Shown here: positions 1 through 64,000 of the stretch, piece after piece
Numbering within the stretch: position 1 is the first letter of the stretch
Layout of the letters: each line of letters opens with the position of its first letter
From: Bradyrhizobium sp. SZCCHNS1050
Lineage (GTDB): Bacteria > Pseudomonadota > Alphaproteobacteria > Rhizobiales > Xanthobacteraceae
Assembly (NCBI RefSeq): GCF_032484785.1
Contig: NZ_JAUETR010000002.1
Span: 1,426,001-1,490,000 of the forward strand
Direction: 5' to 3'
DNA: 64,000 nt
Program-made: the position numbers and the translations under genes
The notes under the pieces: generated by a model
Told to the model about the DNA's origin: nothing
Databases searched by the model: none
Seen by the model: the letters and a program-made list of their open reading frames with translations, nothing else

Positions 1-620
1 TCGGGCTTGGTGTCGCCGGACAGCACGACCTTCTTGCCGTCGAATTCGACGACATAGCCGAGCGCCGGCTTGATCTTCTCGCCGTGATTGACCTCGATGG
101 CGCTCACCCTGACGCCGTTGCGCTCGTAGACGACGCCGGGCCCGATGTCGGCCGCGGCGAAGGCGACGCCTTCCGGCGGATAGTGCTCGTCATCGATGCG
201 GATGCGGATGTCCTCGAAGAAGGCCTTGGTGAGATTCTCCGTCATCGCCACTGTCCCCTTCGGTCCGAACACGACCATCGGCCCCTTGCGCGAGGCCCAG
301 GGCGTGCCGATCCAGCCGCTCAGCCACATGTCGGGCAGTCCCACCACGTGATCGGAATGCAGATGGGTGAGGAAATGCGCGGTGATGCTGCCGAGCGGGA
401 TGCTCTTCTGGAACAGGCGGATCGTGGAGCCGCGTCCGAGGTCGAACAGCAGCCGCTCAGGCCCGGCCTCGATCAGGGTCGAGGCGCTGAAGCTCGACAG
501 CCGCGGCGTCGGCGTGCCTGTCCCGAGCAGGGTCACCTTCATCTCGGCTGCCGCGGCCGGCGGCGATCCAGCCACCACGCAGACCACGACCGCCACGACG
601 GCTCCCAACAAGCTCCGCAT
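1..620 (-). CDS. MBL-fold metallo-hydrolase, exported, 3'-truncated by window edge
   Basis: Reading the minus strand from ATG at 620 gives an N-terminal signal peptide (hydrophobic run then an Ala-rich cleavage region around residues 20-25) followed by a metallo-beta-lactamase fold. The metal motif THLHSDHVVG lies near residues 85-94 and matches the HxHxDH signature that binds two metal ions. The GTGTPTP segment before it is the usual first strand-loop of the ribonuclease Z/arylsulfatase-like branch. GGGAGAG lies about 8 nt upstream of the ATG as ribosome site. The C-terminus runs off the window, so length and substrate cannot be judged. A periplasmic hydrolase is inferred from the signal peptide. 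Confidence 0.85.
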   Translation of the reverse strand, partial: MRSLLGAVVAVVVCVVAGSPPAAAAEMKVTLLGTGTPTPRLSSFSASTLIEAGPERLLFDLGRGSTIRLFQKSIPLGSITAHFLTHLHSDHVVGLPDMWLSGWIGTPWASRKGPMVVFGPKGTVAMTENLTKAFFEDIRIRIDDEHYPPEGVAFAAADIGPGVVYERNGVRVSAIEVNHGEKIKPALGYVVEFDGKKVVLSGDTKP

Positions 621-803
621 GAACGTCTCTCCCATCTCCGTTGGCGTCATTGGCGCGATGTCGCGCCTGCCCATTCTATCAGCTCGTCATGGCCCGCGGC
701 AGAGTGCTGCAGGAGCACAACGTAACGCTGAATTAACCGTGAAGGACTTAGTTTCAACACTGGATCATCCGGCACGCTAAGAGCCGGCTTTGAGTGGCGA
801 AAC

Positions 804-1418
804 ATGGCGTTGCCGAACAAAAAACTCTCTCTTCCGGCCGCCGAGGAGCGCCGCCGTTTCCAGCGGGTCAAGGTCCACCTGCTCGGCCGCTACATGCTGC
901 CCGACCGGCGCGAGTTTCCCTGCCAGGTGATCAACATGTCGCCGGGCGGGCTGGCGCTGCTCGCGCCCGGCATCGGCAATGTCGGCGACCGCGTGATCGC
1001 CTATCTCGACCATATCGGCCGCGTCGAGGGCAAGATCACCCGCATCATCGACAATGGCTTCGCCATGACGATCGGCGCCACCGCGCGCAAGCGCGACAAG
1101 CTCGCCGCGCAGCTGACCTGGCTCGCCAACCGCGACATCCTCAATCTGCCGGAGGATCGCCGCCACGACCGTATCATTCCGCGCAACCCGATCGCGGTGC
1201 TGACGCTCGAGGACGGCACCAAGATGACCTGCCGCATCATCGACATGTCGCTGTCGGGCGCGGCGATTGCGGCCGAGACCAGGCCGCCGCTGAAATCGCA
1301 GGTCATGCTCGGCCGCGTCCAGGCGCGCGTGGTGCGAAATCTCGAAGGCGGCTTCGCGATCGAGTTCACGCACGCCCAGCTCGCCGAAACGCTCGAAGAC
1401 AGCGTTACCGCGCGGTAA
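804..1418 (+). CDS. Tandem PilZ-domain protein
   Basis: A 204-residue soluble protein with two PilZ-like modules. The first carries R17-x3-R21 and N44-x-S46 followed by GG; the second carries R119-x3-R123 and D147-x-S149-x2-G152. RxxxR plus [D/N]xSxxG is the cyclic-di-GMP binding signature of PilZ domains, so both halves look competent to bind the nucleotide. There is no enzymatic or membrane domain, so it is likely a c-di-GMP-responsive adaptor acting through protein contacts, for example on motility or polysaccharide output. It stands alone, with no co-directional neighbour close by. The target is unknown. Confidence 0.85.
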   Translation: MALPNKKLSLPAAEERRRFQRVKVHLLGRYMLPDRREFPCQVINMSPGGLALLAPGIGNVGDRVIAYLDHIGRVEGKITRIIDNGFAMTIGATARKRDKLAAQLTWLANRDILNLPEDRRHDRIIPRNPIAVLTLEDGTKMTCRIIDMSLSGAAIAAETRPPLKSQVMLGRVQARVVRNLEGGFAIEFTHAQLAETLEDSVTAR

Positions 1419-1750
1419 AGCCGCAAGCCTCTGAAATCCCGCAACTTCACGGAGCACACGGCGTCCGCCACCACGGGCGCCGTGTGGCGTTCGGCCAGCG
1501 CACAGGTGATCCGGCGCAGTTAATAGTTGACGGGAAAAGCGCAGGGGACCCTGCAACGGCAGTGGTTCCCGGCTTAATGCAGCGCATTCGATTCAACCGC
1601 GAATGATTCAAATTTTAGCTAGATTCGATTCAAGTGAAAGTCGAATAAGCCCTTTGTTTTACTTGGATTTGCGTCAAATCCATCGTGGCGATTTAGCGGC
1701 AGCGAAAAATCTTTGTGAGACACATGGTCCCAACGAAAACGGGGGCCAAA

Positions 1751-2377
1751 ATGGTCAAGCGGACGGGACAGGCAACGGGGTGGGCGGTCGCAGCCTTCCT
1801 GATGGCGATGGGCGGGATGGCGCATGCCGGTGATGACCGGGTGCTCTATGCGAGCCTGGGCGACACCGCACGGGCGCCGATCGGCTGGGTCGAGTTCTGC
1901 ACCGAGGCGCCCGAGGAATGCCGCGGCGGCGCGTCGCAGCCCCGCGACATCGTGCTGTCCCAGACCGCCTGGCGCGATCTGCTAAAGGTCAATCGCTGGG
2001 TCAACGAGAACGTCAAGCCCATCACCGACATGGACCATTGGGGCGTGGTCGAGAAATGGTCGCTGCCGACGGACGGCTACGGCGACTGCGAGGATTACGT
2101 GCTGCTGAAGCGCAAGCTGCTGATCGATGCCGGCTGGCCCCGCGAGGCGCTGCTGATCACGGTGGTGCGCGACAAGAAGGGTGAAGGACACGCCGTCCTC
2201 ACCGTGAAGACCGACAAGGGCGAGTACGTGCTCGACAATCAGAACGAGAGCGTCGTCGCCTGGACCGAGACCGGCTACCGCTTCGTCAAGCGGCAGTCGC
2301 AGAGCGACCCCAACGTCTGGGTCTCGCTCGGCGACGGCCGCCCGGCAGTGGCCACCGCCAGCGCCAGAGAACGCTAA
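1751..2377 (+). CDS. Transglutaminase-like cysteine peptidase (BTLCP family), exported
   Basis: Bacterial transglutaminase-like cysteine proteinase (DUF920/PF06035 type), about 208 residues. From the ATG at 1751 the protein starts with a signal peptide ending near AHA-G. In-frame ATGs at 1715 and 1724 would only lengthen the N-region, and the choice of 1751 is based on signal peptide shape. The catalytic Cys is in YGDCEDYVLLK, the His in GEGHAVLTV and the Asp in EYVLDNQ, so the triad is intact. Family members act in the periplasm. LapG, a relative, cleaves a biofilm adhesin under c-di-GMP control, but no LapD or LapA partner is visible here. A strong terminator follows at 2474-2513. Confidence 0.85.
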   Translation: MVKRTGQATGWAVAAFLMAMGGMAHAGDDRVLYASLGDTARAPIGWVEFCTEAPEECRGGASQPRDIVLSQTAWRDLLKVNRWVNENVKPITDMDHWGVVEKWSLPTDGYGDCEDYVLLKRKLLIDAGWPREALLITVVRDKKGEGHAVLTVKTDKGEYVLDNQNESVVAWTETGYRFVKRQSQSDPNVWVSLGDGRPAVATASARER

Positions 2378-2473
2378 GGCGTCCGCAAGCGCTGATCAGA
2401 GAGGCGAGACACGAATTCGAGTTACGCGACCCGGTCACATCCCCACCCCTCCCCGTCCCAGACCGGTTCGCGC

Positions 2474-2513
2474 GCGGCCAGGCCTCCCCCAAGGCCTGGC
2501 CGCAACTTTTTTT
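2474..2513 (+). terminator. Rho-independent terminator after the BTLCP peptidase gene
   Basis: A perfect 12-bp stem (2474-2485 with 2492-2503), a 6-nt loop and a downstream run of seven T residues (2507-2513). It lies 97 nt after the stop codon at 2377, is oriented for plus-strand transcripts, and separates them from the small gene at 2603. Confidence 0.9.
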
Positions 2514-2602
2514 GGCCTTGCTTTGACGATATGTCGCAGGCGGGGCGCGGCAACGGCCGGCCAACCTTGTTTTCCCTCGACCGTCGGGTTTAGGTTTTCG
2601 GC

Positions 2603-3019
2603 ATGATGATGATCCTGCGAAGCGCGACCTTGCTGGCCGCGGCCCTGACCCTGGCGAACTGCTGCATGTCCGGCGCCGGCTGCTCGGGACCGCTGGCCGC
2701 GGCGGGCCCAGCCGCGCCGGCGATGGCCGCTACGCCCGCGGTGATTACCGCGCAGCCGACGAGCGCTGCGGCCGACTGGGACGGCCGTGTCGCCACCTCC
2801 GACGCCGACACCGAGATGGTGACGGAGCCGGACATCGGCACGTCGCGCAAAGGCGCGAAGCGCCGTGGCGACTCGCGGGTCGACGTGATGTCCGCGCAGT
2901 CGAGCTCCGGCTATCGCGGCCGGATGAGCTGGGAGGAGGAACAGGCGGCCGACCTCGCCGACGAGGCCCGCCTCAAGCAGAAGCTCACGATCTGCCGGAA
3001 CTGCAGCGCAACGCAGTAA
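2603..3019 (+). CDS. Small exported hypothetical protein
   Basis: 138 residues, family not recognised. The N-terminus (three Met, one Arg, then a hydrophobic stretch to about residue 22) looks like a signal peptide. LANC at residues 17-20 is close to but not a canonical lipobox, so lipidation is uncertain. Ala/Pro-rich sequence follows to about residue 60, then a charged tail with a basic patch (residues about 80-90) and a C-terminal CxxC-like pair (CRNC). The terminator at 2513 separates it from the gene before, so it must have its own promoter. Any of three consecutive ATGs at 2603 could start it. Confidence 0.55.
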   Translation: MMMILRSATLLAAALTLANCCMSGAGCSGPLAAAGPAAPAMAATPAVITAQPTSAAADWDGRVATSDADTEMVTEPDIGTSRKGAKRRGDSRVDVMSAQSSSGYRGRMSWEEEQAADLADEARLKQKLTICRNCSATQ

Positions 3020-3273
3020 GCATTTGTCCGGCCGCAGTTTTCGGCTGGTCGCGACCGCGCCCCGGAACCGGCGTGGTGCATGCGGCGGGCGCGCCATTTC
3101 GGGCTTGCAGGCCTCGCTTTTGTCGGATTTCCTAATCAAAAGCTGACGACTTGGTTCGTTCGCCAGATGCACGATTTGCGGGCTGGGCGGACAGCGTTCT
3201 CTGCTCGAGTTTTTCGCCTCTCCCAGTTTTCGGGAGGAGCATCCGAAGCTTTTTCAATTTGGGTGGTTTCGTG

Positions 3274-3789
3274 ATGAATCCGGTGACGCGCGACACCAGA
3301 CGCTACCCCGAGAAGCTCAGCCCGGCCCCCGTCAAGGGCGCCCAGCCGATCGCGCTCGCAGCCGCGACGCTCGTGGTGCTGATCGCGGGCATCGGCGGCA
3401 TCATGTTGTGGCGTGCCTATGGCGGCGCGCCGGAAGCCGAGCGCGGCGCGGTGACGCGGCAGTTGCAGGCGCGCACGGTGCAGGCGTCCGAGCAGTTGGT
3501 GGAGAAGACCAAGGGCCTGGAGGCCACCCAGCAGGAATCGATCGACCAGTTGCAGATGATGCAGGAGCAGTTGCAGAGCATGCGTCGCCTGCTCGCGGCC
3601 CAGCAGGCCGACACCAAGCGCCTGTCGGACCAGGTCTCGACCCTGAAGGACTCCATCGATGGCCTGCGTCAGTCGTTCGCCAGCACGCAGAGCTCGGAGC
3701 AGGCCGCGCCTGCTCCACGCAACCGCAGCATCCGCGCCCGCGCCCATGCCAGCCGCGGCGGCCATCGGCATCGTCGTAACCGATCCTGA
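3274..3789 (+). CDS. Single-pass membrane protein with periplasmic coiled coil
   Basis: About 171 residues from ATG 3274 (GTG at 3271 is the alternative; GGTGG lies just upstream). A short basic cytoplasmic N-terminus is followed by one transmembrane helix (IALAAATLVVLIAGIGGIML) and then a Gln/Glu/Leu-rich stretch of some 80 residues with heptad spacing, predicted as coiled coil. It ends in an Arg/His-rich tail. No enzymatic motif is seen. The long open frame upstream to 3151 is not needed and lacks a ribosome site. Function is unknown; it could be a structural or scaffolding protein of the envelope. Confidence 0.65.
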   Translation: MNPVTRDTRRYPEKLSPAPVKGAQPIALAAATLVVLIAGIGGIMLWRAYGGAPEAERGAVTRQLQARTVQASEQLVEKTKGLEATQQESIDQLQMMQEQLQSMRRLLAAQQADTKRLSDQVSTLKDSIDGLRQSFASTQSSEQAAPAPRNRSIRARAHASRGGHRHRRNRS

Positions 3790-4109
3790 GACGGCCGGTC
3801 CCGACGCCTGCTCGTAGAATTCCCGCCGAATATTCCCAGGATCCTGTGAAGTGCTTCACAGATTGAAACCGGGAGTCACGCCATCCTGCCTTCACCGGAT
3901 GGCGAGCCAATTTCAGGATGGCACAGGGCCAATTTCAATATCCGGGGCTGGCAAGGTCGTTGGCGCCATACTGCGCCGACGGCCTTGTTTTTTGTGGCGG
4001 CGCGTTCGACCGCCCGCAACGGATCCGACGCCGCGGCTCTCCGGCTGGTGACTTGCTTTTCCCCGTCAATTCTCGGCTCAATGCGCCCGTAAGACGCAGA
4101 GGAGCCCCC

Positions 4110-4997
4110 ATGTCCGCCGATCCAGCACTGACGTCCGATGTCATCGGGCTGACAAAAGTCGCCCCCTTCTCACGCCGCGGCTTCATGACCGCGTCCGCTG
4201 CCGTGACGGCCGGCTACACGCTGGCTGCCGGCCCGGTGCGGGCCGAGGTCATTACCACCGACACCAACGGCCTGAATGCCGGAGATGCGAAGATCAAGGT
4301 CGGCGACCGCGACATGCCGGCCTATTTCGCGCGCCCCGCCAGCGCCAGCAATCCGCCCGTCGTGCTGGTCGCGATGGAGATCTTCGGCCTGCATCAGTAC
4401 ATCAAGGACGTGACGCGCCGTCTCGCCAAGCTCGGCGCGCTCGCCGTGGCGCCGGACTACTACTTCCGCAGCGGGACCGACCTCACCAAGATCACCGAGA
4501 TCAAGGACCTGCTGCCGATCGTGAATGCCAAGCCCGACGCGGAGCTGCTGTCGGACCTCGACGCGACGGTGGCCTGGGCCAAGTCGCAGGGCGGCGACAC
4601 CTCGCGTCTCGGCATCGTCGGCTTCTGCCGCGGCGGCCGCACCGTGTGGGAATATGCGGCGCATAGTTCGGCGCTGAAGGCGGGCGTTGCGTTCTACGGC
4701 CCGCTGATCGATCCGCCCAATCCCGCCTGGCCGAAGAGCCCGACGCAGCTCGCACCCGAGATGAAGGCGCCCGTGCTCGGCCTCTACGGCGAAGCCGACA
4801 CCGGCATTCCCGTCGCCAGCGTCGAAGCCATGAAGACCGCGCTCGCCGACAACAAGAAGACCGCTGAGTTCAAGATCTATCCCGGCGCGCCGCATGGCTT
4901 CCACGCCGATTATCGCCCCAGCTATCGCAAGGACGCCGCCGAGGACGGCTGGGCGCAGATGCAGGCGTGGTTCAAGAAATATGGCGTGCTGAGCTGA
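4110..4997 (+). CDS. Tat-exported dienelactone hydrolase family protein
   Basis: A 295-residue alpha/beta hydrolase of the dienelactone hydrolase family. The catalytic triad is visible as Cys173 in GFCRGG, Asp230 in YGEADTGIP and His262 in APHGFHADY. The N-terminus carries a twin-arginine signal (SRRGFMTAS at about residues 21-29) and a hydrophobic core, so the protein is likely folded in the cytoplasm and exported. ATG 4110 has a good ribosome site (AGAGGAG) 6 nt upstream; the open frame extends back to 3918 but without support. The natural substrate cannot be read from the sequence. The family also includes carboxymethylenebutenolidases and general esterases. Confidence 0.88.
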   Translation: MSADPALTSDVIGLTKVAPFSRRGFMTASAAVTAGYTLAAGPVRAEVITTDTNGLNAGDAKIKVGDRDMPAYFARPASASNPPVVLVAMEIFGLHQYIKDVTRRLAKLGALAVAPDYYFRSGTDLTKITEIKDLLPIVNAKPDAELLSDLDATVAWAKSQGGDTSRLGIVGFCRGGRTVWEYAAHSSALKAGVAFYGPLIDPPNPAWPKSPTQLAPEMKAPVLGLYGEADTGIPVASVEAMKTALADNKKTAEFKIYPGAPHGFHADYRPSYRKDAAEDGWAQMQAWFKKYGVLS

Positions 4998-5104
4998 CAG
5001 CCGCGGCCCGGGCGAGCGAACCCGTCAGACTGCGCCCGCGAGGCTTCCCGCATGTCGCTTGCCGCATGTCGCTTGCGTTCATGCGGGCGCCGGACCGTCG
5101 GCTG

Positions 5105-5257
5105 CTAGCGCAGGCGACGATCGTCGCGACGGATCTTCGCCAGCTGCCTGCCGCCCTGCTCGAGCTCCCAGGCCATCCAGACCAGCGCGGCGCCCAGGCT
5201 GACGACGACGCCCATGAAGACAAACGTGAGTTCAGGGGATGTGAGTGTGTTGATCAT
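5105..5257 (-). CDS. Small single-TM protein
   Basis: A 50-residue frame from ATG 5257 with one transmembrane helix (FVFMGVVVSLGAALVWMAWE) and a basic C-terminus rich in Arg/Lys/Asp. AGG lies a few bases upstream of the ATG. The open frame continues back to 5335 but the extra N-terminal part looks unlike protein. Hypothetical; the gene is called on its clear membrane segment and topology only. Confidence 0.5.
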   Translation of the reverse strand: MINTLTSPELTFVFMGVVVSLGAALVWMAWELEQGGRQLAKIRRDDRRLR

Positions 5258-5387
5258 GCCTGGATCCCATGCAAGCGTTGCGCCAGCTACTTCTCCGCCG
5301 CCGCTCCGCCGATCGGAGCGGCAACAAATCGTCACGAGATGTCGTTAAGGCGAAGTGACCGGATCGGCCGGTCGCCTCGCCCAAGCT

Positions 5388-5675
5388 TCATTCACACACC
5401 TCGACGTTGCGGAAGCGCCAGCCGCGCGCTGTCCGCACACGCTTGCGGGCGACGTAACAGCCGCCGAGGTCCTCGTAGGTGTACGGGTAGTAATAGGGAT
5501 AGCCTCCGTATCCGTAGTAGCCGGGATAACCAAAACCCAAGCCAAACCCGAGTCCAAAACCACGATGGCCGAAGCCATGATGGAAACCGCCCGGCCCGTG
5601 CGCCGACGCCATGCCCGGAATCATTGCGGCCGCGATCACGGCGCCCGCCAGCAATCCCATCAATCTCTTGCGCAT
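5388..5675 (-). CDS. Small exported Gly/Tyr-rich protein
   Basis: 95 residues from ATG 5675, which has GGAGA about 8 nt upstream; nine extra codons upstream to 5702 are possible. A typical signal peptide (MRKRLMGLLAG to ASA-H) leads into a low-complexity region of Gly, Phe, Tyr and His repeats. A conserved-looking tail holds two Cys and several Arg/Lys (CYVARKRVRT and FRNVEVCE). The two Cys could form one disulfide. Such proteins are common in Bradyrhizobium and their function is not known. The neighbour at 5834 on the same strand is another exported low-complexity protein. Confidence 0.7.
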   Translation of the reverse strand: MRKRLMGLLAGAVIAAAMIPGMASAHGPGGFHHGFGHRGFGLGFGLGFGYPGYYGYGGYPYYYPYTYEDLGGCYVARKRVRTARGWRFRNVEVCE

Positions 5676-5833
5676 CGATCCGTCTCCAAATTCAACCGGC
5701 ATGAGAGCGTCATTGTACTCTGTGCTCCCAGCGGGATGTCTCTAAGCCGGATTTGGAACGGCGCGCGGGCAACCCCGCTCACATCTGCGCGATCTCGATG
5801 TCGTTACGTGACGTCCGGAGCCGCGGGCAATAT

Positions 5834-6316
5834 TCAGCAACCGCGGCAGATGCTCTTCACCTTCCGGTCGACCGTCTTGTTCTCCTGCTGAACCTGCTCA
5901 TCGGTATCACTGGCGCGGTTCGGTCCCGTCGCCGCGGTGCCTCCCGCCGCTCCACGACCCACGCCGGTCGTGACGCCGGAATTGCTCGACCCCACCCGGC
6001 TTGCGCCCGAGCCGGACGACTGCGCTGTGCCGAGGCTGTTAGTCCCGTTTGCAGCTGCCGCCCCCGGTTGCGACAGCCGCGAGGGATTGCTGCCGCTTCC
6101 GGCTCCGTTCTGCGCGTTGCCGAGACCGGCGACGTTCCCTGATCCTGCCGCGGTACCGGTCGTGCCGATGCCGGCTGCTCCCGCGCTCGCCGCGCCACCG
6201 GCGCTCGCTCCACCGCCAGCGCCTCCCGCACCGCCGCCACCGCCTTGCGCAAACACCGCAGTGGCCGTGCCGAGGCCTGCAATCACGATCAAAGTGCCCA
6301 ATGAAAACCTGGCCAT
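5834..6316 (-). CDS. Exported Gly/Ala/Ser-rich low-complexity protein
   Basis: 160 residues starting at ATG 6316, with GGGAGA about 9 nt upstream. A signal peptide ends at about residue 23 (VFAQ). The mature part is almost wholly Gly/Ala/Ser/Asn/Thr and probably disordered. Only the last 30 residues are charged (TDEQVQQENKTVDRKVKSIC) and end in two Cys separated by two residues. No enzymatic motif. Because the codons are strongly Gly/Ala-biased, all other frames are open too; the signal peptide and ribosome site decide for this frame. Confidence 0.65.
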   Translation of the reverse strand: MARFSLGTLIVIAGLGTATAVFAQGGGGGAGGAGGGASAGGAASAGAAGIGTTGTAAGSGNVAGLGNAQNGAGSGSNPSRLSQPGAAAANGTNSLGTAQSSGSGASRVGSSNSGVTTGVGRGAAGGTAATGPNRASDTDEQVQQENKTVDRKVKSICRGC

Positions 6317-6391
6317 GGGACCGTCTCCCTTTACACTTCAACCCAACCGGACGGACCGCGTTCCGGAACGAATGTTGATCGGAGAGGATTG

Positions 6392-6697
6392 ATGGGGCGA
6401 GGAGAGCAAGGAGCCGTGCGCAAGCTGATCGCCTTCGACGAGGACACGTTCGACAAGCTCAAGCAGCTCGGCCGCGATCAGATGCTGAGTCTGCAGGACC
6501 TCGCCGACGAGGCGTTCATGGACCTGTTGGAAAAGCACGGCGTACCGGCGGATCTGAAGGACGCGCTGCGCAAGAGCGCTGCGGAGGATGGCGATGGCGC
6601 AGGCAAGCCTGCGCGCAAACGCAAGAACGAGCCCGACGACAAGTCCAGAAACCAGTCGAAGCACAAGCCGAAGCAGAGGAGCAGGACGTCAGCATGA
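6392..6697 (+). CDS. Ribbon-helix-helix-like small basic protein
   Basis: 101 residues from ATG 6392, with GGAGAGG at 6381-6387; a TTG one codon earlier is the alternative. Residues about 9-47 have the strand-helix-helix pattern of small DNA-binding proteins (VRKLIAFDEDTFDKLKQLGR then two helices). The remainder is a highly basic, Lys/Arg-rich tail. DNA or RNA binding is inferred from this composition only. Its stop overlaps the start of the next micro-gene by ATGA, so the two are translationally coupled. Confidence 0.65.
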   Translation: MGRGEQGAVRKLIAFDEDTFDKLKQLGRDQMLSLQDLADEAFMDLLEKHGVPADLKDALRKSAAEDGDGAGKPARKRKNEPDDKSRNQSKHKPKQRSRTSA

Positions 6698-6855
6698 GCA
6701 CCGACCCGTTCGAACAGGGCGAGCGCGCCGCGCGCGAGAACATTCCGGCCGAGGCCAATCCCTATCAGGACGGCAGCGAACAGCATGCGCTGTGGGCGAG
6801 CGGCCACGAACGTGTCGCCAGCGCAGCGGAGGCAGGCGAGTCCGAAGGGACGTGA
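6694..6855 (+). CDS. RMF/CrpP-like micro-protein
   Basis: A 53-residue frame that starts in an ATGA overlap with the gene before. The pattern G9-x2-AA, then NPY (residues 22-24), then W34-x2-G37 resembles the ribosome modulation factor/CrpP fold family, in which G-x2-A, [C/N]PY and W-x2-G are the conserved core. E. coli RMF dimerises ribosomes in stationary phase, while other short members have different or unknown roles. Unlike RMF this protein is acidic rather than basic, so ribosome binding is not assumed. The coupling to a putative nucleic-acid-binding protein suggests joint function. Confidence 0.6.
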   Translation: MSTDPFEQGERAARENIPAEANPYQDGSEQHALWASGHERVASAAEAGESEGT

Positions 6856-6883
6856 AGAATCTCCGACTCCATCGGCCGTGATG

Positions 6884-7414
6884 TCAGCCGATCTTCTTCA
6901 GACCCTTGGTGTAGCGCGGTCCCTTGGCGACATAGGCCTTGGCCGCGATGCCCATGCGCTCGACCTGCGCCGGCTCCAGCGTGCGCACGACACGCGCGGG
7001 CGCGCCGACGATCAGCGAGTATTCCGGAAAATCCTTGCCCTCGGTGATGATGGCGCCGGCGCCAACGACGCTGCCACGGCGGATATGCGCGCCATTCATG
7101 ATGATCGAGCCCATGCCGATCAGGGCATCATCCTCGACCGTGCAGCCGTGCAGGATCACGTTGTGGCCGACGGTGACGTTGCGGCCGACGCGCAGCGGGA
7201 AGCCAGGATCGACGTGACAGGTGGCGTTGTCCTGGATGTTGGAGCTCTCGCCGATCTCGATCCAGTCATTGTCGCCGCGGATCACCGCGCCAAACCAGAC
7301 CGTGACCTCCTTGGCGAGCTTCACCCGGCCGATCACGGTGGCATTGTCGGCGATGTAGTAGTTGCCGTCCGCCGGCAGCTCGGGCGCCTGCCCGTCGAGT
7401 TCGTAGATGGCCAT
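6884..7414 (-). CDS. Gamma-carbonic anhydrase family protein (YrdA/PaaY-like)
   Basis: 176 residues of left-handed beta-helix hexapeptide repeats with a short C-terminal helix, the usual size for the family. Three His positions expected for the metal site are present: one in CHVDPG and two five residues apart in GHNVILHG. Residues for trimer contacts (RGDNDWIEIG) are also typical. Many members of this branch have weak or no carbonic anhydrase activity, so the reaction is uncertain although the family is clear. No operon partner is visible. Confidence 0.9.
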   Translation of the reverse strand: MAIYELDGQAPELPADGNYYIADNATVIGRVKLAKEVTVWFGAVIRGDNDWIEIGESSNIQDNATCHVDPGFPLRVGRNVTVGHNVILHGCTVEDDALIGMGSIIMNGAHIRRGSVVGAGAIITEGKDFPEYSLIVGAPARVVRTLEPAQVERMGIAAKAYVAKGPRYTKGLKKIG

Positions 7415-7497
7415 CGAGGTCTCCCGTTCGCAGGCGACCTTGGCACAGCCCCCGGAGCGATTTCAAGCAAGCGCCGCTGCGGCGCCCGGCACGGGAA

Positions 7498-7827
7498 CTA
7501 GGCCAGCACGCCCGCGGCGCGCAGCGTCATCACCACGAAGGTGCCGCACATCATGCTCCAGAAGCCGGCGATCACGGTCGCCAGCATCACGAACTCGAAG
7601 CGACGGCGCTCGATGCGGGCGCCGCGCAGCGTGTTGCGCATGATGATGAAAGGCGCGGCGAACACCAGGAATGGCACCGCGGCGAACCGCCGGGGCGTGA
7701 CGCCCTCCTGCAGCAGCTCGAAGCCCGGCGGACGTTCGGCATAGGCCTGGTAGCCGCTCGCCAAGGCGCCGGCCAAGGCGAAACCGATGAGGAGCGAGAA
7801 CAGGGAATTGAACGCCTCTGCCGACAT
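7498..7827 (-). CDS. Small integral membrane protein (DUF6949-like)
   Basis: 109 residues from ATG 7827; a GTG three codons upstream at 7836 is possible. Three hydrophobic segments are seen: about 7-27 (FNSLFSLLIGFALAGALASG), about 50-63 and about 80-105. The middle contains a basic loop (RNTLRGARIERRRFE). The protein looks like a conserved rhizobial membrane protein of unknown function; the DUF assignment is from memory of the sequence type and was not checked. Confidence 0.65.
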   Translation of the reverse strand: MSAEAFNSLFSLLIGFALAGALASGYQAYAERPPGFELLQEGVTPRRFAAVPFLVFAAPFIIMRNTLRGARIERRRFEFVMLATVIAGFWSMMCGTFVVMTLRAAGVLA

Positions 7828-8023
7828 CGTACGCACTCACACACTTGCAGAACTGACCGATGCTGGTTTGGCAAAAAGCGACCGCGCCCGCCACATTATC
7901 CTTAAGGAAGGGTTAATGCTGGCCGCGGCCGGTGCGCGGCTCCCTGCAGGTAAGTTTCTGCAGAATGCCGCATCGCCATGGCATAGTCGGCGCTGATTCG
8001 GTCCTTGAGATCCCCTGCCCGTC

Positions 8024-8722
8024 ATGACGATGTTTTCGGTCCGCAGTGCCCGCCCTTCGAACGGACATGGCCATGCCGTGCCGATCATCCTGGGCTGCGT
8101 GCTGGCGGCGGCGGCAATCGCGCTGGTCGCCTACCTGCTCTGGCCGACCTGGCGCGCCGGCACCTTCAAGGGACCCGAGCGCCTGCCGGTCAGCATCGGC
8201 GGCACCGTGTTCAACGTGCCGGCGGCCGCCATCCGGGTGAAGATCCAGCGCCATACGGGGCCGCAGGAGCGCGTCGATCTCGGCTTCGAATATCCCTCGC
8301 TCACGCCGCCCGAGGCGCCGCATCACGTCAGCGCCGACCAGATCGATCAGGCGCCGCACCCGATCGATCGCATCTTCGTCTCGATATCGGCGCATCACGA
8401 CGCGATGTCGCCCGAGACGCGACTGAAGACGATCTATCCGCGCTATCTCAATCCGACGGCCGTGCCGGTGCAGGACGGATTGAGCATGCGAAGCTTCCGC
8501 GCGGGCACAGCGTACGACATGGAGGATCTGTTCACGGCCGAGCAGCCTTTGCTGGTCGCCCGCTGCACGCGTGATGCCGCCACGCCGGGCATGTGCCTCA
8601 GCGAGCGCCGCGTCGAGGGCGCGGATCTCGTGTTTCGCTACCCCCGCAGCTGGCTGTCGCAATGGCAGGACGTGGCGAGCGCGATGGAGCGGCTGACTGC
8701 GCAGATGCACGCGGTGAAGTAG
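8024..8722 (+). CDS. Membrane-anchored hypothetical protein
   Basis: 232 residues from ATG 8024 (a second ATG at 8030 is also possible). One transmembrane helix at about residues 20-42 (IILGCVLAAAAIALVAYLLW) anchors a roughly 185-residue periplasmic domain. That domain contains a lone Cys pair (ARCTRDAATPGMC) that may form a disulfide, and no recognisable catalytic motif. Single gene, function unknown. Confidence 0.7.
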   Translation: MTMFSVRSARPSNGHGHAVPIILGCVLAAAAIALVAYLLWPTWRAGTFKGPERLPVSIGGTVFNVPAAAIRVKIQRHTGPQERVDLGFEYPSLTPPEAPHHVSADQIDQAPHPIDRIFVSISAHHDAMSPETRLKTIYPRYLNPTAVPVQDGLSMRSFRAGTAYDMEDLFTAEQPLLVARCTRDAATPGMCLSERRVEGADLVFRYPRSWLSQWQDVASAMERLTAQMHAVK

Positions 8723-8810
8723 GTCGTAGGCAATCGTTGAAATCGTGGCCCGGATGAGCGCAGCCCGCGCACGGACGTCGAATGTGAGAGCTGCCAAACT
8801 CTCTCCGATC

Positions 8811-8957
8811 GTCATTCCGGGGCACGCGAAGCGCGAGCCCGGAATCCATACTCACGAGCGGATGTTGGGGCGACCACATGCGCCACGGCCATCGCGCGTC
8901 TCACGGCGTCCTGGGGCTATGGATTCCGGGCTCGCGCTTCGCGCGCCCCGGAATGAC
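8811..8957. repeat. Palindromic intergenic repeat, family A, copy 1
   Basis: The element begins GTCATTCCGGGGC and ends with the reverse complement, GCCCCGGAATGAC. Inside each end is an arm of the type CGCGAAGCGCGAGCCCGGAA followed by TCCAT. The arms pair and the centre (about 50 nt) is variable. It lies in the 448-nt gap between the genes ending at 8722 and 9171, which holds nothing else recognisable. Further copies are at 31775, 41241, 45940 and 62498. Confidence 0.85.
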
Positions 8958-9170
8958 GGCGTGGATGGAAGCCGGGCTCATCCGCGGACGGATTGCGTGC
9001 TGACAGCGTGTGCGTAAGCACGCCGGAGCCGGTCTGCGGGAGCTGCTCTCTCAACCCGCGCGAGCGCGCCCCTGGGCGCGCCTGCACCACGATTCGTTCT
9101 GGCAACGCCGCCATCTTCGCAAGCGTCCCCGCATGCGCTTCGCGCTCATGCGGGCCGCTGCATCCGGCAA

Positions 9171-9395
9171 CTACTCGACCAGATCGTCTTCCAGGATCGC
9201 CATCTGGAACTGGAACGAGCGGTCGTCGTCCTCGTCGTCGACGAACAGCACGCCGATGAACTCTTCGCCGATATAGACCTCGGCGGAGTCTTCCTTCTTC
9301 GGCCGCGGCACCACACGGATCTTGGGATTGCCGAACACGCGCTTCAGATACGCGTCGAGCTTCCTGACTTCCTGAACGTCCACGGTGATCTCCAA
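9171..9395 (-). CDS. DUF3126 family protein
   Basis: 74 residues, a compact acidic alpha/beta protein with the typical sequence of the alphaproteobacterial DUF3126 family (EVRKLDAYLKRVFGNPKIRV near the start, EEFIGVLF and a DDEDDD turn later). No catalytic residues are known for the family. It lies downstream of cysE (9638-10468, same strand) with a 242-nt gap; this order recurs in rhizobia, from memory rather than a check. Confidence 0.85.
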   Translation of the reverse strand: MEITVDVQEVRKLDAYLKRVFGNPKIRVVPRPKKEDSAEVYIGEEFIGVLFVDDEDDDRSFQFQMAILEDDLVE

Positions 9396-9637
9396 TCGAC
9401 AGCGAGGTTTGCAGATGATGCGGACGTTGCAGCGCGAACGTCCGTGTCCTTATGAGTTCGACATTCCAGCCCATCGATCGAGGCAAGACGAGCCGGCGAT
9501 GTCGAACGACCTGAAAGGGACGCCGTGGATCTCACATTCATTCCGCCAAGACAAACGGCGGATCGTCAAATCCACAGACGCCGATGTGTTGGCACGAAAT
9601 TCCCTTGATGAGAAGGTCTTGACTTCGCGCTCGCGGC

Positions 9638-10468
9638 TCAGATCCCGATCGCGTTGATCATCTGATCCATGGTGCGCGACGGCTCCGCACAACCGGCCTC
9701 GCCGACGATTTTCGCCGGCACGCCTGCGACGGTGACGTTGTTCGGCACCGGCTTCACGACGACTGAACCGGCGGCAATGCGCGCGCAATGACCGACTTCG
9801 ATGTTGCCGAGCACCTTGGCGCCGGCGCCGATCAGCACGCCGTGACGAATCTTGGGATGCCGATCCTCGTTCTCCTTGCCTGTGCCGCCGAGCGTCACGC
9901 CGTGCAGAATCGAGACGTTGTCCTCGATGATGGCCGTTTCGCCGCAGACGAAGCCGGTGGCGTGATCGAGGAAGATGCCGCGGCCGATGCGCGCCGCCGG
10001 ATTGATGTCGGTCTGGAACACCGCCGAAGACCGGCTCTGCAGATAGAACGCGAAATCCTTGCGGCTCTTGCGGTACAGCCAATGCGCCAGCCGGTGCGTC
10101 TGCAGCGCGTGAAAGCCCTTGAAGTAGAGCAACGGATCGATGAAGCGCGTGGTGGCGGGATCGCGATCGTAGACGGCGACGAGATCGGCGCGAAACGCAT
10201 GGCCGAGGTCCGGCTCGTCGCGCAGCGCGTCGTCGAAGGTCTGGCGGATCAGGTCGCCCGACAGCGCGGAATGATCGAGACGATCGGCAACCCGGTGCAC
10301 GACCGAATCCTCGAGACGGCCGTGGTGCAGAACGGTTGAATAGATGAAGGTCGCAAGCTCGGGCTCGCGACGCACGATCTCTTCTGCCTCGTGGCGGATC
10401 CGATCCCATATCGGATCAAGCGTCGCCAGCTTGCTGCCCTGCTGCGGATTGGTCTGATGCATAGCCAT
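9638..10468 (-). CDS. cysE: Serine O-acetyltransferase
   Basis: Transfers acetyl from acetyl-CoA to L-serine, the first step of cysteine synthesis. 276 residues from ATG 10468; the frame is open to 10585 but the added part is not protein-like. The N-terminal helical domain (about 1-140) is followed by left-handed beta-helix hexapeptide repeats with the CysE signature DHATGFVCGETA and HGVTLGGTGK, then the C-terminal tail ending in Ile. That C-terminal region normally serves feedback inhibition by cysteine and docking of CysK. Key residues Asp and His in the DHATG box are present. Confidence 0.93.
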   Translation of the reverse strand: MAMHQTNPQQGSKLATLDPIWDRIRHEAEEIVRREPELATFIYSTVLHHGRLEDSVVHRVADRLDHSALSGDLIRQTFDDALRDEPDLGHAFRADLVAVYDRDPATTRFIDPLLYFKGFHALQTHRLAHWLYRKSRKDFAFYLQSRSSAVFQTDINPAARIGRGIFLDHATGFVCGETAIIEDNVSILHGVTLGGTGKENEDRHPKIRHGVLIGAGAKVLGNIEVGHCARIAAGSVVVKPVPNNVTVAGVPAKIVGEAGCAEPSRTMDQMINAIGI

Positions 10469-10961
10469 GGCTGCTTCTCGCAGTTTCAGTGGGCGGGCCT
10501 TATAGCACGGCGCATGGAACGATGTCCTCAGCGGGCTGCGCGAGGCCGGGGATCCATTCCAGCCAGCCTGCCTCCCAGAGAACACGGGATTGAGACATTT
10601 CCGTTACGCCCCGCCGGTGACGTCCCGGTTGCGCCGCCATGCCATTCGGCACCGCGTCGGCTCAAGGTGGGCAGCAGGAACCCGAAATCAAGACGATCAC
10701 CGGGGAAGCAATCGGTTCCCGCCCCTGGCGCACCCTGCGGGCGGATGGGGCGGATACCGGTGGCTGCGGCAAAAAGGAACCACCCGGAGGATCGAAGGCC
10801 GGCGGCCCCCCGTTCGATCACGGGATCGGCTTTACCATCCATCGCTCTGCGTCTACTAGTGAATATCGCCCTGACCATACTTCGGCCACGGTGCTCCTGA
10901 TCGGGGGGACACGGGTATCAGTAACACTCAGATCCTGGACGAACGCGCGACCGAGGCCGGA
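10469..10961. other. Gene-free gap between cysE and the membrane protein gene
   Basis: Divergent intergenic region of about 490 nt. Open frames occur on both strands but have Arg/Gly/Pro-heavy translations typical of noncoding high-GC DNA. No repeat, hairpin or convincing promoter was seen. Confidence 0.4.
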
Positions 10962-12281
10962 TTGGCCTGGCTCCCCGTCATCGTCATCCCGCTCTTCCTG
11001 GTCGCGCCGGCGCTGTGGAACGGCTACCCGCTGCTGCAGTGGGACACCGGGGGCTATCTCGCGCGCTGGTACGAAGGCTATCTGGTGCCGAGCCGCTCGA
11101 CCGTGTTCGGGCTCTATCTGCATTGGGGCGAGGGCTCGAGCTTCTGGCTCAATCTCGGCCTGCAGGCGCTGGCGACGCTGTGGATCCTGCAGCTCACCTT
11201 GCGCCTGCTGGGACTGGCCCAACCGCTGCGACTGCTCTGGATCGGCCTGCTGCTGATCCTGACCACCGCCCTGCCCTGGCTCGCCAGCATGCTGCTGACC
11301 GACATCTTCGCTGGCCTGTCGGTGCTCGCGCTCTACATCATGGTCACTCAGGCGCGCCGGACCACCGTCCTGGAAAAGTGCGCGCTGTTCGGCTTCGTCG
11401 CCTTCGCCTCCGCCACCCACAGCGCTACGCTGGGCGTGCTGTTCGGCCTGTGCTGCGCCGGCTGGATCGCCTATCCCTGGCTGCGCCGGCAGATCGCGCT
11501 CTCCGGCCTGGTCCAGGCCAGCATGACGATCGTCGCGGGTGCGGCGATGCTGCTCGCGGCCAACTTTGCCCTGTCCGGCCAGCTCGCGTGGACGCCGGGC
11601 GGTACCGGCGTCGCCTTCGGCCGCATGCTCCAGGACGGCATCGTGGCGCAATATCTGAAGGACCATTGCGCCCGCGAGAAGCTGAAGCTCTGCCCCTATC
11701 GCAACGAGCTGCCGCCCACCGCCGACGACTTCCTGTGGGGCAACAGCATGTTCAACAAGCTCGGCCGCTTCGAGGGCATGAACGACGAGATGGGCTTCAT
11801 CGTGAAGCGGTCGCTCGCGGCCTACCCGCTGTGGCAGGCCAGGGCCGCCGCGGTCGCCACCGCCGAGCAGCTGGTGCATGTGGCGACCGGCGAGGGCACC
11901 AACGGCTGGCTGCCGCACACCTATGGCATCATCGAGCGCTACGTCCCCTCGCAGGTCAAGAAGATGCGCGCCGCACACCAGCAGCACTGGGAGATCAGTT
12001 TCGCCGTCATCAACTGGCTGCACGTGCCGGTCGCGCTGGCCTCGATGCTGGCGGCGGCGGCGATCGCAGCGCACGCGATCTGGCGCCGGCGGCGCGACGA
12101 CGTGGCCCTGCTCGCCATCACCGTGACCCTGGCGCTGCTCGGCAATGCCGTGATCTGCGGCGTCATCTCCGGCCCGCATGACCGCTACGGCGCCCGGATG
12201 GTGTGGATCGCCACCTTCACCGCGCTGATCGCGGCGGCGAGGTGGTTCAGCGGCGAGCGTGTGGACGGCTCCGCCGCATGA
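10962..12281 (+). CDS. Polytopic membrane protein of unknown function
   Basis: 439 residues with about ten hydrophobic segments, for example residues 4-15, 60-80, 87-105, 112-125 and 195-210, and three more near the C-terminus. A soluble loop between about 215 and 330 contains Cys, Trp and His residues. The topology resembles GT-C type glycosyltransferases or polyprenol-sugar-using proteins, but the expected acidic motif is not clear, so no function is given. The start is uncertain: TTG 10962 is the first accepted start codon, and the frame is open back to 10875 with only a CTG (10935) in between and no ATG or GTG. Confidence 0.75.
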   Translation: MAWLPVIVIPLFLVAPALWNGYPLLQWDTGGYLARWYEGYLVPSRSTVFGLYLHWGEGSSFWLNLGLQALATLWILQLTLRLLGLAQPLRLLWIGLLLILTTALPWLASMLLTDIFAGLSVLALYIMVTQARRTTVLEKCALFGFVAFASATHSATLGVLFGLCCAGWIAYPWLRRQIALSGLVQASMTIVAGAAMLLAANFALSGQLAWTPGGTGVAFGRMLQDGIVAQYLKDHCAREKLKLCPYRNELPPTADDFLWGNSMFNKLGRFEGMNDEMGFIVKRSLAAYPLWQARAAAVATAEQLVHVATGEGTNGWLPHTYGIIERYVPSQVKKMRAAHQQHWEISFAVINWLHVPVALASMLAAAAIAAHAIWRRRRDDVALLAITVTLALLGNAVICGVISGPHDRYGARMVWIATFTALIAAARWFSGERVDGSAA

Positions 12282-12288
12282 CGCCCCC

Positions 12289-12398
12289 GTAGCCCGCATC
12301 AGCGACAGCCGGCGCCGCAAGGCGTCGGGATAGCGACATGCGGGGTCTCGCGCGCTGTGCCGGAGACCCCGGGGGGTCGCTGCGCTCGCCCGGGCTAC
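12289..12398. repeat. Palindromic intergenic repeat, family B, copy 1
   Basis: Starts GTAGCCCGCAT, continues with AGCGACATGCGGGGTCTC, and ends in GCTCGCCCGGGCTAC. The arms are imperfect reverse complements. It fills the gap between two convergent genes. Better copies are at 31953 and 37215. Confidence 0.75.
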
Positions 12399-12402
12399 GG
12401 CT

Positions 12403-13152
12403 TCAGCGCCGTGACAGAAAGTCGATCACCCCGGCCTTGTAGACCTTGTCGCCGACCGCGCGCATGTGATCGCGATTGGGGATATCGAGCACTTCGGCAC
12501 CGGGGATGAGCGCGCCGAGCGCCGGACCGGAGCCCGACACTTCGTCGGCCGTGCCGACCGCGACCAGCACCGGCACGGCGATACGGCGGGCGTCGTCGCG
12601 CGAGATCAGGCCGCGCGAGCCGCGCATGCAGGCGGCCAGCGCCAGACGGTCCGAGCGGGTCTGGTCGGCGAAGGCGCGGAAGGTGCGGCCCACGGGATCG
12701 GTCACGTTATCGATCGAGGGCGCCTCGAGCGCGGCGGCGACGTTCTCGCCGGGACCGCCGCCTTCGATCATCGCCATGCCGATGCCGCCGAAGATCGCCG
12801 AACGCAGCCGCTCTGGCGCGGTCAGCGCGATATGCGCGGCGATGCGGCCGCCGAGCGAGTAGCCCATCACGTCGGCGCTGGCGAGGCCGAGATGATCCAT
12901 CAGCGCCGTGACGTCGCTCGCCATCTCCGCGATCGAATACAGCGTGGGGTCGTACAGCTTGGCCGAATCGCCATGGCCGCGGTTGTCGAGCGCGATCACC
13001 CGGCGGCCATCCTTGCGCAATTCGGAGATCCAGGCCGGATAGACCCAGTTGACGTTCTTGCTCGAGGCAAAGCCATGGACGAGCACGATCGGATCGCCCT
13101 CCCCCTCGTCGATGAAGGCAATTTCAACGGCGCCGTTGTGAAAGCTCGGCAT
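12403..13152 (-). CDS. Alpha/beta hydrolase
   Basis: 249 residues with the full alpha/beta-hydrolase layout: HGFASS oxyanion loop at 26-31, DNRGHGDS at 56-63, nucleophile Ser99 in GYSLGG, acidic residue in VGTADEVSG and catalytic His in NRDHMRAV near the C-terminus. The size and motifs resemble 3-oxoadipate enol-lactonase-like hydrolases, but the substrate cannot be assigned. It is cytosolic, with no signal peptide. The minus-strand gene runs towards a plus-strand gene with a palindromic repeat between their ends. Confidence 0.9.
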   Translation of the reverse strand: MPSFHNGAVEIAFIDEGEGDPIVLVHGFASSKNVNWVYPAWISELRKDGRRVIALDNRGHGDSAKLYDPTLYSIAEMASDVTALMDHLGLASADVMGYSLGGRIAAHIALTAPERLRSAIFGGIGMAMIEGGGPGENVAAALEAPSIDNVTDPVGRTFRAFADQTRSDRLALAACMRGSRGLISRDDARRIAVPVLVAVGTADEVSGSGPALGALIPGAEVLDIPNRDHMRAVGDKVYKAGVIDFLSRR

Positions 13153-13201
13153 CGGTCGCGAATCCCGGAACGCTGGAGTGAAGCTGGTCGGACGAAGTCT
13201 A

Positions 13202-13300
13202 GATCATGATGCGATTCCACGGAATCGCATCATGATCTTATCCCTTTGTTTGAGCATGATCTTTTCGGAAAACCGGCTTCCACTTTTCCGGATCATGCTC
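13202..13300. repeat. Double palindrome, family D
   Basis: Two adjacent inverted repeats. The first has perfect 17-bp arms (13202-13218 and 13221-13237) around 2 nt. The second has 10-bp arms (GAGCATGATC at 13252-13261, GATCATGCTC at 13291-13300) and inner arms CGGAAAA/TTTTCCG. The second is a repeat type seen widely in Bradyrhizobium and Rhodopseudomonas genomes. Its outer end overlaps the first base of the stop codon of the gene at 13300. Confidence 0.85.
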
Positions 13301-14451
13301 TAGCCGCAGGACGCGGTTGCGGCCAGTTCGGGAGCGACGGCCGCGGCCTGCATCCGGCGCAGGCGGCGCCGCCGGCTCCGGTCGAGCCAGGCCTGGGTGG
13401 CCCGCTCGGTCATCGCCTTCAGCGATGCGACGAAGCTGAGCAGCGTCATCAGCGCGCCGAACAGCCAGAGCGCGAGATTGAATGCCCCCGCGGTCAGCAG
13501 CAGCGCGCCGCGGCCGAGCAGCTTCAGGATCGCCCGCGTCTGCCCGCCCTTGGCCTCCGCCAGGCGGGCCGCGCGGGCGATGTCCTTCGGTCCTTCGGCG
13601 AGCTTGAGCGAATCCAGTGCGCCGCGCGTGCCGGCCTTTTCGGTGATGCGGCCGACATCCTTGGCGAGCCGCACCAGCGCGCCGGCCTTCTCGGCGCGGA
13701 ACGCCGCCCGGATCGCGGTCGCGGTCTGGCCCGGACGAAGCACCGAGCCCGAGGCCACCGCCTGCTGCAACAGCGGCGCATCGACCACCTCGCGCGCGGA
13801 GCGTCCCGCCCAGGCGGCGAGCCCCTCGCCGAGCCGGCCAACCTTTCGCGCATCCTTCACCAGCGTCAGCCCGGCCCGCACTGGCGCGGCGGTGCCGGCC
13901 GAGGCATAGGTTGCGGCGGTGACGGCAAGACCGGCCGTGGCCAGGCCCAGCACCAGGCGGTCGGTCTCCTCGCCCATCACCAGATGCTTGCCTTCGCGGA
14001 CCGCGTCGCGGATGTCGCCGAACACGAAGAGATCGCCGGCTACCGTGCCGGACAGGCTCGCGACGTCGTCGGCCTGGCCGGTGACGAGCCCGGTCGCGAA
14101 CCGCTTGGCAACGCTGGCCGGCGCCTTCTCGGCGGCCACCGCATCGCTCACGCGCTGCACCAGCCCCTCGTCGAGCACCACCTGCTGATCCCGCGCGAGC
14201 GCGACGAAGCTCTCCGCGAGATCTGGATCGCCGGCGGCGAGCGCGTCCTCGATATTGCTGATGATCCGCGCCGGATCGTTCTGCAGAACGGACGCGATCT
14301 GAAGCTCCGACAGCCTCGCCGGATCGTCCTGCGCCACGACGATGGCTCCGGCCCCATAGGCGTGCGGCCATATCGCAGCGCCGACCGCGGCGCTCACGGC
14401 GAGCCCGGCCAGCGCCAGACCGAGTCCCAGCTTGATTCGCTTCGAGATCAC
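13300..14451 (-). CDS. Hypothetical membrane-associated protein
   Basis: About 383 residues if started at GTG 14451, where GAAGGCGG precedes by a few bases and an N-terminal hydrophobic helix follows directly (LGLGLALAGLAVSAAVGAAI). The frame is open to 14580 but that part is not membrane- or protein-like. Further hydrophobic stretches are at about 175-200 and 315-340 (LLLTAGAFNLALWLFGALMT). The middle is Ala-rich and helical. It ends in a basic RRRRLRRMQ stretch. Not recognised. The TAG stop is formed at the edge of the palindrome at 13252-13300. Confidence 0.65.
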   Translation of the reverse strand: MISKRIKLGLGLALAGLAVSAAVGAAIWPHAYGAGAIVVAQDDPARLSELQIASVLQNDPARIISNIEDALAAGDPDLAESFVALARDQQVVLDEGLVQRVSDAVAAEKAPASVAKRFATGLVTGQADDVASLSGTVAGDLFVFGDIRDAVREGKHLVMGEETDRLVLGLATAGLAVTAATYASAGTAAPVRAGLTLVKDARKVGRLGEGLAAWAGRSAREVVDAPLLQQAVASGSVLRPGQTATAIRAAFRAEKAGALVRLAKDVGRITEKAGTRGALDSLKLAEGPKDIARAARLAEAKGGQTRAILKLLGRGALLLTAGAFNLALWLFGALMTLLSFVASLKAMTERATQAWLDRSRRRRLRRMQAAAVAPELAATASCG

Positions 14452-14743
14452 GCCGCCTTCACGTTTTCGCGGGAACGATGCGGAGAGACATAATAATTTT
14501 TGTGCCTGACACAACGGCCCCGACGAAAGAAGGGCTTCTCGGCGGCCCTGAGTTTGTGTCGAATCCACAGGCCACAACATAACGGCGTGCGTTGCACCAA
14601 ACGCGGGTTCCCAGCACTAGGAATTGGCCTTAAGGCTCAGTATGGTCGCGCCGTTTTCGACGCGCGCGGCCGTGCGACCTCAGTCCCGTCCTGCTCCGTC
14701 GTGCTGACCGCATACGCTCCCGTTGCCACGCGAGGTGATACCG

Positions 14744-14986
14744 ATGGCCGATAACATCGTCCCGCATTTCAACAACGATGCCGGAGTCCCCGTCATCGAG
14801 ATCGGCTCGCATGAGTTCATGTGCGTGGGCGCCAATCCGCCGTTCGATCATCCGCACGTGTTCCTCGATCTCGGCAACGACAAAGAGATCATCTGCCCGT
14901 ACTGCTCGACGCTGTACCGCTATGCGCCGGACCTCGCCGCCGGCGAGGCGCGGCCGCCGGAATGCGTGCTGAAGGACGTCGCCTGA
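14744..14986 (+). CDS. Zinc-finger domain-containing protein (NDUFS6/zf-CHCC type)
   Basis: 80 residues from ATG 14744 (GAGGTGATACCG upstream). The zinc site is formed by Cys and His in EFMCVGANPPFDHPHVFLDL and by the CPYC pair in EIICPYCSTLYRY. This is the short zinc-finger module related to the NDUFS6 accessory subunit of complex I, found as a stand-alone protein across alphaproteobacteria. Whether it works with complex I here is not known. The monooxygenase gene starts 10 nt after its stop, so the two may be co-transcribed. Confidence 0.88.
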   Translation: MADNIVPHFNNDAGVPVIEIGSHEFMCVGANPPFDHPHVFLDLGNDKEIICPYCSTLYRYAPDLAAGEARPPECVLKDVA

Positions 14987-14996
14987 TCGGCGTGTC

Positions 14997-16196
14997 GTGG
15001 CATCGCGTACCGTCTATGTGGCGGGGGCCGGAATTGGCGGCCTGACGGCTGCGCTCGCGCTCGCCACCAAGGGCTTCCGCGTCGTCGTGCTGGAGAAGGC
15101 CGAACGGCTCGAGGAGGTCGGCGCCGGCCTGCAGCTCTCGCCCAACGCCAGCCGTATCCTGCTCGATCTCGGCCTGGGGCCGCGGCTGACCGCGCGTGCC
15201 GTGGTGCCCGACGCCGTCAGCATCATGAGCGCGCGGGCCGGCGGCGAGATCGCCCGCCTGCCGCTCGGCGAGGCCGCGAGCCAGGCGGCTGGCGCGCCTT
15301 ATTGGGTGATCCACCGCGCCGATCTGCAGGCGGCGCTGGCCGCGGAGGTGATGGCGCATCCGGACGTCGAACTGCGGCTCGGCTGCCAGTTCGAGGACGT
15401 CGCCGCCCACGCCAAGGGTCTGACCGTGGTGCATCGCCGCGGCAATGAGCGCCGCCAGGACGTGGCGCTGGCGCTGATCGGCGCCGACGGCGTGTGGTCG
15501 GCGGTCCGGCACCACCTGTTTCCGCAGGTCCGCGCCGAGTTCTCCGGCCTGATCGCCTGGCGTGGCACGCTCGACGCCCGGCAATTGCCACGCGAATTGA
15601 CGGCAGCGCGGGTGCAGCTCTGGATGGGCCCCGAGGCCCATCTCGTCGCCTATCCGATTTCGGCCGGCCGCCAGGTCAACGTGGTCGCGGTGGTGCCGGG
15701 GACCTGGAACCGGCCGGGCTGGAGCACGGAGGGTGATCCGAGCGAGCTGAAGGCGGCGTTCGCGCCGCCGCGCTGGCCCGCGACGGCGCGGCTGCTGCTC
15801 AATGCGGTCGACGGCTGGCGCAAATGGGCGCTGTTCGGCGTCCCCGAAGGCATCGAATGGACCGAGGGCAGCGTCGCGCTGCTGGGCGACGCCGCGCACG
15901 CCATGCTGCCCTTTGCAGCGCAGGGCGCGGGAATGGCGATCGAGGACGCGGTGGTGCTCGCCAAGTGCCTGAGCGAGGCGCGCCCGGACGGTCCGGGCGC
16001 GATCCCGGCTGCGCTGAAACGCTACGCCAAGCTGCGCCGCCCGCGTGTCGGCCAGGTGCAGCGCACCGCACGCAATCAGGGCCGCCTCTATCACATGACC
16101 GGACCGCTGGCGCTGGCCCGCGACCTCAGCATCAAGGCGCTCGGCCCGCAGCGCCTGTCGGCGCGGCAGAGCTGGATCTACGACTGGCGGCCGTAG
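14997..16196 (+). CDS. FAD-dependent monooxygenase, salicylate-hydroxylase-like
   Basis: 399 residues with the class A flavin hydroxylase landmarks: N-terminal GAGIGGLTAALAL (dinucleotide binding), the DG motif ADGVWSAVR and the GDAAHAMLPFAAQGAG flavin-binding box. Such enzymes use NAD(P)H and O2 to hydroxylate an aromatic ring. The closest types by motif are salicylate 1-hydroxylase and 6-hydroxynicotinate monooxygenase, but the substrate is not set by sequence. GTG 14997 is chosen as start because it puts the Rossmann strand at residues 5-9 as usual. It follows the zinc-finger gene by 10 nt. Confidence 0.9.
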   Translation: MASRTVYVAGAGIGGLTAALALATKGFRVVVLEKAERLEEVGAGLQLSPNASRILLDLGLGPRLTARAVVPDAVSIMSARAGGEIARLPLGEAASQAAGAPYWVIHRADLQAALAAEVMAHPDVELRLGCQFEDVAAHAKGLTVVHRRGNERRQDVALALIGADGVWSAVRHHLFPQVRAEFSGLIAWRGTLDARQLPRELTAARVQLWMGPEAHLVAYPISAGRQVNVVAVVPGTWNRPGWSTEGDPSELKAAFAPPRWPATARLLLNAVDGWRKWALFGVPEGIEWTEGSVALLGDAAHAMLPFAAQGAGMAIEDAVVLAKCLSEARPDGPGAIPAALKRYAKLRRPRVGQVQRTARNQGRLYHMTGPLALARDLSIKALGPQRLSARQSWIYDWRP

Positions 16197-16212
16197 GCGA
16201 AGCGGCCCGGTC

Positions 16213-16665
16213 TCAGTAGACCGAGCCGTCCCGCGGCAGGGTCGACGGCGTGCCCGCACCGGAGGCCATCGGCCGCGCGGGACGCGCCGGCTTGACCGGC
16301 TTGCCGGATTTCGCAGCAGCCGGCTGCGGTGCCGGGGTCTCCTGGCACTTGTTGCGGCGCCAGGCCTCTTCGGCGAACTGGGTCTGGCCACGGATCGCGA
16401 TATAGTCGTTGCGATAGGCGACCTCGGCCACCACCGCGCCGCCGGCTCCGGTCTCTGCCTTGGCCATCAGGCCCTGCAGCTCGGCTGCGCGCCCGGCCAG
16501 CGCCTTGCGCTCGGCCTCGAGCTGCTTGCAGTCATAGAGCTCATACTTGGCCGGATCCGCGAAGGCGGTCGACACGCTGTCGCTCATGCCGGCGCAGCCC
16601 GACAGCAACGATCCCAACCCCAGCAGTCCCGCGGCCAGCGCGACGCGAAGCCGATCGCTGGTCAC
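16213..16665 (-). CDS. Lipoprotein of unknown function
   Basis: About 150 residues from GTG 16665. The signal sequence ends in a canonical lipobox (LLSGC), so the mature protein is likely lipidated at that Cys. Residues about 45-110 are helical, with one Cys (YDCKQLEAE) and a second (NKCQET) that could pair. The C-terminus is Pro/Ala/Lys-rich and probably unstructured. The frame runs upstream to 16932 but without signal or ribosome-site support. Envelope location is inferred from the lipobox. Confidence 0.7.
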   Translation of the reverse strand: MTSDRLRVALAAGLLGLGSLLSGCAGMSDSVSTAFADPAKYELYDCKQLEAERKALAGRAAELQGLMAKAETGAGGAVVAEVAYRNDYIAIRGQTQFAEEAWRRNKCQETPAPQPAAAKSGKPVKPARPARPMASGAGTPSTLPRDGSVY

Positions 16666-17235
16666 GCAGCCTCGACCGTGCGGCGGCGTCGAGCCATTGG
16701 CTCGATCATGGGCTGATCGGCCGCGGACATCGGCCCGAACGGCGGCAGCATTCGTCTCTGCGATGGTCCTCGGATTCGTCACGCTCACCTCGCCCAACGA
16801 CCGGCCCGCAAGGGATGCGGATCCGAATCGGATTCTCGTGATGGGTCCGTGCCTTACAACGGCCGCTTCGTCCATGTCTTGCACCACGTGATCCCAGACT
16901 TGGCAGAGCGCTTCAACGCGAAGGCATCTCAAAGCAGCTGGTGACGGCCGGATTGAGGCTTTACCAAGGCGCTCGCGCTGGCTTGAGCAGGAGCTTCGTC
17001 AGGCACGCCATTGCCGGACGCTTACGGTTTTTCACCTTGATCCGGTCCCTTTCACGGTGCGGGCGGTCAATCGGTTTCGACACCATCCCCTCTTATCCCT
17101 TGCTGCGGGCGGCGGGGACAGGTCGGCCCCGATCTCGCCGTGCCCAAGGGAGCGACGAGGAGGCCGCCCGAGCGAGAGAAACAAGCTTCGGGGCGGGACG
17201 GCGGCGCCGGCCACAGAGCGCCGCCGTTGGCGAGA
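16666..17235. other. Gene-free stretch of about 570 nt
   Basis: No open frame with protein-like composition on either strand. The translations are dominated by Arg, Ser and Pro. No hairpin, repeat copy or RNA gene was recognised. It marks the junction from the conserved block to the exported-paralogue/arylsulfatase block. Confidence 0.4.
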
Positions 17236-17802
17236 TCAGCGATCGGCATCACCGATGCGAATATAGATGCGCGATCCATTGCAGATCTGAGCGTACTGGT
17301 TGCCATCGGAACGGCTGACCAATTGGACGATCGGCGCGGGCTGGGCGAATGTGATGGTCCGCGCGCCCTCGCTGATCACCCCAGTCGCATCTGCAACGTC
17401 GGCGACTTGCGTCAGCCCGGCGATCGGGCCGGTCAGGATCGTGTGGCTGTACGTGCCCGGCACCGCCTTGAGCAACACTCTCTCATCGGAGGCGATCGTG
17501 TAGGTGAACTTGTATGAGGTAACGCCGGTCTCGCCTCCGCCGGTGTCCACCGAGAAGTCCTGGACATCCATCATCCCGGTGCCATCGGCGCGAAGCACCA
17601 TGACGCCTTCGACGGTGAAGGAAAAGAGCTTCAGCGGGCCGCCCTTTGGCGTGAAGTTCGAATTGAATCCGACAGCGGCCGGATTCCGGATGCACAACGA
17701 TTTGCCAGCTAACGCATAGGTTCCGCGTAGACTTGCATGATCATTCGCAGACGCGGCCGTGCTTGCCGTCGCAGCGGCGGCCAAAATAAGAAAGCGGTGC
17801 AT
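17236..17802 (-). CDS. Exported hypothetical protein, tandem paralogue 2
   Basis: 188 residues with a signal peptide (MHRFLILAAAATASTAASA). The mature part is beta-rich, with GTYAL, FTVEGVMVLRADGTG and a C-terminal Cys in QYAQICNGSRIYIR. It shares its whole architecture with the gene upstream (17843): both have a Cys in the N-terminal part and one in ICNGS, which could form a disulfide. The family is not recognised; lipocalin-like strand patterns are possible but unproven. The 40-nt gap suggests one transcript. Confidence 0.8.
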   Translation of the reverse strand: MHRFLILAAAATASTAASANDHASLRGTYALAGKSLCIRNPAAVGFNSNFTPKGGPLKLFSFTVEGVMVLRADGTGMMDVQDFSVDTGGGETGVTSYKFTYTIASDERVLLKAVPGTYSHTILTGPIAGLTQVADVADATGVISEGARTITFAQPAPIVQLVSRSDGNQYAQICNGSRIYIRIGDADR

Positions 17803-17842
17803 ATGGTTTCCTCCCCGATCAGAACAATGGCTCGCCCTTACA

Positions 17843-18412
17843 TCAGCGGTCGTCGTCGCTGAGGCGGGTCATGATGAGAGATCCATTGCAGATCCGGGCA
17901 AACTGGGTGCCATTGGAACGACTGACCGTCAGGACGGTCGGCGCGGGCGGGGCGAGGACGATGGCCCGTGCTCCTTCGCCGATGAATCCGCTGGTGTCGG
18001 GAACATCGACGACTTGCGTCAACCCGGCGTTCGGTCCGGTCAGGGTCGTGGAGCTGTACGTACCTGGCACCGCCTTGACCGACAGCTTGCCACCGGGGTC
18101 GATCGAGTAGGTGATCTGGTACGAGATATCGCTGGTCGTCCCTTCGCCGGCGTCGACCGTGAAGGACCGGTTGTTCACCGTGCCGGTGCCGTCGGCGCGA
18201 AACACCATGACGCCGTCGACGGTGGTGGCGAAGAACACGACCGGACCCTTTGGCAAGAAATTCGAATCGAATCCGATCGACGCCGAGTTCTGGATACAGT
18301 CCGATGCGCCCGTCATCGCATAGGTCCCGTGAAGCCGACTGGGGTGATCATGAGCAAACGCCGCCGCGCTTGCAGTGATACCGACGAGGACCAGAATAGA
18401 AGAGCGATGCAA
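17843..18412 (-). CDS. Exported hypothetical protein, tandem paralogue 1
   Basis: 189 residues with a signal peptide (MHRSSILVLVGITASAAAFA). It aligns end to end with the downstream gene: HGTYAMTG, TTVDGVMVFRADGTGTV, KAVPGTYSSTTLTGP, GLTQVVDV and ARICNGSLI are shared motifs with conservative changes. The pair arose by tandem duplication and has diverged considerably; by eye, roughly half the residues are identical. Periplasmic or secreted location is inferred. Function is unknown. Confidence 0.8.
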   Translation of the reverse strand: MHRSSILVLVGITASAAAFAHDHPSRLHGTYAMTGASDCIQNSASIGFDSNFLPKGPVVFFATTVDGVMVFRADGTGTVNNRSFTVDAGEGTTSDISYQITYSIDPGGKLSVKAVPGTYSSTTLTGPNAGLTQVVDVPDTSGFIGEGARAIVLAPPAPTVLTVSRSNGTQFARICNGSLIMTRLSDDDR

Positions 18413-18758
18413 AATAGCCTCCCTGATCGAATGATCGCCCTTGCGTGGGCTGGAGGTACCATATGCCGCAAAGATGACGATTAGTCGCTGTTAGTAACAA
18501 AGCTGCAAAATAGCGCCACACCCGCAAGAGTTGATTGCTCTGCGGCAATTTCTCATGCGAACAGCTCGACTCCAGCAGGCGCAATCTTCACATCAGTCCC
18601 CGCTCCTCGTGCATCCACAACCAGCCGTGCCGGATCCGAGGTCGTGTCCCCGGTGGTGGTGTAGCTAGCGGTGGGGCAGCGCGTTCGCCGGGGAGAGCCG
18701 GGCAGGTCAGCTGGCGATTGCCGGGGCGGGAGCTGGGCCGCCACGGCTCATCAAAGCC
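18413..18758. other. Gene-free gap upstream of the paralogue pair
   Basis: About 345 nt between the start of one minus-strand gene and the stop of the next. It is less GC-rich around 18480-18560 and probably holds the promoter of the exported pair. No repeat or terminator was recognised. Confidence 0.35.
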
Positions 18759-19808
18759 TTATTTCGTGATCATCCGCCTCGGTGGCGCGGTCGGTGTTGG
18801 TGCTGCCGGCGAGATGACAAACGTCACCCAGGCGTTCCAGCCGTCAGGCCGGTTTTCCGCGGCAAATTCCTTGTAGGCCTTAAAGTTGAGGTAGCCTTGC
18901 ATGTCACCAACCGGGAAGATAAACCCGACCTGCGGGCCGACACCCGCGACCTGCGAGCGGAAGCAGCCGACGCGATCGCCGGAGCCGCTATCGCAGCCAA
19001 GTTGCTTGTAGACGTAGCCCACCAGCCCGATCTGGACCTGCTTGCTCAGGAATTGCGAAGCGCCCCAGTCGAAGTGCATGTCGACGCCGCTTTGATACTG
19101 CGTGTCAGGATTTGTGAAATTGTAGGTGAAGCCTAGCACGCCGGAGAGCTCATGTCCGCTCTGTGGATTGAAATAGGTGTAGCCGCCGCCCGCATCGATC
19201 GTCCCATGCCCGATCCCGATATTGGCGAGGCGCGTGGACTGGTAAGCGCCGACAGGGATGTCACCCATCACGTAGGTCATGTAGTTGTTGACGCCCGCGT
19301 TCCAGCGCAGTGCGAATTGGGGGATCAAATCGCCGAAGCCAGTGATGGAATCGCTGACGGAATCAAAGCGCGAGAACGGAATTGAGCCGCCCGGTGTTGA
19401 AAGCGAGCCCGTCACCAATCCATTGAGCGAGGTTGTATTTGCGCCGTAGATTCCGATCAGGCTTGCAGACGCCTGACCACCGAGAACCGGTGTCGCGAAG
19501 ACGTAGGTCGCGTTCAGCAGGCCAAGATCGACGTTCGCATTGACGTTTGCGTTCAAGGTAGCTGTCAGATTCGCAGGAATACGGCCGATCTGGATCTCAC
19601 GAGCGCGCGCCACGTCCCTGCCGGCAGACACTGAGGTATGATAGTAAATTGACGCAGCCGACCAACCGGGCTGCTGAGGCGTGGCGGCAAGGCTACCGAA
19701 TGTGCCCGGAATCCAAAAGCTGATGCCGCTCTCATCTGCCGAGACAATCGTCGGTACTGATGCAATGGTCGCAAATGCAATAGCGCCAAGCGCCCTCGTC
19801 ATTCTCAT
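18759..19808 (-). CDS. SphA-type outer-membrane transporter/porin
   Basis: 349 residues from ATG 19808, with an AGGAG site about 8 nt upstream. A signal peptide (MRMTRALGAIAFATIASVPT, ending VSA) is followed by alternating amphipathic strands with many Gly, Asn, Tyr and Phe (GGGYTYFNPQSGHELSG, VLGFTYNFTNP, VGPQVGFIFPVGDMQGYLNF). This fits the phenol-degradation meta-pathway/SphA group of outer-membrane beta-barrels (PF13557 type), thought to pass hydrophobic compounds. Two Cys in the GCDSGSGDRVGC loop may form an extracellular disulfide. The frame back to 20009 is not supported. Its neighbours across the gap are arylsulfatase and DUF1254 genes. Confidence 0.8.
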   Translation of the reverse strand: MRMTRALGAIAFATIASVPTIVSADESGISFWIPGTFGSLAATPQQPGWSAASIYYHTSVSAGRDVARAREIQIGRIPANLTATLNANVNANVDLGLLNATYVFATPVLGGQASASLIGIYGANTTSLNGLVTGSLSTPGGSIPFSRFDSVSDSITGFGDLIPQFALRWNAGVNNYMTYVMGDIPVGAYQSTRLANIGIGHGTIDAGGGYTYFNPQSGHELSGVLGFTYNFTNPDTQYQSGVDMHFDWGASQFLSKQVQIGLVGYVYKQLGCDSGSGDRVGCFRSQVAGVGPQVGFIFPVGDMQGYLNFKAYKEFAAENRPDGWNAWVTFVISPAAPTPTAPPRRMITK

Positions 19809-19920
19809 GGCAATCTCCTGCCGAACCACGACCCTCGCGCATAGTGAGTGACGAGCATGATGCTGACAGCATGACAGGCCGTACTGCGCCGGGCGATAGC
19901 CGTCACGATGATAGGGAACA

Positions 19921-19943
19921 ATTTGCAACCGGATGTTGCAAAT
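19921..19943. promoter_or_regulatory. Perfect inverted repeat, candidate operator
   Basis: ATTTGCAAC, 5 nt, then GTTGCAAAT. This perfect 9-bp dyad lies 113 nt upstream of the SphA-like gene start at 19808 and about 760 nt before the divergent arylsulfatase gene. The spacing of half-site centres (14 nt) suits a dimeric helix-turn-helix regulator. No regulator gene lies next to it, so the binding protein is unknown. Confidence 0.45.
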
Positions 19944-20178
19944 GGAGCACAGTGTCGCGCTGGTCCGCCGCTTAGCAAAGAATTGCTGTTTGTTCCTAAG
20001 GAAATTCACGCGGCGCTTTGAGAGACAGGATAGCCTCGCGCGTGATCATGAGAGACAAACCTCGTCGCCGTTTGGGAAAGTGCCTTTTGGTTTCTCGTCT
20101 TTCAGGAGGCAGTTGCCAGCTACATCCATAGGGCCACACGGCCTCCGCACAGCCATCTCCCAGGTCAAGACGATTGCC

Positions 20179-20316
20179 CTACTCGAGACGATCGCTCTTG
20201 ATCGCAAGCCGATGCTTCGCAGAAAGCTTCTGCCAAGAAACCAACGAAACTGCTGCAACCAAGGTGATCGCGAGCGCGGCGCCGACGACGGGATGATTGA
20301 GCTTGTAGGCGAGCAT
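20179..20316 (-). CDS. Possible 45-residue single-TM protein
   Basis: A short minus-strand frame from ATG 20316: a cytoplasmic start with Lys/Asn/His, then a transmembrane helix (VVGAALAITLVAAVSLVSW) and a basic tail (KLSAKHRLAIKSDRLE). The topology is convincing for a small membrane protein. The ribosome site is not obvious and the other frames here look noncoding. The remainder of the 19809-20704 gap shows no other gene. Confidence 0.35.
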   Translation of the reverse strand: MLAYKLNHPVVGAALAITLVAAVSLVSWQKLSAKHRLAIKSDRLE

Positions 20317-20704
20317 AGCGTATCGCTGTCGATCCAGGAAGACCAGGAAAGCTTGCCCTTGACGGTTTGAGACTCAGAAAATGTTCCCCATTGATTTCGC
20401 TCAAGGTCCGTTATTCGACTTGTTCGGTGCAGCACGATGCCGAGCGTGTGCGCGTGTCCTGCTCTTCAATATTTCTTCGATATTTGATGGTTCTTTGCAG
20501 ATGCCTGACCGGCGTGAGACATCGGCAGGTCCATACAATAATACAATAGATGAGCGTGCCCCGCTGGTTAGCACAGCCAGGCGATCGCATCTGCCCTAGG
20601 CGCCTTCGCGCGTGGGTTGATCTGCGTCAACGTCGCTCCTTGCGCCGTCCTAGAGGATCACAAGCATCTGCGCGGTTGCGCGCACCTCTTGGGGAGGGCC
20701 TGCG

Positions 20705-23191
20705 ATGAATTTTCGTGCGATTGCTTCCATATTGTTTTTGACGTCGGCGATATCCGCCCCCGCGTTTGCACAGCAAGCGCAACCGACTACGCCGCCGCTC
20801 GGCTCCCCGGCCGCGACCATCACCATTCCGGGCGACCAGCTTCCACCGCCACCGCCGAAATTCGGCGGCACGATCACGGAGGATGCGAAGACCTCGAAGC
20901 CGTGGTGGCCTCCGACGGTCGTGCCGGGTAAAGGTGCGCCGAACGTTCTGCTGATCATGACCGACGATTCCGGTTATGGCGTGCCGAGCACATTCGGCGG
21001 GGTGATCCCAACGCCAACGCTCGATCGCATCGCCAAGAATGGCCTGCGCTACACCCAATTCCACTCGACGGCGCTCTGCTCGCCGACGCGAGCGGCTCTG
21101 ATCACCGGTCGCAACCATCACTCGGTCGGCTTCGGCCAGATCAGCGAACTGGCGACTGGATATCCGGGCTATGACTCGGTCATCGGTCCGGAGAACGCGA
21201 CTATCGGCCGGATTCTGAGCGACAACGGATATGCCACATCGTGGTTCGGCAAGAACCACAACACGCCGTCCTTCCAATACAGCGCGGCCGGTCCGTTCGA
21301 CCAATGGCCGAGCGGGATGGGCTTCCAGTACTTCTACGGCTTCATGGGTGGCGAGACCGACCAGTGGACGCCGTACCTGTTCCGCGACCACACCCCCGTT
21401 TACCCGTGGGTCGGGAAGAAGGGCTACAACCTGATCACCGACATGGCGGACGACGCGATCCGTTACATGAAGGAACTTGACGCCGCGGCGCCCGAGAAAC
21501 CGTTCTTCGTCTACTACGTACCTGGCGCAACCCATGACCCGCACCAGCCAACCAAGGAATGGATCGACAAGATCAGCAAGATGCACCTGTTCGACCAGGG
21601 CTGGGAGAAGTTGCGAGACCAGATCTTCGCCAACCAGAAGCGATTGGGCGTGATTCCCGCAAACACGCAGCTCACGCCGTGGCCGGACGTCTTGCCGAAG
21701 TGGGATTCGCTCTCGGAGGTGAAGAAAAAGATCGTCATTCGCGAGGCCGACGTGTTCGCGGCCTATACCGCCTATGTCGACGATGAGATCGGCCGGGTGA
21801 TCCAGGCGGTCGAAGACATGGGCAAGCTCGACAACACGTTGATCATCTACATCAACGGCGACAACGGCACGAGTTCGGAAGGCTCGATGATGGGTACGCC
21901 AAACTGGCTGACGGTCGCCAATGGCGTGCTCGATTTGCCGGAGGTCGAGTATCTTCGATATTACGAATCCTGGGGTTCGGACCAGACCTATCCGCACATG
22001 GCCGTGCCGTGGGCGTGGGCGTTCGACACGCCCTTCAAGTGGACCAAGCAGATCGCGTCGCATTTCGGTGGGACGCGGCAGGGTATGGCTATCTCGTGGC
22101 CCGGCCACATCAACGATGTCGGAGGCATTCGCCCCCAGTTTCATCACGTGATCGACATCGTGCCCACAATCCTTGAGGCGGCCGGCATCAAGGCGCCCGA
22201 CATGGTCGACGGCATCAAGCAGAAGTCGATTGAAGGCGTTAGCATGGCGTACACGTTCGACAAGGCAAATGCCAACGCACCGTCGAAGCGCACGACCCAG
22301 TACTTCGAGATGTTCGCCAACCGCGGCATTTACCACGAAGGCTGGTACGCCGCGACCACACCACCCGAGCCGCCGTGGCTTGTCGGCACGAAGGCGCTGC
22401 CGCCGGTCGAGCAGTACAAGTGGGAGCTCTACAACCTTGCCGAGGACTTCTCGCAGGCGGACGACCTTGCGGCGACGAATCCCGAGAAGCTCAAGGAACT
22501 GCAGGCGGTGTTTGCGGCGGAGGCGAGCAGGTACCAGGTGTTTCCGCTGGATAACTCGGTGCTCCCGCGACTTCTCACGCCGCGGCCGAGTGGGACGGCA
22601 GGGCGAACGGAGTTCACCTATGTCGGTGAGAACGCTGACATTCCGATTGCCAATGCTCCCAGCCTCCTGAACAGGGACTACACGATCACAGCCGAGATCA
22701 CCGTGCCCAGTGGAGGTGCCGAAGGGATGATCGCTACAATGGGCGGGAGGTTCGGTGGCTACGGCCTTTACCTGCTCAAGGGCAAACCGGTCTTCGTCTA
22801 CAATCTTCTCAATCTCAAACGTTACCGCTGGGAGGGCGGCGTTGGAGCCGATGACTGGCTGGGCCAGGCGCTCAGTCCGGGTAAGCACAAGATCGTCTTC
22901 GACTTCAAATACGATGGACCCGGACTCGGCAAAGGCGGCAGCGGTGTCCTTTCGGTTGACGGCCGAGTGCTGTCGCAACAAAAAATGGAACACACGATTC
23001 CATTCATGATGGCGATCGATGAATCCATGGACGTTGGGCTCGATACCCGCACCGCGGTCGATGATAGCTATACGCTGCCATTCCGATTCACAGGCACGAT
23101 CGACAAACTGACCTACAACATCAAGCCGGAACAGTTGGCTGAGGAAGATCGCAAAGCCATGCAGAAGGCCGCGACCAAAGCAAACGACTAG
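20705..23191 (+). CDS. Periplasmic type I arylsulfatase
   Basis: 828 residues. A signal peptide ends near residue 22 (AFAQ). The catalytic motif C125-S-P-T-R129, within ALCSPTRAALITGRN, is the site where formylglycine is made from Cys. Asp87-Asp88 (MTDDSGYG) and a GDNG motif provide metal ligands. The sulfatase domain spans about 75-560, and the C-terminal 200 residues form a beta-rich LamG/concanavalin-like domain (GGRFGGYGLYLLKGKPVFVY). It hydrolyses sulfate esters, and substrate class cannot be read off. GGGAGGG sits about 6 nt before the ATG. No formylglycine-generating enzyme gene lies in the window, so one must be encoded elsewhere. Confidence 0.93.
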   Translation: MNFRAIASILFLTSAISAPAFAQQAQPTTPPLGSPAATITIPGDQLPPPPPKFGGTITEDAKTSKPWWPPTVVPGKGAPNVLLIMTDDSGYGVPSTFGGVIPTPTLDRIAKNGLRYTQFHSTALCSPTRAALITGRNHHSVGFGQISELATGYPGYDSVIGPENATIGRILSDNGYATSWFGKNHNTPSFQYSAAGPFDQWPSGMGFQYFYGFMGGETDQWTPYLFRDHTPVYPWVGKKGYNLITDMADDAIRYMKELDAAAPEKPFFVYYVPGATHDPHQPTKEWIDKISKMHLFDQGWEKLRDQIFANQKRLGVIPANTQLTPWPDVLPKWDSLSEVKKKIVIREADVFAAYTAYVDDEIGRVIQAVEDMGKLDNTLIIYINGDNGTSSEGSMMGTPNWLTVANGVLDLPEVEYLRYYESWGSDQTYPHMAVPWAWAFDTPFKWTKQIASHFGGTRQGMAISWPGHINDVGGIRPQFHHVIDIVPTILEAAGIKAPDMVDGIKQKSIEGVSMAYTFDKANANAPSKRTTQYFEMFANRGIYHEGWYAATTPPEPPWLVGTKALPPVEQYKWELYNLAEDFSQADDLAATNPEKLKELQAVFAAEASRYQVFPLDNSVLPRLLTPRPSGTAGRTEFTYVGENADIPIANAPSLLNRDYTITAEITVPSGGAEGMIATMGGRFGGYGLYLLKGKPVFVYNLLNLKRYRWEGGVGADDWLGQALSPGKHKIVFDFKYDGPGLGKGGSGVLSVDGRVLSQQKMEHTIPFMMAIDESMDVGLDTRTAVDDSYTLPFRFTGTIDKLTYNIKPEQLAEEDRKAMQKAATKAND

Positions 23192-23212
23192 CCTGGTCAT
23201 TCCCAGCAAAGC

Positions 23213-23236
23213 AGTGGGGAGCAAAAGCTCCCCACT
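23213..23236 (+). other. Intercistronic hairpin after arylsulfatase
   Basis: Perfect 10-bp arms (23213-23222 and 23227-23236) around an AAAA loop, 21 nt after the arylsulfatase stop. There is no T-run behind it, so it is more likely an mRNA 3'-end stabilising or attenuating hairpin than a strong terminator. Confidence 0.6.
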
Positions 23237-23410
23237 CTCAGAACCCGATGTGTTCCGGGTCTCGCATCGGGGATAGTCGCTTATATGGACCTGCCATCTG
23301 CGTCATCTGCGGTGGCCTCCCTCTTCGACGGCTTGCGACCGAAAGACGGGACGTTTCGAGCTTAGGTCAAATATGGGTCGAGCGGCGCACTAATGAAAAG
23401 GAGATCGCTC

Positions 23411-24892
23411 ATGAATTCATCTGCTGGACAGGAAGGCATTTCGCTTCATCGCCGCTGCCTGCTCACGACCGCACTCGGTGCCGGGCTGGGCACAGCCTTG
23501 TCATCCACAAGAAGCGAGGCGGCCGGCCCGCTGCTGCGCGCACTCGGCGACCTGAAGGGCGATGTCGAGGAAGAACTGGCGTATGTTCTTGCGTTGGAAT
23601 GCTATGTCTACGGCTTTCCGCTTGTCATGATGGACGCAACCCGAGCGGTGATGACTGCCACGTCGAAGTCCGAACAGTATAAAGCGCCTGTCAACCAGTT
23701 CGGCAGGATGCGGACTTATGTCGATCCGGATTTCAAAGACTGCGTCCGCATCAGCGTCAACTCCCTCTGGGCGTTTTCATTCATCGACCTGGACAAGGAG
23801 CCGTTCGTCTATTCTCAGCCCGACACTCAGGGGCGATACATCATCATGCAGGCGCTCAACATGTGGACCGACGATTTCGCCTCGGCGGGCAGTCGGACGA
23901 CCGGAACTGGCGCCGGAAACTTCCTGATCGCCGGCCCCAAATGGAACGGTGTTGCGCCCAATGGCATCAAGCAAACGTTCCGATCGACGACGCGCTACGC
24001 ATCTGTTCTGGTCCAGATCGCATGCGACAGCCCCAAGGAGTTCGTTGCAATCAACAAGCTGCAGGATGAATTGCAACTGACGCCGCTCAGCGCCTGGGGC
24101 AAGTCCTACACGCCACCCTCCGATGTGCCGATCGACACCAGTGTCGATACAACGGCGACGCCGTACGATCAGGTGCGGCTCATGACCGGCGAGATGTTCT
24201 TCAAGCGCCTCGCCGCTGCGTTGAAGGACAACCCGCCTTACCCTGACGACGCCAAGACTATCGACAAGCTCAAGCGCATCGGGATCGAGGTCGGCAAGGA
24301 CTTTGAACCGTCCAAGCTCGATCCGGCCGTTCTGCGGGGGATCAACCGGGCGCCGGCCGAGGTCTGGTACAAGCTGGAAACAGGCCCCTACACTGCGCCG
24401 ACCGTGAACGGCTGGCAGGGCGCGCTGAATATCGGTCGCTTCGGTACCGACTACACCACGCGGGCATTCATCGCCTGGTTTGGATTGGGGGCGCTGACGT
24501 CGGACGATGCGGTCTATCCAACCGCCTTTGTCGATGGCGACGGCAACGTGCTGGACGGCGCGGCGAAGTATGTTCTCCATCTGGAGAAGGACGAGATATT
24601 CCCATCCGAAGCTGGGGTCTGGTCGGTCTCGCCCTATCGCGAGAATTTCTATGTTCGGAACGCGATCAACCGCTACGGCATCACTTCGGCGATGCCGATC
24701 AAATACAATCCAGACGGCTCGCTCGATATCTACATCCAGGCGCAATCACCAGGCGCCGACAAGGAAACGAATTGGCTTCCGTGTCCGCCGAGCCTGCCCT
24801 TCAATCTCAGCGTCAGGGTCTATCAGCCCAAGACTGCCCTTAAGGATGGCACGTTCAAGATCCCGCCCGTCCGGCGCGTTCGCGACACCTGA
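23411..24892 (+). CDS. DUF1254/DUF1214 domain protein, Tat-like export signal
   Basis: 493 residues from ATG 23411; AAGGAG at 23397-23402 is placed for this start and overlaps the earlier ATG at 23393, which is therefore rejected. The N-terminus has HRRCLLTTALGAGLGTAL, a twin-arginine-like signal. The DUF1254 domain (about 50-190, with ECYVYGFPLVMMDATRAVM) is followed by DUF1214 (about 360-475, with NFYVRNAINRYGI). The family is periplasmic and uncharacterised. It often neighbours arylsulfatases and hydrophobic-compound porins, as here. Confidence 0.88.
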   Translation: MNSSAGQEGISLHRRCLLTTALGAGLGTALSSTRSEAAGPLLRALGDLKGDVEEELAYVLALECYVYGFPLVMMDATRAVMTATSKSEQYKAPVNQFGRMRTYVDPDFKDCVRISVNSLWAFSFIDLDKEPFVYSQPDTQGRYIIMQALNMWTDDFASAGSRTTGTGAGNFLIAGPKWNGVAPNGIKQTFRSTTRYASVLVQIACDSPKEFVAINKLQDELQLTPLSAWGKSYTPPSDVPIDTSVDTTATPYDQVRLMTGEMFFKRLAAALKDNPPYPDDAKTIDKLKRIGIEVGKDFEPSKLDPAVLRGINRAPAEVWYKLETGPYTAPTVNGWQGALNIGRFGTDYTTRAFIAWFGLGALTSDDAVYPTAFVDGDGNVLDGAAKYVLHLEKDEIFPSEAGVWSVSPYRENFYVRNAINRYGITSAMPIKYNPDGSLDIYIQAQSPGADKETNWLPCPPSLPFNLSVRVYQPKTALKDGTFKIPPVRRVRDT

Positions 24893-24918
24893 AGAACTTG
24901 CAAGGACTGCGCGAGGAG

Positions 24919-25371
24919 ATGGACAGTGTAATCCAGTTGGTGCCGGTAACGCCTTCAATCGACCAACTGGCACGGATCATCGGCAACGTGGCGGCCCCGG
25001 CTTTCCTGCTGGGAGCCGTCGCGTGCTTCATCTCGGTTCTTATTTCCCGCATCAACCGTGTGGTCGACCGGGCCCAGTTCCTTCACGGCATCACCGATGA
25101 TGATGCTTCAAAGGCTTACCTCAAGACGGATATTCCCCGGCTGCGGCACCGGGCTTCGCTCCTGAACAGGTCGCTGTTCTGCTCCATCCTTTCTGCGATC
25201 CTCACCGCCCTCATCATCATCGTTGCCTTCATCAGCGCCCTGTTCGATGTTGCCCACGAATATGGCGTGGCGCTGCTGTTCATGGCTGCGCTGCTGACGT
25301 TCTGCGCTTCTCTCATCGACCTCGCCCGCGAAACCCGAATTGCACTTCACGACAACGACCTGCGCGTGTAA
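24919..25371 (+). CDS. DUF2721 family membrane protein
   Basis: About 150 residues from ATG 24919; a TTG at 24898 would add seven codons. Three transmembrane segments: about 26-43 (APAFLLGAVACFISVLI), 90-112 and 118-138. The cytoplasmic loop has basic helices and the family-typical segment ISRINRVVDRAQFL. DUF2721 proteins are small inner-membrane proteins of unknown function. The gene follows the DUF1254 gene by 26 nt, so it belongs to the same transcript. Confidence 0.85.
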   Translation: MDSVIQLVPVTPSIDQLARIIGNVAAPAFLLGAVACFISVLISRINRVVDRAQFLHGITDDDASKAYLKTDIPRLRHRASLLNRSLFCSILSAILTALIIIVAFISALFDVAHEYGVALLFMAALLTFCASLIDLARETRIALHDNDLRV

Positions 25372-25392
25372 GTCTTCCAGGGCAGTCGAGGG

Positions 25393-25725
25393 GTGATCGG
25401 ATGTGACGAAGAGGTCCCGGAAGAGGCGCGGGCGTCAGAATGCCACCGCGACGGCCCGCCGTGGAGCTCCGAGAAGCTCATGCAGGCCACCGTGAGCCAT
25501 TGGCTGCGCGAGAAGGAGCGCGAGGGCCTGATCGGCGCCGGCACCACCCTGCACGGCCTCCGCGTCTCCTACGCGGCCTGGTGGAAGCGCAATGGCGCGA
25601 CGGACGCGGAGATCGCCGACCTGCTGGGCGACAAGTCGCAGCGGATGGGAACCCACTATACTCGGCACGTCTCCCGGGAGGACAATGTAGTCCGGGCGTT
25701 CAAGCGATTGAAGAATATGGATTAA
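25393..25725 (+). pseudogene. Tyrosine recombinase (integrase), C-terminal remnant
   Basis: 110 codons resembling only the last third of a phage-type integrase. His54-x2-Arg57 (LHGLRVSYAAWW) is the HxxR box, and Tyr89 in MGTHYTRHVS is the likely nucleophile. The Arg and Lys of the N-terminal part of the catalytic domain, and the whole core-binding domain, are missing. LLGDKS replaces the usual LGHxS. The first 20 codons look unrelated. It cannot be a working recombinase and marks past integration of a mobile element next to the cassette at 25771-27419. Confidence 0.75.
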
Positions 25726-25770
25726 TCGCCTGGGTATTCACACGGAACTGAAGAATGATCCGCGCTTAAG

Positions 25771-26178
25771 CTATGATCCTTCGGCCTCACCGCCTTCCGA
25801 GATCTCAGCAGCTTTCATGCGCGCGAGCCGAAGCTCTTCCTCTATCAGAGCCTCCTGTTCACGCTGGCGCTGTGCAACGGTCATGCGCTCCTCCCTGATC
25901 GCTCGGGCGCGCGCCCTTAGCTCTTCTTCGGTCAAGGTGCGCACGATCTCGCCCGAGGGTAACCTTCCTAAAGCTCTTTGGATAGTTTCGTAATCAGCTG
26001 ACGGAGGGGCACGTCGTCTGGGTGACGTCAGTCTTGCTGTAATTTCATCGACAAGAGGAGCAAAGAATTTCTCCGGCGAGGCCAGCACCAGATTTTGTTG
26101 ACGCAACAGCGCCATCATCTCCTGCGCCAGTTCGGCGTAGTCCGGTGGTCGATCAGCGGCCGCCGCGGGTTGTGCCAT
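25771..26178 (-). CDS. Hypothetical coiled-coil protein of the TIR cassette
   Basis: 135 residues, with no signal or membrane segment. After an Ala-rich start, residues 14-30 are helical (YAELAQEMMALLRQQNLVL). The C-terminal half is Arg/Glu-rich with heptad-like spacing (EEELRARARAIREERMTVAQ and beyond), predicted as coiled coil. Not recognised. The gene starts 21 nt after the TIR-like gene ends, on the same strand, so co-transcription is likely; its own ribosome site is weak. A role as partner or oligomerisation factor of the TIR protein is only a guess from position. Confidence 0.6.
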   Translation of the reverse strand: MAQPAAAADRPPDYAELAQEMMALLRQQNLVLASPEKFFAPLVDEITARLTSPRRRAPPSADYETIQRALGRLPSGEIVRTLTEEELRARARAIREERMTVAQRQREQEALIEEELRLARMKAAEISEGGEAEGS

Positions 26179-26199
26179 CGAGGATTGTTCTAGCAGAAG

Positions 26200-26664
26200 C
26201 TAAACTGGCTTTTCGATACTCGGCCAAAGCATTGGAAAGAGCTGATCCAACTCGTCGTCGGAACGGCGTTGCTCGGGCTCGACCGCCTCGTTTATATCAC
26301 CAATAAGCTTCCGGAAATCCTGTTCGCCAAAGACCGTTCCCTGGAAGATTCTTAGCGGCGCTTTGACGTCAGAATGCCCGATGTCGAAGAGGACGGTCGC
26401 CCCCCGGCCAGACAGGTGCTTGGACAGGGCACCAGCCTCGAACGCAATCCATTGAGAATCCAGGTTTTCTCGCGTGAGAACAACCAAGCCGAAGCTGGAT
26501 TTCTCAAGTTCGTCTCGAATCACCCCCTGCCATTGAGCTCCCTTCTCGATGTCAGTTGTAGTGATAAACGGCTTGACCGCAGGCAGAATTAACGGAGACC
26601 ATTTTCGGAGCTCGTTGGCGATTTGTTGGCTCGACTGCCCTGACCAGCTAATAAAAAGCTTCAT
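26200..26664 (-). CDS. TIR-like domain protein
   Basis: 154 residues, essentially one TIR/TIR_2-like domain. MKLFISWSG is strand A with the box-1 Ser/Trp pattern, KPFITTTDIEKGAQWQGVI is the BB-loop region and Glu76 in WIAFEAGALSK is at the position of the catalytic Glu of NAD-cleaving TIR proteins. Bacterial TIR domains either hydrolyse NAD or make cyclic ADP-ribose isomers in phage defence; others only bind nucleotides. ATG 26664 overlaps the stop of the GrlR-like gene by 4 nt (ATGA), and GGAG lies about 7 nt upstream. No sensor domain is fused, so activation would need a partner. Confidence 0.8.
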   Translation of the reverse strand: MKLFISWSGQSSQQIANELRKWSPLILPAVKPFITTTDIEKGAQWQGVIRDELEKSSFGLVVLTRENLDSQWIAFEAGALSKHLSGRGATVLFDIGHSDVKAPLRIFQGTVFGEQDFRKLIGDINEAVEPEQRRSDDELDQLFPMLWPSIEKPV

Positions 26665-27005
26665 TTGAAATCTCCGGGCCTCGCGACGCGCCGTAGACTG
26701 ATTGCCAGCGGGACGGGAGGCACCCCACGACCAAGCGCCCGGCCCTGCGCCATGATCAGATCATCATCGGCAAGCCCGACGAAGCTCACCTCGAGCTCTC
26801 TCAGCGGACCGAAAGCGCTACTGAGCGCTCCGGCATAGTGCACCACGCGAATCTTACCCGTGACGCGATTTCCGTCCTGTTGATATGATCCATAGTAGTA
26901 GTAGCCGCTGTCGCCACCCGACAAATTGCCATCCTGGATGGTCATCACCCCCACACCTTCGCTCAGAGCTGCGAACTGAGCGGTCCAGAGGCCATTTATG
27001 TCCAT
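26661..27005 (-). CDS. GrlR family protein
   Basis: 114 residues from ATG 27005 with AAGGAG 6 nt upstream; the longer frame to 27044 has no such site. The hallmark of the GrlR fold is present at residues 29-41: SGGDSGYYYYGSY, preceded by GVGVMTIQDGNL and followed by GNRVTGKIRVVHY. E. coli GrlR is a small lipocalin-like repressor partner that binds and blocks the activator GrlA. Stand-alone relatives occur widely with unknown ligands. Here it is translationally coupled to the TIR-like gene, suggesting it controls or senses for it. Confidence 0.75.
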   Translation of the reverse strand: MDINGLWTAQFAALSEGVGVMTIQDGNLSGGDSGYYYYGSYQQDGNRVTGKIRVVHYAGALSSAFGPLRELEVSFVGLADDDLIMAQGRALGRGVPPVPLAISLRRVARPGDFK

Positions 27006-27098
27006 GACGGCTCCTTCAGAGGCAAGGCTCTCTACCATTGGCATATAAGATCACGCTCACTCGCAATGCTGGGGTAGTGCGGCTGAGGAACATAGATT

Positions 27099-27419
27099 AT
27101 GGAGATTGCAGGGAAAATGCTCACCTGGGAGACTGCACAAACGACCCTCACTTGGCTATCTGTGCTCGCCGGTGGCGCAGCGGCATATCTTTGGTACCGC
27201 GCCTCTGTCGTAGTGGTGTGTGAAGGCGATCCCAAAGACGTCCCCGGGTACTACCTTGGCATGAACCATCCTTGGGCAAAAAAGGCAGGAAAGCAGATCA
27301 GCGTGCTGGGGACTTTTGCTGAAGGATCTCGCCTAAATCAGAGAGCCGCCATCGTCACCGGGATTTCTATCGGGCTCCAGGCGCTCGCTGTTGCCGCTGG
27401 CTACTTCGTGGCGAAGTGA
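27099..27419 (+). CDS. Two-TM membrane protein divergent from the TIR cassette
   Basis: 106 residues from ATG 27099, with GAGGA about 9 nt upstream. Two transmembrane helices lie at about 15-35 (TLTWLSVLAGGAAAYLWYRA) and 82-103 (IVTGISIGLQALAVAAGYFV). They are joined by a soluble loop with basic and aromatic residues (YYLGMNHPWAKKAGKQ). Not recognised. It begins 93 nt from the start of the divergent GrlR-like gene, so they probably share a control region. Confidence 0.65.
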   Translation: MEIAGKMLTWETAQTTLTWLSVLAGGAAAYLWYRASVVVVCEGDPKDVPGYYLGMNHPWAKKAGKQISVLGTFAEGSRLNQRAAIVTGISIGLQALAVAAGYFVAK

Positions 27420-27507
27420 ACGAGAACAGAACGAGTTTTGTCTAACACTGGGCGGTTCCCGTCTAACGCTTGCCGCGGCAGACGAAAAAGGGTAGCGCAA
27501 TCAACAG

Positions 27508-27594
27508 GCGGACGTGGCGGAACGGGTAGACGCAAGGGACTTAAAATCCCTCGATGGCAACGTCGTGTGGGTTCGAGTCCCACCGTCCGCACCA
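27508..27594 (+). tRNA. tRNA-Leu (anticodon UAA)
   Basis: Complete cloverleaf of 87 nt with encoded CCA. The acceptor stem is GCGGACG with CGTCCGC, the anticodon stem AGGGA/TCCCT (27535-27551) holds loop CTTAAAA with anticodon TAA at 27542-27544, there is a long class II variable arm, and the T-loop is GGTTCGAGTCC. It reads UUA leucine codons. Integrative elements often use tRNA-Leu genes, and an integrase remnant lies 1.8 kb upstream. Confidence 0.97.
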
Positions 27595-27630
27595 GCCCCG
27601 TGCACGCCCCGCTCGGCCGCCCTGCCCGGC

Positions 27631-28407
27631 TCAGTTCAACGCCGCCAGCCGCTCGAGCTCGGCGAGATCGGTAACCTCCAGCCTGCCCTCCGAGATCGTC
27701 AGGATCTTGCGATCGCGAAACAGCGCGAGCACGCGGCTGACATGGACCGAGGTCAGGCCGACGGCGTCGGCGATGTGCTGCTGCTTCAAGGGAAACGGAT
27801 AGCGGTGGTGCTGGACCACACCGTCCACCGCGACGCGCCGCATCAGGCTGAGCAGCAGATGCGCGATCCGACGCTCGGCCGGACGCTGGCCGAGCACGGT
27901 GATGAGCTCGTAGGAGGCCCGGCCGTTGTCGCCGAGAGAGCGGAACACCTCCATCATGACCAGCTCGTCGGCGCGGCACTGCTTGCGGACCTCCTCGCCA
28001 TCGAGCCGGCTGACCTGGACCTGGGTCAATGCCTTGGCCGAGAAGCTCATGCCTTTGGCGAAGATCGCCGCCGGCGAGAAGATGTCGCCCGGCAGTAGGA
28101 AGCGCAGGATCTGGCGGCCGCCATCCGACAACTGGATGTAACGGAATGCCCAGCCGCTGCAGAGTACGAGCACATCGTCGCGCGCCTCGCTCTGGCATTT
28201 GATCTGCTGGCCGGCCCGGACGGTGAAGAACTGCTGATGGAGCCGCGGCAGCGCCGACTGCGCCCGGCAGGCCTTGAAAAGCGCGGCACAGAATCCGGAA
28301 TCGACGTGGGTGCAGGAGACGCAGCAGCCGGGGAGATCGGGTTCTGATCGCAGCATCAAGGGGTGCGCGCTTGTGTCCAATCCGTCCCGCCGACCCGGCT
28401 TCGTCAT
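27631..28407 (-). CDS. Crp/Fnr family regulator, FnrN-like with N-terminal Cys cluster
   Basis: 258 residues. The N-terminal Cys motif C29-x2-C32-x7-C40 (with C28 adjacent) matches the spacing of the [4Fe-4S]-binding Fnr/FnrN/FixK1 group. Further Cys at 71 and 83 could supply the fourth ligand. The cyclic-nucleotide-binding-like barrel covers about 58-150 and the helix-turn-helix about 207-230 (KQQHIADAVGLTSVHVSRVL). Oxygen-sensing transcription control is the likely role, but the exact fourth ligand is uncertain. No Fnr box (TTGAT-N4-ATCAA) was seen nearby. Confidence 0.85.
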   Translation of the reverse strand: MTKPGRRDGLDTSAHPLMLRSEPDLPGCCVSCTHVDSGFCAALFKACRAQSALPRLHQQFFTVRAGQQIKCQSEARDDVLVLCSGWAFRYIQLSDGGRQILRFLLPGDIFSPAAIFAKGMSFSAKALTQVQVSRLDGEEVRKQCRADELVMMEVFRSLGDNGRASYELITVLGQRPAERRIAHLLLSLMRRVAVDGVVQHHRYPFPLKQQHIADAVGLTSVHVSRVLALFRDRKILTISEGRLEVTDLAELERLAALN

Positions 28408-28617
28408 TCGGTCATCGGGACGCTGTGGCGGTCGATCGGGTGCGGCGGATGCCGAGGCCCTTCGACCTACGTCGCAGCTAAAATGGAACCGGCCCGCAGC
28501 GATATAACCTGGATTAATCAGACGGCTGAAAGTCGCGCATCCATCCCGGCGGCCGTCGCGGCGCGATCGCTCGCTTGGGCTTTGGATCTCACCCGAAGCA
28601 TGATTGACGCCACGTGC

Positions 28618-29277
28618 CTACGCCGCTCGCGCTCGCGCCGTCAGCTCCGCCATGGTGGTGGACTTGAAGCTCGGCCGCGCCTCCAGCCGTTCGATCCAGG
28701 CGACAAGGTTGGGATGGCCGGCGGTCAGCTCCGCCCATTCCGGCGTCAACGACAGGAAGCTCGCCTGCGGCGCGGCCTGCAGATCGGCCAGCGACAGATG
28801 ATCGCCGACCATGAACGGCTGCTCGCCGAGCAGCCGCGACAACTCCGCGATGACGGTTCTCGCCTGCGGCATCGCGCGCGCGATCGCGGCTTCGTCGGTG
28901 GTCGTGCCGAAGAATTGCGGGCCGACGATGCGCTGGAAGATGATGACGTTGCAGACGCCCTGGAACAGGTACCAGTCGCTGATGTTCATCACCTGGTCCA
29001 TGCGCGCGGCCTGCCTGATATCCGCGGGCGTCAGGGCCGGCTCGGGCAGCACGCGGTCGAGATAGCGCAGGATCGCCTGGGTCTCGTACAACACGAAGCC
29101 GTCATGCGCGAGCACCGGCACGCGCCCGAAGGGATGACGCGCCAGATGCGCCGCGCCCTTGGAGTCGCCCGGCGCCAGCGCCGCGAGCCGATACGGCGCG
29201 CCTTTCTCCTCCAGCGCGATCAGCACGCTGCGCCCGAACGGGCTCCCCGGCACGGAATGGACGACGAACTCGGACAT
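28618..29277 (-). CDS. Glutathione S-transferase family protein
   Basis: 219 residues from ATG 29277 (GGGGGAG upstream). The thioredoxin-like N-domain (SVPGSPFGRSVLIALEEKGA, then RVPVLAHDGFVLYETQAILR with the cis-Pro and Glu-Thr glutathione contacts) is followed by the all-helical C-domain with the SLADLQ capping motif. The Ser in SPFGRS is the likely catalytic residue. It follows the SRPBCC gene by 31 nt, so the minus-strand order ArsR-SRPBCC-GST probably forms one operon. Confidence 0.9.
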   Translation of the reverse strand: MSEFVVHSVPGSPFGRSVLIALEEKGAPYRLAALAPGDSKGAAHLARHPFGRVPVLAHDGFVLYETQAILRYLDRVLPEPALTPADIRQAARMDQVMNISDWYLFQGVCNVIIFQRIVGPQFFGTTTDEAAIARAMPQARTVIAELSRLLGEQPFMVGDHLSLADLQAAPQASFLSLTPEWAELTAGHPNLVAWIERLEARPSFKSTTMAELTARARAA

Positions 29278-29308
29278 CACGATCTCCCCCACGCTGATGA
29301 TGAACTCC

Positions 29309-29794
29309 TCACGATGACGCCGGCGGCCGCTCGGCCTCGGCCACGAAGCGCTGCAGCAGCCCCGGCCAGCCGCCGTCGACATCCCGCCGCATCGACGCGC
29401 CGGCCTCGCGGCCCATGGTTTCGAACTTGTGGTGCAGCAGCTCGACGCGGGTCACATCCGGGCCCTCGGCAACGAATTGCACATCGACCTCCGAGCGCAT
29501 CGCCGCATCCGGCCTCCACTGCGCATCGACCTGCCACAGCATGACGAAGCGACGCGGCGGCTCCCACAGCGTGATGGTCGCGACCGTGGTCGCCGTGCCG
29601 TCCTCGGCGATCTCGAGCCAGTGGCCGCCGAGCTTCGGCTCCAGCAGCACCTTCTCGATCGGCTTGCGGCCGACCCCATGCGTATGCGGCCACCAGCGCG
29701 TCAGGCCGCGCGTGAACACGTCGAAGGCATGATCGATCGGCGCCCGGACATGGACGAGCTTCCGCACCGGCGCGATCACGACACCCTCACTCAT
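29309..29794 (-). CDS. SRPBCC (AHSA1-like) family protein
   Basis: 161 residues from ATG 29794; its start lies inside the end of the ArsR gene (8-nt overlap), with GGGGGG before it. The sequence begins with the typical START-like strand and helix (KLVHVRAPIDHAFDVFTRGL TRWW) and continues with GGHWLEIAEDG and FVMLWQVDAQWRP. These are hydrophobic-ligand-binding folds of the activator-of-Hsp90-ATPase C-terminal type. Coupling to an ArsR-type regulator is common, and the ligand is unknown. Confidence 0.88.
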   Translation of the reverse strand: MSEGVVIAPVRKLVHVRAPIDHAFDVFTRGLTRWWPHTHGVGRKPIEKVLLEPKLGGHWLEIAEDGTATTVATITLWEPPRRFVMLWQVDAQWRPDAAMRSEVDVQFVAEGPDVTRVELLHHKFETMGREAGASMRRDVDGGWPGLLQRFVAEAERPPASS

Positions 29795-30116
29795 CGATCC
29801 CCCCTTTCGTCTGCCGATGCGTGCGCTCCGCCTCGATCTTGAAGGCGAGCAGCGCGTCGTCCCAGAAGCTGTCGAGCCAGTCGCGCAGCTCGGCCAACCC
29901 CTCACGGCGCAACGCGTAGATGCGGCGCGCGCCTTCGCTGCGTTCCTCGACCAGCCCGGCATCCTTCAGCACCTTCAGATGCTGCGAGACCGCCGGCCGC
30001 GACACCGGCATCCCGGCCGCGATCGCATGGACCGGCCGCGGTCCACCGCGCAGCCGTTCGAACACCTCCCGCCGCGTCGGGTCCGCCAGCACATTCAGTG
30101 TCGTTCCGTAAGTCAT
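29787..30116 (-). CDS. ArsR/SmtB-type winged-helix regulator
   Basis: 109 residues. The winged helix is clear: NVLADPTRREVFERLRGGP, then recognition helix PVSRPAVSQHLKVLKDAGLV and the wing RSEGARRIYALR. The metal-binding Cys motif ELCVCDL of ArsR/SmtB is absent, so it belongs to the non-metal group usually coupled to SRPBCC partners. It likely represses its own operon through the region 30117-30180. Confidence 0.9.
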   Translation of the reverse strand: MTYGTTLNVLADPTRREVFERLRGGPRPVHAIAAGMPVSRPAVSQHLKVLKDAGLVEERSEGARRIYALRREGLAELRDWLDSFWDDALLAFKIEAERTHRQTKGGIDE

Positions 30117-30330
30117 GACTTACTGTAAGCCACCACTTACATAAACGTCAAGGCGGCAGGCCGGAGAACGCGAGAGCCCCGATCCCTGCAGATCTCGCCA
30201 CCGCCGGTTGCAAGGAGAAACCCGCCATTAACCATAACCGAACCAGGGTGGAACCAACGGTTGCCGGCGTCCGGGCGGGTTGTGCGACGTCGCTCAGGCT
30301 GGCCGGGGCTCGCCATCAATGAGAGGCACG

Positions 30331-31734
30331 ATGCTGGGATTCCGCCGAAAGAACGAACCATCGGACGCCCCGCTTGCGTCCGACACCTCCGCACACGACG
30401 CCTTCCAGGACGCGCTGGCGCAGTGCCTCGGTGACTGGGCGGACGGCAAGCTCAATCGCGATACCGGAGGCGTCGATGCTGCCGCGCTGCGCGCCCAGCT
30501 CAAGCCGCAACTGATCGAGGCCATCCATCGTCTCGGCACCGCGCTCGGGGCCCGCGCGTCCCAGGATCTCGATTCCGTCGTCGACATCTGCATCAACAGC
30601 AACGAAGCCTCGATCAGCGCGGCGCGCCTGATCGGCGCCTCCAACAATCAGTCCGAACGCTGTCAGAGTCTCGCTGCCGCATCGGTGGAGATGCAGGCCT
30701 CCGTGCACACCATCCGGTCGACGTCGACCGAAGCCGCTGCCGAGGCAGCCGCGACGCGCCAGGCCGTCGAGAACAGCGTGACCGCGGTACAACGGACGTT
30801 GCAGACGATGAACGGCATCGCCAGCTCCGTGCGCGACACCTCGGCGAAGATCGCCGATCTCAGCGCCGCCTCCGCCGAGATCGGATCCATCGTCGGCACC
30901 ATCGACGCGATCGCCAACCAGACCAACCTGCTGGCACTCAATGCCACCATCGAGGCGGCGCGCGCCGGCGAATTCGGCAGGGGCTTCGCGGTGGTCGCCG
31001 CGGAGGTCAAGAACCTGTCGCAGCAGACGACCAAGGCGACCGAGGACATCAAGGGTCGCATCGAGCGGCTGCAGGCCGAGATGAGCGGCATCGTCGAGGC
31101 CATGGCCGGCGGCGCCAAGGCGGTCGAGGTCGGCATGTCCGAGATGAACGATCTGGCACAGGCGATCGATCAGGCCGGCACCCGGACCGCGGTGGTCAGC
31201 ACCAAGATGGACGAGATCTCCGGCATTCTCGCCGAGCAGTCCGCCGCGACCGACGAGGTCGCGCAGGGCATCACCATCATCGCCGATCTCGCGACCGCCA
31301 ATGCCAACGAGGTGATGTCGCTCGCGGACACCATGGGCAAGACGGACGCGAAGGTCGGCAAGATGCTGGGCGAGATCGCCAAGCTCTCGCTCGACAACCA
31401 GGTGGTGAGACTGGCCAAGGCCGACCACGTGATCTGGAAAAAGCGGCTGGTCGACATGTCGGTCGGCCGGCTGCAACTGCGGACCGACGAGCTCTCCGAT
31501 CATCACACGTGCCGGCTCGGCAAATGGTACTATGGCGAAGGCGGTCGGCGTTTGGCCGGAGATCCGGCATTCCGCAACCTCGAGCGCCCCCACGAGGCGG
31601 TGCATCGCCACGGCAAGGAAGCCGCGCGCCTGTTCAGCTCAGGGCGCATCGAGGAAGCGCTCAACGAGATCGGCAGGGTCGAGGTCGCTTCCAGCGAGGT
31701 GTTGGCGGCGCTGGACGAGATCAGGGCCTCATAG
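30331..31734 (+). CDS. Soluble methyl-accepting chemotaxis protein with C-terminal CZB domain
   Basis: About 467 residues from ATG 30331 (AGAGG 5 nt upstream; ATG 30319 is an alternative). There is no transmembrane segment. The signalling hairpin is complete, with the tip sequence [20 protein letters not shown]. The C-terminus carries a chemoreceptor zinc-binding domain: [21 protein letters not shown] and PHEAVHRHG supply the His/Cys set that binds zinc. CZB receptors sense zinc or hypochlorous acid through the zinc-Cys pair. A cytoplasmic receptor of this layout implies sensing of an internal signal. Confidence 0.92.
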
Positions 31735-31774
31735 CTACGAGGCTGCTGCCGACGTCACGTCACTCCATCCTCGC

Positions 31775-31922
31775 GTCATTCCGGGGCGTGCGCAGCACGA
31801 GCCCGGAATCCATAGCCACAGGACAGGGTGTGGTGTGAGATGGCCGTGGCGCTTGTCTTCGCCACATGACGGCGCGTGGATATGGATTCCGGGCTCATCG
31901 CTGCGCGATGCCCCGGAATGAC
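31775..31922. repeat. Palindromic intergenic repeat, family A, copy 2
   Basis: Same ends as copy 1 (GTCATTCCGGGGC to GCCCCGGAATGAC) with inner arms GAGCCCGGAATCCATA and TATGGATTCCGGGCTC around a variable centre. It sits between the stop of the CZB receptor gene and the first binding-protein gene, directly followed by a family B element. Confidence 0.85.
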
Positions 31923-31952
31923 GGCGAGAGAGCCGGCCCCGTCGGCAGTCGT

Positions 31953-32041
31953 GTAGCCCGGATGAGCGCGGCGACATCCGGGTCTCCTCCACAGCGCGTT
32001 TGAACCCGGATGTCGCTATCGCTCATCCGGGCTGCGGCTAC
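31953..32041. repeat. Palindromic intergenic repeat, family B, copy 2
   Basis: GTAGCCCGGATGAGCG at the left pairs with the right end CGCTCATCCGGGCTGCGGCTAC. Internal arms ACATCCGGGT and ACCCGGATGT also pair. It ends 20 nt before the stop codon of the binding-protein gene at 32062. Confidence 0.85.
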
Positions 32042-32061
32042 GGGCCGCGGCCGACATCTCG

Positions 32062-33675
32062 TCACTCGCTCTTGTCGACGTTCCAGAACACCGGCACGGC
32101 CTGCCCTTCCAAGACGCCGGTGATCGATTTGCGCCAGGCGCTCGGCATGAACCATTGGCCGAGCGGCACGTAGATCACCTGGTCGTAGACCTCCTGCTGA
32201 ATCTGGGCGGCGATCCGCTTCTGGTCCTCCGGCTTCGTGGCCTTGGCGAAGGCGTCGCGCAGCTCCTCCATCTTGGGATCGTCGGGCCAGCCGAACGGGC
32301 TCTTCTGGCCGCGTGCGCCGACGAAGGTGCTGCCGATCGGATTGCCGGAGTCGGCGATCACCGAGTTGGTGAAGAACATGTTCCAGCCGCCCTCCTTGGG
32401 CGGCTTCTGGCTGGCACGCCGCGTCACGACGGTCTGCCAGTCCGTCGTCTGCAGATCGACCTTGAAGCCGGCCTCGCGCAACAGCTGCGCGGCGACCACC
32501 GGCTGCGCCTTCAGGGTGATCGCGTCGCCCGGCGCGAGGATCACGACGGGCGTACCGTCATAGCCGGCCTCGGCCAGCAGCTTCTTGGCCTGCTCCATGC
32601 CGTTGCCCTTCACCAGCGTCTCCGAGCCGATGTCGGATTCGAGCGGCGTGCCGCAGCCGAACACGGCGCCGCAGATCGTGTAGTACTTGGCGTTACCGAC
32701 GAGCGCGTCGAGCACATCCTTCTGGTTCAGCGCCAGGAACGCCGCACGGCGGATCTTCACATTGTCGAACGGCGGAAACAGGAAGTTCATGCGTCCCAAG
32801 GTCTGGTAGCCGAACTTGTTCAGCACGTTCATCGAAAGATCGGGATTGGCTGATAGCACCGACTCGAGATCGAGCGGCGGGAATTCCATGAAGTCGATGT
32901 CGCCGGCCTGCAGCGCGTTGACGGCCGTCTGCGCATCGGGCATCGAGACCCACTCGACGCGGTCGACCTTCACCACCTTGCCGCCGGCCGTCCAGCTCGG
33001 CGGCTCCTTGCGCGGCACGTAGTCGGTGTTCTTCTCATACACCGCCTTCACGCCCGGCTGGAATTCCGCCTTGACGAACTTGAACGGTCCGGAGCCGATC
33101 TGCTCCGAGATCTGCTGGTTCGCAGGCGTCTCGGCCAAACGCTTCGGCATCATGAACGGTACGTAGGAGGACGGCTTGCCGATCGACTCCAGCACCAGGC
33201 CGTACGGCTCCTTCAGCTTCAAGGTGATGGTCTTGGCATCGGTGGCCTCGAGCGAGGCCGTGGCCTCCATCAGCTTCTGGCCCATGCTGTCGTTGCGGCT
33301 CCAGCGCTTCAGCGAGGCGACGCAATCCTCGGCGGTGACCGGCGTGCCGTCGTGCCACTTCAGGCCGTCGCGCAAGGTGAAGGTGTAGGTCAGCTTGTCG
33401 TCCGAGACCGTCCACTCTGCCATCTGCGGCTGGACCTGAAACTTGGCGTCGGTCCCAAGCAGGGTGTCGTACACCATATAGCCGTGGTCGCGGGTGATGT
33501 AGGCCGGCGTGAACACGGGATCGATGACGCGCAGGTCCGAATGCATCACCGCCGTGATCGTCTTCTTGCCGGCGGCGAGGGCCTGGGTCGTCACGCCCGC
33601 CATCGACACGGCCATGACCGAGGCGACGAACCATGAAACGAGCGCGGATGCGGTCCGGCGCGGAGTATGTGACAT
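32062..33675 (-). CDS. ABC transporter substrate-binding protein, peptide type (DppA-like), copy 1
   Basis: 537 residues from ATG 33675 with AAGAGAGA upstream. A signal peptide ends at about residue 34 (ALA-AGKK). It is a family 5 extracellular solute-binding protein: the signature region LRDGLKWHDGTPVTAEDCVA and repeated lobes are present. It captures oligo- or dipeptides, or related compounds, in the periplasm. It is very similar across its whole length to the gene at 34179, so the pair is a tandem duplication. The cognate permeases and ATPase are on the other strand at 37600-41223. Confidence 0.92.
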   Translation of the reverse strand: MSHTPRRTASALVSWFVASVMAVSMAGVTTQALAAGKKTITAVMHSDLRVIDPVFTPAYITRDHGYMVYDTLLGTDAKFQVQPQMAEWTVSDDKLTYTFTLRDGLKWHDGTPVTAEDCVASLKRWSRNDSMGQKLMEATASLEATDAKTITLKLKEPYGLVLESIGKPSSYVPFMMPKRLAETPANQQISEQIGSGPFKFVKAEFQPGVKAVYEKNTDYVPRKEPPSWTAGGKVVKVDRVEWVSMPDAQTAVNALQAGDIDFMEFPPLDLESVLSANPDLSMNVLNKFGYQTLGRMNFLFPPFDNVKIRRAAFLALNQKDVLDALVGNAKYYTICGAVFGCGTPLESDIGSETLVKGNGMEQAKKLLAEAGYDGTPVVILAPGDAITLKAQPVVAAQLLREAGFKVDLQTTDWQTVVTRRASQKPPKEGGWNMFFTNSVIADSGNPIGSTFVGARGQKSPFGWPDDPKMEELRDAFAKATKPEDQKRIAAQIQQEVYDQVIYVPLGQWFMPSAWRKSITGVLEGQAVPVFWNVDKSE

Positions 33676-33936
33676 GCGATCTCTCTTGACGTGGGCTTCC
33701 ATCCGAGGGCCCCGATACCGATCAAGGCCTGACGAGGCGTCCTGCGTCGCGTCTGCAAACGCTCAGCAAACAGTCTCGGCGAGGGAGACTTGCAGCAGTT
33801 CCATCGGAGGTCAATCGCCACGGACGCATGGGTCACCGCATCACGCGGCTGCACACATCGTGACTGCCGACGATGGCGTCCCGCCATCTGGAACTCGGCT
33901 GCGCCTCGTCCGTTATGCGCAGCAGCAAGGAGCCTG

Positions 33937-34080
33937 ATGATGCCGAATGAAGTCACCAAGCCGCGGGACAGCCGACATCCGGCCATGCCGATCCGCACCG
34001 ATAAGAACCCGTCCCAGGATCAGATCAGCCCACCCTTGATGGTCGAGGGTCTCGAAGCCGTGCGCGATCCGCACTGCTGA
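33937..34080 (+). CDS. Small hypothetical protein between the duplicated binding proteins
   Basis: 47 residues from ATG 33937, with AAGGAG at 33927-33932, an excellent ribosome site. It is Pro/Asp/Arg-rich (VTKPRDSRHPAMPIRTDKNP then QISPPLMVEGLEA), with no membrane segment. A hairpin with T-rich tail (34111-34156) follows 30 nt after the stop, completing a transcription unit antisense-oriented between two minus-strand genes. Not recognised. Confidence 0.5.
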   Translation: MMPNEVTKPRDSRHPAMPIRTDKNPSQDQISPPLMVEGLEAVRDPHC

Positions 34081-34110
34081 AGGGCGCTAACGCACGGGCG
34101 AATGCAGGAA

Positions 34111-34156
34111 CAAAAAAGAGACGCGGCGAAGTCTCCACTTCGCCGCGTCTTTGTTT
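34111..34156. terminator. Bidirectional Rho-independent terminator
   Basis: A perfect 13-bp stem (34120-34132 with 34137-34149) and CTCC loop, flanked by an A-run on the left (34112-34117) and TTTGTTT on the right. It can end the plus-strand small gene (stop 34080) and, on the minus strand, the binding-protein gene whose stop is at 34179. Confidence 0.9.
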
Positions 34157-34178
34157 GCGTCACGAGTGCGTCCGCCGC

Positions 34179-35792
34179 CTACTCGCTCTTGTCGACATTC
34201 CAGAACACCGGCGTCGCCGGGCCGTCGAGCACGCCGGTCAGCGATTTGCGCCAGCCACTCGGCAGCAGATATTGTCCGAGCGGGATGTAGATCACCTTCT
34301 CGTAGTTCTGCTTCTGGATTTCGGTGGCGATCTTCTTCTGCTCGTCGAGCGAGGACGACCGCGCATAGGCGTCGCGCAGCTTCTCGATGTCGGCATCCTC
34401 GGCCCAGCCGAACCAGCCGCCCTTGGTGCCGCGGCCGCCGACCGAGACGTTCGCCACGGGATTGGCGACGTCGGCGCCGACCCAGTTGGTGAAGAACATG
34501 TTCCAGCCGCCCTCCTTCACGGGCTTCTGGCTGGCGCGCCGCGTCACCACCGTCTGCCAGTCGGTGGCCTGCAGGTCGACCTTGAAGCCGGCCTCGCGCA
34601 ACAGCTGCGCCGCCACCACGGGCTGCGCCTTCAAGGTGGTGACGTCGCCCGGCGCCATGATCGCGATCGGCGTGCCGTCATAGCCGGACTCGGCAAGCGC
34701 CTTCTTGGCCTCGGCCATGCCGTTGCCCTTGATCAGCGTCTCGGCACCGACGTCGGTCTCGAGCGGCGTGCCGCACACGAACACGGCGCCGCAGACCTTC
34801 TGGTACTTCTCGTTGCCGACCAGCGCGTCGAGCACGTCCTTCTGGTTCAGGGCGAGGAAGGCCGCGCGGCGCACCTTCACGTTGTCGAACGGCGGGTTGA
34901 GGAAGTTCATGCGGCCGAGCGTCTGGTAGCCGAACTTGTTCAGCACGTCGATCTTGAGCTCGGAGTTCGACTCCAGCACCGGCAGCATGTCGTAGGGAAG
35001 GTTCTCCATGAAGTCGATGTCGCCGGACTGCAGCGCGTTCACAGCGGTCTGCGCGTCAGGCATCGTGATCCACTCGACGCGGTCGACCTTCACCACCTTG
35101 CCGCCGGACGTCCAGCTCGCCGGCTCCTTGCGCGGCACGTAGTCGGTGTTCTTCTCGTACACCGCCTTCACGCCCGGCTGGAATTCCGCCTTGACGAATT
35201 TGAACGGGCCCGAGCCGATCTGCTCGGGAATCTGCTGGCCCTGCGGCGTCTCGGCGAGACGCTTCGGCATCATGAACGGCACCAGCGAGGACGGCTTGGC
35301 GATCGACTCCAGGACGAGTCCGTAGGGCTCCTTCAACTTGAGCACGATGGTCTTGGCATCCGGCGCCTCCAGGCTCGCCGTGAAGTCCATCAGCTTCTGG
35401 CCCATGCCGTCATTGCGGCCCCAGCGCTTCAGCGAGGCGACGCAGTCCTCGGCGGTCACGGGCGTGCCGTCATGCCATTTCAGGCCGTCGCGCAGGGTGA
35501 AGGTGTAGGTCAGCTTGTCGTCGGAGACCTTCCAGTCCGCCATCTGCGGCTGGACCTTGAAATTCGAATCGGTCGCCAGCAGCGTGTCATAAACCATGTA
35601 GCCATGGTCGCGGGTGATGTAGGCCGTCGTGAATCCGGGATCGATGACGCGCAGATCCGAATGCATCACCGCCGTGATCGTCTTCTTGCCGGCTGCGATG
35701 GCCTGGGTGCTCAGCGCCGTCGAGAGCGAAAGCATGGAAACGGCGAGGCTCGTCGCGAGCGTCAGACGTTTCCAGCGCGGGCTGTGGAACAT
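34179..35792 (-). CDS. ABC transporter substrate-binding protein, peptide type (DppA-like), copy 2
   Basis: 537 residues from ATG 35792, with AGGAG about 8 nt upstream. A signal peptide ends near residue 33 (AIA-AGKK). Family 5 solute-binding protein with the same motifs as copy 1 and the same last nine residues (FWNVDKSE plus a preceding Val). By eye most residues match, while differences cluster around residues 255-290 and 340-360, which may line the ligand cleft. Two binding proteins with different preferences feeding one permease is a common arrangement. Confidence 0.93.
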   Translation of the reverse strand: MFHSPRWKRLTLATSLAVSMLSLSTALSTQAIAAGKKTITAVMHSDLRVIDPGFTTAYITRDHGYMVYDTLLATDSNFKVQPQMADWKVSDDKLTYTFTLRDGLKWHDGTPVTAEDCVASLKRWGRNDGMGQKLMDFTASLEAPDAKTIVLKLKEPYGLVLESIAKPSSLVPFMMPKRLAETPQGQQIPEQIGSGPFKFVKAEFQPGVKAVYEKNTDYVPRKEPASWTSGGKVVKVDRVEWITMPDAQTAVNALQSGDIDFMENLPYDMLPVLESNSELKIDVLNKFGYQTLGRMNFLNPPFDNVKVRRAAFLALNQKDVLDALVGNEKYQKVCGAVFVCGTPLETDVGAETLIKGNGMAEAKKALAESGYDGTPIAIMAPGDVTTLKAQPVVAAQLLREAGFKVDLQATDWQTVVTRRASQKPVKEGGWNMFFTNWVGADVANPVANVSVGGRGTKGGWFGWAEDADIEKLRDAYARSSSLDEQKKIATEIQKQNYEKVIYIPLGQYLLPSGWRKSLTGVLDGPATPVFWNVDKSE

Positions 35793-36061
35793 TACGAGGT
35801 CTCCTGAGTGGATGGCTTGACCTGAAACTCATCAGATCCAGACCATTCGTTGGGCGTGCAGATCAATCCTTGTGCGAACTAACATGCTGTAAGTCGCGAG
35901 CTTTCGACAGTTGCAGACGTCGCCTTTCGCGTCAATCCGCATTCAGCGCATGCGGCCCTGGGCTGAGAATGCCGTTAACGTCTGCGTAGCTTTCGCTTTA
36001 CAAGACGTGCGCAACTCCGTCTCGTGTCATGAGATCGCGACAAAGCCTTGAGAGAGCACAA

Positions 36062-37192
36062 ATGAATCCAGCCCATCTTCCCTTCGATACCGACATCATG
36101 CTGCAGGGCTTGCGCGGCTGGGTCGAATGCGAAAGTCCGACCTGGGACGCCGCCGCGGTGGAGCGCATGCTGGATCTCGCCGCGCGCGACATGGCCATCA
36201 TGGGTGCGACGATCGAGCGCATCGCCGGACGCCAGGGCTTCGCCGGCTGCGTGCGCGCCCGCTTCCCGCACCCGCGGCAGGGTGAGCCGGGCATCCTGAT
36301 CGCCGGCCACATGGATACCGTTCACCCCGTCGGCACGCTGGCCAGGCTGCCTTGGCGCCGCGAGGGCAACAAATGCTACGGGCCCGGCATCTGCGACATG
36401 AAAGGCGGCAACTATCTGACGCTGGAAGCGATCCGCCAGCTGATCAAGGCTTCCATCGCGACGCCGCTGCCGATCACCATCCTGTTCACGCCGGACGAGG
36501 AGGTCGGCACGCCCTCGACCCGCGACATCATCGAAGCCGAGGCGCAGCGCAACAAATACGTGCTGGTGCCCGAGCCGGGCCGTCAGGACAACGGCGTGGT
36601 GACCGGCCGCTATGCCATCGCCCGCTTCAATCTCGAGGCGATCGGACGTCCGAGCCATGCCGGCGCGCGGCTCGGCGCGGGCCGTTCCGCGATCCGGGAA
36701 ATGGCGCGACAGATCCTCGCCATCGACGGCATGACGACGGAGGACTGCACCTTCTCGGTCGGCATCGTGCATGCCGGCCAGTGGGTCAACTGCGTCGCCA
36801 CCACCGCCACCGGCGAAGCCCTCAGCATGGCGAAGCGGCAGGCCGATCTCGACCGCGGCGTGGAGCGGATGCTGGCGCTGTCCGGCACCACCGACGACGT
36901 GACCTTCAAGGTGACGCGCGGCGTGACGCGGCCGGTGTGGGAGCCGGATTCCGGAACCATGGCGCTGTACGAGAAGGCGCGCGGCATCGCCGAACAGCTC
37001 GGCCTGTCGCTGCCGCACGGCTCGGCAGGCGGCGGCTCGGATGGCAACTTTACCGGCGCGCTCGGCATTCCGACCCTCGACGGCCTCGGGGTGCGCGGCA
37101 CCGACATGCACACCCTGAACGAGCACATCGAGATCGACAGCCTCGCCGAGCGCGGCCGCCTGATGGCGTGCCTGCTCGCGACCCTGGCGTAG
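36062..37192 (+). CDS. M20 family metallopeptidase (glutamate carboxypeptidase-like)
   Basis: 376 residues from ATG 36062. Metal-binding motifs of the M20A group are in order: AGHMDTVHP (His, catalytic Asp), DMKGG (bridging Asp), TPDEEVGTPST (catalytic Glu and metal Glu), VPEPG (Asp/Glu position) and the C-terminal His in HTLNEHIE. This corresponds to CPG2/ArgE-type exopeptidases removing a C-terminal or N-acyl group. It has no signal peptide, so it is probably cytosolic and acts on imported peptides. It heads the plus-strand gene string, with a 407-nt gap to the permease genes. Confidence 0.9.
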   Translation: MNPAHLPFDTDIMLQGLRGWVECESPTWDAAAVERMLDLAARDMAIMGATIERIAGRQGFAGCVRARFPHPRQGEPGILIAGHMDTVHPVGTLARLPWRREGNKCYGPGICDMKGGNYLTLEAIRQLIKASIATPLPITILFTPDEEVGTPSTRDIIEAEAQRNKYVLVPEPGRQDNGVVTGRYAIARFNLEAIGRPSHAGARLGAGRSAIREMARQILAIDGMTTEDCTFSVGIVHAGQWVNCVATTATGEALSMAKRQADLDRGVERMLALSGTTDDVTFKVTRGVTRPVWEPDSGTMALYEKARGIAEQLGLSLPHGSAGGGSDGNFTGALGIPTLDGLGVRGTDMHTLNEHIEIDSLAERGRLMACLLATLA

Positions 37193-37214
37193 GATTGCCT
37201 CCGGGCAAGATCTC

Positions 37215-37294
37215 GTAGCCCGCATGAGCGCAGCGACATGCGGGGTCATCGCCGCAGCGCGAGACCCCGGGGTCGCTTCGCTCTCCCGGCTACG
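37215..37294. repeat. Palindromic intergenic repeat, family B, copy 3
   Basis: GTAGCCCGCATGAGCGCAGC at the left, GGGGTC and GACCCC inner arms and CTCTCCCGGCTACG at the right. It lies in the 407-nt gap between the M20 peptidase and the first permease gene; the rest of that gap (37295-37599) shows no gene and probably holds the permease promoter. Confidence 0.8.
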
Positions 37295-37599
37295 CACCGC
37301 CTGCTGCGCAGCAGCACGGTTTCATTTTCCGGGACCAGGACGGTGAGTAGACAACGGCTCCACGGCGCGCGCATGATGGCATGCGGCTTGCAAAGTTTCG
37401 CGCAGGGTTCGCCGCAAAGTGCTGCGACATTGTTCGCAAATGCGACGGTTCGCGCGGATCACGAACACCGTGTCATCGCGCGTGCACGAGCGGACGAGCG
37501 AACACCGGAGACCTTGAAAGCGATGGATATCGGTGACATGCACACTCTCTCACGACGTTGCGCGCGTCGCCCCAGCACCATGAAGGCGGTTCTCTCAAG

Positions 37600-38541
37600 A
37601 TGATCGGTTATCTGCTTCGCCGCATCCTCGCATCCATCCCCGTGATGGGCGTGGTGGCGCTGTTCGTCTTTCTCCTGCTGCGGCTGACGCCGGGCGATCC
37701 CGCCGCGATTCTCGCCGGCGACAACGCGACTCCGGAGCAGCTCGAGCGCATCCGCACCACGCTCGGACTGAACGAGCCGCTCTACATCCAGTTCATCACC
37801 TGGATCAATCAGCTGCTGCATGGCGATCTCGGCGTGTCGCTGATCTCCAAGGTGCCGGTGCTGCAGATGATCGGCCAGCGCATCGAGCCGTCGATCTCGG
37901 TCGCGGTCTCGACCATCATCCTGTCGATTCTCGTCGCTGTCCCGCTCGGCGTCATCGCGGCCTGGAAGCACGGCACCTGGATCGATCGTTTCGTGATGGC
38001 GCTCTCGGTGATCGGCTTCTCGGTGCCGGTGTTCGTCATCGGCTACATCCTGATCCAGCTGTTCGCGATCAACCTGCGCTGGGTCCCCGTCCAGGGCTTC
38101 AAGAGTCTCAGCGCCGGCTTCGGCCCGTTCTTCGAGCGCATCATCCTGCCGACCTGCGCATTGTCCTTCATCTACGTCGCGCTGATTGCGCGCATGACGC
38201 GCGCCGCGATGCTCGACGTGCTCGGCGAGGACTTCGTGCGCACCGCGCGCGCCAAGGGCGTCAGCGAGATCGCGGTGCTGCTGCGCCACGCGTTGCGCAA
38301 TGCGGCCGTGCCCGTCATCACGGTGATCGGCTCCGGCTTCGCGCTGTTGATCTCCGGCGTCGTGGTCACCGAGAGCGTGTTCAACCTGCCCGGCATCGGC
38401 CGCCTCACCGTCGACGCCGTGCTGGCGCGCGACTATCCGGTCATCCAGGGCATGATCCTTCTGACCTCCTTCATCTATCTCGCGGTCAATCTCCTGATCG
38501 ACCTCGCCTACACCCTGCTCGATCCACGCATCCGCTACTGA
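37600..38541 (+). CDS. Peptide ABC transporter permease (DppB-like)
   Basis: 313 residues from ATG 37600. Six transmembrane helices, the first at 8-28 (RILASIPVMGVVALFVFLLL), followed by the DppB/OppB-typical RLTPGDPA and the periplasmic TPEQLERIRTTLGL. The EAA loop that contacts the ATPase is at RTARAKGVSEIAVLLRHALR. It forms the channel with the next gene product. The following gene begins 11 nt after its stop. Confidence 0.93.
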   Translation: MIGYLLRRILASIPVMGVVALFVFLLLRLTPGDPAAILAGDNATPEQLERIRTTLGLNEPLYIQFITWINQLLHGDLGVSLISKVPVLQMIGQRIEPSISVAVSTIILSILVAVPLGVIAAWKHGTWIDRFVMALSVIGFSVPVFVIGYILIQLFAINLRWVPVQGFKSLSAGFGPFFERIILPTCALSFIYVALIARMTRAAMLDVLGEDFVRTARAKGVSEIAVLLRHALRNAAVPVITVIGSGFALLISGVVVTESVFNLPGIGRLTVDAVLARDYPVIQGMILLTSFIYLAVNLLIDLAYTLLDPRIRY

Positions 38542-38552
38542 GGCCCTTTCCG

Positions 38553-39443
38553 ATGGCGATCGTCACCACCCCTGAGCCGTCGATCCCGGTCACCACGCGA
38601 CTGGGGCCCCGGTTCGGCTTTCTCACCTCGACCCCGATCATCGCCGTGGCGACCGTCTGCCTGTCGCTCATCGTGCTGATATCGGTCCTTGCACCGCTGC
38701 TGGCGCCGCACGATCCCGTGCTGCTCGCGCCGGCGCAGCGGCTCAAGCCGTCGAGCGCGCAGCACCTGCTCGGCACCGACGCCTATGGCCGCGACCTGCT
38801 GTCGCGCACGATCTATGGCGGCCGCATCTCGCTTCTGGTCGGCGTCGGCGCCGCGATCATCTCGATCGCGATCGGACTCGTGATCGGCCTCGTCTCCGGC
38901 TTCTTCCGCTGGGTGGACGCCATCCTGATGCGCGTGATGGACGGCCTGATGGCGATCCCGAGCATCCTGCTCGCCATCGCCGTCGTCTCGCTGTCGGGCG
39001 CCAGCGTAGGCACCGTGATGATCGCGATCACCATCGTCGAGATCCCGCGCGTCGCGCGCCTGGTCCGCTCGGTCGTGCTGACGGCACGCGAGGAGCCCTA
39101 TGTCGAAGCTGCGATTTCGCTGGGGACGTCGATGCCCAAGATCATGTGGCGGCATCTGATGCCGAACACGATCGCGCCGCTGATCGTCCAGGGCACCTAC
39201 ATCTGCGCCGCCGCGATCCTCACCGAGGCGATCCTGTCGTTCCTCGGCGCCGGCATCAGCCCGGAGACGCCGACCTGGGGCAACATCATGGCCGAGGGCC
39301 GTTCCTACTTCCAGATCAAGCCGTCGTTGATCTTCTGGCCGGGCCTGCTGCTGTCGATCGCCATCCTCTCGATCAACCTGATCGGCGATGCCGCGCGCGA
39401 CGCGCTCGACCCGCGCATGAAGCAGCGCGAGGCCGGCAAGTGA
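38553..39443 (+). CDS. Peptide ABC transporter permease (DppC-like)
   Basis: 296 residues, with the DppC/OppC layout: an N-terminal helix (about 27-50), the segment HLLGTDAYGRDLLSRTIYGG and five further helices. The EAA motif region lies near EEPYVEAAISLGTSMPKIMW. It pairs with the permease at 37600. The gap to the ATPase gene (133 nt) contains a family C palindrome, but the genes clearly form one system. Confidence 0.93.
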   Translation: MAIVTTPEPSIPVTTRLGPRFGFLTSTPIIAVATVCLSLIVLISVLAPLLAPHDPVLLAPAQRLKPSSAQHLLGTDAYGRDLLSRTIYGGRISLLVGVGAAIISIAIGLVIGLVSGFFRWVDAILMRVMDGLMAIPSILLAIAVVSLSGASVGTVMIAITIVEIPRVARLVRSVVLTAREEPYVEAAISLGTSMPKIMWRHLMPNTIAPLIVQGTYICAAAILTEAILSFLGAGISPETPTWGNIMAEGRSYFQIKPSLIFWPGLLLSIAILSINLIGDAARDALDPRMKQREAGK

Positions 39444-39479
39444 CGGCCTTTCGTAGCCCGGATGATCATCTCACTTTTC

Positions 39480-39559
39480 GTCATTGCGAGCGAAGCGAAG
39501 CAATCCAGGGCCACGCCCGGAACTCTGGATTGCTTCGTCGCTTCGCTCCTCGCAATGAC
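39480..39559. repeat. Palindromic intergenic repeat, family C, copy 1
   Basis: GTCATTGCGAGCGAAGCGAA with GCAATCCAG at the left pairs with CTGGATTGCTTCG and GAGG...CGCAATGAC on the right. It lies between the permease and the fused ATPase genes of the peptide transporter. Other copies are at 45715 and 50967. Confidence 0.85.
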
Positions 39560-39576
39560 GCTGGAGAAATGAACAC

Positions 39577-41223
39577 ATGACCGACACCATCCTCGACATC
39601 GACAATCTCGTCGTCACCGTCGGCAAGACGAAGAACCCTAACGGCCCGCGCATCATCGACGGCGTCTCGATCAAGGTCGAAAAGGGCGAGACGCTCTGCG
39701 TCGTCGGCGAAAGCGGCTCCGGCAAATCGGTGACCTCGCTGACTACGATGGGCCTGCTGCCGAAGAACGCGCTGCATGCCGTCGGCGGCAGCGTCAAGCT
39801 GGTCGGCGAAGAGCTGCTCACGGCGAGCGATCGCCGGCTGCGCGAGCTGCGCGCCACCCGGATGGCGATGATCTTCCAGGAGCCGATGACCGCGCTCAAT
39901 CCGGTCGTGCCGGTGGGCCGCCAGATCGACGAGGTCCTGCGCGCGCATACGTCCCTCGATGCGCGGACGCGGCGCAAGCGCATCCTCGACATGATGGAGC
40001 AGGTCCACCTGCCCGACGTCGAGCGCATTTTCGGCTCCTATCCCCATCGCCTGTCCGGCGGCCAGCGCCAGCGCATCATGATCGCGATGGCGCTGGTGCT
40101 CGAGCCGAAACTCCTGATCGCCGACGAGCCGACCACCGCACTCGACGTCACCACGCAGAAGCAGATCCTCTCGCTGATCCGCGAGTTGCAGCGCGATCAC
40201 GGCACCGCCGTGCTGTTCATCACCCACGACATGGGCGTCGTCGCCGAGATCGCCGACCGCGTCTCGGTGATGCGCCAGGGCCGCCTGGTCGAGACCGGCG
40301 CGCTCGACAAGATCCTGCGCAGCCCCGAGATGGACTACACGCGCAACCTGCTCGCTTCCGTCCCCAGCCTGATCCCACGCCCGCCGCGGCCCGAGAGCAC
40401 CGAGCCGGTGGTGCTGGAGACCAACGAGCTCGGCAAGGTCTATCGCGAGCGCTCGTTCCTCGGCAAAGCGCGCGAAGTCGTCGCTGCGCAGAACGTCACG
40501 CTCACCCTGCGCAAGGGCCGCACGCTCGGCATCGTCGGCGAAAGCGGCTCCGGCAAATCGACCGTGGCCCGCTGCATCGTGCGGCTGATCGATCCGACCT
40601 CCGGCGGCGTCCGCCTCGCCGGCCACGAGATCTCGATCCTGACCCGCCGGCTGCTGCAGCCGCACCGCAAGCGCATCCAGATCGTGTTCCAGGACCCCTA
40701 CCGCTCGCTCAACCCGCGGCTGACCGTCGGCGAGAGCATCGCCGAGGGACCGGTCAACTACGGCACCTCGCATGACAAGGCGATGGCGCGGGCGCGCGAG
40801 CTGCTCGAGCTGGTCGGCCTGCCCGCGGACGCGATCTCGCGCTACCCGCACCAGTTCTCCGGCGGCCAGCGCCAGCGCATCGCGATTGCGCGCGCGCTCG
40901 CGCTCGATCCCGACGTGCTGGTGGCGGATGAAGCGGTCTCCGCGCTCGACGTCTCGGTGCAGGCGCAGGTCCTGGAACTGCTCGACGAGATCCAGCAACG
41001 GCTCGGCATCGCCATCCTGTTCATCACGCATGACCTGCGCGTCGCCGCGCAGATATGCGACGACGTCGTCGTGATGCAGAAGGGCCGCATCGTCGAACAG
41101 GGCCCGGCCGGCGAGATCCTGACGCATCCGAAGGAGGCCTATACCAAGTCTCTGCTCGAGGCCGCGCCGGGACGGAACTGGGATTTCGCGAACTTCCGGC
41201 CGGTGGCGGAGGCGGTGGCGTAG
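39577..41223 (+). CDS. Fused peptide ABC transporter ATP-binding protein (DppD-DppF type)
   Basis: 548 residues with two complete nucleotide-binding domains. Walker A motifs GESGSGKS are at 44-51 and about 321-328; each half has an LSGGQRQRI or FSGGQRQRI signature, Walker B and the switch His (FITHDMG and FITHDLR). The oligopeptide-specific C-terminal stretch of each half ([15 protein letters not shown]) is also present. A single chain therefore replaces the separate DppD and DppF, as in GsiA or YejF. Confidence 0.95.
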
Positions 41224-41240
41224 CAGCGTCACCCACCGCT

Positions 41241-41385
41241 GTCATTCCGGGGCGAGCGCAGCACGAACCCGGAATCCATACCCACCGGCGGGTGTGGTGA
41301 TATCGGGTGGTCGACAGCCTGCTTCCCAACGACCGTCTGTGGGTATGGATTCCGGGCTCATCGCCGCGCCATGCCCCGGAATGAC
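41241..41385. repeat. Palindromic intergenic repeat, family A, copy 3
   Basis: Ends GTCATTCCGGGGC and GCCCCGGAATGAC, with inner arms CCCGGAATCCATACCCA and GGGTATGGATTCCGGG. It fills most of the gap between the ATPase and MlrC genes. An open frame runs through it and into the MlrC gene, but is not used. Confidence 0.85.
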
Positions 41386-41518
41386 GCGCGGAGAGAGTCC
41401 GTGCAGGCCGGCGCGCCGTCATCGTGGCCCGCATGCAAAACGGCATCGCTCCTTCGCTTGCCTGCGCCGCGAGGGCCGGTCTAACGTCATGACACGTTCA
41501 ACGGCCTCAGGCGAAGTA

Positions 41519-43018
41519 ATGACGCGCGTCGCGATCGGCGGCTTTCTGCACGAGACCAACACATTCGCACCGACGAAAGCGGACTACGACGCGTTCATGC
41601 ATGGCGGCGGCCGCGCCTCGATCGCCGATGCGGCCTCCGTGCTCACGACGATGCGCGGCATCAATGCCGGCCAGGCCGGCTTCATGCCGGTCGCAGAAGC
41701 CAACGGTTGGGACGTCGTGCCCACCATCGCCTGCGCGGCGAGTCCCTCCGCGCATGTCACCAGGGATGCGTTCGAGCGCATCACGGGCGTGATGGTCGAC
41801 CGCATCAAGGCCGCCGGCCCGCTCGACGGCGTCTATCTCGACCTGCATGGTGCGATGGTGACGGAGCATCTCGACGACGGCGAAGGCGAGATCCTGGCGC
41901 GCGTGCGCGAGGTGATCGGCCCGAACGTGCCGCTCGTCGCGAGCCTCGACCTGCATGCCAACGTCACCCCCGAGATGATGGCACATGCCGATGCGCTGAT
42001 CGCCTACCGGAAATATCCGCACACCGACATGGCCGACACCGGCCGCGCCAGCGCCGAGCACCTCGCGCTGCTGCTGCGCGCAAAGACGCCGCTGGCGAAA
42101 GCCTTCCGGCAGTTGCCGTTCCTGATCCCGATCAGCTGGCAGTGCACCAATGACCAGCCGACCAAGGGCATCTACGAGAAGCTTGCGGCGCTGCAGAGCG
42201 AGGCGGTGCCGACGCTGTCGTTCGCGCCCGGCTTTCCCGCCGCCGATTTCGCGCATTGCGGCCCAAGCGTGTTCGCCTATGGCCGGACGCAGGCCGACGC
42301 GGACGCCGCGGCGGATGCGATCGCGGCGATCGTCGCGGGCCACGAGGATGATTTCGACGGCCGCATCTACACGCCCGATGACGGCGTGCGCCATGCGATG
42401 ACGCTGGCGAAGACAGCGACGCGTCCGATCGTGATCGCCGACACCCAGGACAATCCCGGCGCGGGCGGCGATTCCGATACGACCGGCATGCTGCGCGCGC
42501 TGGTGCGCAATCGCGCCAGCCGCGCCGCGATCGGCATGATCTACGATCCGCAAGCGGCGATCGCCGCGCATGCGGCCGGCGAAGGGGCCACCGTGACGCT
42601 GTCGCTCGGCGGCAAGAGCGGCATTCCCGGCGATGCGCCGTTCGAGGAGAGCTTCATCGTCGAGAAGATCTCCGACGGCCGCTTCGTCGCACCCGGCCCG
42701 TTCTACGGCGGCCGCAAGATGGAAATGGGACCGTCAGCGTGTTTGCGCATTGGCGACGTCCGCGTCGTCGTGGCCTCGCACAAGTCCCAGCTTGCCGACC
42801 AGGAGATGTACCGCTTCGTCGGCATCGAGCCGACCGCGCAGGCGATCCTGGTCAACAAGAGCTCGGTGCATTTCCGCGCCGATTTCGAACCGATCGCCGA
42901 ACATCTCCTGATCTGCGCCGCGCCCGGCGCGATGCCCGCCGATCCCTCCACCCTGCCCTGGACCAGCTTGCGTCCGGGCATCCGCCTCAAGCCGAACGGC
43001 CCGGCGTTCAAAGCTTAA
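41519..43018 (+). CDS. M81 family metallopeptidase (MlrC-like)
   Basis: About 499 residues from ATG 41519; an in-frame ATG at 41489 is the alternative. Starting at 41519 gives the family-typical N-terminus (VAIGGFLHETNTFAP). Family landmarks include DLHGAMVTEHLDDGEG and SLDLHANV (zinc ligands), then ADTQDNPGAGGDSD near residue 310. MlrC of Sphingomonas hydrolyses the linear products of the cyclic toxin microcystin, while most family members have unknown peptide-like substrates. Its place in a peptide-transporter operon fits breakdown of an imported, perhaps modified, peptide. Confidence 0.9.
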   Translation: MTRVAIGGFLHETNTFAPTKADYDAFMHGGGRASIADAASVLTTMRGINAGQAGFMPVAEANGWDVVPTIACAASPSAHVTRDAFERITGVMVDRIKAAGPLDGVYLDLHGAMVTEHLDDGEGEILARVREVIGPNVPLVASLDLHANVTPEMMAHADALIAYRKYPHTDMADTGRASAEHLALLLRAKTPLAKAFRQLPFLIPISWQCTNDQPTKGIYEKLAALQSEAVPTLSFAPGFPAADFAHCGPSVFAYGRTQADADAAADAIAAIVAGHEDDFDGRIYTPDDGVRHAMTLAKTATRPIVIADTQDNPGAGGDSDTTGMLRALVRNRASRAAIGMIYDPQAAIAAHAAGEGATVTLSLGGKSGIPGDAPFEESFIVEKISDGRFVAPGPFYGGRKMEMGPSACLRIGDVRVVVASHKSQLADQEMYRFVGIEPTAQAILVNKSSVHFRADFEPIAEHLLICAAPGAMPADPSTLPWTSLRPGIRLKPNGPAFKA

Positions 43019-43038
43019 CCCGACAACGGAAACGCCCC

Positions 43039-44202
43039 ATGCCCACCATCGATCGCATCCAGGCTTACGCCGACGAGCTCACCGCCATCCGCCGCGACCT
43101 GCACGCGCATCCGGAGATCGGCTTCGAGGAGACGCGCACCTCCGGCATCGTCGCCGAGAAGCTTGCGCAATGGGGCATCGAGGTGCATCGCGGCCTCGGC
43201 GGCACCGGGGTGATCGGCGTGCTCAAGGGCAAGAACGACAGCGGCAGGAAGATCGGCCTGCGTGCCGACATGGATGCGCTGCCGATGGAGGAGAATACGA
43301 ACCTGCCGTGGCGCTCGACCATCCCCGGCCGTTTCCACGGCTGCGGCCATGACGGCCACACCACGATGCTGCTCGGCACCGCGCGCTATCTCGCCGAGAC
43401 CCGCAACTTCGACGGCACCGTGCACTTCATCTTCCAGCCGGCGGAGGAAGGCCTCGGCGGCGCACGCGCGATGATCAAGGACGGCCTGTTCCAGAAGTTT
43501 CCCTGCGACGAGCTCTACGGCCTGCACAACGCGCCGGACTTGGAGCACGGCGAGATCGCGATCCTGCCCGGTCCGGCAATGGCCGGCGCCGACTTCTTCG
43601 ACATCCGGATTTCCGGCTACGGCGCTCATGGCGCCATGCCCGAGCGTTCCAAGGATGCGGTGGTGATCGCGACCACCGTGGCGCAGGCGATCCAGACCAT
43701 CGTCAGCCGCAATGTCGAGCCGCTGCAGGCCGCGGTCGTCTCGATCACGCAGATCCACGCCGGCTCGGCCTACAACGTCATTCCCGGCGATGCCTGGCTG
43801 TGCGGCACCGTGCGCGCGTTCTCGGACCCCGTGCGCGCGTTGGTGCGCGAGCGCATGCGCGCGATCTGCGCCGGCATGGCAGCCGCCTTCAATTGCGAGA
43901 TCGATGTCGACATCCGCGACACGTTCAGCGTGCTGGTGAACCAGGAGGAGCAGTCCAAGGTCGTCGAGCAGGTCGCGCGCACCGTGGTCGAGCCGTCCAA
44001 GGTGCTGACCCGCTCGACGCCGAAGATGGGCAGCGAGGATTTCGCCGACATGCTGCAGACGATTCCGGGCGCCTATTTCTGGGTCGGCCATGACGGCTCG
44101 GTGCCGGTGCACAATCCCGGCTACGTGCTCGACGACAAGATCCTGCCGATCGGCGCCAGCATGTTCGCCCGCATCATCGAGACGCGGCTGCCGGCGGCCT
44201 AG
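43039..44202 (+). CDS. M20D amidohydrolase (hippurate hydrolase-like)
   Basis: 387 residues from ATG 43039, 20 nt after the MlrC gene. Motifs of the M20D branch: LHAHPEIGFEE, metal ligands in CGHDGHTTM, QPAEEGLGGA (catalytic Glu), GLHNAPD and the C-terminal GSEDFADM. Typical reactions are removal of acyl groups from N-acyl amino acids (hippurate, IAA-amino acids, N-acetyl-diaminopimelate). Cytosolic. Together with the M20A peptidase, MlrC and amidase genes it gives the locus four different amide-bond hydrolases. Confidence 0.93.
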   Translation: MPTIDRIQAYADELTAIRRDLHAHPEIGFEETRTSGIVAEKLAQWGIEVHRGLGGTGVIGVLKGKNDSGRKIGLRADMDALPMEENTNLPWRSTIPGRFHGCGHDGHTTMLLGTARYLAETRNFDGTVHFIFQPAEEGLGGARAMIKDGLFQKFPCDELYGLHNAPDLEHGEIAILPGPAMAGADFFDIRISGYGAHGAMPERSKDAVVIATTVAQAIQTIVSRNVEPLQAAVVSITQIHAGSAYNVIPGDAWLCGTVRAFSDPVRALVRERMRAICAGMAAAFNCEIDVDIRDTFSVLVNQEEQSKVVEQVARTVVEPSKVLTRSTPKMGSEDFADMLQTIPGAYFWVGHDGSVPVHNPGYVLDDKILPIGASMFARIIETRLPAA

Positions 44203-44267
44203 CGCGACTGACATACGTCAATGAGCGGGCGGCAGATCGAGATGAACTTCGGCGTGGGAGTACCAGC

Positions 44268-45689
44268 ATGCACAAGCCCGTCTCGGATGACGTCACCTCG
44301 CTTCACGATCTCTCCGCCGTCGACCTGATCGCCGGCTATCGCGCGCGCCAGTTCTCGCCGTCCGAGGTGATGGACGAGGTCCTGGCGCACGTGGCGGCGT
44401 GGGAGCCGCACATCAAGGCGCTGTATCTGCTCGACGCCGACGCCGCGCGGGCCGCGGCCGAGGCGTCGACCGCGCGCTGGGCCAATGACGAGCCGGCCGG
44501 CGTGCTCGACGGCGTACCGGCGACGGTGAAGGACAATCTCGCCACCAAGGGCCAGCCGATGCCGCTCGGCGCAGCCAGCGTCACGCGCACGCCGCTCGCC
44601 GCCGATGCGCCGCCGGTGGCGCGGCTGCGCGAGGCCGGCGCGATCATCTTCGCCAAGACCACGATGCCCGATTACGGCATGCTGTCGTCGGGCCTGTCGA
44701 GCTTCCATCCGCTGACGCGCAATCCATGGGATCTCCGCATGAACCCCGGCGGTTCGAGCGCCGGTGCGAGCGCCGCAGCCGCCGCGGGCTGCGGTCCGCT
44801 GCATGTCGGCACCGACATCGGCGGCTCGATCCGGCTGCCCGCATCGTGGTGCGGCCTCGTCGGATTGAAGCCGAGCTTCGGCCGCGTGCCGATCGACCCG
44901 CCTTATGTCGGCCGCGTCGCCGGTCCGATGACGCGCATCGTCGACGATGCCGCGCTGATGATGAGCGTGCTGTCCAAGCCCGACCGCCGCGACGGCACCA
45001 GCCTGCCGCCGTCGGACCTGCACTGGAAGGTCACGGAGAAGCCGGTGCGCAAGCTGCGCATCGGCCTGATGCTCGATCTCGGCGGCGTCGGCCAGCCACT
45101 GGAGGAGCCGGTGCGCGCGACGACCCTGGCTGCGGCGAAAGCCTTCGAGGACGCCGGCGCCGTGATCAGCGAGGTCAAGGGCTTCCTGACGCGCGAGATG
45201 CTCGACGGTCTCGACAATTTCTGGCGTGCACGGCTGTGGGACGATCTGGCGCGGCTGGCGCCCGAGGTGCGCGCGATGACCCTGCCCTACATCCTGCGCT
45301 GGGCCGAACGCGCCGCCGCGCTCTCCGGCGTCGAAGTCGTCAGAGGCTTCAACGTCACGATGGCGCTACGTGCCGCCGCGGCAAGACTGTTCTGCGACTA
45401 CGACTACATCATCTCGCCGGTCTCGCCCGGCGTGAAATTCCCCGCCGAGTTCGCCTCGCCGGTCAACGACCCCGAGAGGCCGTTCGAGCACATCACCTAC
45501 ACCGTGCCCTGGAACATGTCGGAGAACCCGGCAATCTCCGTCAATGCCGGCTACGACCCCGACGGCTTCCCGATCGGCCTGCAGATCGTCGGCCGCCGCT
45601 TCGATGATGTCGGCGTACTCGGGATGGCCAAGACGTTCGAGGGATTACGCGGCGAGCAGCGGCCATGGCCGATACCGCCGGCCTCCTGA
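44268..45689 (+). CDS. Amidase (amidase signature family)
   Basis: 473 residues. The Ser-cisSer-Lys triad is visible: Lys88 (TVKDN), Ser163 (PGGSSAGAS) and Ser187 (GTDIGGSIRLP), with the expected 24-residue distance between the two serines. It hydrolyses carboxamides or acts as an aryl-acylamidase; GatA is unlikely because gatB and gatC are absent and the family context is catabolic. It starts 65 nt after the M20D gene and is the last gene of the string, followed by a family C palindrome. Confidence 0.93.
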   Translation: MHKPVSDDVTSLHDLSAVDLIAGYRARQFSPSEVMDEVLAHVAAWEPHIKALYLLDADAARAAAEASTARWANDEPAGVLDGVPATVKDNLATKGQPMPLGAASVTRTPLAADAPPVARLREAGAIIFAKTTMPDYGMLSSGLSSFHPLTRNPWDLRMNPGGSSAGASAAAAAGCGPLHVGTDIGGSIRLPASWCGLVGLKPSFGRVPIDPPYVGRVAGPMTRIVDDAALMMSVLSKPDRRDGTSLPPSDLHWKVTEKPVRKLRIGLMLDLGGVGQPLEEPVRATTLAAAKAFEDAGAVISEVKGFLTREMLDGLDNFWRARLWDDLARLAPEVRAMTLPYILRWAERAAALSGVEVVRGFNVTMALRAAAARLFCDYDYIISPVSPGVKFPAEFASPVNDPERPFEHITYTVPWNMSENPAISVNAGYDPDGFPIGLQIVGRRFDDVGVLGMAKTFEGLRGEQRPWPIPPAS

Positions 45690-45714
45690 TTCGCGTCACC
45701 CCACTCCTTCCTCC

Positions 45715-45789
45715 GTCATTGCGAGCGAAGCGAAGCAATCCAGAGTCCCGCCCACGACTCTGGATTGCTTCGCTTGCGCTCGCAATGAC
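45715..45789. repeat. Palindromic intergenic repeat, family C, copy 2
   Basis: GTCATTGCGAGCGAAGCGAA with GCAATCCAGAGTC left and GACTCTGGATTGCTTCG to CGCAATGAC right. It lies 25 nt after the amidase stop, where it may act as a 3'-end hairpin. It shares the 410-nt gap to the next gene with the family A copy at 45940. Confidence 0.85.
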
Positions 45790-45939
45790 GGGGAAAGAGC
45801 GTGGGCCACATCGCTGCCGGATCGCGTGCTGGGAGACCAATGAAAAGCGCGGCGCTTTGCCCGCCATGCGGAATGTCGTCACGATTTGACGCGGCCTCTC
45901 GCTGAACTATTGTACTCCCTATCGTCGATCCCAGTCGTC

Positions 45940-46038
45940 GTCATTCCGGGGCGTGCGAAGCACGAGCCCGGAATCCATACTCACGATGATGGTTATGGAT
46001 TCCGGGCCTGCGCCCAAGAGGGCGCATCCCGGAATGAC
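45940..46038. repeat. Palindromic intergenic repeat, family A, copy 4
   Basis: GTCATTCCGGGGC at the left, CATCCCGGAATGAC at the right, inner arms GCCCGGAATCCATA and TATGGATTCCGGGC, and only a short centre. It is the most compact family A copy of the window. Confidence 0.85.
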
Positions 46039-46099
46039 GGCGGAGATTGTGGCACGAGCAAACAACTAATAAGCGCCACGACAACATCAGGAAGCGCCA

Positions 46100-46990
46100 A
46101 TGGCTTATCAGACCATCCTCTACGACGTCGCCGACAAGATCCTCACCATCACGCTGAACCGCCCGGAGAAGCTCAACGCCTTCACCGGCACCATGATGGA
46201 GGAGCTGATCGACGCCTTCGATCGCGCCGACAAGGACGACGGCGTCAGGGCGATCATCGTCACCGGATCGGGCCGCGCGTTCTGCGCGGGTGCTGACCTC
46301 TCCTCCGGGGCCGACACGTTCGATCGCGATGCCAAGCGCGGACCGGTGAAGCGCCACGCCGATGGCCGCGTCGACTATTCCGATCCGCAGGTGCGCGATG
46401 GCGGTGGCCAGGTCACCTTGCGCATCTTCAAGTCGTTGAAGCCGGTCATCGCCGCGGTCAACGGCCCCGCCGTCGGCATCGGCGTCACCATGCAGCTCGC
46501 GATGGACATCCGCATCGCCTCTGACGCGGCGCGGTTCGGCTTCGTGTTCTCCCAGCGCGGCATCGTGCCGGAGGCGGCGTCGAGCTGGTTCCTGCCGCGC
46601 ATCGTCGGCATCTCGCAGGCGCTGGAATGGTGCTACACCGGCCGCGTGTTTCCGGCGCAGGAGGCGCTCGCCGGCCGCCTCGTCAGCAAGGTCGTGCCGC
46701 CGGATGATCTGCTGCCCACCGCCCGTGCACTGGCCCGCGAGATCGCCGACAAGACCGCGCCGGTGTCGATCGCGCTGATCCGCCAGATGATGTGGCGCAT
46801 GATGGGCGCCGACGATCCGATGGAGGCGCACAAGGTCGACAGCCGCGGCATCTACGCGCGCGGCCGCTCCGACGACGTCAAGGAAGGCGTGGTGTCGTTC
46901 CTGGAGAAGCGCCCTGCGCAATTCAAGAACACGGTGACGGCCGATATGCCCGACTATTTCCCGTGGTGGGACGAGCGGGAGTATAAGTAG
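46100..46990 (+). CDS. Enoyl-CoA hydratase/isomerase (crotonase) family protein
   Basis: 296 residues, with the crotonase core: NRPEKLNAFTGTM, the oxyanion-hole segment GSGRAFCAGADLSSG and a second (AVNGPAVGIGVTMQLAMDIR), then SQRGIVPEAASSWFLPR with the Glu used for catalysis. Members hydrate enoyl-CoA in beta-oxidation, but the size and the extra C-terminal PDYFPWW tail suggest a specialised branch. CAGGAAG precedes the ATG. It stands alone. Confidence 0.9.
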   Translation: MAYQTILYDVADKILTITLNRPEKLNAFTGTMMEELIDAFDRADKDDGVRAIIVTGSGRAFCAGADLSSGADTFDRDAKRGPVKRHADGRVDYSDPQVRDGGGQVTLRIFKSLKPVIAAVNGPAVGIGVTMQLAMDIRIASDAARFGFVFSQRGIVPEAASSWFLPRIVGISQALEWCYTGRVFPAQEALAGRLVSKVVPPDDLLPTARALAREIADKTAPVSIALIRQMMWRMMGADDPMEAHKVDSRGIYARGRSDDVKEGVVSFLEKRPAQFKNTVTADMPDYFPWWDEREYK

Positions 46991-47185
46991 CGCAACGGCC
47001 CCGGGACACCATTTGGCAAAGAACGGCGTCCAGAGTGCCACGCGATAGATGGCGCGGTATTGGTCCTGGCTCAAGGCCGGGACGACGCCGCGTGGGCGGC
47101 AACTGCAACGACTCCATCAGCAGCACCAGGATCGCAATCGACCTCGGCAGCCAATCACCGCGCCAATCACATCGCGTGCGATCGC

Positions 47186-49225
47186 TCACGCCGCCTTGAT
47201 GCCGCGAATGAAGTCGTCGACATGGCGGCGCATGCTCTCGGACTGACGCAGCAGCTCCGCCGACGCCCCGAGCACCTGGCTGGCGGTGGCGCCGGATTCG
47301 TTTGCGGCGGCCGTGACCTGCTGGATGTTCTGCGAAATTTCGTCGGTCCCTTTGGCTGCGTGCTGGACATTCCGCGCCATCTCGCGCGTCGCCGCGCCCT
47401 GCTCCTCGACGGCATTCGCGATCGACGACGCGATCTCGTTCAGCTCGCCGATGGTCGTGGTGATGCCGCGGATGGCCCGGACGGCCTCGCTCGACACCTC
47501 CTGCATTCCGGAGATCTGCGCGCGGATCTCGCCGGTCGCCTTGGCGGTCTGCTCGGCGAGCAGCTTCACCTCGCCGGCGACGACGGCAAAGCCGCGGCCG
47601 GCTTCGCCCGCCCGCGCGGCCTCGATGGTCGCATTGAGCGCGAGAAGATTGGTCTGGCCGGCAATGTCGCTGATCAGCCGCACGATGTCGCCGATCCGCT
47701 CGGCCATGCTGGAAAGGCCCTGCACGGTCTCGTTGGTCCTCTGCCCCTCCGCGGCCGCCTTCTGCGCCATGTCGGCCGACTGCGTCACCTGACCGCCGAT
47801 GCCCGCGACCGAGCTCGACAGTTGGTCGGTCGCAGCGGCCATCGTCTGCATGTTGCTCGACGCGGCCTCGGTCGCCTGCGCGACGCTGCTCGCTTCACTG
47901 CAGGTCCGGCTCGCCGTCCGATTCATCACGGCGGCCGTCGATTCGAGCTGTGCCGAGGCTGAGATCACGCTGTCGATCACGGCCGCGATGTCACCGCTGA
48001 AACGGTCGGTCAGTTCGCCGACGCGCTTGGCTTTTTCGGCGCGCTGGCTCATCGCTTCCGCATCCCTGGCAGCGAGCTCGGCACCATGAATCATGTTCTC
48101 CTTGAAGACCTGCACTGCCCTCGCCATCAGGCCGACCTCGTCGCGCCGATCGACCGCGTCGATTGCAGCACTCACATCGCCCTTCGCCAGCTGCGTCATC
48201 GTATCGGCAAGCGCGTTGATCGGCCCGGTGATGCTGCGCGCCAGCGCAACGACGATCGCGAGGCTCAGCGCCAAGGCGACCAGCAGCAGCGCGCCGACGG
48301 CGGCGAGGCTGGCCGTGGCCGCGGCCTGCTTGCCGGCCATCAGCTCGGACAGCTCGACGGCCAGAGCGTCTTCGACCTGCTTCAGCAGATCGATCCGCAG
48401 CGTGGCCGCATCGAACCAGGCCTTGCTCGCGAGCCCTTTGAAATCACCGCTGACGCCGCCCTGATCCACCACCTTTCGCATGGCCACGACACCGTCGATC
48501 GCCGGTCCCGTCATCGCCGCATCGAACGCCGCACGTCCTTTCGCCGAGGCGGCGGCGCGAAAGGCCGCGAAATAGCTGTCCTGCGCCGCAGCCAGCCCTA
48601 TGGCGCGCGCGTAGGCGGCCTGCTCGAAGCGACCGGCGGCAAGGCCTCCCGCCACGACCGCGCGCTCCAGGCCGGCGCGCTCCTTGCCTTCGGTCAGATT
48701 GCCATAGGCAATGATCGCCTTGGAGATATCGTCGTCATCGCTGAGCCTCGATATGCCGCTGATCAGGCTGATCAGCCGGCTGACGATCTCGCTGAGCGAG
48801 CTGACCGCTGCCGCCGGCGTGACGGCTTGGGCATCGATGTCGCCGCGGCGGCGATCGAGCTGCGTCAACGCCTGTTCGCCCGCCTGCGCCGCCTCGGCCA
48901 GTGCGGCGCTCCGGCGCAGCCCGTCCAGCGCGGCAACCGCGTGCGCGCGCTCGCCATCGGTCAGCTTGCGCTGCTGATCCAGCTCGGCACGCATCTGCGT
49001 GCCCTTGCTGCTCAGAAATGCCGACGACATGCCGCGCTCACGCTGCAGCTCATGAACGAAGCGGCTGAGCCTGGCGACGGCGTCCGCCGCCGGCTGCATG
49101 CGCGTCATCTCGACACGCACCGCCCATTTCGTGGAAATCTCGTAGGCCGCCAACGCGGCCAGTGTGACGATGGGCAGCAATGCAGACAGGGCTATGCGGT
49201 GAAGTATCTTCGACGTCTTCAACAT
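47186..49225 (-). CDS. Methyl-accepting chemotaxis protein with NIT-type sensor domain
   Basis: 679 residues. The first transmembrane helix is at about 10-28 and the second at about 305-330, enclosing a periplasmic domain with the nitrate/nitrite-sensing (NIT) motif HELQRERGMSSAFLSSKG at residues 58-75. A HAMP segment follows, with VARSITGPINALADTMTQLA and a later VGLMARAVQVF. Then comes the methyl-accepting hairpin with the tip [20 protein letters not shown]. Nitrate or nitrite sensing is the family's known role, though ligands vary. Minus-strand single gene. Confidence 0.92.
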   Translation of the reverse strand: MLKTSKILHRIALSALLPIVTLAALAAYEISTKWAVRVEMTRMQPAADAVARLSRFVHELQRERGMSSAFLSSKGTQMRAELDQQRKLTDGERAHAVAALDGLRRSAALAEAAQAGEQALTQLDRRRGDIDAQAVTPAAAVSSLSEIVSRLISLISGISRLSDDDDISKAIIAYGNLTEGKERAGLERAVVAGGLAAGRFEQAAYARAIGLAAAQDSYFAAFRAAASAKGRAAFDAAMTGPAIDGVVAMRKVVDQGGVSGDFKGLASKAWFDAATLRIDLLKQVEDALAVELSELMAGKQAAATASLAAVGALLLVALALSLAIVVALARSITGPINALADTMTQLAKGDVSAAIDAVDRRDEVGLMARAVQVFKENMIHGAELAARDAEAMSQRAEKAKRVGELTDRFSGDIAAVIDSVISASAQLESTAAVMNRTASRTCSEASSVAQATEAASSNMQTMAAATDQLSSSVAGIGGQVTQSADMAQKAAAEGQRTNETVQGLSSMAERIGDIVRLISDIAGQTNLLALNATIEAARAGEAGRGFAVVAGEVKLLAEQTAKATGEIRAQISGMQEVSSEAVRAIRGITTTIGELNEIASSIANAVEEQGAATREMARNVQHAAKGTDEISQNIQQVTAAANESGATASQVLGASAELLRQSESMRRHVDDFIRGIKAA

Positions 49226-49317
49226 GATCGGCCTCGACCTGTCCGATCACTCTATGAATCCAGTGGTAAAAAAATACACAGCCCCATCCGCCGAATTTTT
49301 GGGCAGACGCCTGCCAA

Positions 49318-50295
49318 CTAATCCATCACCAGCGCGACGCGTCCGATGGCCCTGCGCTCGATCAGAAGCCGCATCGCCGATGCGTAATTGTCGAACGGCA
49401 CGCGGTGGGAGACGTTGGGCCGCAGCTTGCCTTGCTCGGCGAACGCGAGCAGTGCAGCCATCCGTCGCTCGCCCAGCTCGGGATCCTTCCGCACCGCCTC
49501 GCCGGCGCGAACGCCGAGCACGCTTGCGCCCTTCATGAGGATCAGATTGGTGCGTGCGAGCCCGATGCCGCCGGTGAAGCCGACCACCAGCAGCCGCGCG
49601 CCCCAGGCGATGCAGCGCACGCTGTTCTCGAACACCTCGCCGCCGACGGGATCGAACACGACGTCGACGCCGCGGCCATCGGTGATGTGTTTGACGGCGT
49701 CGCGGAACGGCCCGCGTGAATACAGAATGAGATGATCGGCGCCACGCGCGCGTGCCACCGCGAGTTTCTCCTCCGACGACGCCGCCGCGATCACCGTTGC
49801 GCCGAGCAGCTTGCCGATCTCGACGGCGGCGAGGCCGACGCCACCGCCGGCGCCGTGCACCAGCAGCGTCTCGCCGGGCTTGAGCTGGCCGCGATCGACC
49901 AGGGCGTGATGGGCGGTGCCGTGGCCGGCGAGATAGGTCGCGCCTTCCGCGTAGTCGAAAGTCGACGGCAGCGGCGTGAGCTGGCTCCCTGCCACCACCG
50001 CCTCCTCCGCGTAGGCGCCGAAGCGCATGCGGACGATCACCTTGTCGCCGACGGCGCGGCCGGTCACGGCGGCCCCGGTTTCGACGACATCGCCGGCGGC
50101 CTCGACGCCGGGCGTGAACGGCAGCTCCGGCTTGAGCTGATACTCGCCGGCCGCCATCAGGATGTCCGGGAAGTTGATCCCGGCAGCGCGGATCTTCACC
50201 CGCACCTCGCCGTCACCGAGTGAGCGCGGCGGTAGGGCCTCCAGCCGCAGCGTCTCCGGCGGACCGAGCTCGCGGCAGACGATCGCACGCGGCAT
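49318..50295 (-). CDS. NADPH:quinone oxidoreductase family protein (MDR)
   Basis: 325 residues of the zinc-free medium-chain dehydrogenase/reductase type. The GroES-like N-domain (IRAAGINFPDILMAAGEYQ) is followed by the Rossmann domain with VHGAGGGVGLAAVEIGKLLG and AAASSEEKLAVAR, typical for NADPH binding. It reduces quinones or enones; the exact substrate is unknown. Its ATG shares one base with the TGA of the upstream isomerase gene, so the two are translationally coupled. Confidence 0.92.
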   Translation of the reverse strand: MPRAIVCRELGPPETLRLEALPPRSLGDGEVRVKIRAAGINFPDILMAAGEYQLKPELPFTPGVEAAGDVVETGAAVTGRAVGDKVIVRMRFGAYAEEAVVAGSQLTPLPSTFDYAEGATYLAGHGTAHHALVDRGQLKPGETLLVHGAGGGVGLAAVEIGKLLGATVIAAASSEEKLAVARARGADHLILYSRGPFRDAVKHITDGRGVDVVFDPVGGEVFENSVRCIAWGARLLVVGFTGGIGLARTNLILMKGASVLGVRAGEAVRKDPELGERRMAALLAFAEQGKLRPNVSHRVPFDNYASAMRLLIERRAIGRVALVMD

Positions 50296-50900
50296 CAGGC
50301 GCGCCCCTTCGCCCGCGCCAGCGCCTCGCGGATCAGCGGCAGCCGATCATTGCCGAAATACATGTTGGTCACGTCGAGGAAGATGGTCGGCGAGCCGAAG
50401 CCGCCGCGCTTGACGACCTCCTCGGTGTTGATGCGCAGCTGGTCCTTGATGCCCTGCTGCGCGATCCCATCGAAGAACGCCTTCGGATCGACGCCGACGC
50501 GCCGGCACACCTCGGTCAGCACCGCATCCTGCGAGATGTCCTGGTCCTCGCCCCAATAGATCTCGAACACGGCCCGTGCGAACGGCACCATGTCCTGGCC
50601 CAGCCAGATGCAGCCGCGCATCGCCTTGACGCTGTTCACCGGAAACACCGATGGCGGCATCTTGATCTTGAGCCCGGCCGAGCGGGACCAGTCGTCGAGG
50701 TCCTTCAGCGTGTAGGCCGCCTTGGCCGGCACCGGCTTCTCGCGCTGCGCATAGACGCTGGGATTGACGGTGTTGAAGATGCCGCCGACCAGGATCGGCC
50801 GCCAGACGATGTCGACGCCGAATTCTTGCGCGAGCGGTTGGATGTTGTGGAAGGCAAGATAGGTCCAGGGGCTGGAGCAGTCGAAGAAGAATTCGATCAT
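50295..50900 (-). CDS. 2-hydroxychromene-2-carboxylate isomerase family protein (DsbA-like fold)
   Basis: 201 residues from ATG 50900, which has GAGGAAA before it. Thioredoxin-like kappa-GST/DsbA fold: EFFFDCSSPWTYLAFHN carries the catalytic Ser, WRPILVGGIFNTVN follows, and GGFGSPTIFLDVTNMYFGND ends the sequence with the cis-Pro. Known members isomerise 2-hydroxychromene-2-carboxylate with glutathione in naphthalene breakdown; many relatives act on other aromatic compounds. Coupling with the quinone oxidoreductase supports a role in aromatic or quinone metabolism. Confidence 0.88.
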   Translation of the reverse strand: MIEFFFDCSSPWTYLAFHNIQPLAQEFGVDIVWRPILVGGIFNTVNPSVYAQREKPVPAKAAYTLKDLDDWSRSAGLKIKMPPSVFPVNSVKAMRGCIWLGQDMVPFARAVFEIYWGEDQDISQDAVLTEVCRRVGVDPKAFFDGIAQQGIKDQLRINTEEVVKRGGFGSPTIFLDVTNMYFGNDRLPLIREALARAKGRA

Positions 50901-50966
50901 GTGTGTTTCCTCAAGGTCTCGATAAGTTCGCCTTTGCGCGCGCAAAAATCCGGAGTGTGGTCGTGG

Positions 50967-51064
50967 CCCTGGATTGCTTCGCTTCGCTCGCAATGACGGA
51001 GAGAGTTGGTGCAAACCACTCTCTCCGTCATTGCGAGGAGCGTAGCGACGAAGCAATCCAGGGG
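50967..51064. repeat. Palindromic intergenic repeat, family C, inverted pair
   Basis: Two family C halves facing each other outward: CCTGGATTGCTTCGC to CGCAATGACGGAGAGAG, then CTCTCTCCGTCATTGCG to GAAGCAATCCAGG. The result is a nearly perfect palindrome of about 98 nt around TTGGTGCAAACCA. It fills the gap between two minus-strand genes. Confidence 0.85.
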
Positions 51065-51123
51065 CTGCAACATACGGTCTGGATGGCTGATCCCCATGCT
51101 CCTCGCGATGCCGCGGAGCTCGC

Positions 51124-51828
51124 TCACGACCGCCCCGTCATCTCCTTCGCGCGCGCGCCGAACATCACATGACGCGACTGCTCGTTGAACGGCTCCTTGA
51201 CGAACTTGCCGATCGCCAGCCCCGCCTGCAGCTTGGGCCGCGCGCGCAGGTCCGCGTACCAGCGCTGGATGTCGGGATAGTCGTCGAGCGTGAATCCCTG
51301 GGCCTTGTGCGTCATCATCCAGGGAAAGCAGGCGATGTCCGCGATCGAATAGTCGTCGCCGGCGACATAGGCGCCGGTCTTGCCGAGCTGCACGTCGAGC
51401 ACGTGGAACAGCCTGGCCACCTCGTCGCGGTAGCGCTGGATCGCGTAAGGGATCTTCTCAGCCGCATAGAGCGCGAAATGGCCGTGCTGCCCCATCATCG
51501 GTCCCAGTCCGGCCATCTGCCACATCACCCATTGGATGACACGCGAGCGCGCCCGCGTCTCCTGCGGCAGGAAACGGCCGGTCTTGTCGGCGAGATAGAT
51601 CAGGATGGCACCGGTCTCGAACACCGGGAACGGCGCGCCGCCATCGGCCGGCGCGTGATCGACGATCGCGGGAATCCGGTTGTTCGGGCTGATCGCCAGG
51701 AACTCCGGCTTGAACTGGTCGCCGGCGCGGATGTCGACGGGAATGACGGTATAGGGCAGCCCGAGTTCCTCGAGCATGATCGAGATCTTCCAGCCGTTCG
51801 GCGTCGGCGCATAATGGAGATCGATCAT
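51124..51828 (-). CDS. Glutathione S-transferase (YfcG/YghU-like)
   Basis: 234 residues from ATG 51828; GGAAGG is immediately upstream and AAGGA farther back. The N-terminal thioredoxin-like domain (LHYAPTPNGWKISIMLEELG, with the Thr-Pro-Asn active-site turn) is of the nu-class type, as in E. coli YfcG and YghU, which act as disulfide-bond reductases on glutathione disulfide. NNRIPAIVDH and FETGAILIYLADKTG provide glutathione contacts. The helical C-domain has DDYSIADIACFPWM. Confidence 0.92.
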   Translation of the reverse strand: MIDLHYAPTPNGWKISIMLEELGLPYTVIPVDIRAGDQFKPEFLAISPNNRIPAIVDHAPADGGAPFPVFETGAILIYLADKTGRFLPQETRARSRVIQWVMWQMAGLGPMMGQHGHFALYAAEKIPYAIQRYRDEVARLFHVLDVQLGKTGAYVAGDDYSIADIACFPWMMTHKAQGFTLDDYPDIQRWYADLRARPKLQAGLAIGKFVKEPFNEQSRHVMFGARAKEMTGRS

Positions 51829-51965
51829 CCTTCCACGATTCCTTCCCCGGACCATTATGCCGCGCTGCGGAACACGCGAGGCGGCTTCGTTCTTCTGTAC
51901 CTAAAGGGTAAGCCATGGCAGACAGGCGCTCAAGCCTGACCGCCTTTATGCTGGAGAGTTCGACC

Positions 51966-52988
51966 ATGCTGTTTCCATCGACCATCGCAGGCTCGCTGCC
52001 GAAGCCGGAATGGCTGGCCGAGCCCAACGTGCTGTGGGCTCCGTGGAAGTCGAAGGGCGAGGAGCTGGCGCGTGCCAAGCGCGATGCGACGATCCTGGCG
52101 CTGAAGCTGCAGGAGGATTCCGGCATCGACATTCTCACCGAGGGCGAGCAGTCGCGCCAGCATTTCGTGCACGGTTTCCTGGAACGTGTCGAGGGCATCG
52201 ACTTCGCCCACAAGGTCGAGATGGGCATCCGCAAGGACCGCTACAAGGCGATGGTACCGCAGGTGGTGGCGCCGCTGTCGCTGAAGGGCCGCGTCCATGG
52301 CGACGAGGCGCGGATCGCGCGCACGCACACCACGCGCGCGCTGAAGTTCACGCTGCCCGGACCGATGACCATCATCGACACCATCGCCGACAATTACTAC
52401 GGCGACCGTGTGAAGATGGCGTTCGCCTTCGCCGAGCTGCTGAACCAGGAGGCCAAGGCGCTGCACGACGACGGCATCGACATGATCCAGTTCGACGAGC
52501 CCGCTTTCAACGTCTACATGGACGAGGTGCGCGACTGGGGCATCAGGGCGCTGGAGCGCGCCGCAGAAGGGCTGACCTGCCCGACTGCCGTGCACATCTG
52601 CTACGGCTACGGCATCAAGGCCAACACCGACTGGAAGGAGACGCTGGGCGGCGAGTGGCGGCAGTATGAGGAGACCTTCCCGGTCATCGACGCCAGCACC
52701 ATCCAGCAGGTCGCCGTCGAATGCCGCAATTCGAAGGTGCCGATCGAGCTGCTCGGCCTGCTCAAGAACAAGATCGTGCAGGCCGGCGTCATCGACGTCG
52801 CCAGCGACGCGATCGAGACCGCCGAGGACGTCTGCAAGACCCTCGAGGACGTCATGAAGGTGGTGCCGAAGGAGAACATCATCGCCACCACCAATTGCGG
52901 CATGGCGCCGATGCGGCGCGAGATCGCCGAGGCCAAGCTGATGGCGCTCGGCACCGGCGCAAAGCTGGCACGGCAAAGGTTTGCCTGA
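51966..52988 (+). CDS. Cobalamin-independent methionine synthase, core (MetE C-terminal type)
   Basis: 340 residues from ATG 51966 (GGAGAG upstream). It corresponds to the C-terminal catalytic barrel of MetE alone: PSTIAGSLPKP at the start, LPGPMTIIDTI, the zinc ligands His and Cys in AVHICYGYG, a Glu in the following strand and the last Cys in TTNCGMAPM. It probably transfers a methyl group to homocysteine or a related thiol. Without the N-terminal MetE domain the methyl donor is uncertain (a corrinoid protein or folate). Single gene. Confidence 0.88.
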   Translation: MLFPSTIAGSLPKPEWLAEPNVLWAPWKSKGEELARAKRDATILALKLQEDSGIDILTEGEQSRQHFVHGFLERVEGIDFAHKVEMGIRKDRYKAMVPQVVAPLSLKGRVHGDEARIARTHTTRALKFTLPGPMTIIDTIADNYYGDRVKMAFAFAELLNQEAKALHDDGIDMIQFDEPAFNVYMDEVRDWGIRALERAAEGLTCPTAVHICYGYGIKANTDWKETLGGEWRQYEETFPVIDASTIQQVAVECRNSKVPIELLGLLKNKIVQAGVIDVASDAIETAEDVCKTLEDVMKVVPKENIIATTNCGMAPMRREIAEAKLMALGTGAKLARQRFA

Positions 52989-53469
52989 CTCAGATGTCAG
53001 GTCAGACCCGAGGCAAGGGCGTCGACGGCTCGCCGCCCCCCAAGGCATCGCGCTCGGGGCCCTGGCTCAATCGCGATCGCGCCGGGAGGCGACACGCACA
53101 CGGGCCTGGAATCAAAGTAAGAGCGCATCCGAGGTGAGCACGGCCTCACCACGCGCGATTCGCCGCAACAGCACGGCCGCGCCTTTGCTGCCCCTGCACG
53201 ACCGCCGCGATGGCCACGTCAGCCTTTCATATGCACTGCTCTGTGTTTTGCGGCAGATCGCAGCGATCATCGATCACGGTCGCCGGATGGGGAAAATCTA
53301 TCCTTGGTAGCAAAATACCAGACGCACAACATTCCCGACGCTGTGTGTCTTTGCTGCGCTTGACAGTATGTGTCCTAACATTTCATTTCTTGGCCACAAG
53401 TGTGGCGTGAATTTTTTGCTGCTTAATCCAATTCGTATCTGACCTCCGCTTTCATTATTGGGGAATGCA
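52989..53469. other. Gene-free region upstream of the autotransporter
   Basis: About 480 nt without a protein-like frame. The last 180 nt are clearly more AT-rich than the surroundings. TTGACA at 53360-53365 could be a -35 box, but no good -10 follows at 17 nt, so the promoter call stays tentative. Confidence 0.35.
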
Positions 53470-53886
53470 ATGGCTTGCCTTGCGAGAACGATGTTTGCTG
53501 CGCCGAAGTCGCGGCGCTGGCTGACCCTCTCGGTTCTTCTTGCGGGCACCATGTTGAGCACCCAGGCCCTGGCGATCGACGTCGCCAACCAGACCGACTG
53601 GAATACGGCGGTGGCAGCGGTCGCGGCCGCCGGCGCCAACTCGACCGTCACCATCAACATCACCAGCGGCTTCACGCTGTCGAGCTCGCTTGCGCAACTG
53701 CAGGCCGCCAACAGCAACGTCACGGTGAACATCACCGGCAACGGCCAGACGATCAACGGCGCCTCCTCGTTTCAGGGCATCGTCGTCAACGGTGCCAACG
53801 CGCCGACCGTGAACATCTCCAGCCTGGCGATCACCAACACGGCCGCGATCGGCGGCAACGGCCAGAACGGCCAGAACGGCTATTAG
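53470..53886 (+). pseudogene. Autotransporter, N-terminal part up to in-frame TAG
   Basis: 138 codons from ATG 53470 (GGGGA upstream), ended by TAG at 53884-53886. A long signal peptide (about residues 15-37, LSVLLAGTMLSTQALA) leads into a passenger start with Asn/Thr/Ser-rich beta-helix repeats (NSNVTVNITGNGQTINGASS). After the TAG the same frame stays open without a break to 56697 and continues the same kind of sequence. So this is the front end of one long autotransporter gene, not a separate protein. Either the gene is inactivated, or the amber codon is read through, or the base is a sequence error. Confidence 0.8.
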
Positions 53887-56697
53887 AGCGGCGGCCTGGC
53901 CTATGGCTCCGGCGGCGGCGGCGGTGGCGGTCTCGGTGCCGGCGGCGGCCTGCTGGTCGGCAGCGGCGCCAACGTCACGATCGCCGCGGTGACCTTCACC
54001 AGCAACAGCGCCACCGGTGGCGCCGGCGGCAATGGCGGCAGCGCACAGAATGCGGCGGCCGACCCGGTGAATGGCGGCAACGGCGGCGCGGGCGGTGCCG
54101 CGAACAACGGCGGCGCCAGCGGCGGCGGCGGCGCGGGCGGCACGGGCGGACATACCGGCACGCAAGGCACGGCCGGCACCGCGGGCGCCGCGCTCGGTGA
54201 CGGCGGCGGTGGCGGCGGCGGCTCCGGCACCACCAACAGCAACACCTACACCAACAACAATCCCGGCGGCAGCGGCAACGCCAATGGCGGCAACGGCGGC
54301 ACCGGCGGCGACGGCGCCACCAACGCCAGCGGCGCGGGCGGTCCCGGACCCGGCTCCGACGGCGGCGCCGGCGGCAATGGCGGCGCCGGCAATGGCGGCG
54401 CCATCTACGTCGCCACCGGCGGTACGCTGACGATTCTCGACTCGCCGATTTCCGGCAACACCGTCACCGGTGGCGCCGCCGGCACCCCCGGCATCGGCAT
54501 CGGGCCAAGCGCCATCAATGGATTTTCGGCAGCGGCCGGCGCAGCGCAGGGCGCCGGCATCTTCCTGAGCGGCGTGACGGCCAATATCGGCGTGTCCGGC
54601 GGCACCGTGACCTACGGCGACTCCATCGGCGGCACCGGCCTGACGACCGGCGGCGTCAACACGGCGATCAACAAGACCGGCATCGGCACGTTGGTGCTGT
54701 CGGCGACCAATACGTTCACCGGCAACGTCAACATCAGCGCCGGCACGCTCTCGGTCGGCGCCACCGCCAATCTCGGCAACGTCGCCAACGACGTGATCAT
54801 TTCCAATGGCGGCACATTGGCGGTCACCGGCACGACGACGTTCGCCAACGGCCGCGACTTCAAGATTGCCGGGCTGTCGACGATCGACGTAGCCGGCGCG
54901 ACCACGACCACGTTGCAAGGCATCGTCGGCGACGGCGCGTCCGCCGGCACCCTGGTGAAGGCGGGCGGCGGCATCCTGCTGCTCTCGGGCACCAACACCT
55001 ACACCGGCGCGACCAATGTCGACGCCGGTACGCTGCGCGCGGCCTCGGCCGGCGCGTTCGGCGCCAGCACGGTGTTCAGCGTGCTGTCCGGCGCCACGCT
55101 GGATCTCAACGGCTTCAACAAGACGTTCGGCACGCTGAGCGGAGATGGCACCGTCACCGGCGCCAACGCGACGATCTCAGGTTCGTTCGCGCCGGGCAAC
55201 GGCACCCCGGCGTCCTCCATGGCTATCGTCGGCAACCTCGCGTTCCAGTCGGGCGCGCAATACCTGGTGCAGGTGAATCCGAGCACGGCGTCGTTCGCCA
55301 CCGTCACCGGCACTGCGACGCTCGGGGGCGCCGCCGTCACCGCAACCTTCGCAAACGGCAGCTACATCTCCAAGCAATACACCATTCTCACCGCCACCGG
55401 CGGTGTCAGCGGCACCTTCGGCGGCGTCACCAACACCAACCTGCCGGCGGGCTTCAGCGCGACGTTGAGCTACGACGCCAACAACGCCTTCCTCAATCTG
55501 ACGATGAGCTCGTCGGGGAACATCAACCAGCAGAACGTCAGCAACGCGCTCAGCAACTACTTCAACACGAACGGCAGCATTCCCGTCGTCTTCACCGGGC
55601 TGACGCCAGCGGGGCTGACGCAGATCTCGGGCGAGACCGCGACCGGCTCGCAACAGACGACGTTCAATGCGATGACGCAATTCATGGGCGTCATGACCGA
55701 TCCGTTCGTCGGCGGCCGCGGCGACCAGGGCTCTGCGCCCAGCGGCGCGATCGGCTACGCGGAGGAGACGCTCGCTTTTGCGTCCAAGCGCAATCCGAAC
55801 GACGCGCTGGCCGCGATCTACACCAAGGCGCCGGCCGCGCCCGTGGCCAGGCCGGGCTGGAGCGTGTGGGCAGCCGGCTTCGGCGGCTCGCAGACCACCG
55901 ATGGCAACACCGCGCTCGGGTCCAACAATACCACCAGCAACATCTACGGCACGGCCGTCGGCGCCGACTACCGCTTCTCGCCGTCCACGATCGCCGGGTT
56001 CTCGATGGCCGGCGGCGGCACCACGTTCAGCGTCGCCAATGGCGGCAGCGGCCGGTCCGACCTGTTCCAGGCCGGCGCCTTCGTCCGGCACACGGTCGGC
56101 CCGGCCTATATCTCCGCGGCATTGGCCTATGGCTGGCAGAACATCACCACCAACCGCACCGTGACGGTGGCCGGCGTCGACCAGCTGCGCGCCAACTTCG
56201 ACGCCAACACCTTTGCCGGCCGGGTCGAGGGCGGCTATCGCTTCGTGTCGCCCTGGATGGGGTTCGGGATCACGCCCTACGCCGCGGCGCAGTTCACGAC
56301 GTTCAGCCTGCCGGGCTATGCGGAGAATGCGGTCTCCGGCGCCAATACCTTCGCGCTACGCTTTGGATCGCAGAACGTCACCGATACGCGGTCGGAACTG
56401 GGCCTGCGCACCGACAAGGCCTATGCGCTGGCTGATGGCGTTTTCACGCTGCGCAGCCGCTTCGCCTGGGCCTATGACTTCAACCCCAGCCGGTCGGCCG
56501 GGGCCACGTTCCAGACCCTTCCGGGCGCATCCTTCGTCGTCAACGGCGCGCGGCAGGCGCAGAATTCAGCGCTGACCACGGTCTCCGCTGAAATGAAGTG
56601 GCGGAATGGCTGGTCGGCCGCCGCGAGCTTCGAGGGCGAGTTCTCGGATGTGACCCGCAGCTACGCCGGCAAGGGCATCGTGCGCTACACGTGGTGA
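53887..56697 (+). CDS. Autotransporter, passenger and beta-barrel domain (continues frame after amber codon)
   Basis: 936 codons in the same frame as the segment before. The passenger begins with a Gly/Asn-rich stretch (to about 54420), then at least two autotransporter-associated beta-strand repeats (LVLSATNTFTGNVNISAGTL and LLLSGTNTYTGATNVDAGTL). The C-terminal autotransporter barrel covers about the last 270 residues (WSVWAAGFGG onward) and ends in the canonical aromatic residue (GIVRYTW). Without the front part there is no signal peptide; the first internal start is GTG 53989, so the part alone could not be exported. The product would be a surface adhesin or display protein, by family. 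Confidence 0.85.
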   Translation, partial: SGGLAYGSGGGGGGGLGAGGGLLVGSGANVTIAAVTFTSNSATGGAGGNGGSAQNAAADPVNGGNGGAGGAANNGGASGGGGAGGTGGHTGTQGTAGTAGAALGDGGGGGGGSGTTNSNTYTNNNPGGSGNANGGNGGTGGDGATNASGAGGPGPGSDGGAGGNGGAGNGGAIYVATGGTLTILDSPISGNTVTGGAAGTPGIGIGPSAINGFSAAAGAAQGAGIFLSGVTANIGVSGGTVTYGDSIGGTGLTTGGVNTAINKTGIGTLVLSATNTFTGNVNISAGTLSVGATANLGNVANDVIISNGGTLAVTGTTTFANGRDFKIAGLSTIDVAGATTTTLQGIVGDGASAGTLVKAGGGILLLSGTNTYTGATNVDAGTLRAASAGAFGASTVFSVLSGATLDLNGFNKTFGTLSGDGTVTGANATISGSFAPGNGTPASSMAIVGNLAFQSGAQYLVQVNPSTASFATVTGTATLGGAAVTATFANGSYISKQYTILTATGGVSGTFGGVTNTNLPAGFSATLSYDANNAFLNLTMSSSGNINQQNVSNALSNYFNTNGSIPVVFTGLTPAGLTQISGETATGSQQTTFNAMTQFMGVMTDPFVGGRGDQGSAPSGAIGYAEETLAFASKRNPNDALAAIYTKAPAAPVARPGWSVWAAGFGGSQTTDGNTALGSNNTTSNIYGTAVGADYRFSPSTIAGFSMAGGGTTFSVANGGSGRSDLFQAGAFVRHTVGPAYISAALAYGWQNITTNRTVTVAGVDQLRANFDANTFAGRVEGGYRFVSPWMGFGITPYAAAQFTTFSLPGYAENAVSGANTFALRFGSQNVTDTRSELGLRTDKAYALADGVFTLRSRFAWAYDFNPSRSAGATFQTLPGASFVVNGARQAQNSALTTVSAEMKWRNGWSAAASFEGEFSDVTRSYAGKGIVRYTW

Positions 56698-56748
56698 CGC
56701 GCGGAGCTCCGCGCGGCACATCCGCGCGGCGCCCCGATCACCCGACGG

Positions 56749-57366
56749 TCAGGTCATCGCGCTCGGATGCAGCACCGGCGCATAGCCCGCCTGGATCGCG
56801 CGCAGCGTCGAGGGCGGGGTCAGCAGCAACGCGTCGGTGATCCCTGCGCGTGGCGCGTCATAGCCCGCCGCCGACCAGGGCAGCGCCCTGCCTTTTCGGA
56901 TCAGAAAGCTCTCCTCGCCTGCCTGCACCATGGCCCCGTCAGGCAAGGCGGCGAGCGGCGTCGGCAGCGGATGCAGGCGCTTGCGACCGCGATCGAGGCG
57001 CTCGCGATGGAGCACGCGATCAATCTCGGAGATGCGCAGAGCCCCGACGCCGTTGCCCTCTTGCCATGCGGTGCGAAACCTCTTGGCGTCGTCGCGGCGG
57101 CAGTAGAAGCAGGGGCGATGACCGGCGGCGAGCGCGGTCGCCTCGTCAAGGAAGAACAGCTCGGTCCAGCTTTGCGTTGCCATGACCTTGCGGCGCTTGC
57201 CGCGAAACTCGCACAGGCAGACCAGCCAGGCGGGACTCGACCAGCGCCGGTTCAGCAGCGTCTTCGTCGCGGGGTCGTGGATGATGCCGCGATTTCCGGT
57301 GAAGAGGCCGCGATGCGGCGCGGCGACGATATCGCCCATCGGCGTGACGCGGTTCTGCAGCGGCAT
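56749..57366 (-). CDS. Conserved hypothetical protein
   Basis: 205 residues starting at ATG 57366. No signal or membrane segment. A CFYCRRDDAKRF motif near residue 85 and earlier Cys residues (VCLCEFRGK) give a CxC plus CxxC arrangement that could hold a metal. The sequence has the even composition of a real protein and is of a type found annotated as hypothetical in many rhizobia. Function unknown. Confidence 0.75.
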   Translation of the reverse strand: MPLQNRVTPMGDIVAAPHRGLFTGNRGIIHDPATKTLLNRRWSSPAWLVCLCEFRGKRRKVMATQSWTELFFLDEATALAAGHRPCFYCRRDDAKRFRTAWQEGNGVGALRISEIDRVLHRERLDRGRKRLHPLPTPLAALPDGAMVQAGEESFLIRKGRALPWSAAGYDAPRAGITDALLLTPPSTLRAIQAGYAPVLHPSAMT

Positions 57367-57381
57367 GGCGAGCCTTCGGCT

Positions 57382-57459
57382 GGCGAATAGCGAATGGGGA
57401 GTAGCGAATAGCGAACGCCTCGCCCACCCGAATTCCCTATTCGCTACTCCCTATTCGCC
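57382..57459. repeat. Palindromic intergenic repeat, family E
   Basis: GGCGAATAGCGAATGGGGAG with TAGCGAATAGCGAA at the left pairs imperfectly with TTCCCTATTCGCTACTCC and CTATTCGCC at the right. The only copy in the window; the CTATTCGCTACTC core is typical of a repeat family in Bradyrhizobium-type genomes, from memory. Confidence 0.7.
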
Positions 57460-57470
57460 ACTCTCCGGGC

Positions 57471-57992
57471 TTACGCCGCCCCGTCGCGCAGTGGCGGCGC
57501 GAACGACAGCGCGGTGTCCCAGGGGAAGAAGATCCAGGTGTCCTGCGACACCTCGGTGATGAAGGTGTCGACCAGCGGCCGGCCCTTCGGCTTGGCGTAG
57601 ACGGTGGCGAAATGGGCGTCGGGGAGGATCTCGCGGACCATGCGTCCGGTCTTGCCGGTGTCGACGAGATCATCGACGATCAGGAGCCCCTTGCCGGTGC
57701 CGCCGCCGAGTTGCGCCGTGTCGGCCGAGATGCCCTTCAGGACCTGCAGCTCGCCCTGCTTGGTGTGGTCATAGCTCGCGATGCAGATCGTATCGATGAC
57801 GCGCACGCCAAGCTCGCGCGCCACGATCGCCGCCGGCACCAGTCCGCCGCGGGTGATGGCCACGACGGCATGAAACGGCCCGATCTCGTTCAGCCGCCAG
57901 GTCAGCGCCCGGCAATCGCGATGAAACTGGTCCCAGGACACCGGGAAGGCCCGGCCCGCGCGCTCCTCTGCACTCAAAGTCTTGTCTGGCAT
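57471..57992 (-). CDS. gpt: Xanthine phosphoribosyltransferase
   Basis: 173 residues from ATG 57992. Type I phosphoribosyltransferase fold with the PRPP-binding loop [14 protein letters not shown] and the upstream [12 protein letters not shown]. The size and the C-terminal aromatic segment (TWIFFPWDT) fit Gpt-type xanthine-guanine phosphoribosyltransferase, which turns xanthine or guanine and PRPP into the nucleotide for purine salvage. An added frame upstream to 58025 is not needed. Confidence 0.9.
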
Positions 57993-58030
57993 CTCATCTC
58001 GTCCGTGAGTTCTCGACAGCTGCACCTGCT

Positions 58031-58768
58031 TTAGCGCGTCACGTCGAGCCCGGCGAGCATCTCCTTCACGGCTGCCATCGCGGCCGACAGCTTGTCCTGG
58101 TCGCGCGAGCGCACGACGAGATGCGTGTTCGGCTTCTGGTCCTCGTCGATGAAGGGATAGCTGCCGATGATGGTGTCCGGATGCGCCTTGGCGATCTCGC
58201 GCAGGGGGCCGCCGATGTCGCCCTCGCGGGCATTGGCGCGCACAGTCTCCGACAGCATGCGCACGCCCGATTTCAGCTTCGGCGCGACGATGTCCATCAT
58301 CGCCTGCATGATCGACGGCACGCCGGCCATGACGATGACGTTGCCGAGCTTGAAGCCGGGCGCCAGGATGGTGGCGCTCTGGATCAGCTCGGCGCCGTCG
58401 GGGATGCGCGCCATGCGCAGCCGCGCCTCGTTGAGCTCCTGCTCGCTCCAGCGCTCGCGGAAGCGCGCCACCACCTCGGGATGGTGGTCGATGCCGACGC
58501 CGAACGCCTTGGCGATCGCATCCGCGGTGATGTCGTCATGGGTCGGACCGATGCCGCCGGTCGTGAACACATAGGTGTAGCGGTGCCGCAGCGCATCGAG
58601 CGCCGCGATGATGTCCGGCTCGTCGTCCGAGACCACCCGGACCTCCTTGAGGTCGATGCCCAGATTGGTCAGGTATTCGGCGATGAAGCCGATGTTCTTG
58701 TCCTTGGTGCGGCCGGACAGGATCTCGTCGCCGATGACCAGCAACCCCGCGGTGACGATCTCGCTCAT
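58031..58768 (-). CDS. Competence/damage-inducible CinA-like protein, MoCF-biosynthesis domain only
   Basis: 245 residues from ATG 58768 (AGGAG 5 nt upstream). The MoaB/Mog-like fold is clear: [37 protein letters not shown] and [14 protein letters not shown]. It corresponds to the COG1058 part of CinA; the C-terminal deamidase domain is absent, which is normal for the short alphaproteobacterial form. Bifunctional relatives hydrolyse ADP-ribose or NMN. The exact reaction here is not known. It ends 39 nt before the start of the gpt gene on the same strand. Confidence 0.9.
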
Positions 58769-58996
58769 GGTTTCTCCTCGCATCTGTCGTCTCTTTTGGC
58801 CCGCCACGGCGCCAATGTCATCCGGAACGTCGCAGTCTATGCCGCGGATTTGAGCACCACGCAGCCGGTTTTTCGGGCACGGCCTTAGCACCCCCCACGA
58901 AATGCCGCAGGAGAATGCATATCGCGCTGGCCCGGCCCTTGCTACCATCCCGAGGAGTCATGCAGTGTATGGCGAGGCTGGGACACACGGGCATCT

Positions 58997-60415
58997 ATGG
59001 CAGTTGCGTTCGACGAAATGAACGGGCCGGGCGGCGAGGTCCGTCAGGCTTATCAGGAGCTGTCGCGGTGGCTGAAGGAAACGCCGCCGGAGGCGCTGGA
59101 GTATCGCCGCCACGAGGCGGAGCTGCTGTTCCGGCGAATCGGCATCACCTTCGCGGTCTACGGCGAGGCCGAGGCGCAGGAGCGGCTGATCCCGTTCGAC
59201 GTGATCCCGCGCATCCTCTCGGGCAAGGAATGGACCCTGCTGGAGAAGGGACTGAAGCAGCGCGTCAAGGCGCTGAACATGTTCCTGCGCGACATCTATC
59301 ATGGCCGGGACATCCTCCGCGCCAACGTCATCCCGGATGACTTGATCTTCCAGAACCCGGTGTTCCGCCCGGAGATGAACGGCCAGGACGTGCCGCACGA
59401 CGTCTACGTCCATATCGCCGGCATCGACATCGTGCGCGTCGACGCCAACGACTTCATCGTGCTCGAGGACAACGCGCGCACGCCGTCGGGCGTGTCCTAC
59501 ATGCTGGAAAACCGCGAGATCATGATGCGGCTGTTTCCGGACCTGTTCGCGCGCCACCGCGTCGCGCCGGTCGAGCGCTATCCGGACGAATTGCTGTCGG
59601 CGTTGCGCTCGGTGGCGCCGCTCAGCGCCTCGGCCGAGCCGACGGTGGCGCTGATGACACCGGGCATCTACAACTCCGCCTATTACGAGCACTCGTTCCT
59701 GGCCGACAAGCTCGGTATCGAGCTGGTCGAGGGCCGCGACCTCATCGTCAAGAACGACGAGGTGTTCATGCGCACCACCGAGGGGCTGAAGCGGGTCGAC
59801 GTGATCTACCGCCGCGTCGACGACGACTTCCTCGACCCCCTCACCTTCCGCCCGGACTCGGCGCTCGGCGTGCCCGGCCTGATGTCGGCCTATGTCGCCG
59901 GCAACGTGACGCTCGCCAACGCGGTCGGCACCGGCATCGCCGACGACAAGGCGATCTACTCCTACATGCCCGATGTCGTGAAGTTCTATCTCGGCGAGGA
60001 GCCGATCCTGAAGAACGTGCAGACCTGGCGCTGCCGCGAGCCGCAGGATCTGTCCTACGTGCTCGACCATCTCGGCGAGCTCGTCGTCAAGGAGGTGCAC
60101 GGCTCGGGCGGCTACGGCATGCTGATCGGCCCGGCCGCGACCAAGGCGACCATCGAGGCGTTCCGCGACAAGCTGAAGCGCGAGCCGGAGGGCTTCATCG
60201 CGCAGCCGACGCTGGCGCTCTCGACCTGCCCCACCTGCGTCGCGTCTGGCCTGGCGCCGCGCCATGTCGATTTGCGCCCGTTCGTGCTGACGGGACGCGA
60301 CCGCACCACCATCGTACCCGGCGGCCTCACCCGCGTGGCGCTGAAGGAAGGCTCGCTGGTGGTGAATTCCAGCCAGGGCGGCGGCACCAAGGACACATGG
60401 GTGCTGGATGAGTAA
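58997..60415 (+). CDS. Circularly permuted ATP-grasp protein of the Anbu operon
   Basis: 472 residues, COG2308 type (CP_ATP-grasp_2). Landmarks: ERLIPFDVIPRILSGKEW, the ATP-binding stretch FIVLEDNARTPSGVSYMLEN and the later glycine-rich loop VKEVHGSGGYGML. By family it is a carboxylate-amine ligase that makes a peptide-like bond with ATP. It is the first of four co-directional genes (ATP-grasp, alpha-E, transglutaminase, Anbu), an operon known from comparative genomics and proposed to attach and process a small peptide tag. Confidence 0.9.
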   Translation: MAVAFDEMNGPGGEVRQAYQELSRWLKETPPEALEYRRHEAELLFRRIGITFAVYGEAEAQERLIPFDVIPRILSGKEWTLLEKGLKQRVKALNMFLRDIYHGRDILRANVIPDDLIFQNPVFRPEMNGQDVPHDVYVHIAGIDIVRVDANDFIVLEDNARTPSGVSYMLENREIMMRLFPDLFARHRVAPVERYPDELLSALRSVAPLSASAEPTVALMTPGIYNSAYYEHSFLADKLGIELVEGRDLIVKNDEVFMRTTEGLKRVDVIYRRVDDDFLDPLTFRPDSALGVPGLMSAYVAGNVTLANAVGTGIADDKAIYSYMPDVVKFYLGEEPILKNVQTWRCREPQDLSYVLDHLGELVVKEVHGSGGYGMLIGPAATKATIEAFRDKLKREPEGFIAQPTLALSTCPTCVASGLAPRHVDLRPFVLTGRDRTTIVPGGLTRVALKEGSLVVNSSQGGGTKDTWVLDE

Positions 60416-60504
60416 GCCTCGCCGCCCTCGCTTCACGCGCTTCGTTCCCGTGCATGCCTTCCCCGTCGCAGGGGCGGGTTCACATCGCACCTCATAGATT
60501 GCCC

Positions 60505-61449
60505 ATGCTGTCGCGCACCGCCGAAAATCTGTACTGGCTGGCCCGCTACGTCGAGCGCGCCGAGTACCTCGCCCGCACCATCGACGCCACCCTGCGCGTC
60601 ACGGCGCTTCCCGCGGCCTATATCGGCAAGACCAATGAGTGGGAATCGGCGCTGATGACCGCCGGCGTCAATGTCAGCTTCTACGAGCATTACTCCGAGG
60701 CCAACGAGCAGAACGTCGTCGAATATCTCTCGTTCAACCAGTCGAACCCGTCCTCGATCAAGAACTGCATCGAGGCCGCCCGCCTCAACGCCCGCTCGGT
60801 GCGGACGGCGCTGACGTCGGAGATGTGGGACACCCTCAACGGCTCCTGGATCGAGCTCCAGGAGGTCTGGAGCAAGGGCACCAAGACGCGCGAGGAGCTG
60901 GCGCGCTTCCTGCGCTTCGTGCAGGAAACCTCGCTGCGCTTCGACGGCTCGGCCTACCGGACCATGCTGCGCAACGACGCCTACTGGTTCTCGCGGCTCG
61001 GGCTGCATCTGGAGCGCGCCGACAACACCGCCCGCATCCTCGACGTCAAATATCACGTGTTACTGCCCGAGGAGGAGCATGTCGGCGGCCCGCTGGACTA
61101 TTATCAGTGGACCTCGATCCTGCGTTCGGTCTCGGCGCTCACGGCCTATCACTGGGTCTATCGCGAGACGCTGAAGCCCTGGCTGATCGCGGACCTCTTG
61201 ATCCTCAACGACACGCTGCCGCGCTCGCTGGCGAGCTGCTACGGCAACCTCGTCCGCAATCTCGACCAGATTGGCGTCGCCTATGGCCGCCAGGGGGCCG
61301 CGCAGCGCCATGCCCGCGGCGTCCGCAACCGGCTCGACCACTCCAACATGGACGACATTTTCCAGCGCGGCGTGCACGAGTTCATCCAGGAGTTCATCGC
61401 CGACAATTCACGGCTCGGAGAGATCATCACCAAGCAGTATCTGATCTGA
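60505..61449 (+). CDS. Alpha-E domain protein of the Anbu operon
   Basis: 314 residues from ATG 60505; the upstream frame to 60454 is not supported. An all-helical COG2307 protein starting with LSRTAENLYWLARYVERAEY, which is the family signature, and containing SLRFDGSAYRTMLRNDAYWF. Often found fused to or next to the ATP-grasp partner. Its biochemical role is unknown; a conserved acidic and His/Arg set suggests catalysis or ligand binding. It lies 89 nt after the ATP-grasp gene. Confidence 0.9.
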   Translation: MLSRTAENLYWLARYVERAEYLARTIDATLRVTALPAAYIGKTNEWESALMTAGVNVSFYEHYSEANEQNVVEYLSFNQSNPSSIKNCIEAARLNARSVRTALTSEMWDTLNGSWIELQEVWSKGTKTREELARFLRFVQETSLRFDGSAYRTMLRNDAYWFSRLGLHLERADNTARILDVKYHVLLPEEEHVGGPLDYYQWTSILRSVSALTAYHWVYRETLKPWLIADLLILNDTLPRSLASCYGNLVRNLDQIGVAYGRQGAAQRHARGVRNRLDHSNMDDIFQRGVHEFIQEFIADNSRLGEIITKQYLI

Positions 61450-61620
61450 GCGCCTGGAGCGCGGCGAATACGGCGATGGGCGGCCGTCGGACTGTGACTG
61501 CGAGACCACGTCCGGCACCCGGCCCCTGCCCTCCGCCCGAGGGATCCTCCTTCCCCCTTTCAGGGAGAGGTGAAACGAGCTACCGCGGACAGTACATCTG
61601 ACGAAGACTGGTCGACCGCC

Positions 61621-62469
61621 ATGCGCCTGCGTATCTCCCATTCCACCACCTACCGCTACGAGCCGGCGGCGACCGGCGCGATCCAGATCATCCGCATGAC
61701 GCCCGGCAGCAATGACGGCCAATATGTGGCGGAGTGGCAGATCGACGTGTCGACCGATTCCCGCCTCGACATGCACGAGGACGCATTCGGCAACGTCACC
61801 CACGTGATCACGCATGGCGCGCTCGAGGACCTCACGATCACCGCCGAAGGACTGGTCGAGACCCACGACACCGGCGGCGTGCTGAAGGGAGCGGACGAAC
61901 GCTTCCCGCCCAGCTTCTTCCTCCGGCAGACGCCGCTCACGGCCGCAAATGCGGCCATGGCCGCCGTCGTGCGCGATCTGCGCGCGGAGTCGGAGAGCGA
62001 CGTACTCGGCCTCCTGCACACGCTGATGATGCAGGTCTACGAGCACATGACCTTCGACGAGGATCCGACCCACAGCGGCACCTCGGCGGCGGAAGCCTTC
62101 GTGCTGAAGCGCGGCGTCTGCCAGGACTATGCGCATATCTTCATCGCCTGCGCGCGCGCCGCCGGCATTCCCGCGCGTTTCGTATCCGGCCACTTCCTGC
62201 GTTCCGATGGTGCAGCGCACCAGGAGGCCGGCCATGCCTGGGCGGAAGCCTATGTACCGGATCTCGGCTGGGTCGGTTTCGACGCCGCCAACTGCATCTG
62301 CACCACCGACGCTCATGTCCGGGTCGCGATCGGGCTCGATTATCTCGGTGCGGCGCCGGTGCGCGGCACACGCTATGGCGGCGGCACCGAGACGCTCACC
62401 GTGAAAGTGAAGGTCGAGCAGGTCGGCCGCGGCGGTCCGTCGCAATCCCAGTCGCAGCGGCAGTCCTGA
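61621..62469 (+). CDS. Transglutaminase family protein of the Anbu operon
   Basis: 282 residues from ATG 61621. The N-terminal beta domain (RISHSTTYRYEPAATGAIQI) precedes the papain-like core: catalytic Cys in RGVCQDYAHIFIACARAAGI, His in EAGHAWAEAYVPDLGW and Asp in FDAANC. It is a COG1305 transglutaminase-like peptidase or amide ligase, likely cytosolic. It starts 171 nt after the alpha-E gene. Position in the operon fits trimming or transfer of the peptide built by the ATP-grasp enzyme. Confidence 0.92.
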   Translation: MRLRISHSTTYRYEPAATGAIQIIRMTPGSNDGQYVAEWQIDVSTDSRLDMHEDAFGNVTHVITHGALEDLTITAEGLVETHDTGGVLKGADERFPPSFFLRQTPLTAANAAMAAVVRDLRAESESDVLGLLHTLMMQVYEHMTFDEDPTHSGTSAAEAFVLKRGVCQDYAHIFIACARAAGIPARFVSGHFLRSDGAAHQEAGHAWAEAYVPDLGWVGFDAANCICTTDAHVRVAIGLDYLGAAPVRGTRYGGGTETLTVKVKVEQVGRGGPSQSQSQRQS

Positions 62470-62497
62470 ATTCTGGAACGCGCGCTCCACCCATGGT

Positions 62498-62600
62498 GTC
62501 GTTCCGGGGCGCGCGAAGCGCGAGCCCGGAATCCATCGGGTGGCAGAATGCACGGAGCGATGGATTCCGGGTTCGTCGCTTCGCTCCGCCCCGGAATGAC
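62498..62600. repeat. Palindromic intergenic repeat, family A, copy 5
   Basis: GTCGTTCCGGGGCGCGCGAA with GCGAGCCCGGAATCCATCG at the left, CGATGGATTCCGGG and GCCCCGGAATGAC at the right. It sits between the transglutaminase and Anbu genes within the operon. Confidence 0.85.
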
Positions 62601-62703
62601 GACCTTTTGTGGAGCGACCGCTCATTCCGGCTTCGACATTGGCGGGGGTGGACGGGAGGCCGATTTTCGCTAGTAATTCGCGCAATGGCTCGAGGGGACT
62701 GAG

Positions 62704-63462
62704 ATGACCTATTGCTGCGGAATTCTGGTGCGTGACGGCCTCGTCATGATCGCGGACACCCGAACCAATGCCGGTCTCGACAACGTCTCGACCTTCCGCA
62801 AGCTGCACATCTTCTCCAATCCGGGCGAGCGCATCGTGGCGGTCGCCAGCGCCGGCAATCTCGCCATCAGCCAGTCCGTCCTATCGACCTTGACCGAAGG
62901 GATGGAAGACCCCGACACCGGCGAGGTCGAGACGCTGATGAACGCGCCGACGATGTTTCAGGCCGCACAGCGCATCGGCAAGGCGATCCGCATGGTGCAC
63001 GCCACCGAAGGCCCGGCGCTGAAGGCCGAAGACATCTCGTTCGACGTCTCCTTCCTGTTCGGCGGCCAGATCAAGGGCTCGCGGATGCGGCTGTTCATGG
63101 TCTACACCGCCGGCAACTTCATCGAATGCACCACCGACACGCCCTATCTGCAGATCGGCGAGCACAAATACGGCAAGCCGGTGCTCGACCGCGCCATGCA
63201 TTACGACGTCGAGCTCTACGAGGCGCTGAAGACGGGCCTGATCTCGATGGACTCGACGATGCGCTCCAATCTCGGCGTCGGCCTGCCGATCGACGTGCTG
63301 GTGGTGCGCGCGGAGGCCTGCGAGGCCGACCTCAATCATCGCATCGAGGCCGGCGAGCCCTATTTCCACGATCTCCGCTCGCGCTGGTCGGCGGCCCTGC
63401 GCGCTGCGCATAACAACATTCCAAGGCCGCCCTATAAGACTCAGAGCGAGTCAAAACACTGA
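62704..63462 (+). CDS. Proteasome-type peptidase Anbu
   Basis: 252 residues, the ancestral beta-subunit-type Ntn hydrolase. It begins MTYCCGILV, so Thr2 would be the nucleophile after removal of Met1, and contains VMIADTRTNAGLDNVSTF (Asp and Lys-region) and VASAGNLAIS. Anbu forms open helical rings in solved structures and its peptidase activity has been weak or not detected. Its substrate is presumed to be the product of the neighbouring operon genes. ATG 62704 follows GAGGGGACTGAG. Confidence 0.93.
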   Translation: MTYCCGILVRDGLVMIADTRTNAGLDNVSTFRKLHIFSNPGERIVAVASAGNLAISQSVLSTLTEGMEDPDTGEVETLMNAPTMFQAAQRIGKAIRMVHATEGPALKAEDISFDVSFLFGGQIKGSRMRLFMVYTAGNFIECTTDTPYLQIGEHKYGKPVLDRAMHYDVELYEALKTGLISMDSTMRSNLGVGLPIDVLVVRAEACEADLNHRIEAGEPYFHDLRSRWSAALRAAHNNIPRPPYKTQSESKH

Positions 63463-63496
63463 AACTGCAAAACACTTGAACTGAAGGTGAGGAAAC

Positions 63497-64000
63497 ATGG
63501 CTGAAGCGGCAAAGAAGATCGCGCTGGTGACAGGCGCAGGCACGGGGGTCGGCCGCGCCGCATCGCTCGCGTTGATGAACTCCGGCTTCACCGTGGTGCT
63601 GGCCGGTCGCCGCAAGGAGATGCTGGAGGAGACCGCCAAGCTCGGCCCAGCCGGCATGAGCCTCCCCGTCTCCGCCGATATGATGGACCCCGCCTCGATC
63701 GCGGGGCTGTTCGACACCGTGAAGTCGACCTACGGCCGGCTCGACGTGCTGTTCAACAATGCGGGCATGGGCGCGCCACCGGTGCCATTCGAGGACCTCA
63801 CCCTGCAGCAATGGCAGTCGGTGGTGGCGACCAACCTCACTGCGCCGTTCCTGTGCACGCAGCACGCCTTCCGCATCATGAAGGATCAATCGCCGCGCGG
63901 CGGCCGCATCATCAACAACGGCTCGATCTCGGCGCACGCGCCGCGGCCGTTCTCCTCGCCCTACACCTCGACGAAGCACGCGATCACGGGTCTGACGAAA
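63497..64000 (+). CDS. Short-chain dehydrogenase/reductase, 3'-truncated by window edge
   Basis: The first 168 codons are present, from ATG 63497 with GGTGAGG about 6 nt upstream. Classical SDR: nucleotide-binding [11 protein letters not shown] at about 11-21, [10 protein letters not shown], the structural Asn in NLTAPFLC, the active-site Ser in [10 protein letters not shown] and the YTSTK motif near the end. An NADPH preference is hinted at by LAGRRKEM. The substrate is unknown. It follows the Anbu gene by 34 nt and might be co-transcribed. Confidence 0.93.

Follow-up and report, generated by a model that had tools for sequence, protein, structure and literature searches.

Layout of the locus

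The window, that is, the whole stretch of 64,000 nucleotides analysed here, belongs to a Bradyrhizobium genome of 7.62 Mb. The earlier note on this sequence had proposed a four-gene defence module consisting of a GrlR-like gene, a TIR-like gene, a third gene for a coiled-coil protein and a divergent gene for a two-helix membrane protein. All these open reading frames (ORFs) are present at the positions given for them, and an integrase remnant and a tRNA-Leu gene indeed flank the set (Table 1). The end of the GrlR-like ORF and the TIR start share the sequence ATGA, and 93 nt separate the GrlR-like gene from the divergent ORF, given that the former starts at 27005.

Table 1. Features of the cassette and its surroundings (window coordinates).
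Feature	Position	Strand	Basis
Integrase C-terminal remnant (tyrosine recombinase), N-terminal part missing	~25450..25725	+	Profile and DNA matches; borders the DUF2721 segment near 25450-25458
Single TIR gene (TIR domain and helical/coiled-coil tail) broken by an in-frame stop	25771..26664	-	Same frame; intact homologue P0072
TIR gene, 5' part: TIR domain, 154 aa, Glu76	26200..26664	-	Profile matches and alignment
In-frame TAG of the TIR gene, falling in the predicted helix 136-164 of P0072, the intact homologue	26200..26202	-	Sequence and P0072 model
TIR gene, 3' part ("coiled-coil gene" of the earlier note), ATG without evident ribosome site	25771..26178	-	BLASTP, tail homology
GrlR-like beta-barrel gene, 114 aa, stop overlapping the TIR start (ATGA)	26661..27005	-	Profile, model, fold match
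Small membrane-protein gene, 106 aa, divergent from the GrlR-like gene	27099..27419	+	ORF; hydropathy; homologues
Putative attachment arm, paired TGTCTAAC/GTCTAAC repeats at 27439-27467, layout common to related elements	27420..27507	+	Alignment
tRNA-Leu (anticodon TAA), presumed integration target	27508..27594	+	tRNA prediction; position in related elements
Low-GC island, left edge approximate	16900..27507		1-kb GC profile; G008 comparison

Integrase, tRNA-Leu arm and island

The integrase remnant scored below the Pfam cut-off and was recovered with E 5.6e-7 in another search. Its relatives at the DNA level were found in 14 other genomes among the 257 searched (own included). In 12 of these 14 genomes, tRNA-Leu or its 5' fragment lies in line after the integrase; the exceptions are G053 with inverted tRNA-Leu fragments only and G171 with no tRNA-Leu match near the integrase. 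The distance from the integrase stop to the tRNA equals 43-115 bp in 11 genomes, 916 bp in G177 and 1783 bp in the window. The integrase frame is short (<240 aa) in six of the 14 genomes as well.

The short gaps align to window positions 27420-27507 (12 genomes), and therefore the cassette (25726-27419) looks inserted between the integrase and the arm. Paired repeats were recognized by eye in 11 of these 12 genomes, the sequence being cut short in G140. The repeats are TGTCTAAC in the window and TGGAAAAC or TGCAAAAC in the others; the pattern occurs once in the window and in none of 100 shuffles. Such paired repeats are as expected of putative integrase arm sites. The integrase, arm and tRNA standing in line, with only a remnant left of the integrase, fit an integrative element targeting a tRNA gene. 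The second attachment end (the left tRNA fragment) was found neither in the window nor among the matches listed for the own genome (E to ~1e-3); such a fragment is present in G177 and G043.

G177 has the nearest integrase (87% DNA identity). Its slot contains one gene (L206:5336-5944) with a weak SieB-like match (E 7e-4, 19.6 bits with the cut-off of 26) and no PADLOC match at E 0.01. A tRNA-Leu 5' fragment of G177 at L206:2738-2770 marks an element of ~3.5 kb. In G025, the full tRNA-Leu gene is accompanied by three 5' fragments within ~47 kb (L216, L220, L221), suggesting repeated insertions at one tRNA-Leu. The tRNA-Leu(UAA) genes of the genus fall into clearly different types, those of nine integrase-bearing genomes being 94-98% similar to the gene in the window, and those of two others and of G008 (L239), ~81%.

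The GC content in 1-kb steps, profiled from 14 to 30 kb, is ~0.55-0.65 between ~16.9 and 27.5 kb versus 0.65-0.73 on either side. The island is absent from G008, where matches to window 9643-16607 (73-86%, gapped) end ~240 bp before its tRNA-Leu(TAA), and an additional 15-base match extends to window 16962. G008 is only an approximate empty site, because its tRNA gene is ~20% different from that in the window and no match exists between the sequences to the right of the two genes. The segment 23291-25458, containing DUF1254 and DUF2721 genes, has an 88.5% homologue elsewhere in G008, and this homology ends at the integrase remnant. The cassette appears to be the right end of an island of ~10.6 kb with a truncated integrase and with no left tRNA fragment found in the window.

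At third codon positions, the GC content is 0.57-0.66 for the cassette ORFs. The genes to their left (DUF1254, DUF2721, sulfatase) reach 0.75-0.78, and crp, the integrase remnant and the glutathione-transferase-like genes 0.87-0.90. The values for the cassette are consistent with, and no proof of, foreign origin. The scan of 25380-27650 for promoters and terminators yielded one site each, no more than in shuffles, and no promoter-like site on the strand of the GrlR-like and TIR genes.

One TIR gene interrupted by a stop codon

The TIR ORF and the coiled-coil ORF start at 26664 and 26178, respectively. These starts are 486 nt apart, a multiple of three, and therefore both ORFs share one frame; between them lie a single in-frame TAG and seven codons. 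In the protein search, database entry P0072 (296 aa) showed 76% identity over 99% of the read-through frame with X placed at the stop. When the halves were aligned separately, the identity to P0072 was 137/154 before the stop and 90/137 after it. The coiled-coil ORF itself matched entries P0002, P0008 and P0015 by BLASTP (E 8e-15, 3e-15 and 2e-13), and the motif EMMALLRQQN..L.SPEKF from the tails of P0002-P0025 is present in this ORF too. Tblastn with the tail ORF alone gave no match in the TIR loci compared, hence its identity rests on close relatives.

The lengths of TIR-family proteins agree with this assignment. The first search of the protein database used the 154-aa ORF and yielded 68 entries including the own one, with candidates up to about 270 aa. 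The 24 closest full-size other entries (P0002-P0025) are 245-268 aa long in 23 cases and 211 aa in one. At 125 of 126 other loci, the TIR ORF has 181-379 aa (median 295). In the model of P0072 (mean pLDDT 85.9), the TIR domain extends to residue ~127 and is followed by helices 136-164, with the position of the stop inside, and 239-292.

Judging by these comparisons, the coiled-coil ORF makes up the 3' half of the TIR gene and is no separate gene, and the third gene of the earlier note has to be withdrawn: it is in frame with the TIR ORF and homologous to the C-terminal tail of full-length relatives. The coiled-coil gene as a third component is thus ruled out by the shared frame, the BLASTP matches of the tail and the intact P0072.

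A second allele, P0001, differs from the window protein in one residue (residue 88, where at least 90% of 25 close sequences share the other residue) and likewise ends at 154. A single sequencing error is therefore an unlikely source of the stop. The window copy of the TIR gene is probably a pseudogene; the stop is seen directly in the sequence, and the activity has presumably been lost with it.

Entries of at most 175 aa constitute 11 of the 67 others in the first protein search. P0026, P0034, P0035 and P0051 have ends that, by eye, are unlike the TIR family and resemble frame breaks; either genes of this family tend to break, or the assemblies contain errors here. P0033, P0054, P0062, P0063 and P0068 stop within or right after the domain, as by contig ends or breaks.

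The TIR family and its distribution

The 154-aa ORF barely passes the Pfam threshold for TIR_2 (PF13676; 28.3 bits, cut-off 28) and also matches TIR (PF01582; 23 bits, cut-off 21.3). Glu76, pointed out in the earlier note together with the TIR assignment, is invariant in 52 aligned sequences, and both observations are thereby borne out. It aligns with the glutamate of QWPARE in a solved TIR protein in a non-significant match (E 0.31); this glutamate is catalytic in TIR enzymes. The Foldseek search with the P0072 model retrieved SPARTA TIR-APAZ (E 9e-6), SpbK (E 2e-4) and AbTir (E 2e-3).

In the genus, the family is present in six of 265 genomes including the own one (E 1e-10), with 42-46% identity in the five others, and in the order, in four of 397 genomes including the own one (E 1e-25). 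Judging by the titles of the records, members occur in many phyla (among the best 80 of 350 relatives, none above 49% identity). The family was also found in 10 plasmid records, four phage records (two phages) and 39 viral contigs. In the phages P2_AC1 and mEp390 the family member is a single gene with the annotation "hypothetical". Hence the family looks like a single-gene TIR protein of the moron type. When the 675 neighbour ORFs at 125 loci were clustered, no wide partner of the TIR gene emerged, the largest neighbour family occurring at seven loci, all in viral contigs.

No report of anti-phage activity of this family was found in the literature searched, largely without subscription journals. 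The TIR gene is plausibly defence-related, given the presence of the family in phages and viral contigs, the mobile setting, and the start overlapping a gene of the GrlR fold.

The GrlR-like gene and its linkage to TIR

The start of the GrlR-like gene is best placed at 27005: it is preceded by AGGAG, and database entries P0069-P0071 begin there. The assignment to GrlR, made in the earlier note, holds by profile and by fold and fails by Pfam. In the profile of 13 GrlR-like sequences, two solved GrlR sequences came out on top (E 8e-4 and 1e-3), with nothing else below 0.5. The model of the protein (pLDDT 89.9) has eight strands and matches 4kt5_A in Foldseek with E 2.2e-5 and TM 0.74. Pfam PF16518 did not match this ORF or anything in the whole host genome even at E 1, nor did it match P0069, P0070 and P0071 at E 10.

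Using the E 1e-3 threshold, GrlR-like genes were found in all 146 of 146 genus genomes, own included, with 1-10 genes in each. They form a large family in Bradyrhizobium, and those in the host genome are unmatched by Pfam PF16518. The close subfamily is confined to one of 296 family genomes, the own one (E 1e-13). In the protein database, P0070 and P0071 are the only close entries besides the own P0069. Beyond the own genome, the search of the class yielded one GrlR-like gene, 33% identical (E 3.5e-13) and lacking an adjacent TIR gene. Viral contigs scanned with the close GrlR alignment contained no confirmed relative, and plasmid records had no match to the GrlR-like protein or to the membrane protein.

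The linkage was studied in both directions. The HMM of 32 GrlR-like sequences was applied to ORFs of at least 50 aa at 127 other TIR loci and in the window, 1.49 Mb in total. These loci came from the best 80 of 350 relatives, 39 viral loci and eight whole-genome matches; L005 and L113 are one place, leaving 126 places. The only match was the window itself. None of the 127 other loci has a GrlR-like ORF near TIR, all of them being at most 49% identical to the window TIR. The reverse search, with the TIR HMM on 31 other GrlR loci (30 places, as L228 and L231 coincide), mostly with 1.5-kb flanks, detected no TIR. These counts cover sequences with genomic context, so that the close TIR relatives of 59-89% identity (P0002-P0025, P0072) and the closest GrlR relatives (P0070, P0071), which are database entries without it, stand outside them.

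Thus, in the neighbourhood check set beforehand, the pair recurred at 0 of 127 TIR loci, all distant, and at 0 of 31 GrlR loci, and the expectation of a recurrent pair was not borne out. The GrlR-TIR pairing is a single observation among the distant relatives compared. No paper on GrlR with TIR, or on GrlR-like proteins in prophages, was found in a search largely without subscription journals. As it stands, the pair is a thin lead.

The divergent membrane-protein gene

The membrane protein was described in the earlier note as having two helices. One clear hydrophobic segment stands (19-residue windows starting at residues 83-86), and the second, N-terminal one does not, no 19-residue window there exceeding 1.6. 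At E 1e-4, homologues beyond the own genome were found in two of 194 genus genomes, G222 (69%) and G255 (36%). The homologue in G222 (L229:8145-8507) is ~1.1 kb from a CBASS operon (L229:9569-12337) encoding a phospholipase, an E2 protein and a cyclase. This locus of G222 gave no GrlR or TIR match by tblastn. With no more than two loci to judge from, the membrane-protein gene might be a small gene in its own right within neighbourhoods of the defence type.

Near both homologues are genes for look-alike proteins with a hydrophobic N-terminus, L229:6881-7573 in G222 (230 aa) and L230:8263-8916 in G255 (217 aa); their likeness was judged by eye.

Interpretation

In our reading, which has a probability of roughly three in four, the set is what remains of decayed cargo in an integrative element of tRNA-Leu; the TIR protein at its centre is of a known kind, and its gene is now interrupted by a stop. 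The cargo would have been placed between the 3' end of the tyrosine integrase gene and the arm of a tRNA-Leu(UAA) element in Bradyrhizobium. Its core would be a single-gene TIR protein, having an N-terminal TIR domain with a glutamate at the catalytic position and a long helical or coiled-coil tail. By analogy with other bacterial TIR proteins, the tail would sense infection and assemble the protein, resulting in NAD cleavage, and it is from such analogy that we infer a former NAD-cleaving anti-phage role. The product of the GrlR-fold gene upstream would most likely have been a small protein that partners or regulates TIR, a weaker step of the scheme. Since the in-frame TAG cuts the gene after the TIR domain, the full protein would not be made; most likely the gene is decaying and its activity presumably lost. 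On the whole, most of what is seen here is the ordinary decay of cargo genes in a mobile element.

As for the GrlR-like gene, it has a somewhat less than even chance of being an unrelated passenger whose position upstream of TIR is accidental and which has no effect on the TIR protein. Such genes are common in the genus, no TIR was seen at the 30 GrlR places examined, and the TIR relatives examined do without a GrlR-like gene. Against this, the ATGA overlap and a GGAG sequence within the end of the GrlR-like gene, ahead of the TIR start, suggest co-translation of the two genes, and P0070, the closest GrlR relative, retains nearly the same C-terminal end.

A doubtful extension would be that close relatives, with P0070-like and P0072-like genes, carry an intact GrlR-TIR unit, in which the lipocalin-fold GrlR-like protein would bind a small ligand or the TIR tail and hold the NAD-cleaving TIR off until infection. 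Such a unit would be a ligand-gated immune switch, located in a new defence slot of tRNA-Leu(UAA) elements.

It is improbable that the split of the TIR gene is functional, with the short TIR protein made on purpose, two proteins produced by re-initiation, or the stop read through. A stop common to two alleles could in principle be retained rather than decaying; in addition, the tail frame is open for 135 codons past its ATG, and P0030 (153 aa) and P0032 (152 aa), which could be natural short forms, end near residue 154 of the window protein. However, 125 other loci have no TIR ORF under 181 aa, the second ATG lacks an evident ribosome site, and the stop falls inside a single predicted helix in P0072.

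It is very unlikely that several genes form a working module here, with GrlR as the sensor of a signal or as a brake on TIR and with the coiled-coil and membrane proteins as further parts: the ATGA overlap, the ribosome-site-like sequences before the GrlR-like and TIR genes, the action of E. coli GrlR on a partner from a two-gene operon (PMC4933562) and the membrane-protein homologue near CBASS in G222 speak for it, but the coiled-coil component is the TIR tail, the TIR gene is interrupted, and 0 of 127 other TIR loci, all distant, have a GrlR-like ORF. Neither the four-gene composition nor the working state proposed in the earlier note is supported. What stands of the defence link is the occurrence of the TIR family in phages, the mobile setting and the homologue near CBASS; the functioning four-gene module does not.

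Reading raw sequence at the ORF level can make one interrupted gene seem a multi-gene system. In Bradyrhizobium, the fixed cargo slot between the integrase and the tRNA-Leu arm is a place to look for other small defence genes. Should the GrlR-TIR pair turn out to be genuine in other genomes, it would offer a small and readily tested example of a TIR enzyme under the control of a lipocalin-fold protein.

Comparison with known systems

The closest described counterpart of the TIR gene is the PADLOC model PDLC03016 (TIR-TM), along with phrog_13899, both matched by the window TIR over residues 1-152 (E 2e-50 and 6e-47). P0072 matches PDLC03016 to residue 247, whereas the window ORF covers only positions 1-152 of the 293 in the model. 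None of 126 relatives has a tail with a 19-residue hydropathy window above 1.6 (the maximum in the P0072 tail is 0.54), hence the label "TM" of this model is inappropriate for these TIR relatives.

SPARTA and Thoeris have the TIR fold in common with the window TIR family. In PADLOC, the four cassette ORFs matched no ThsA model, and ThsB only with E 0.049; models for TIR-APAZ with a short Argonaute, as in SPARTA, were absent from their matches too.

According to PMC4933562, GrlR of E. coli is cytosolic, has the lipocalin fold and acts on a partner belonging to a two-gene operon. The window protein resembles this GrlR (L0044; PDB 2ovs, 4kt5) in the eight-strand barrel (TM 0.74 to 4kt5) and in membership of a two-gene operon. 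The neighbour of the E. coli gene encodes an HTH activator, whereas the window gene neighbours a TIR gene and has no PF16518 match.

P4 satellites, as described by Rousset et al. (2022, PMC9122126), have a cargo hotspot between psu and int. Variable cargo of the defence type at a fixed place beside an integrase is common to that hotspot and to the slot described here; the slot in the window, in contrast, is bounded by the 3' end of the integrase and by the tRNA-Leu arm, and only two filled examples of it were seen.
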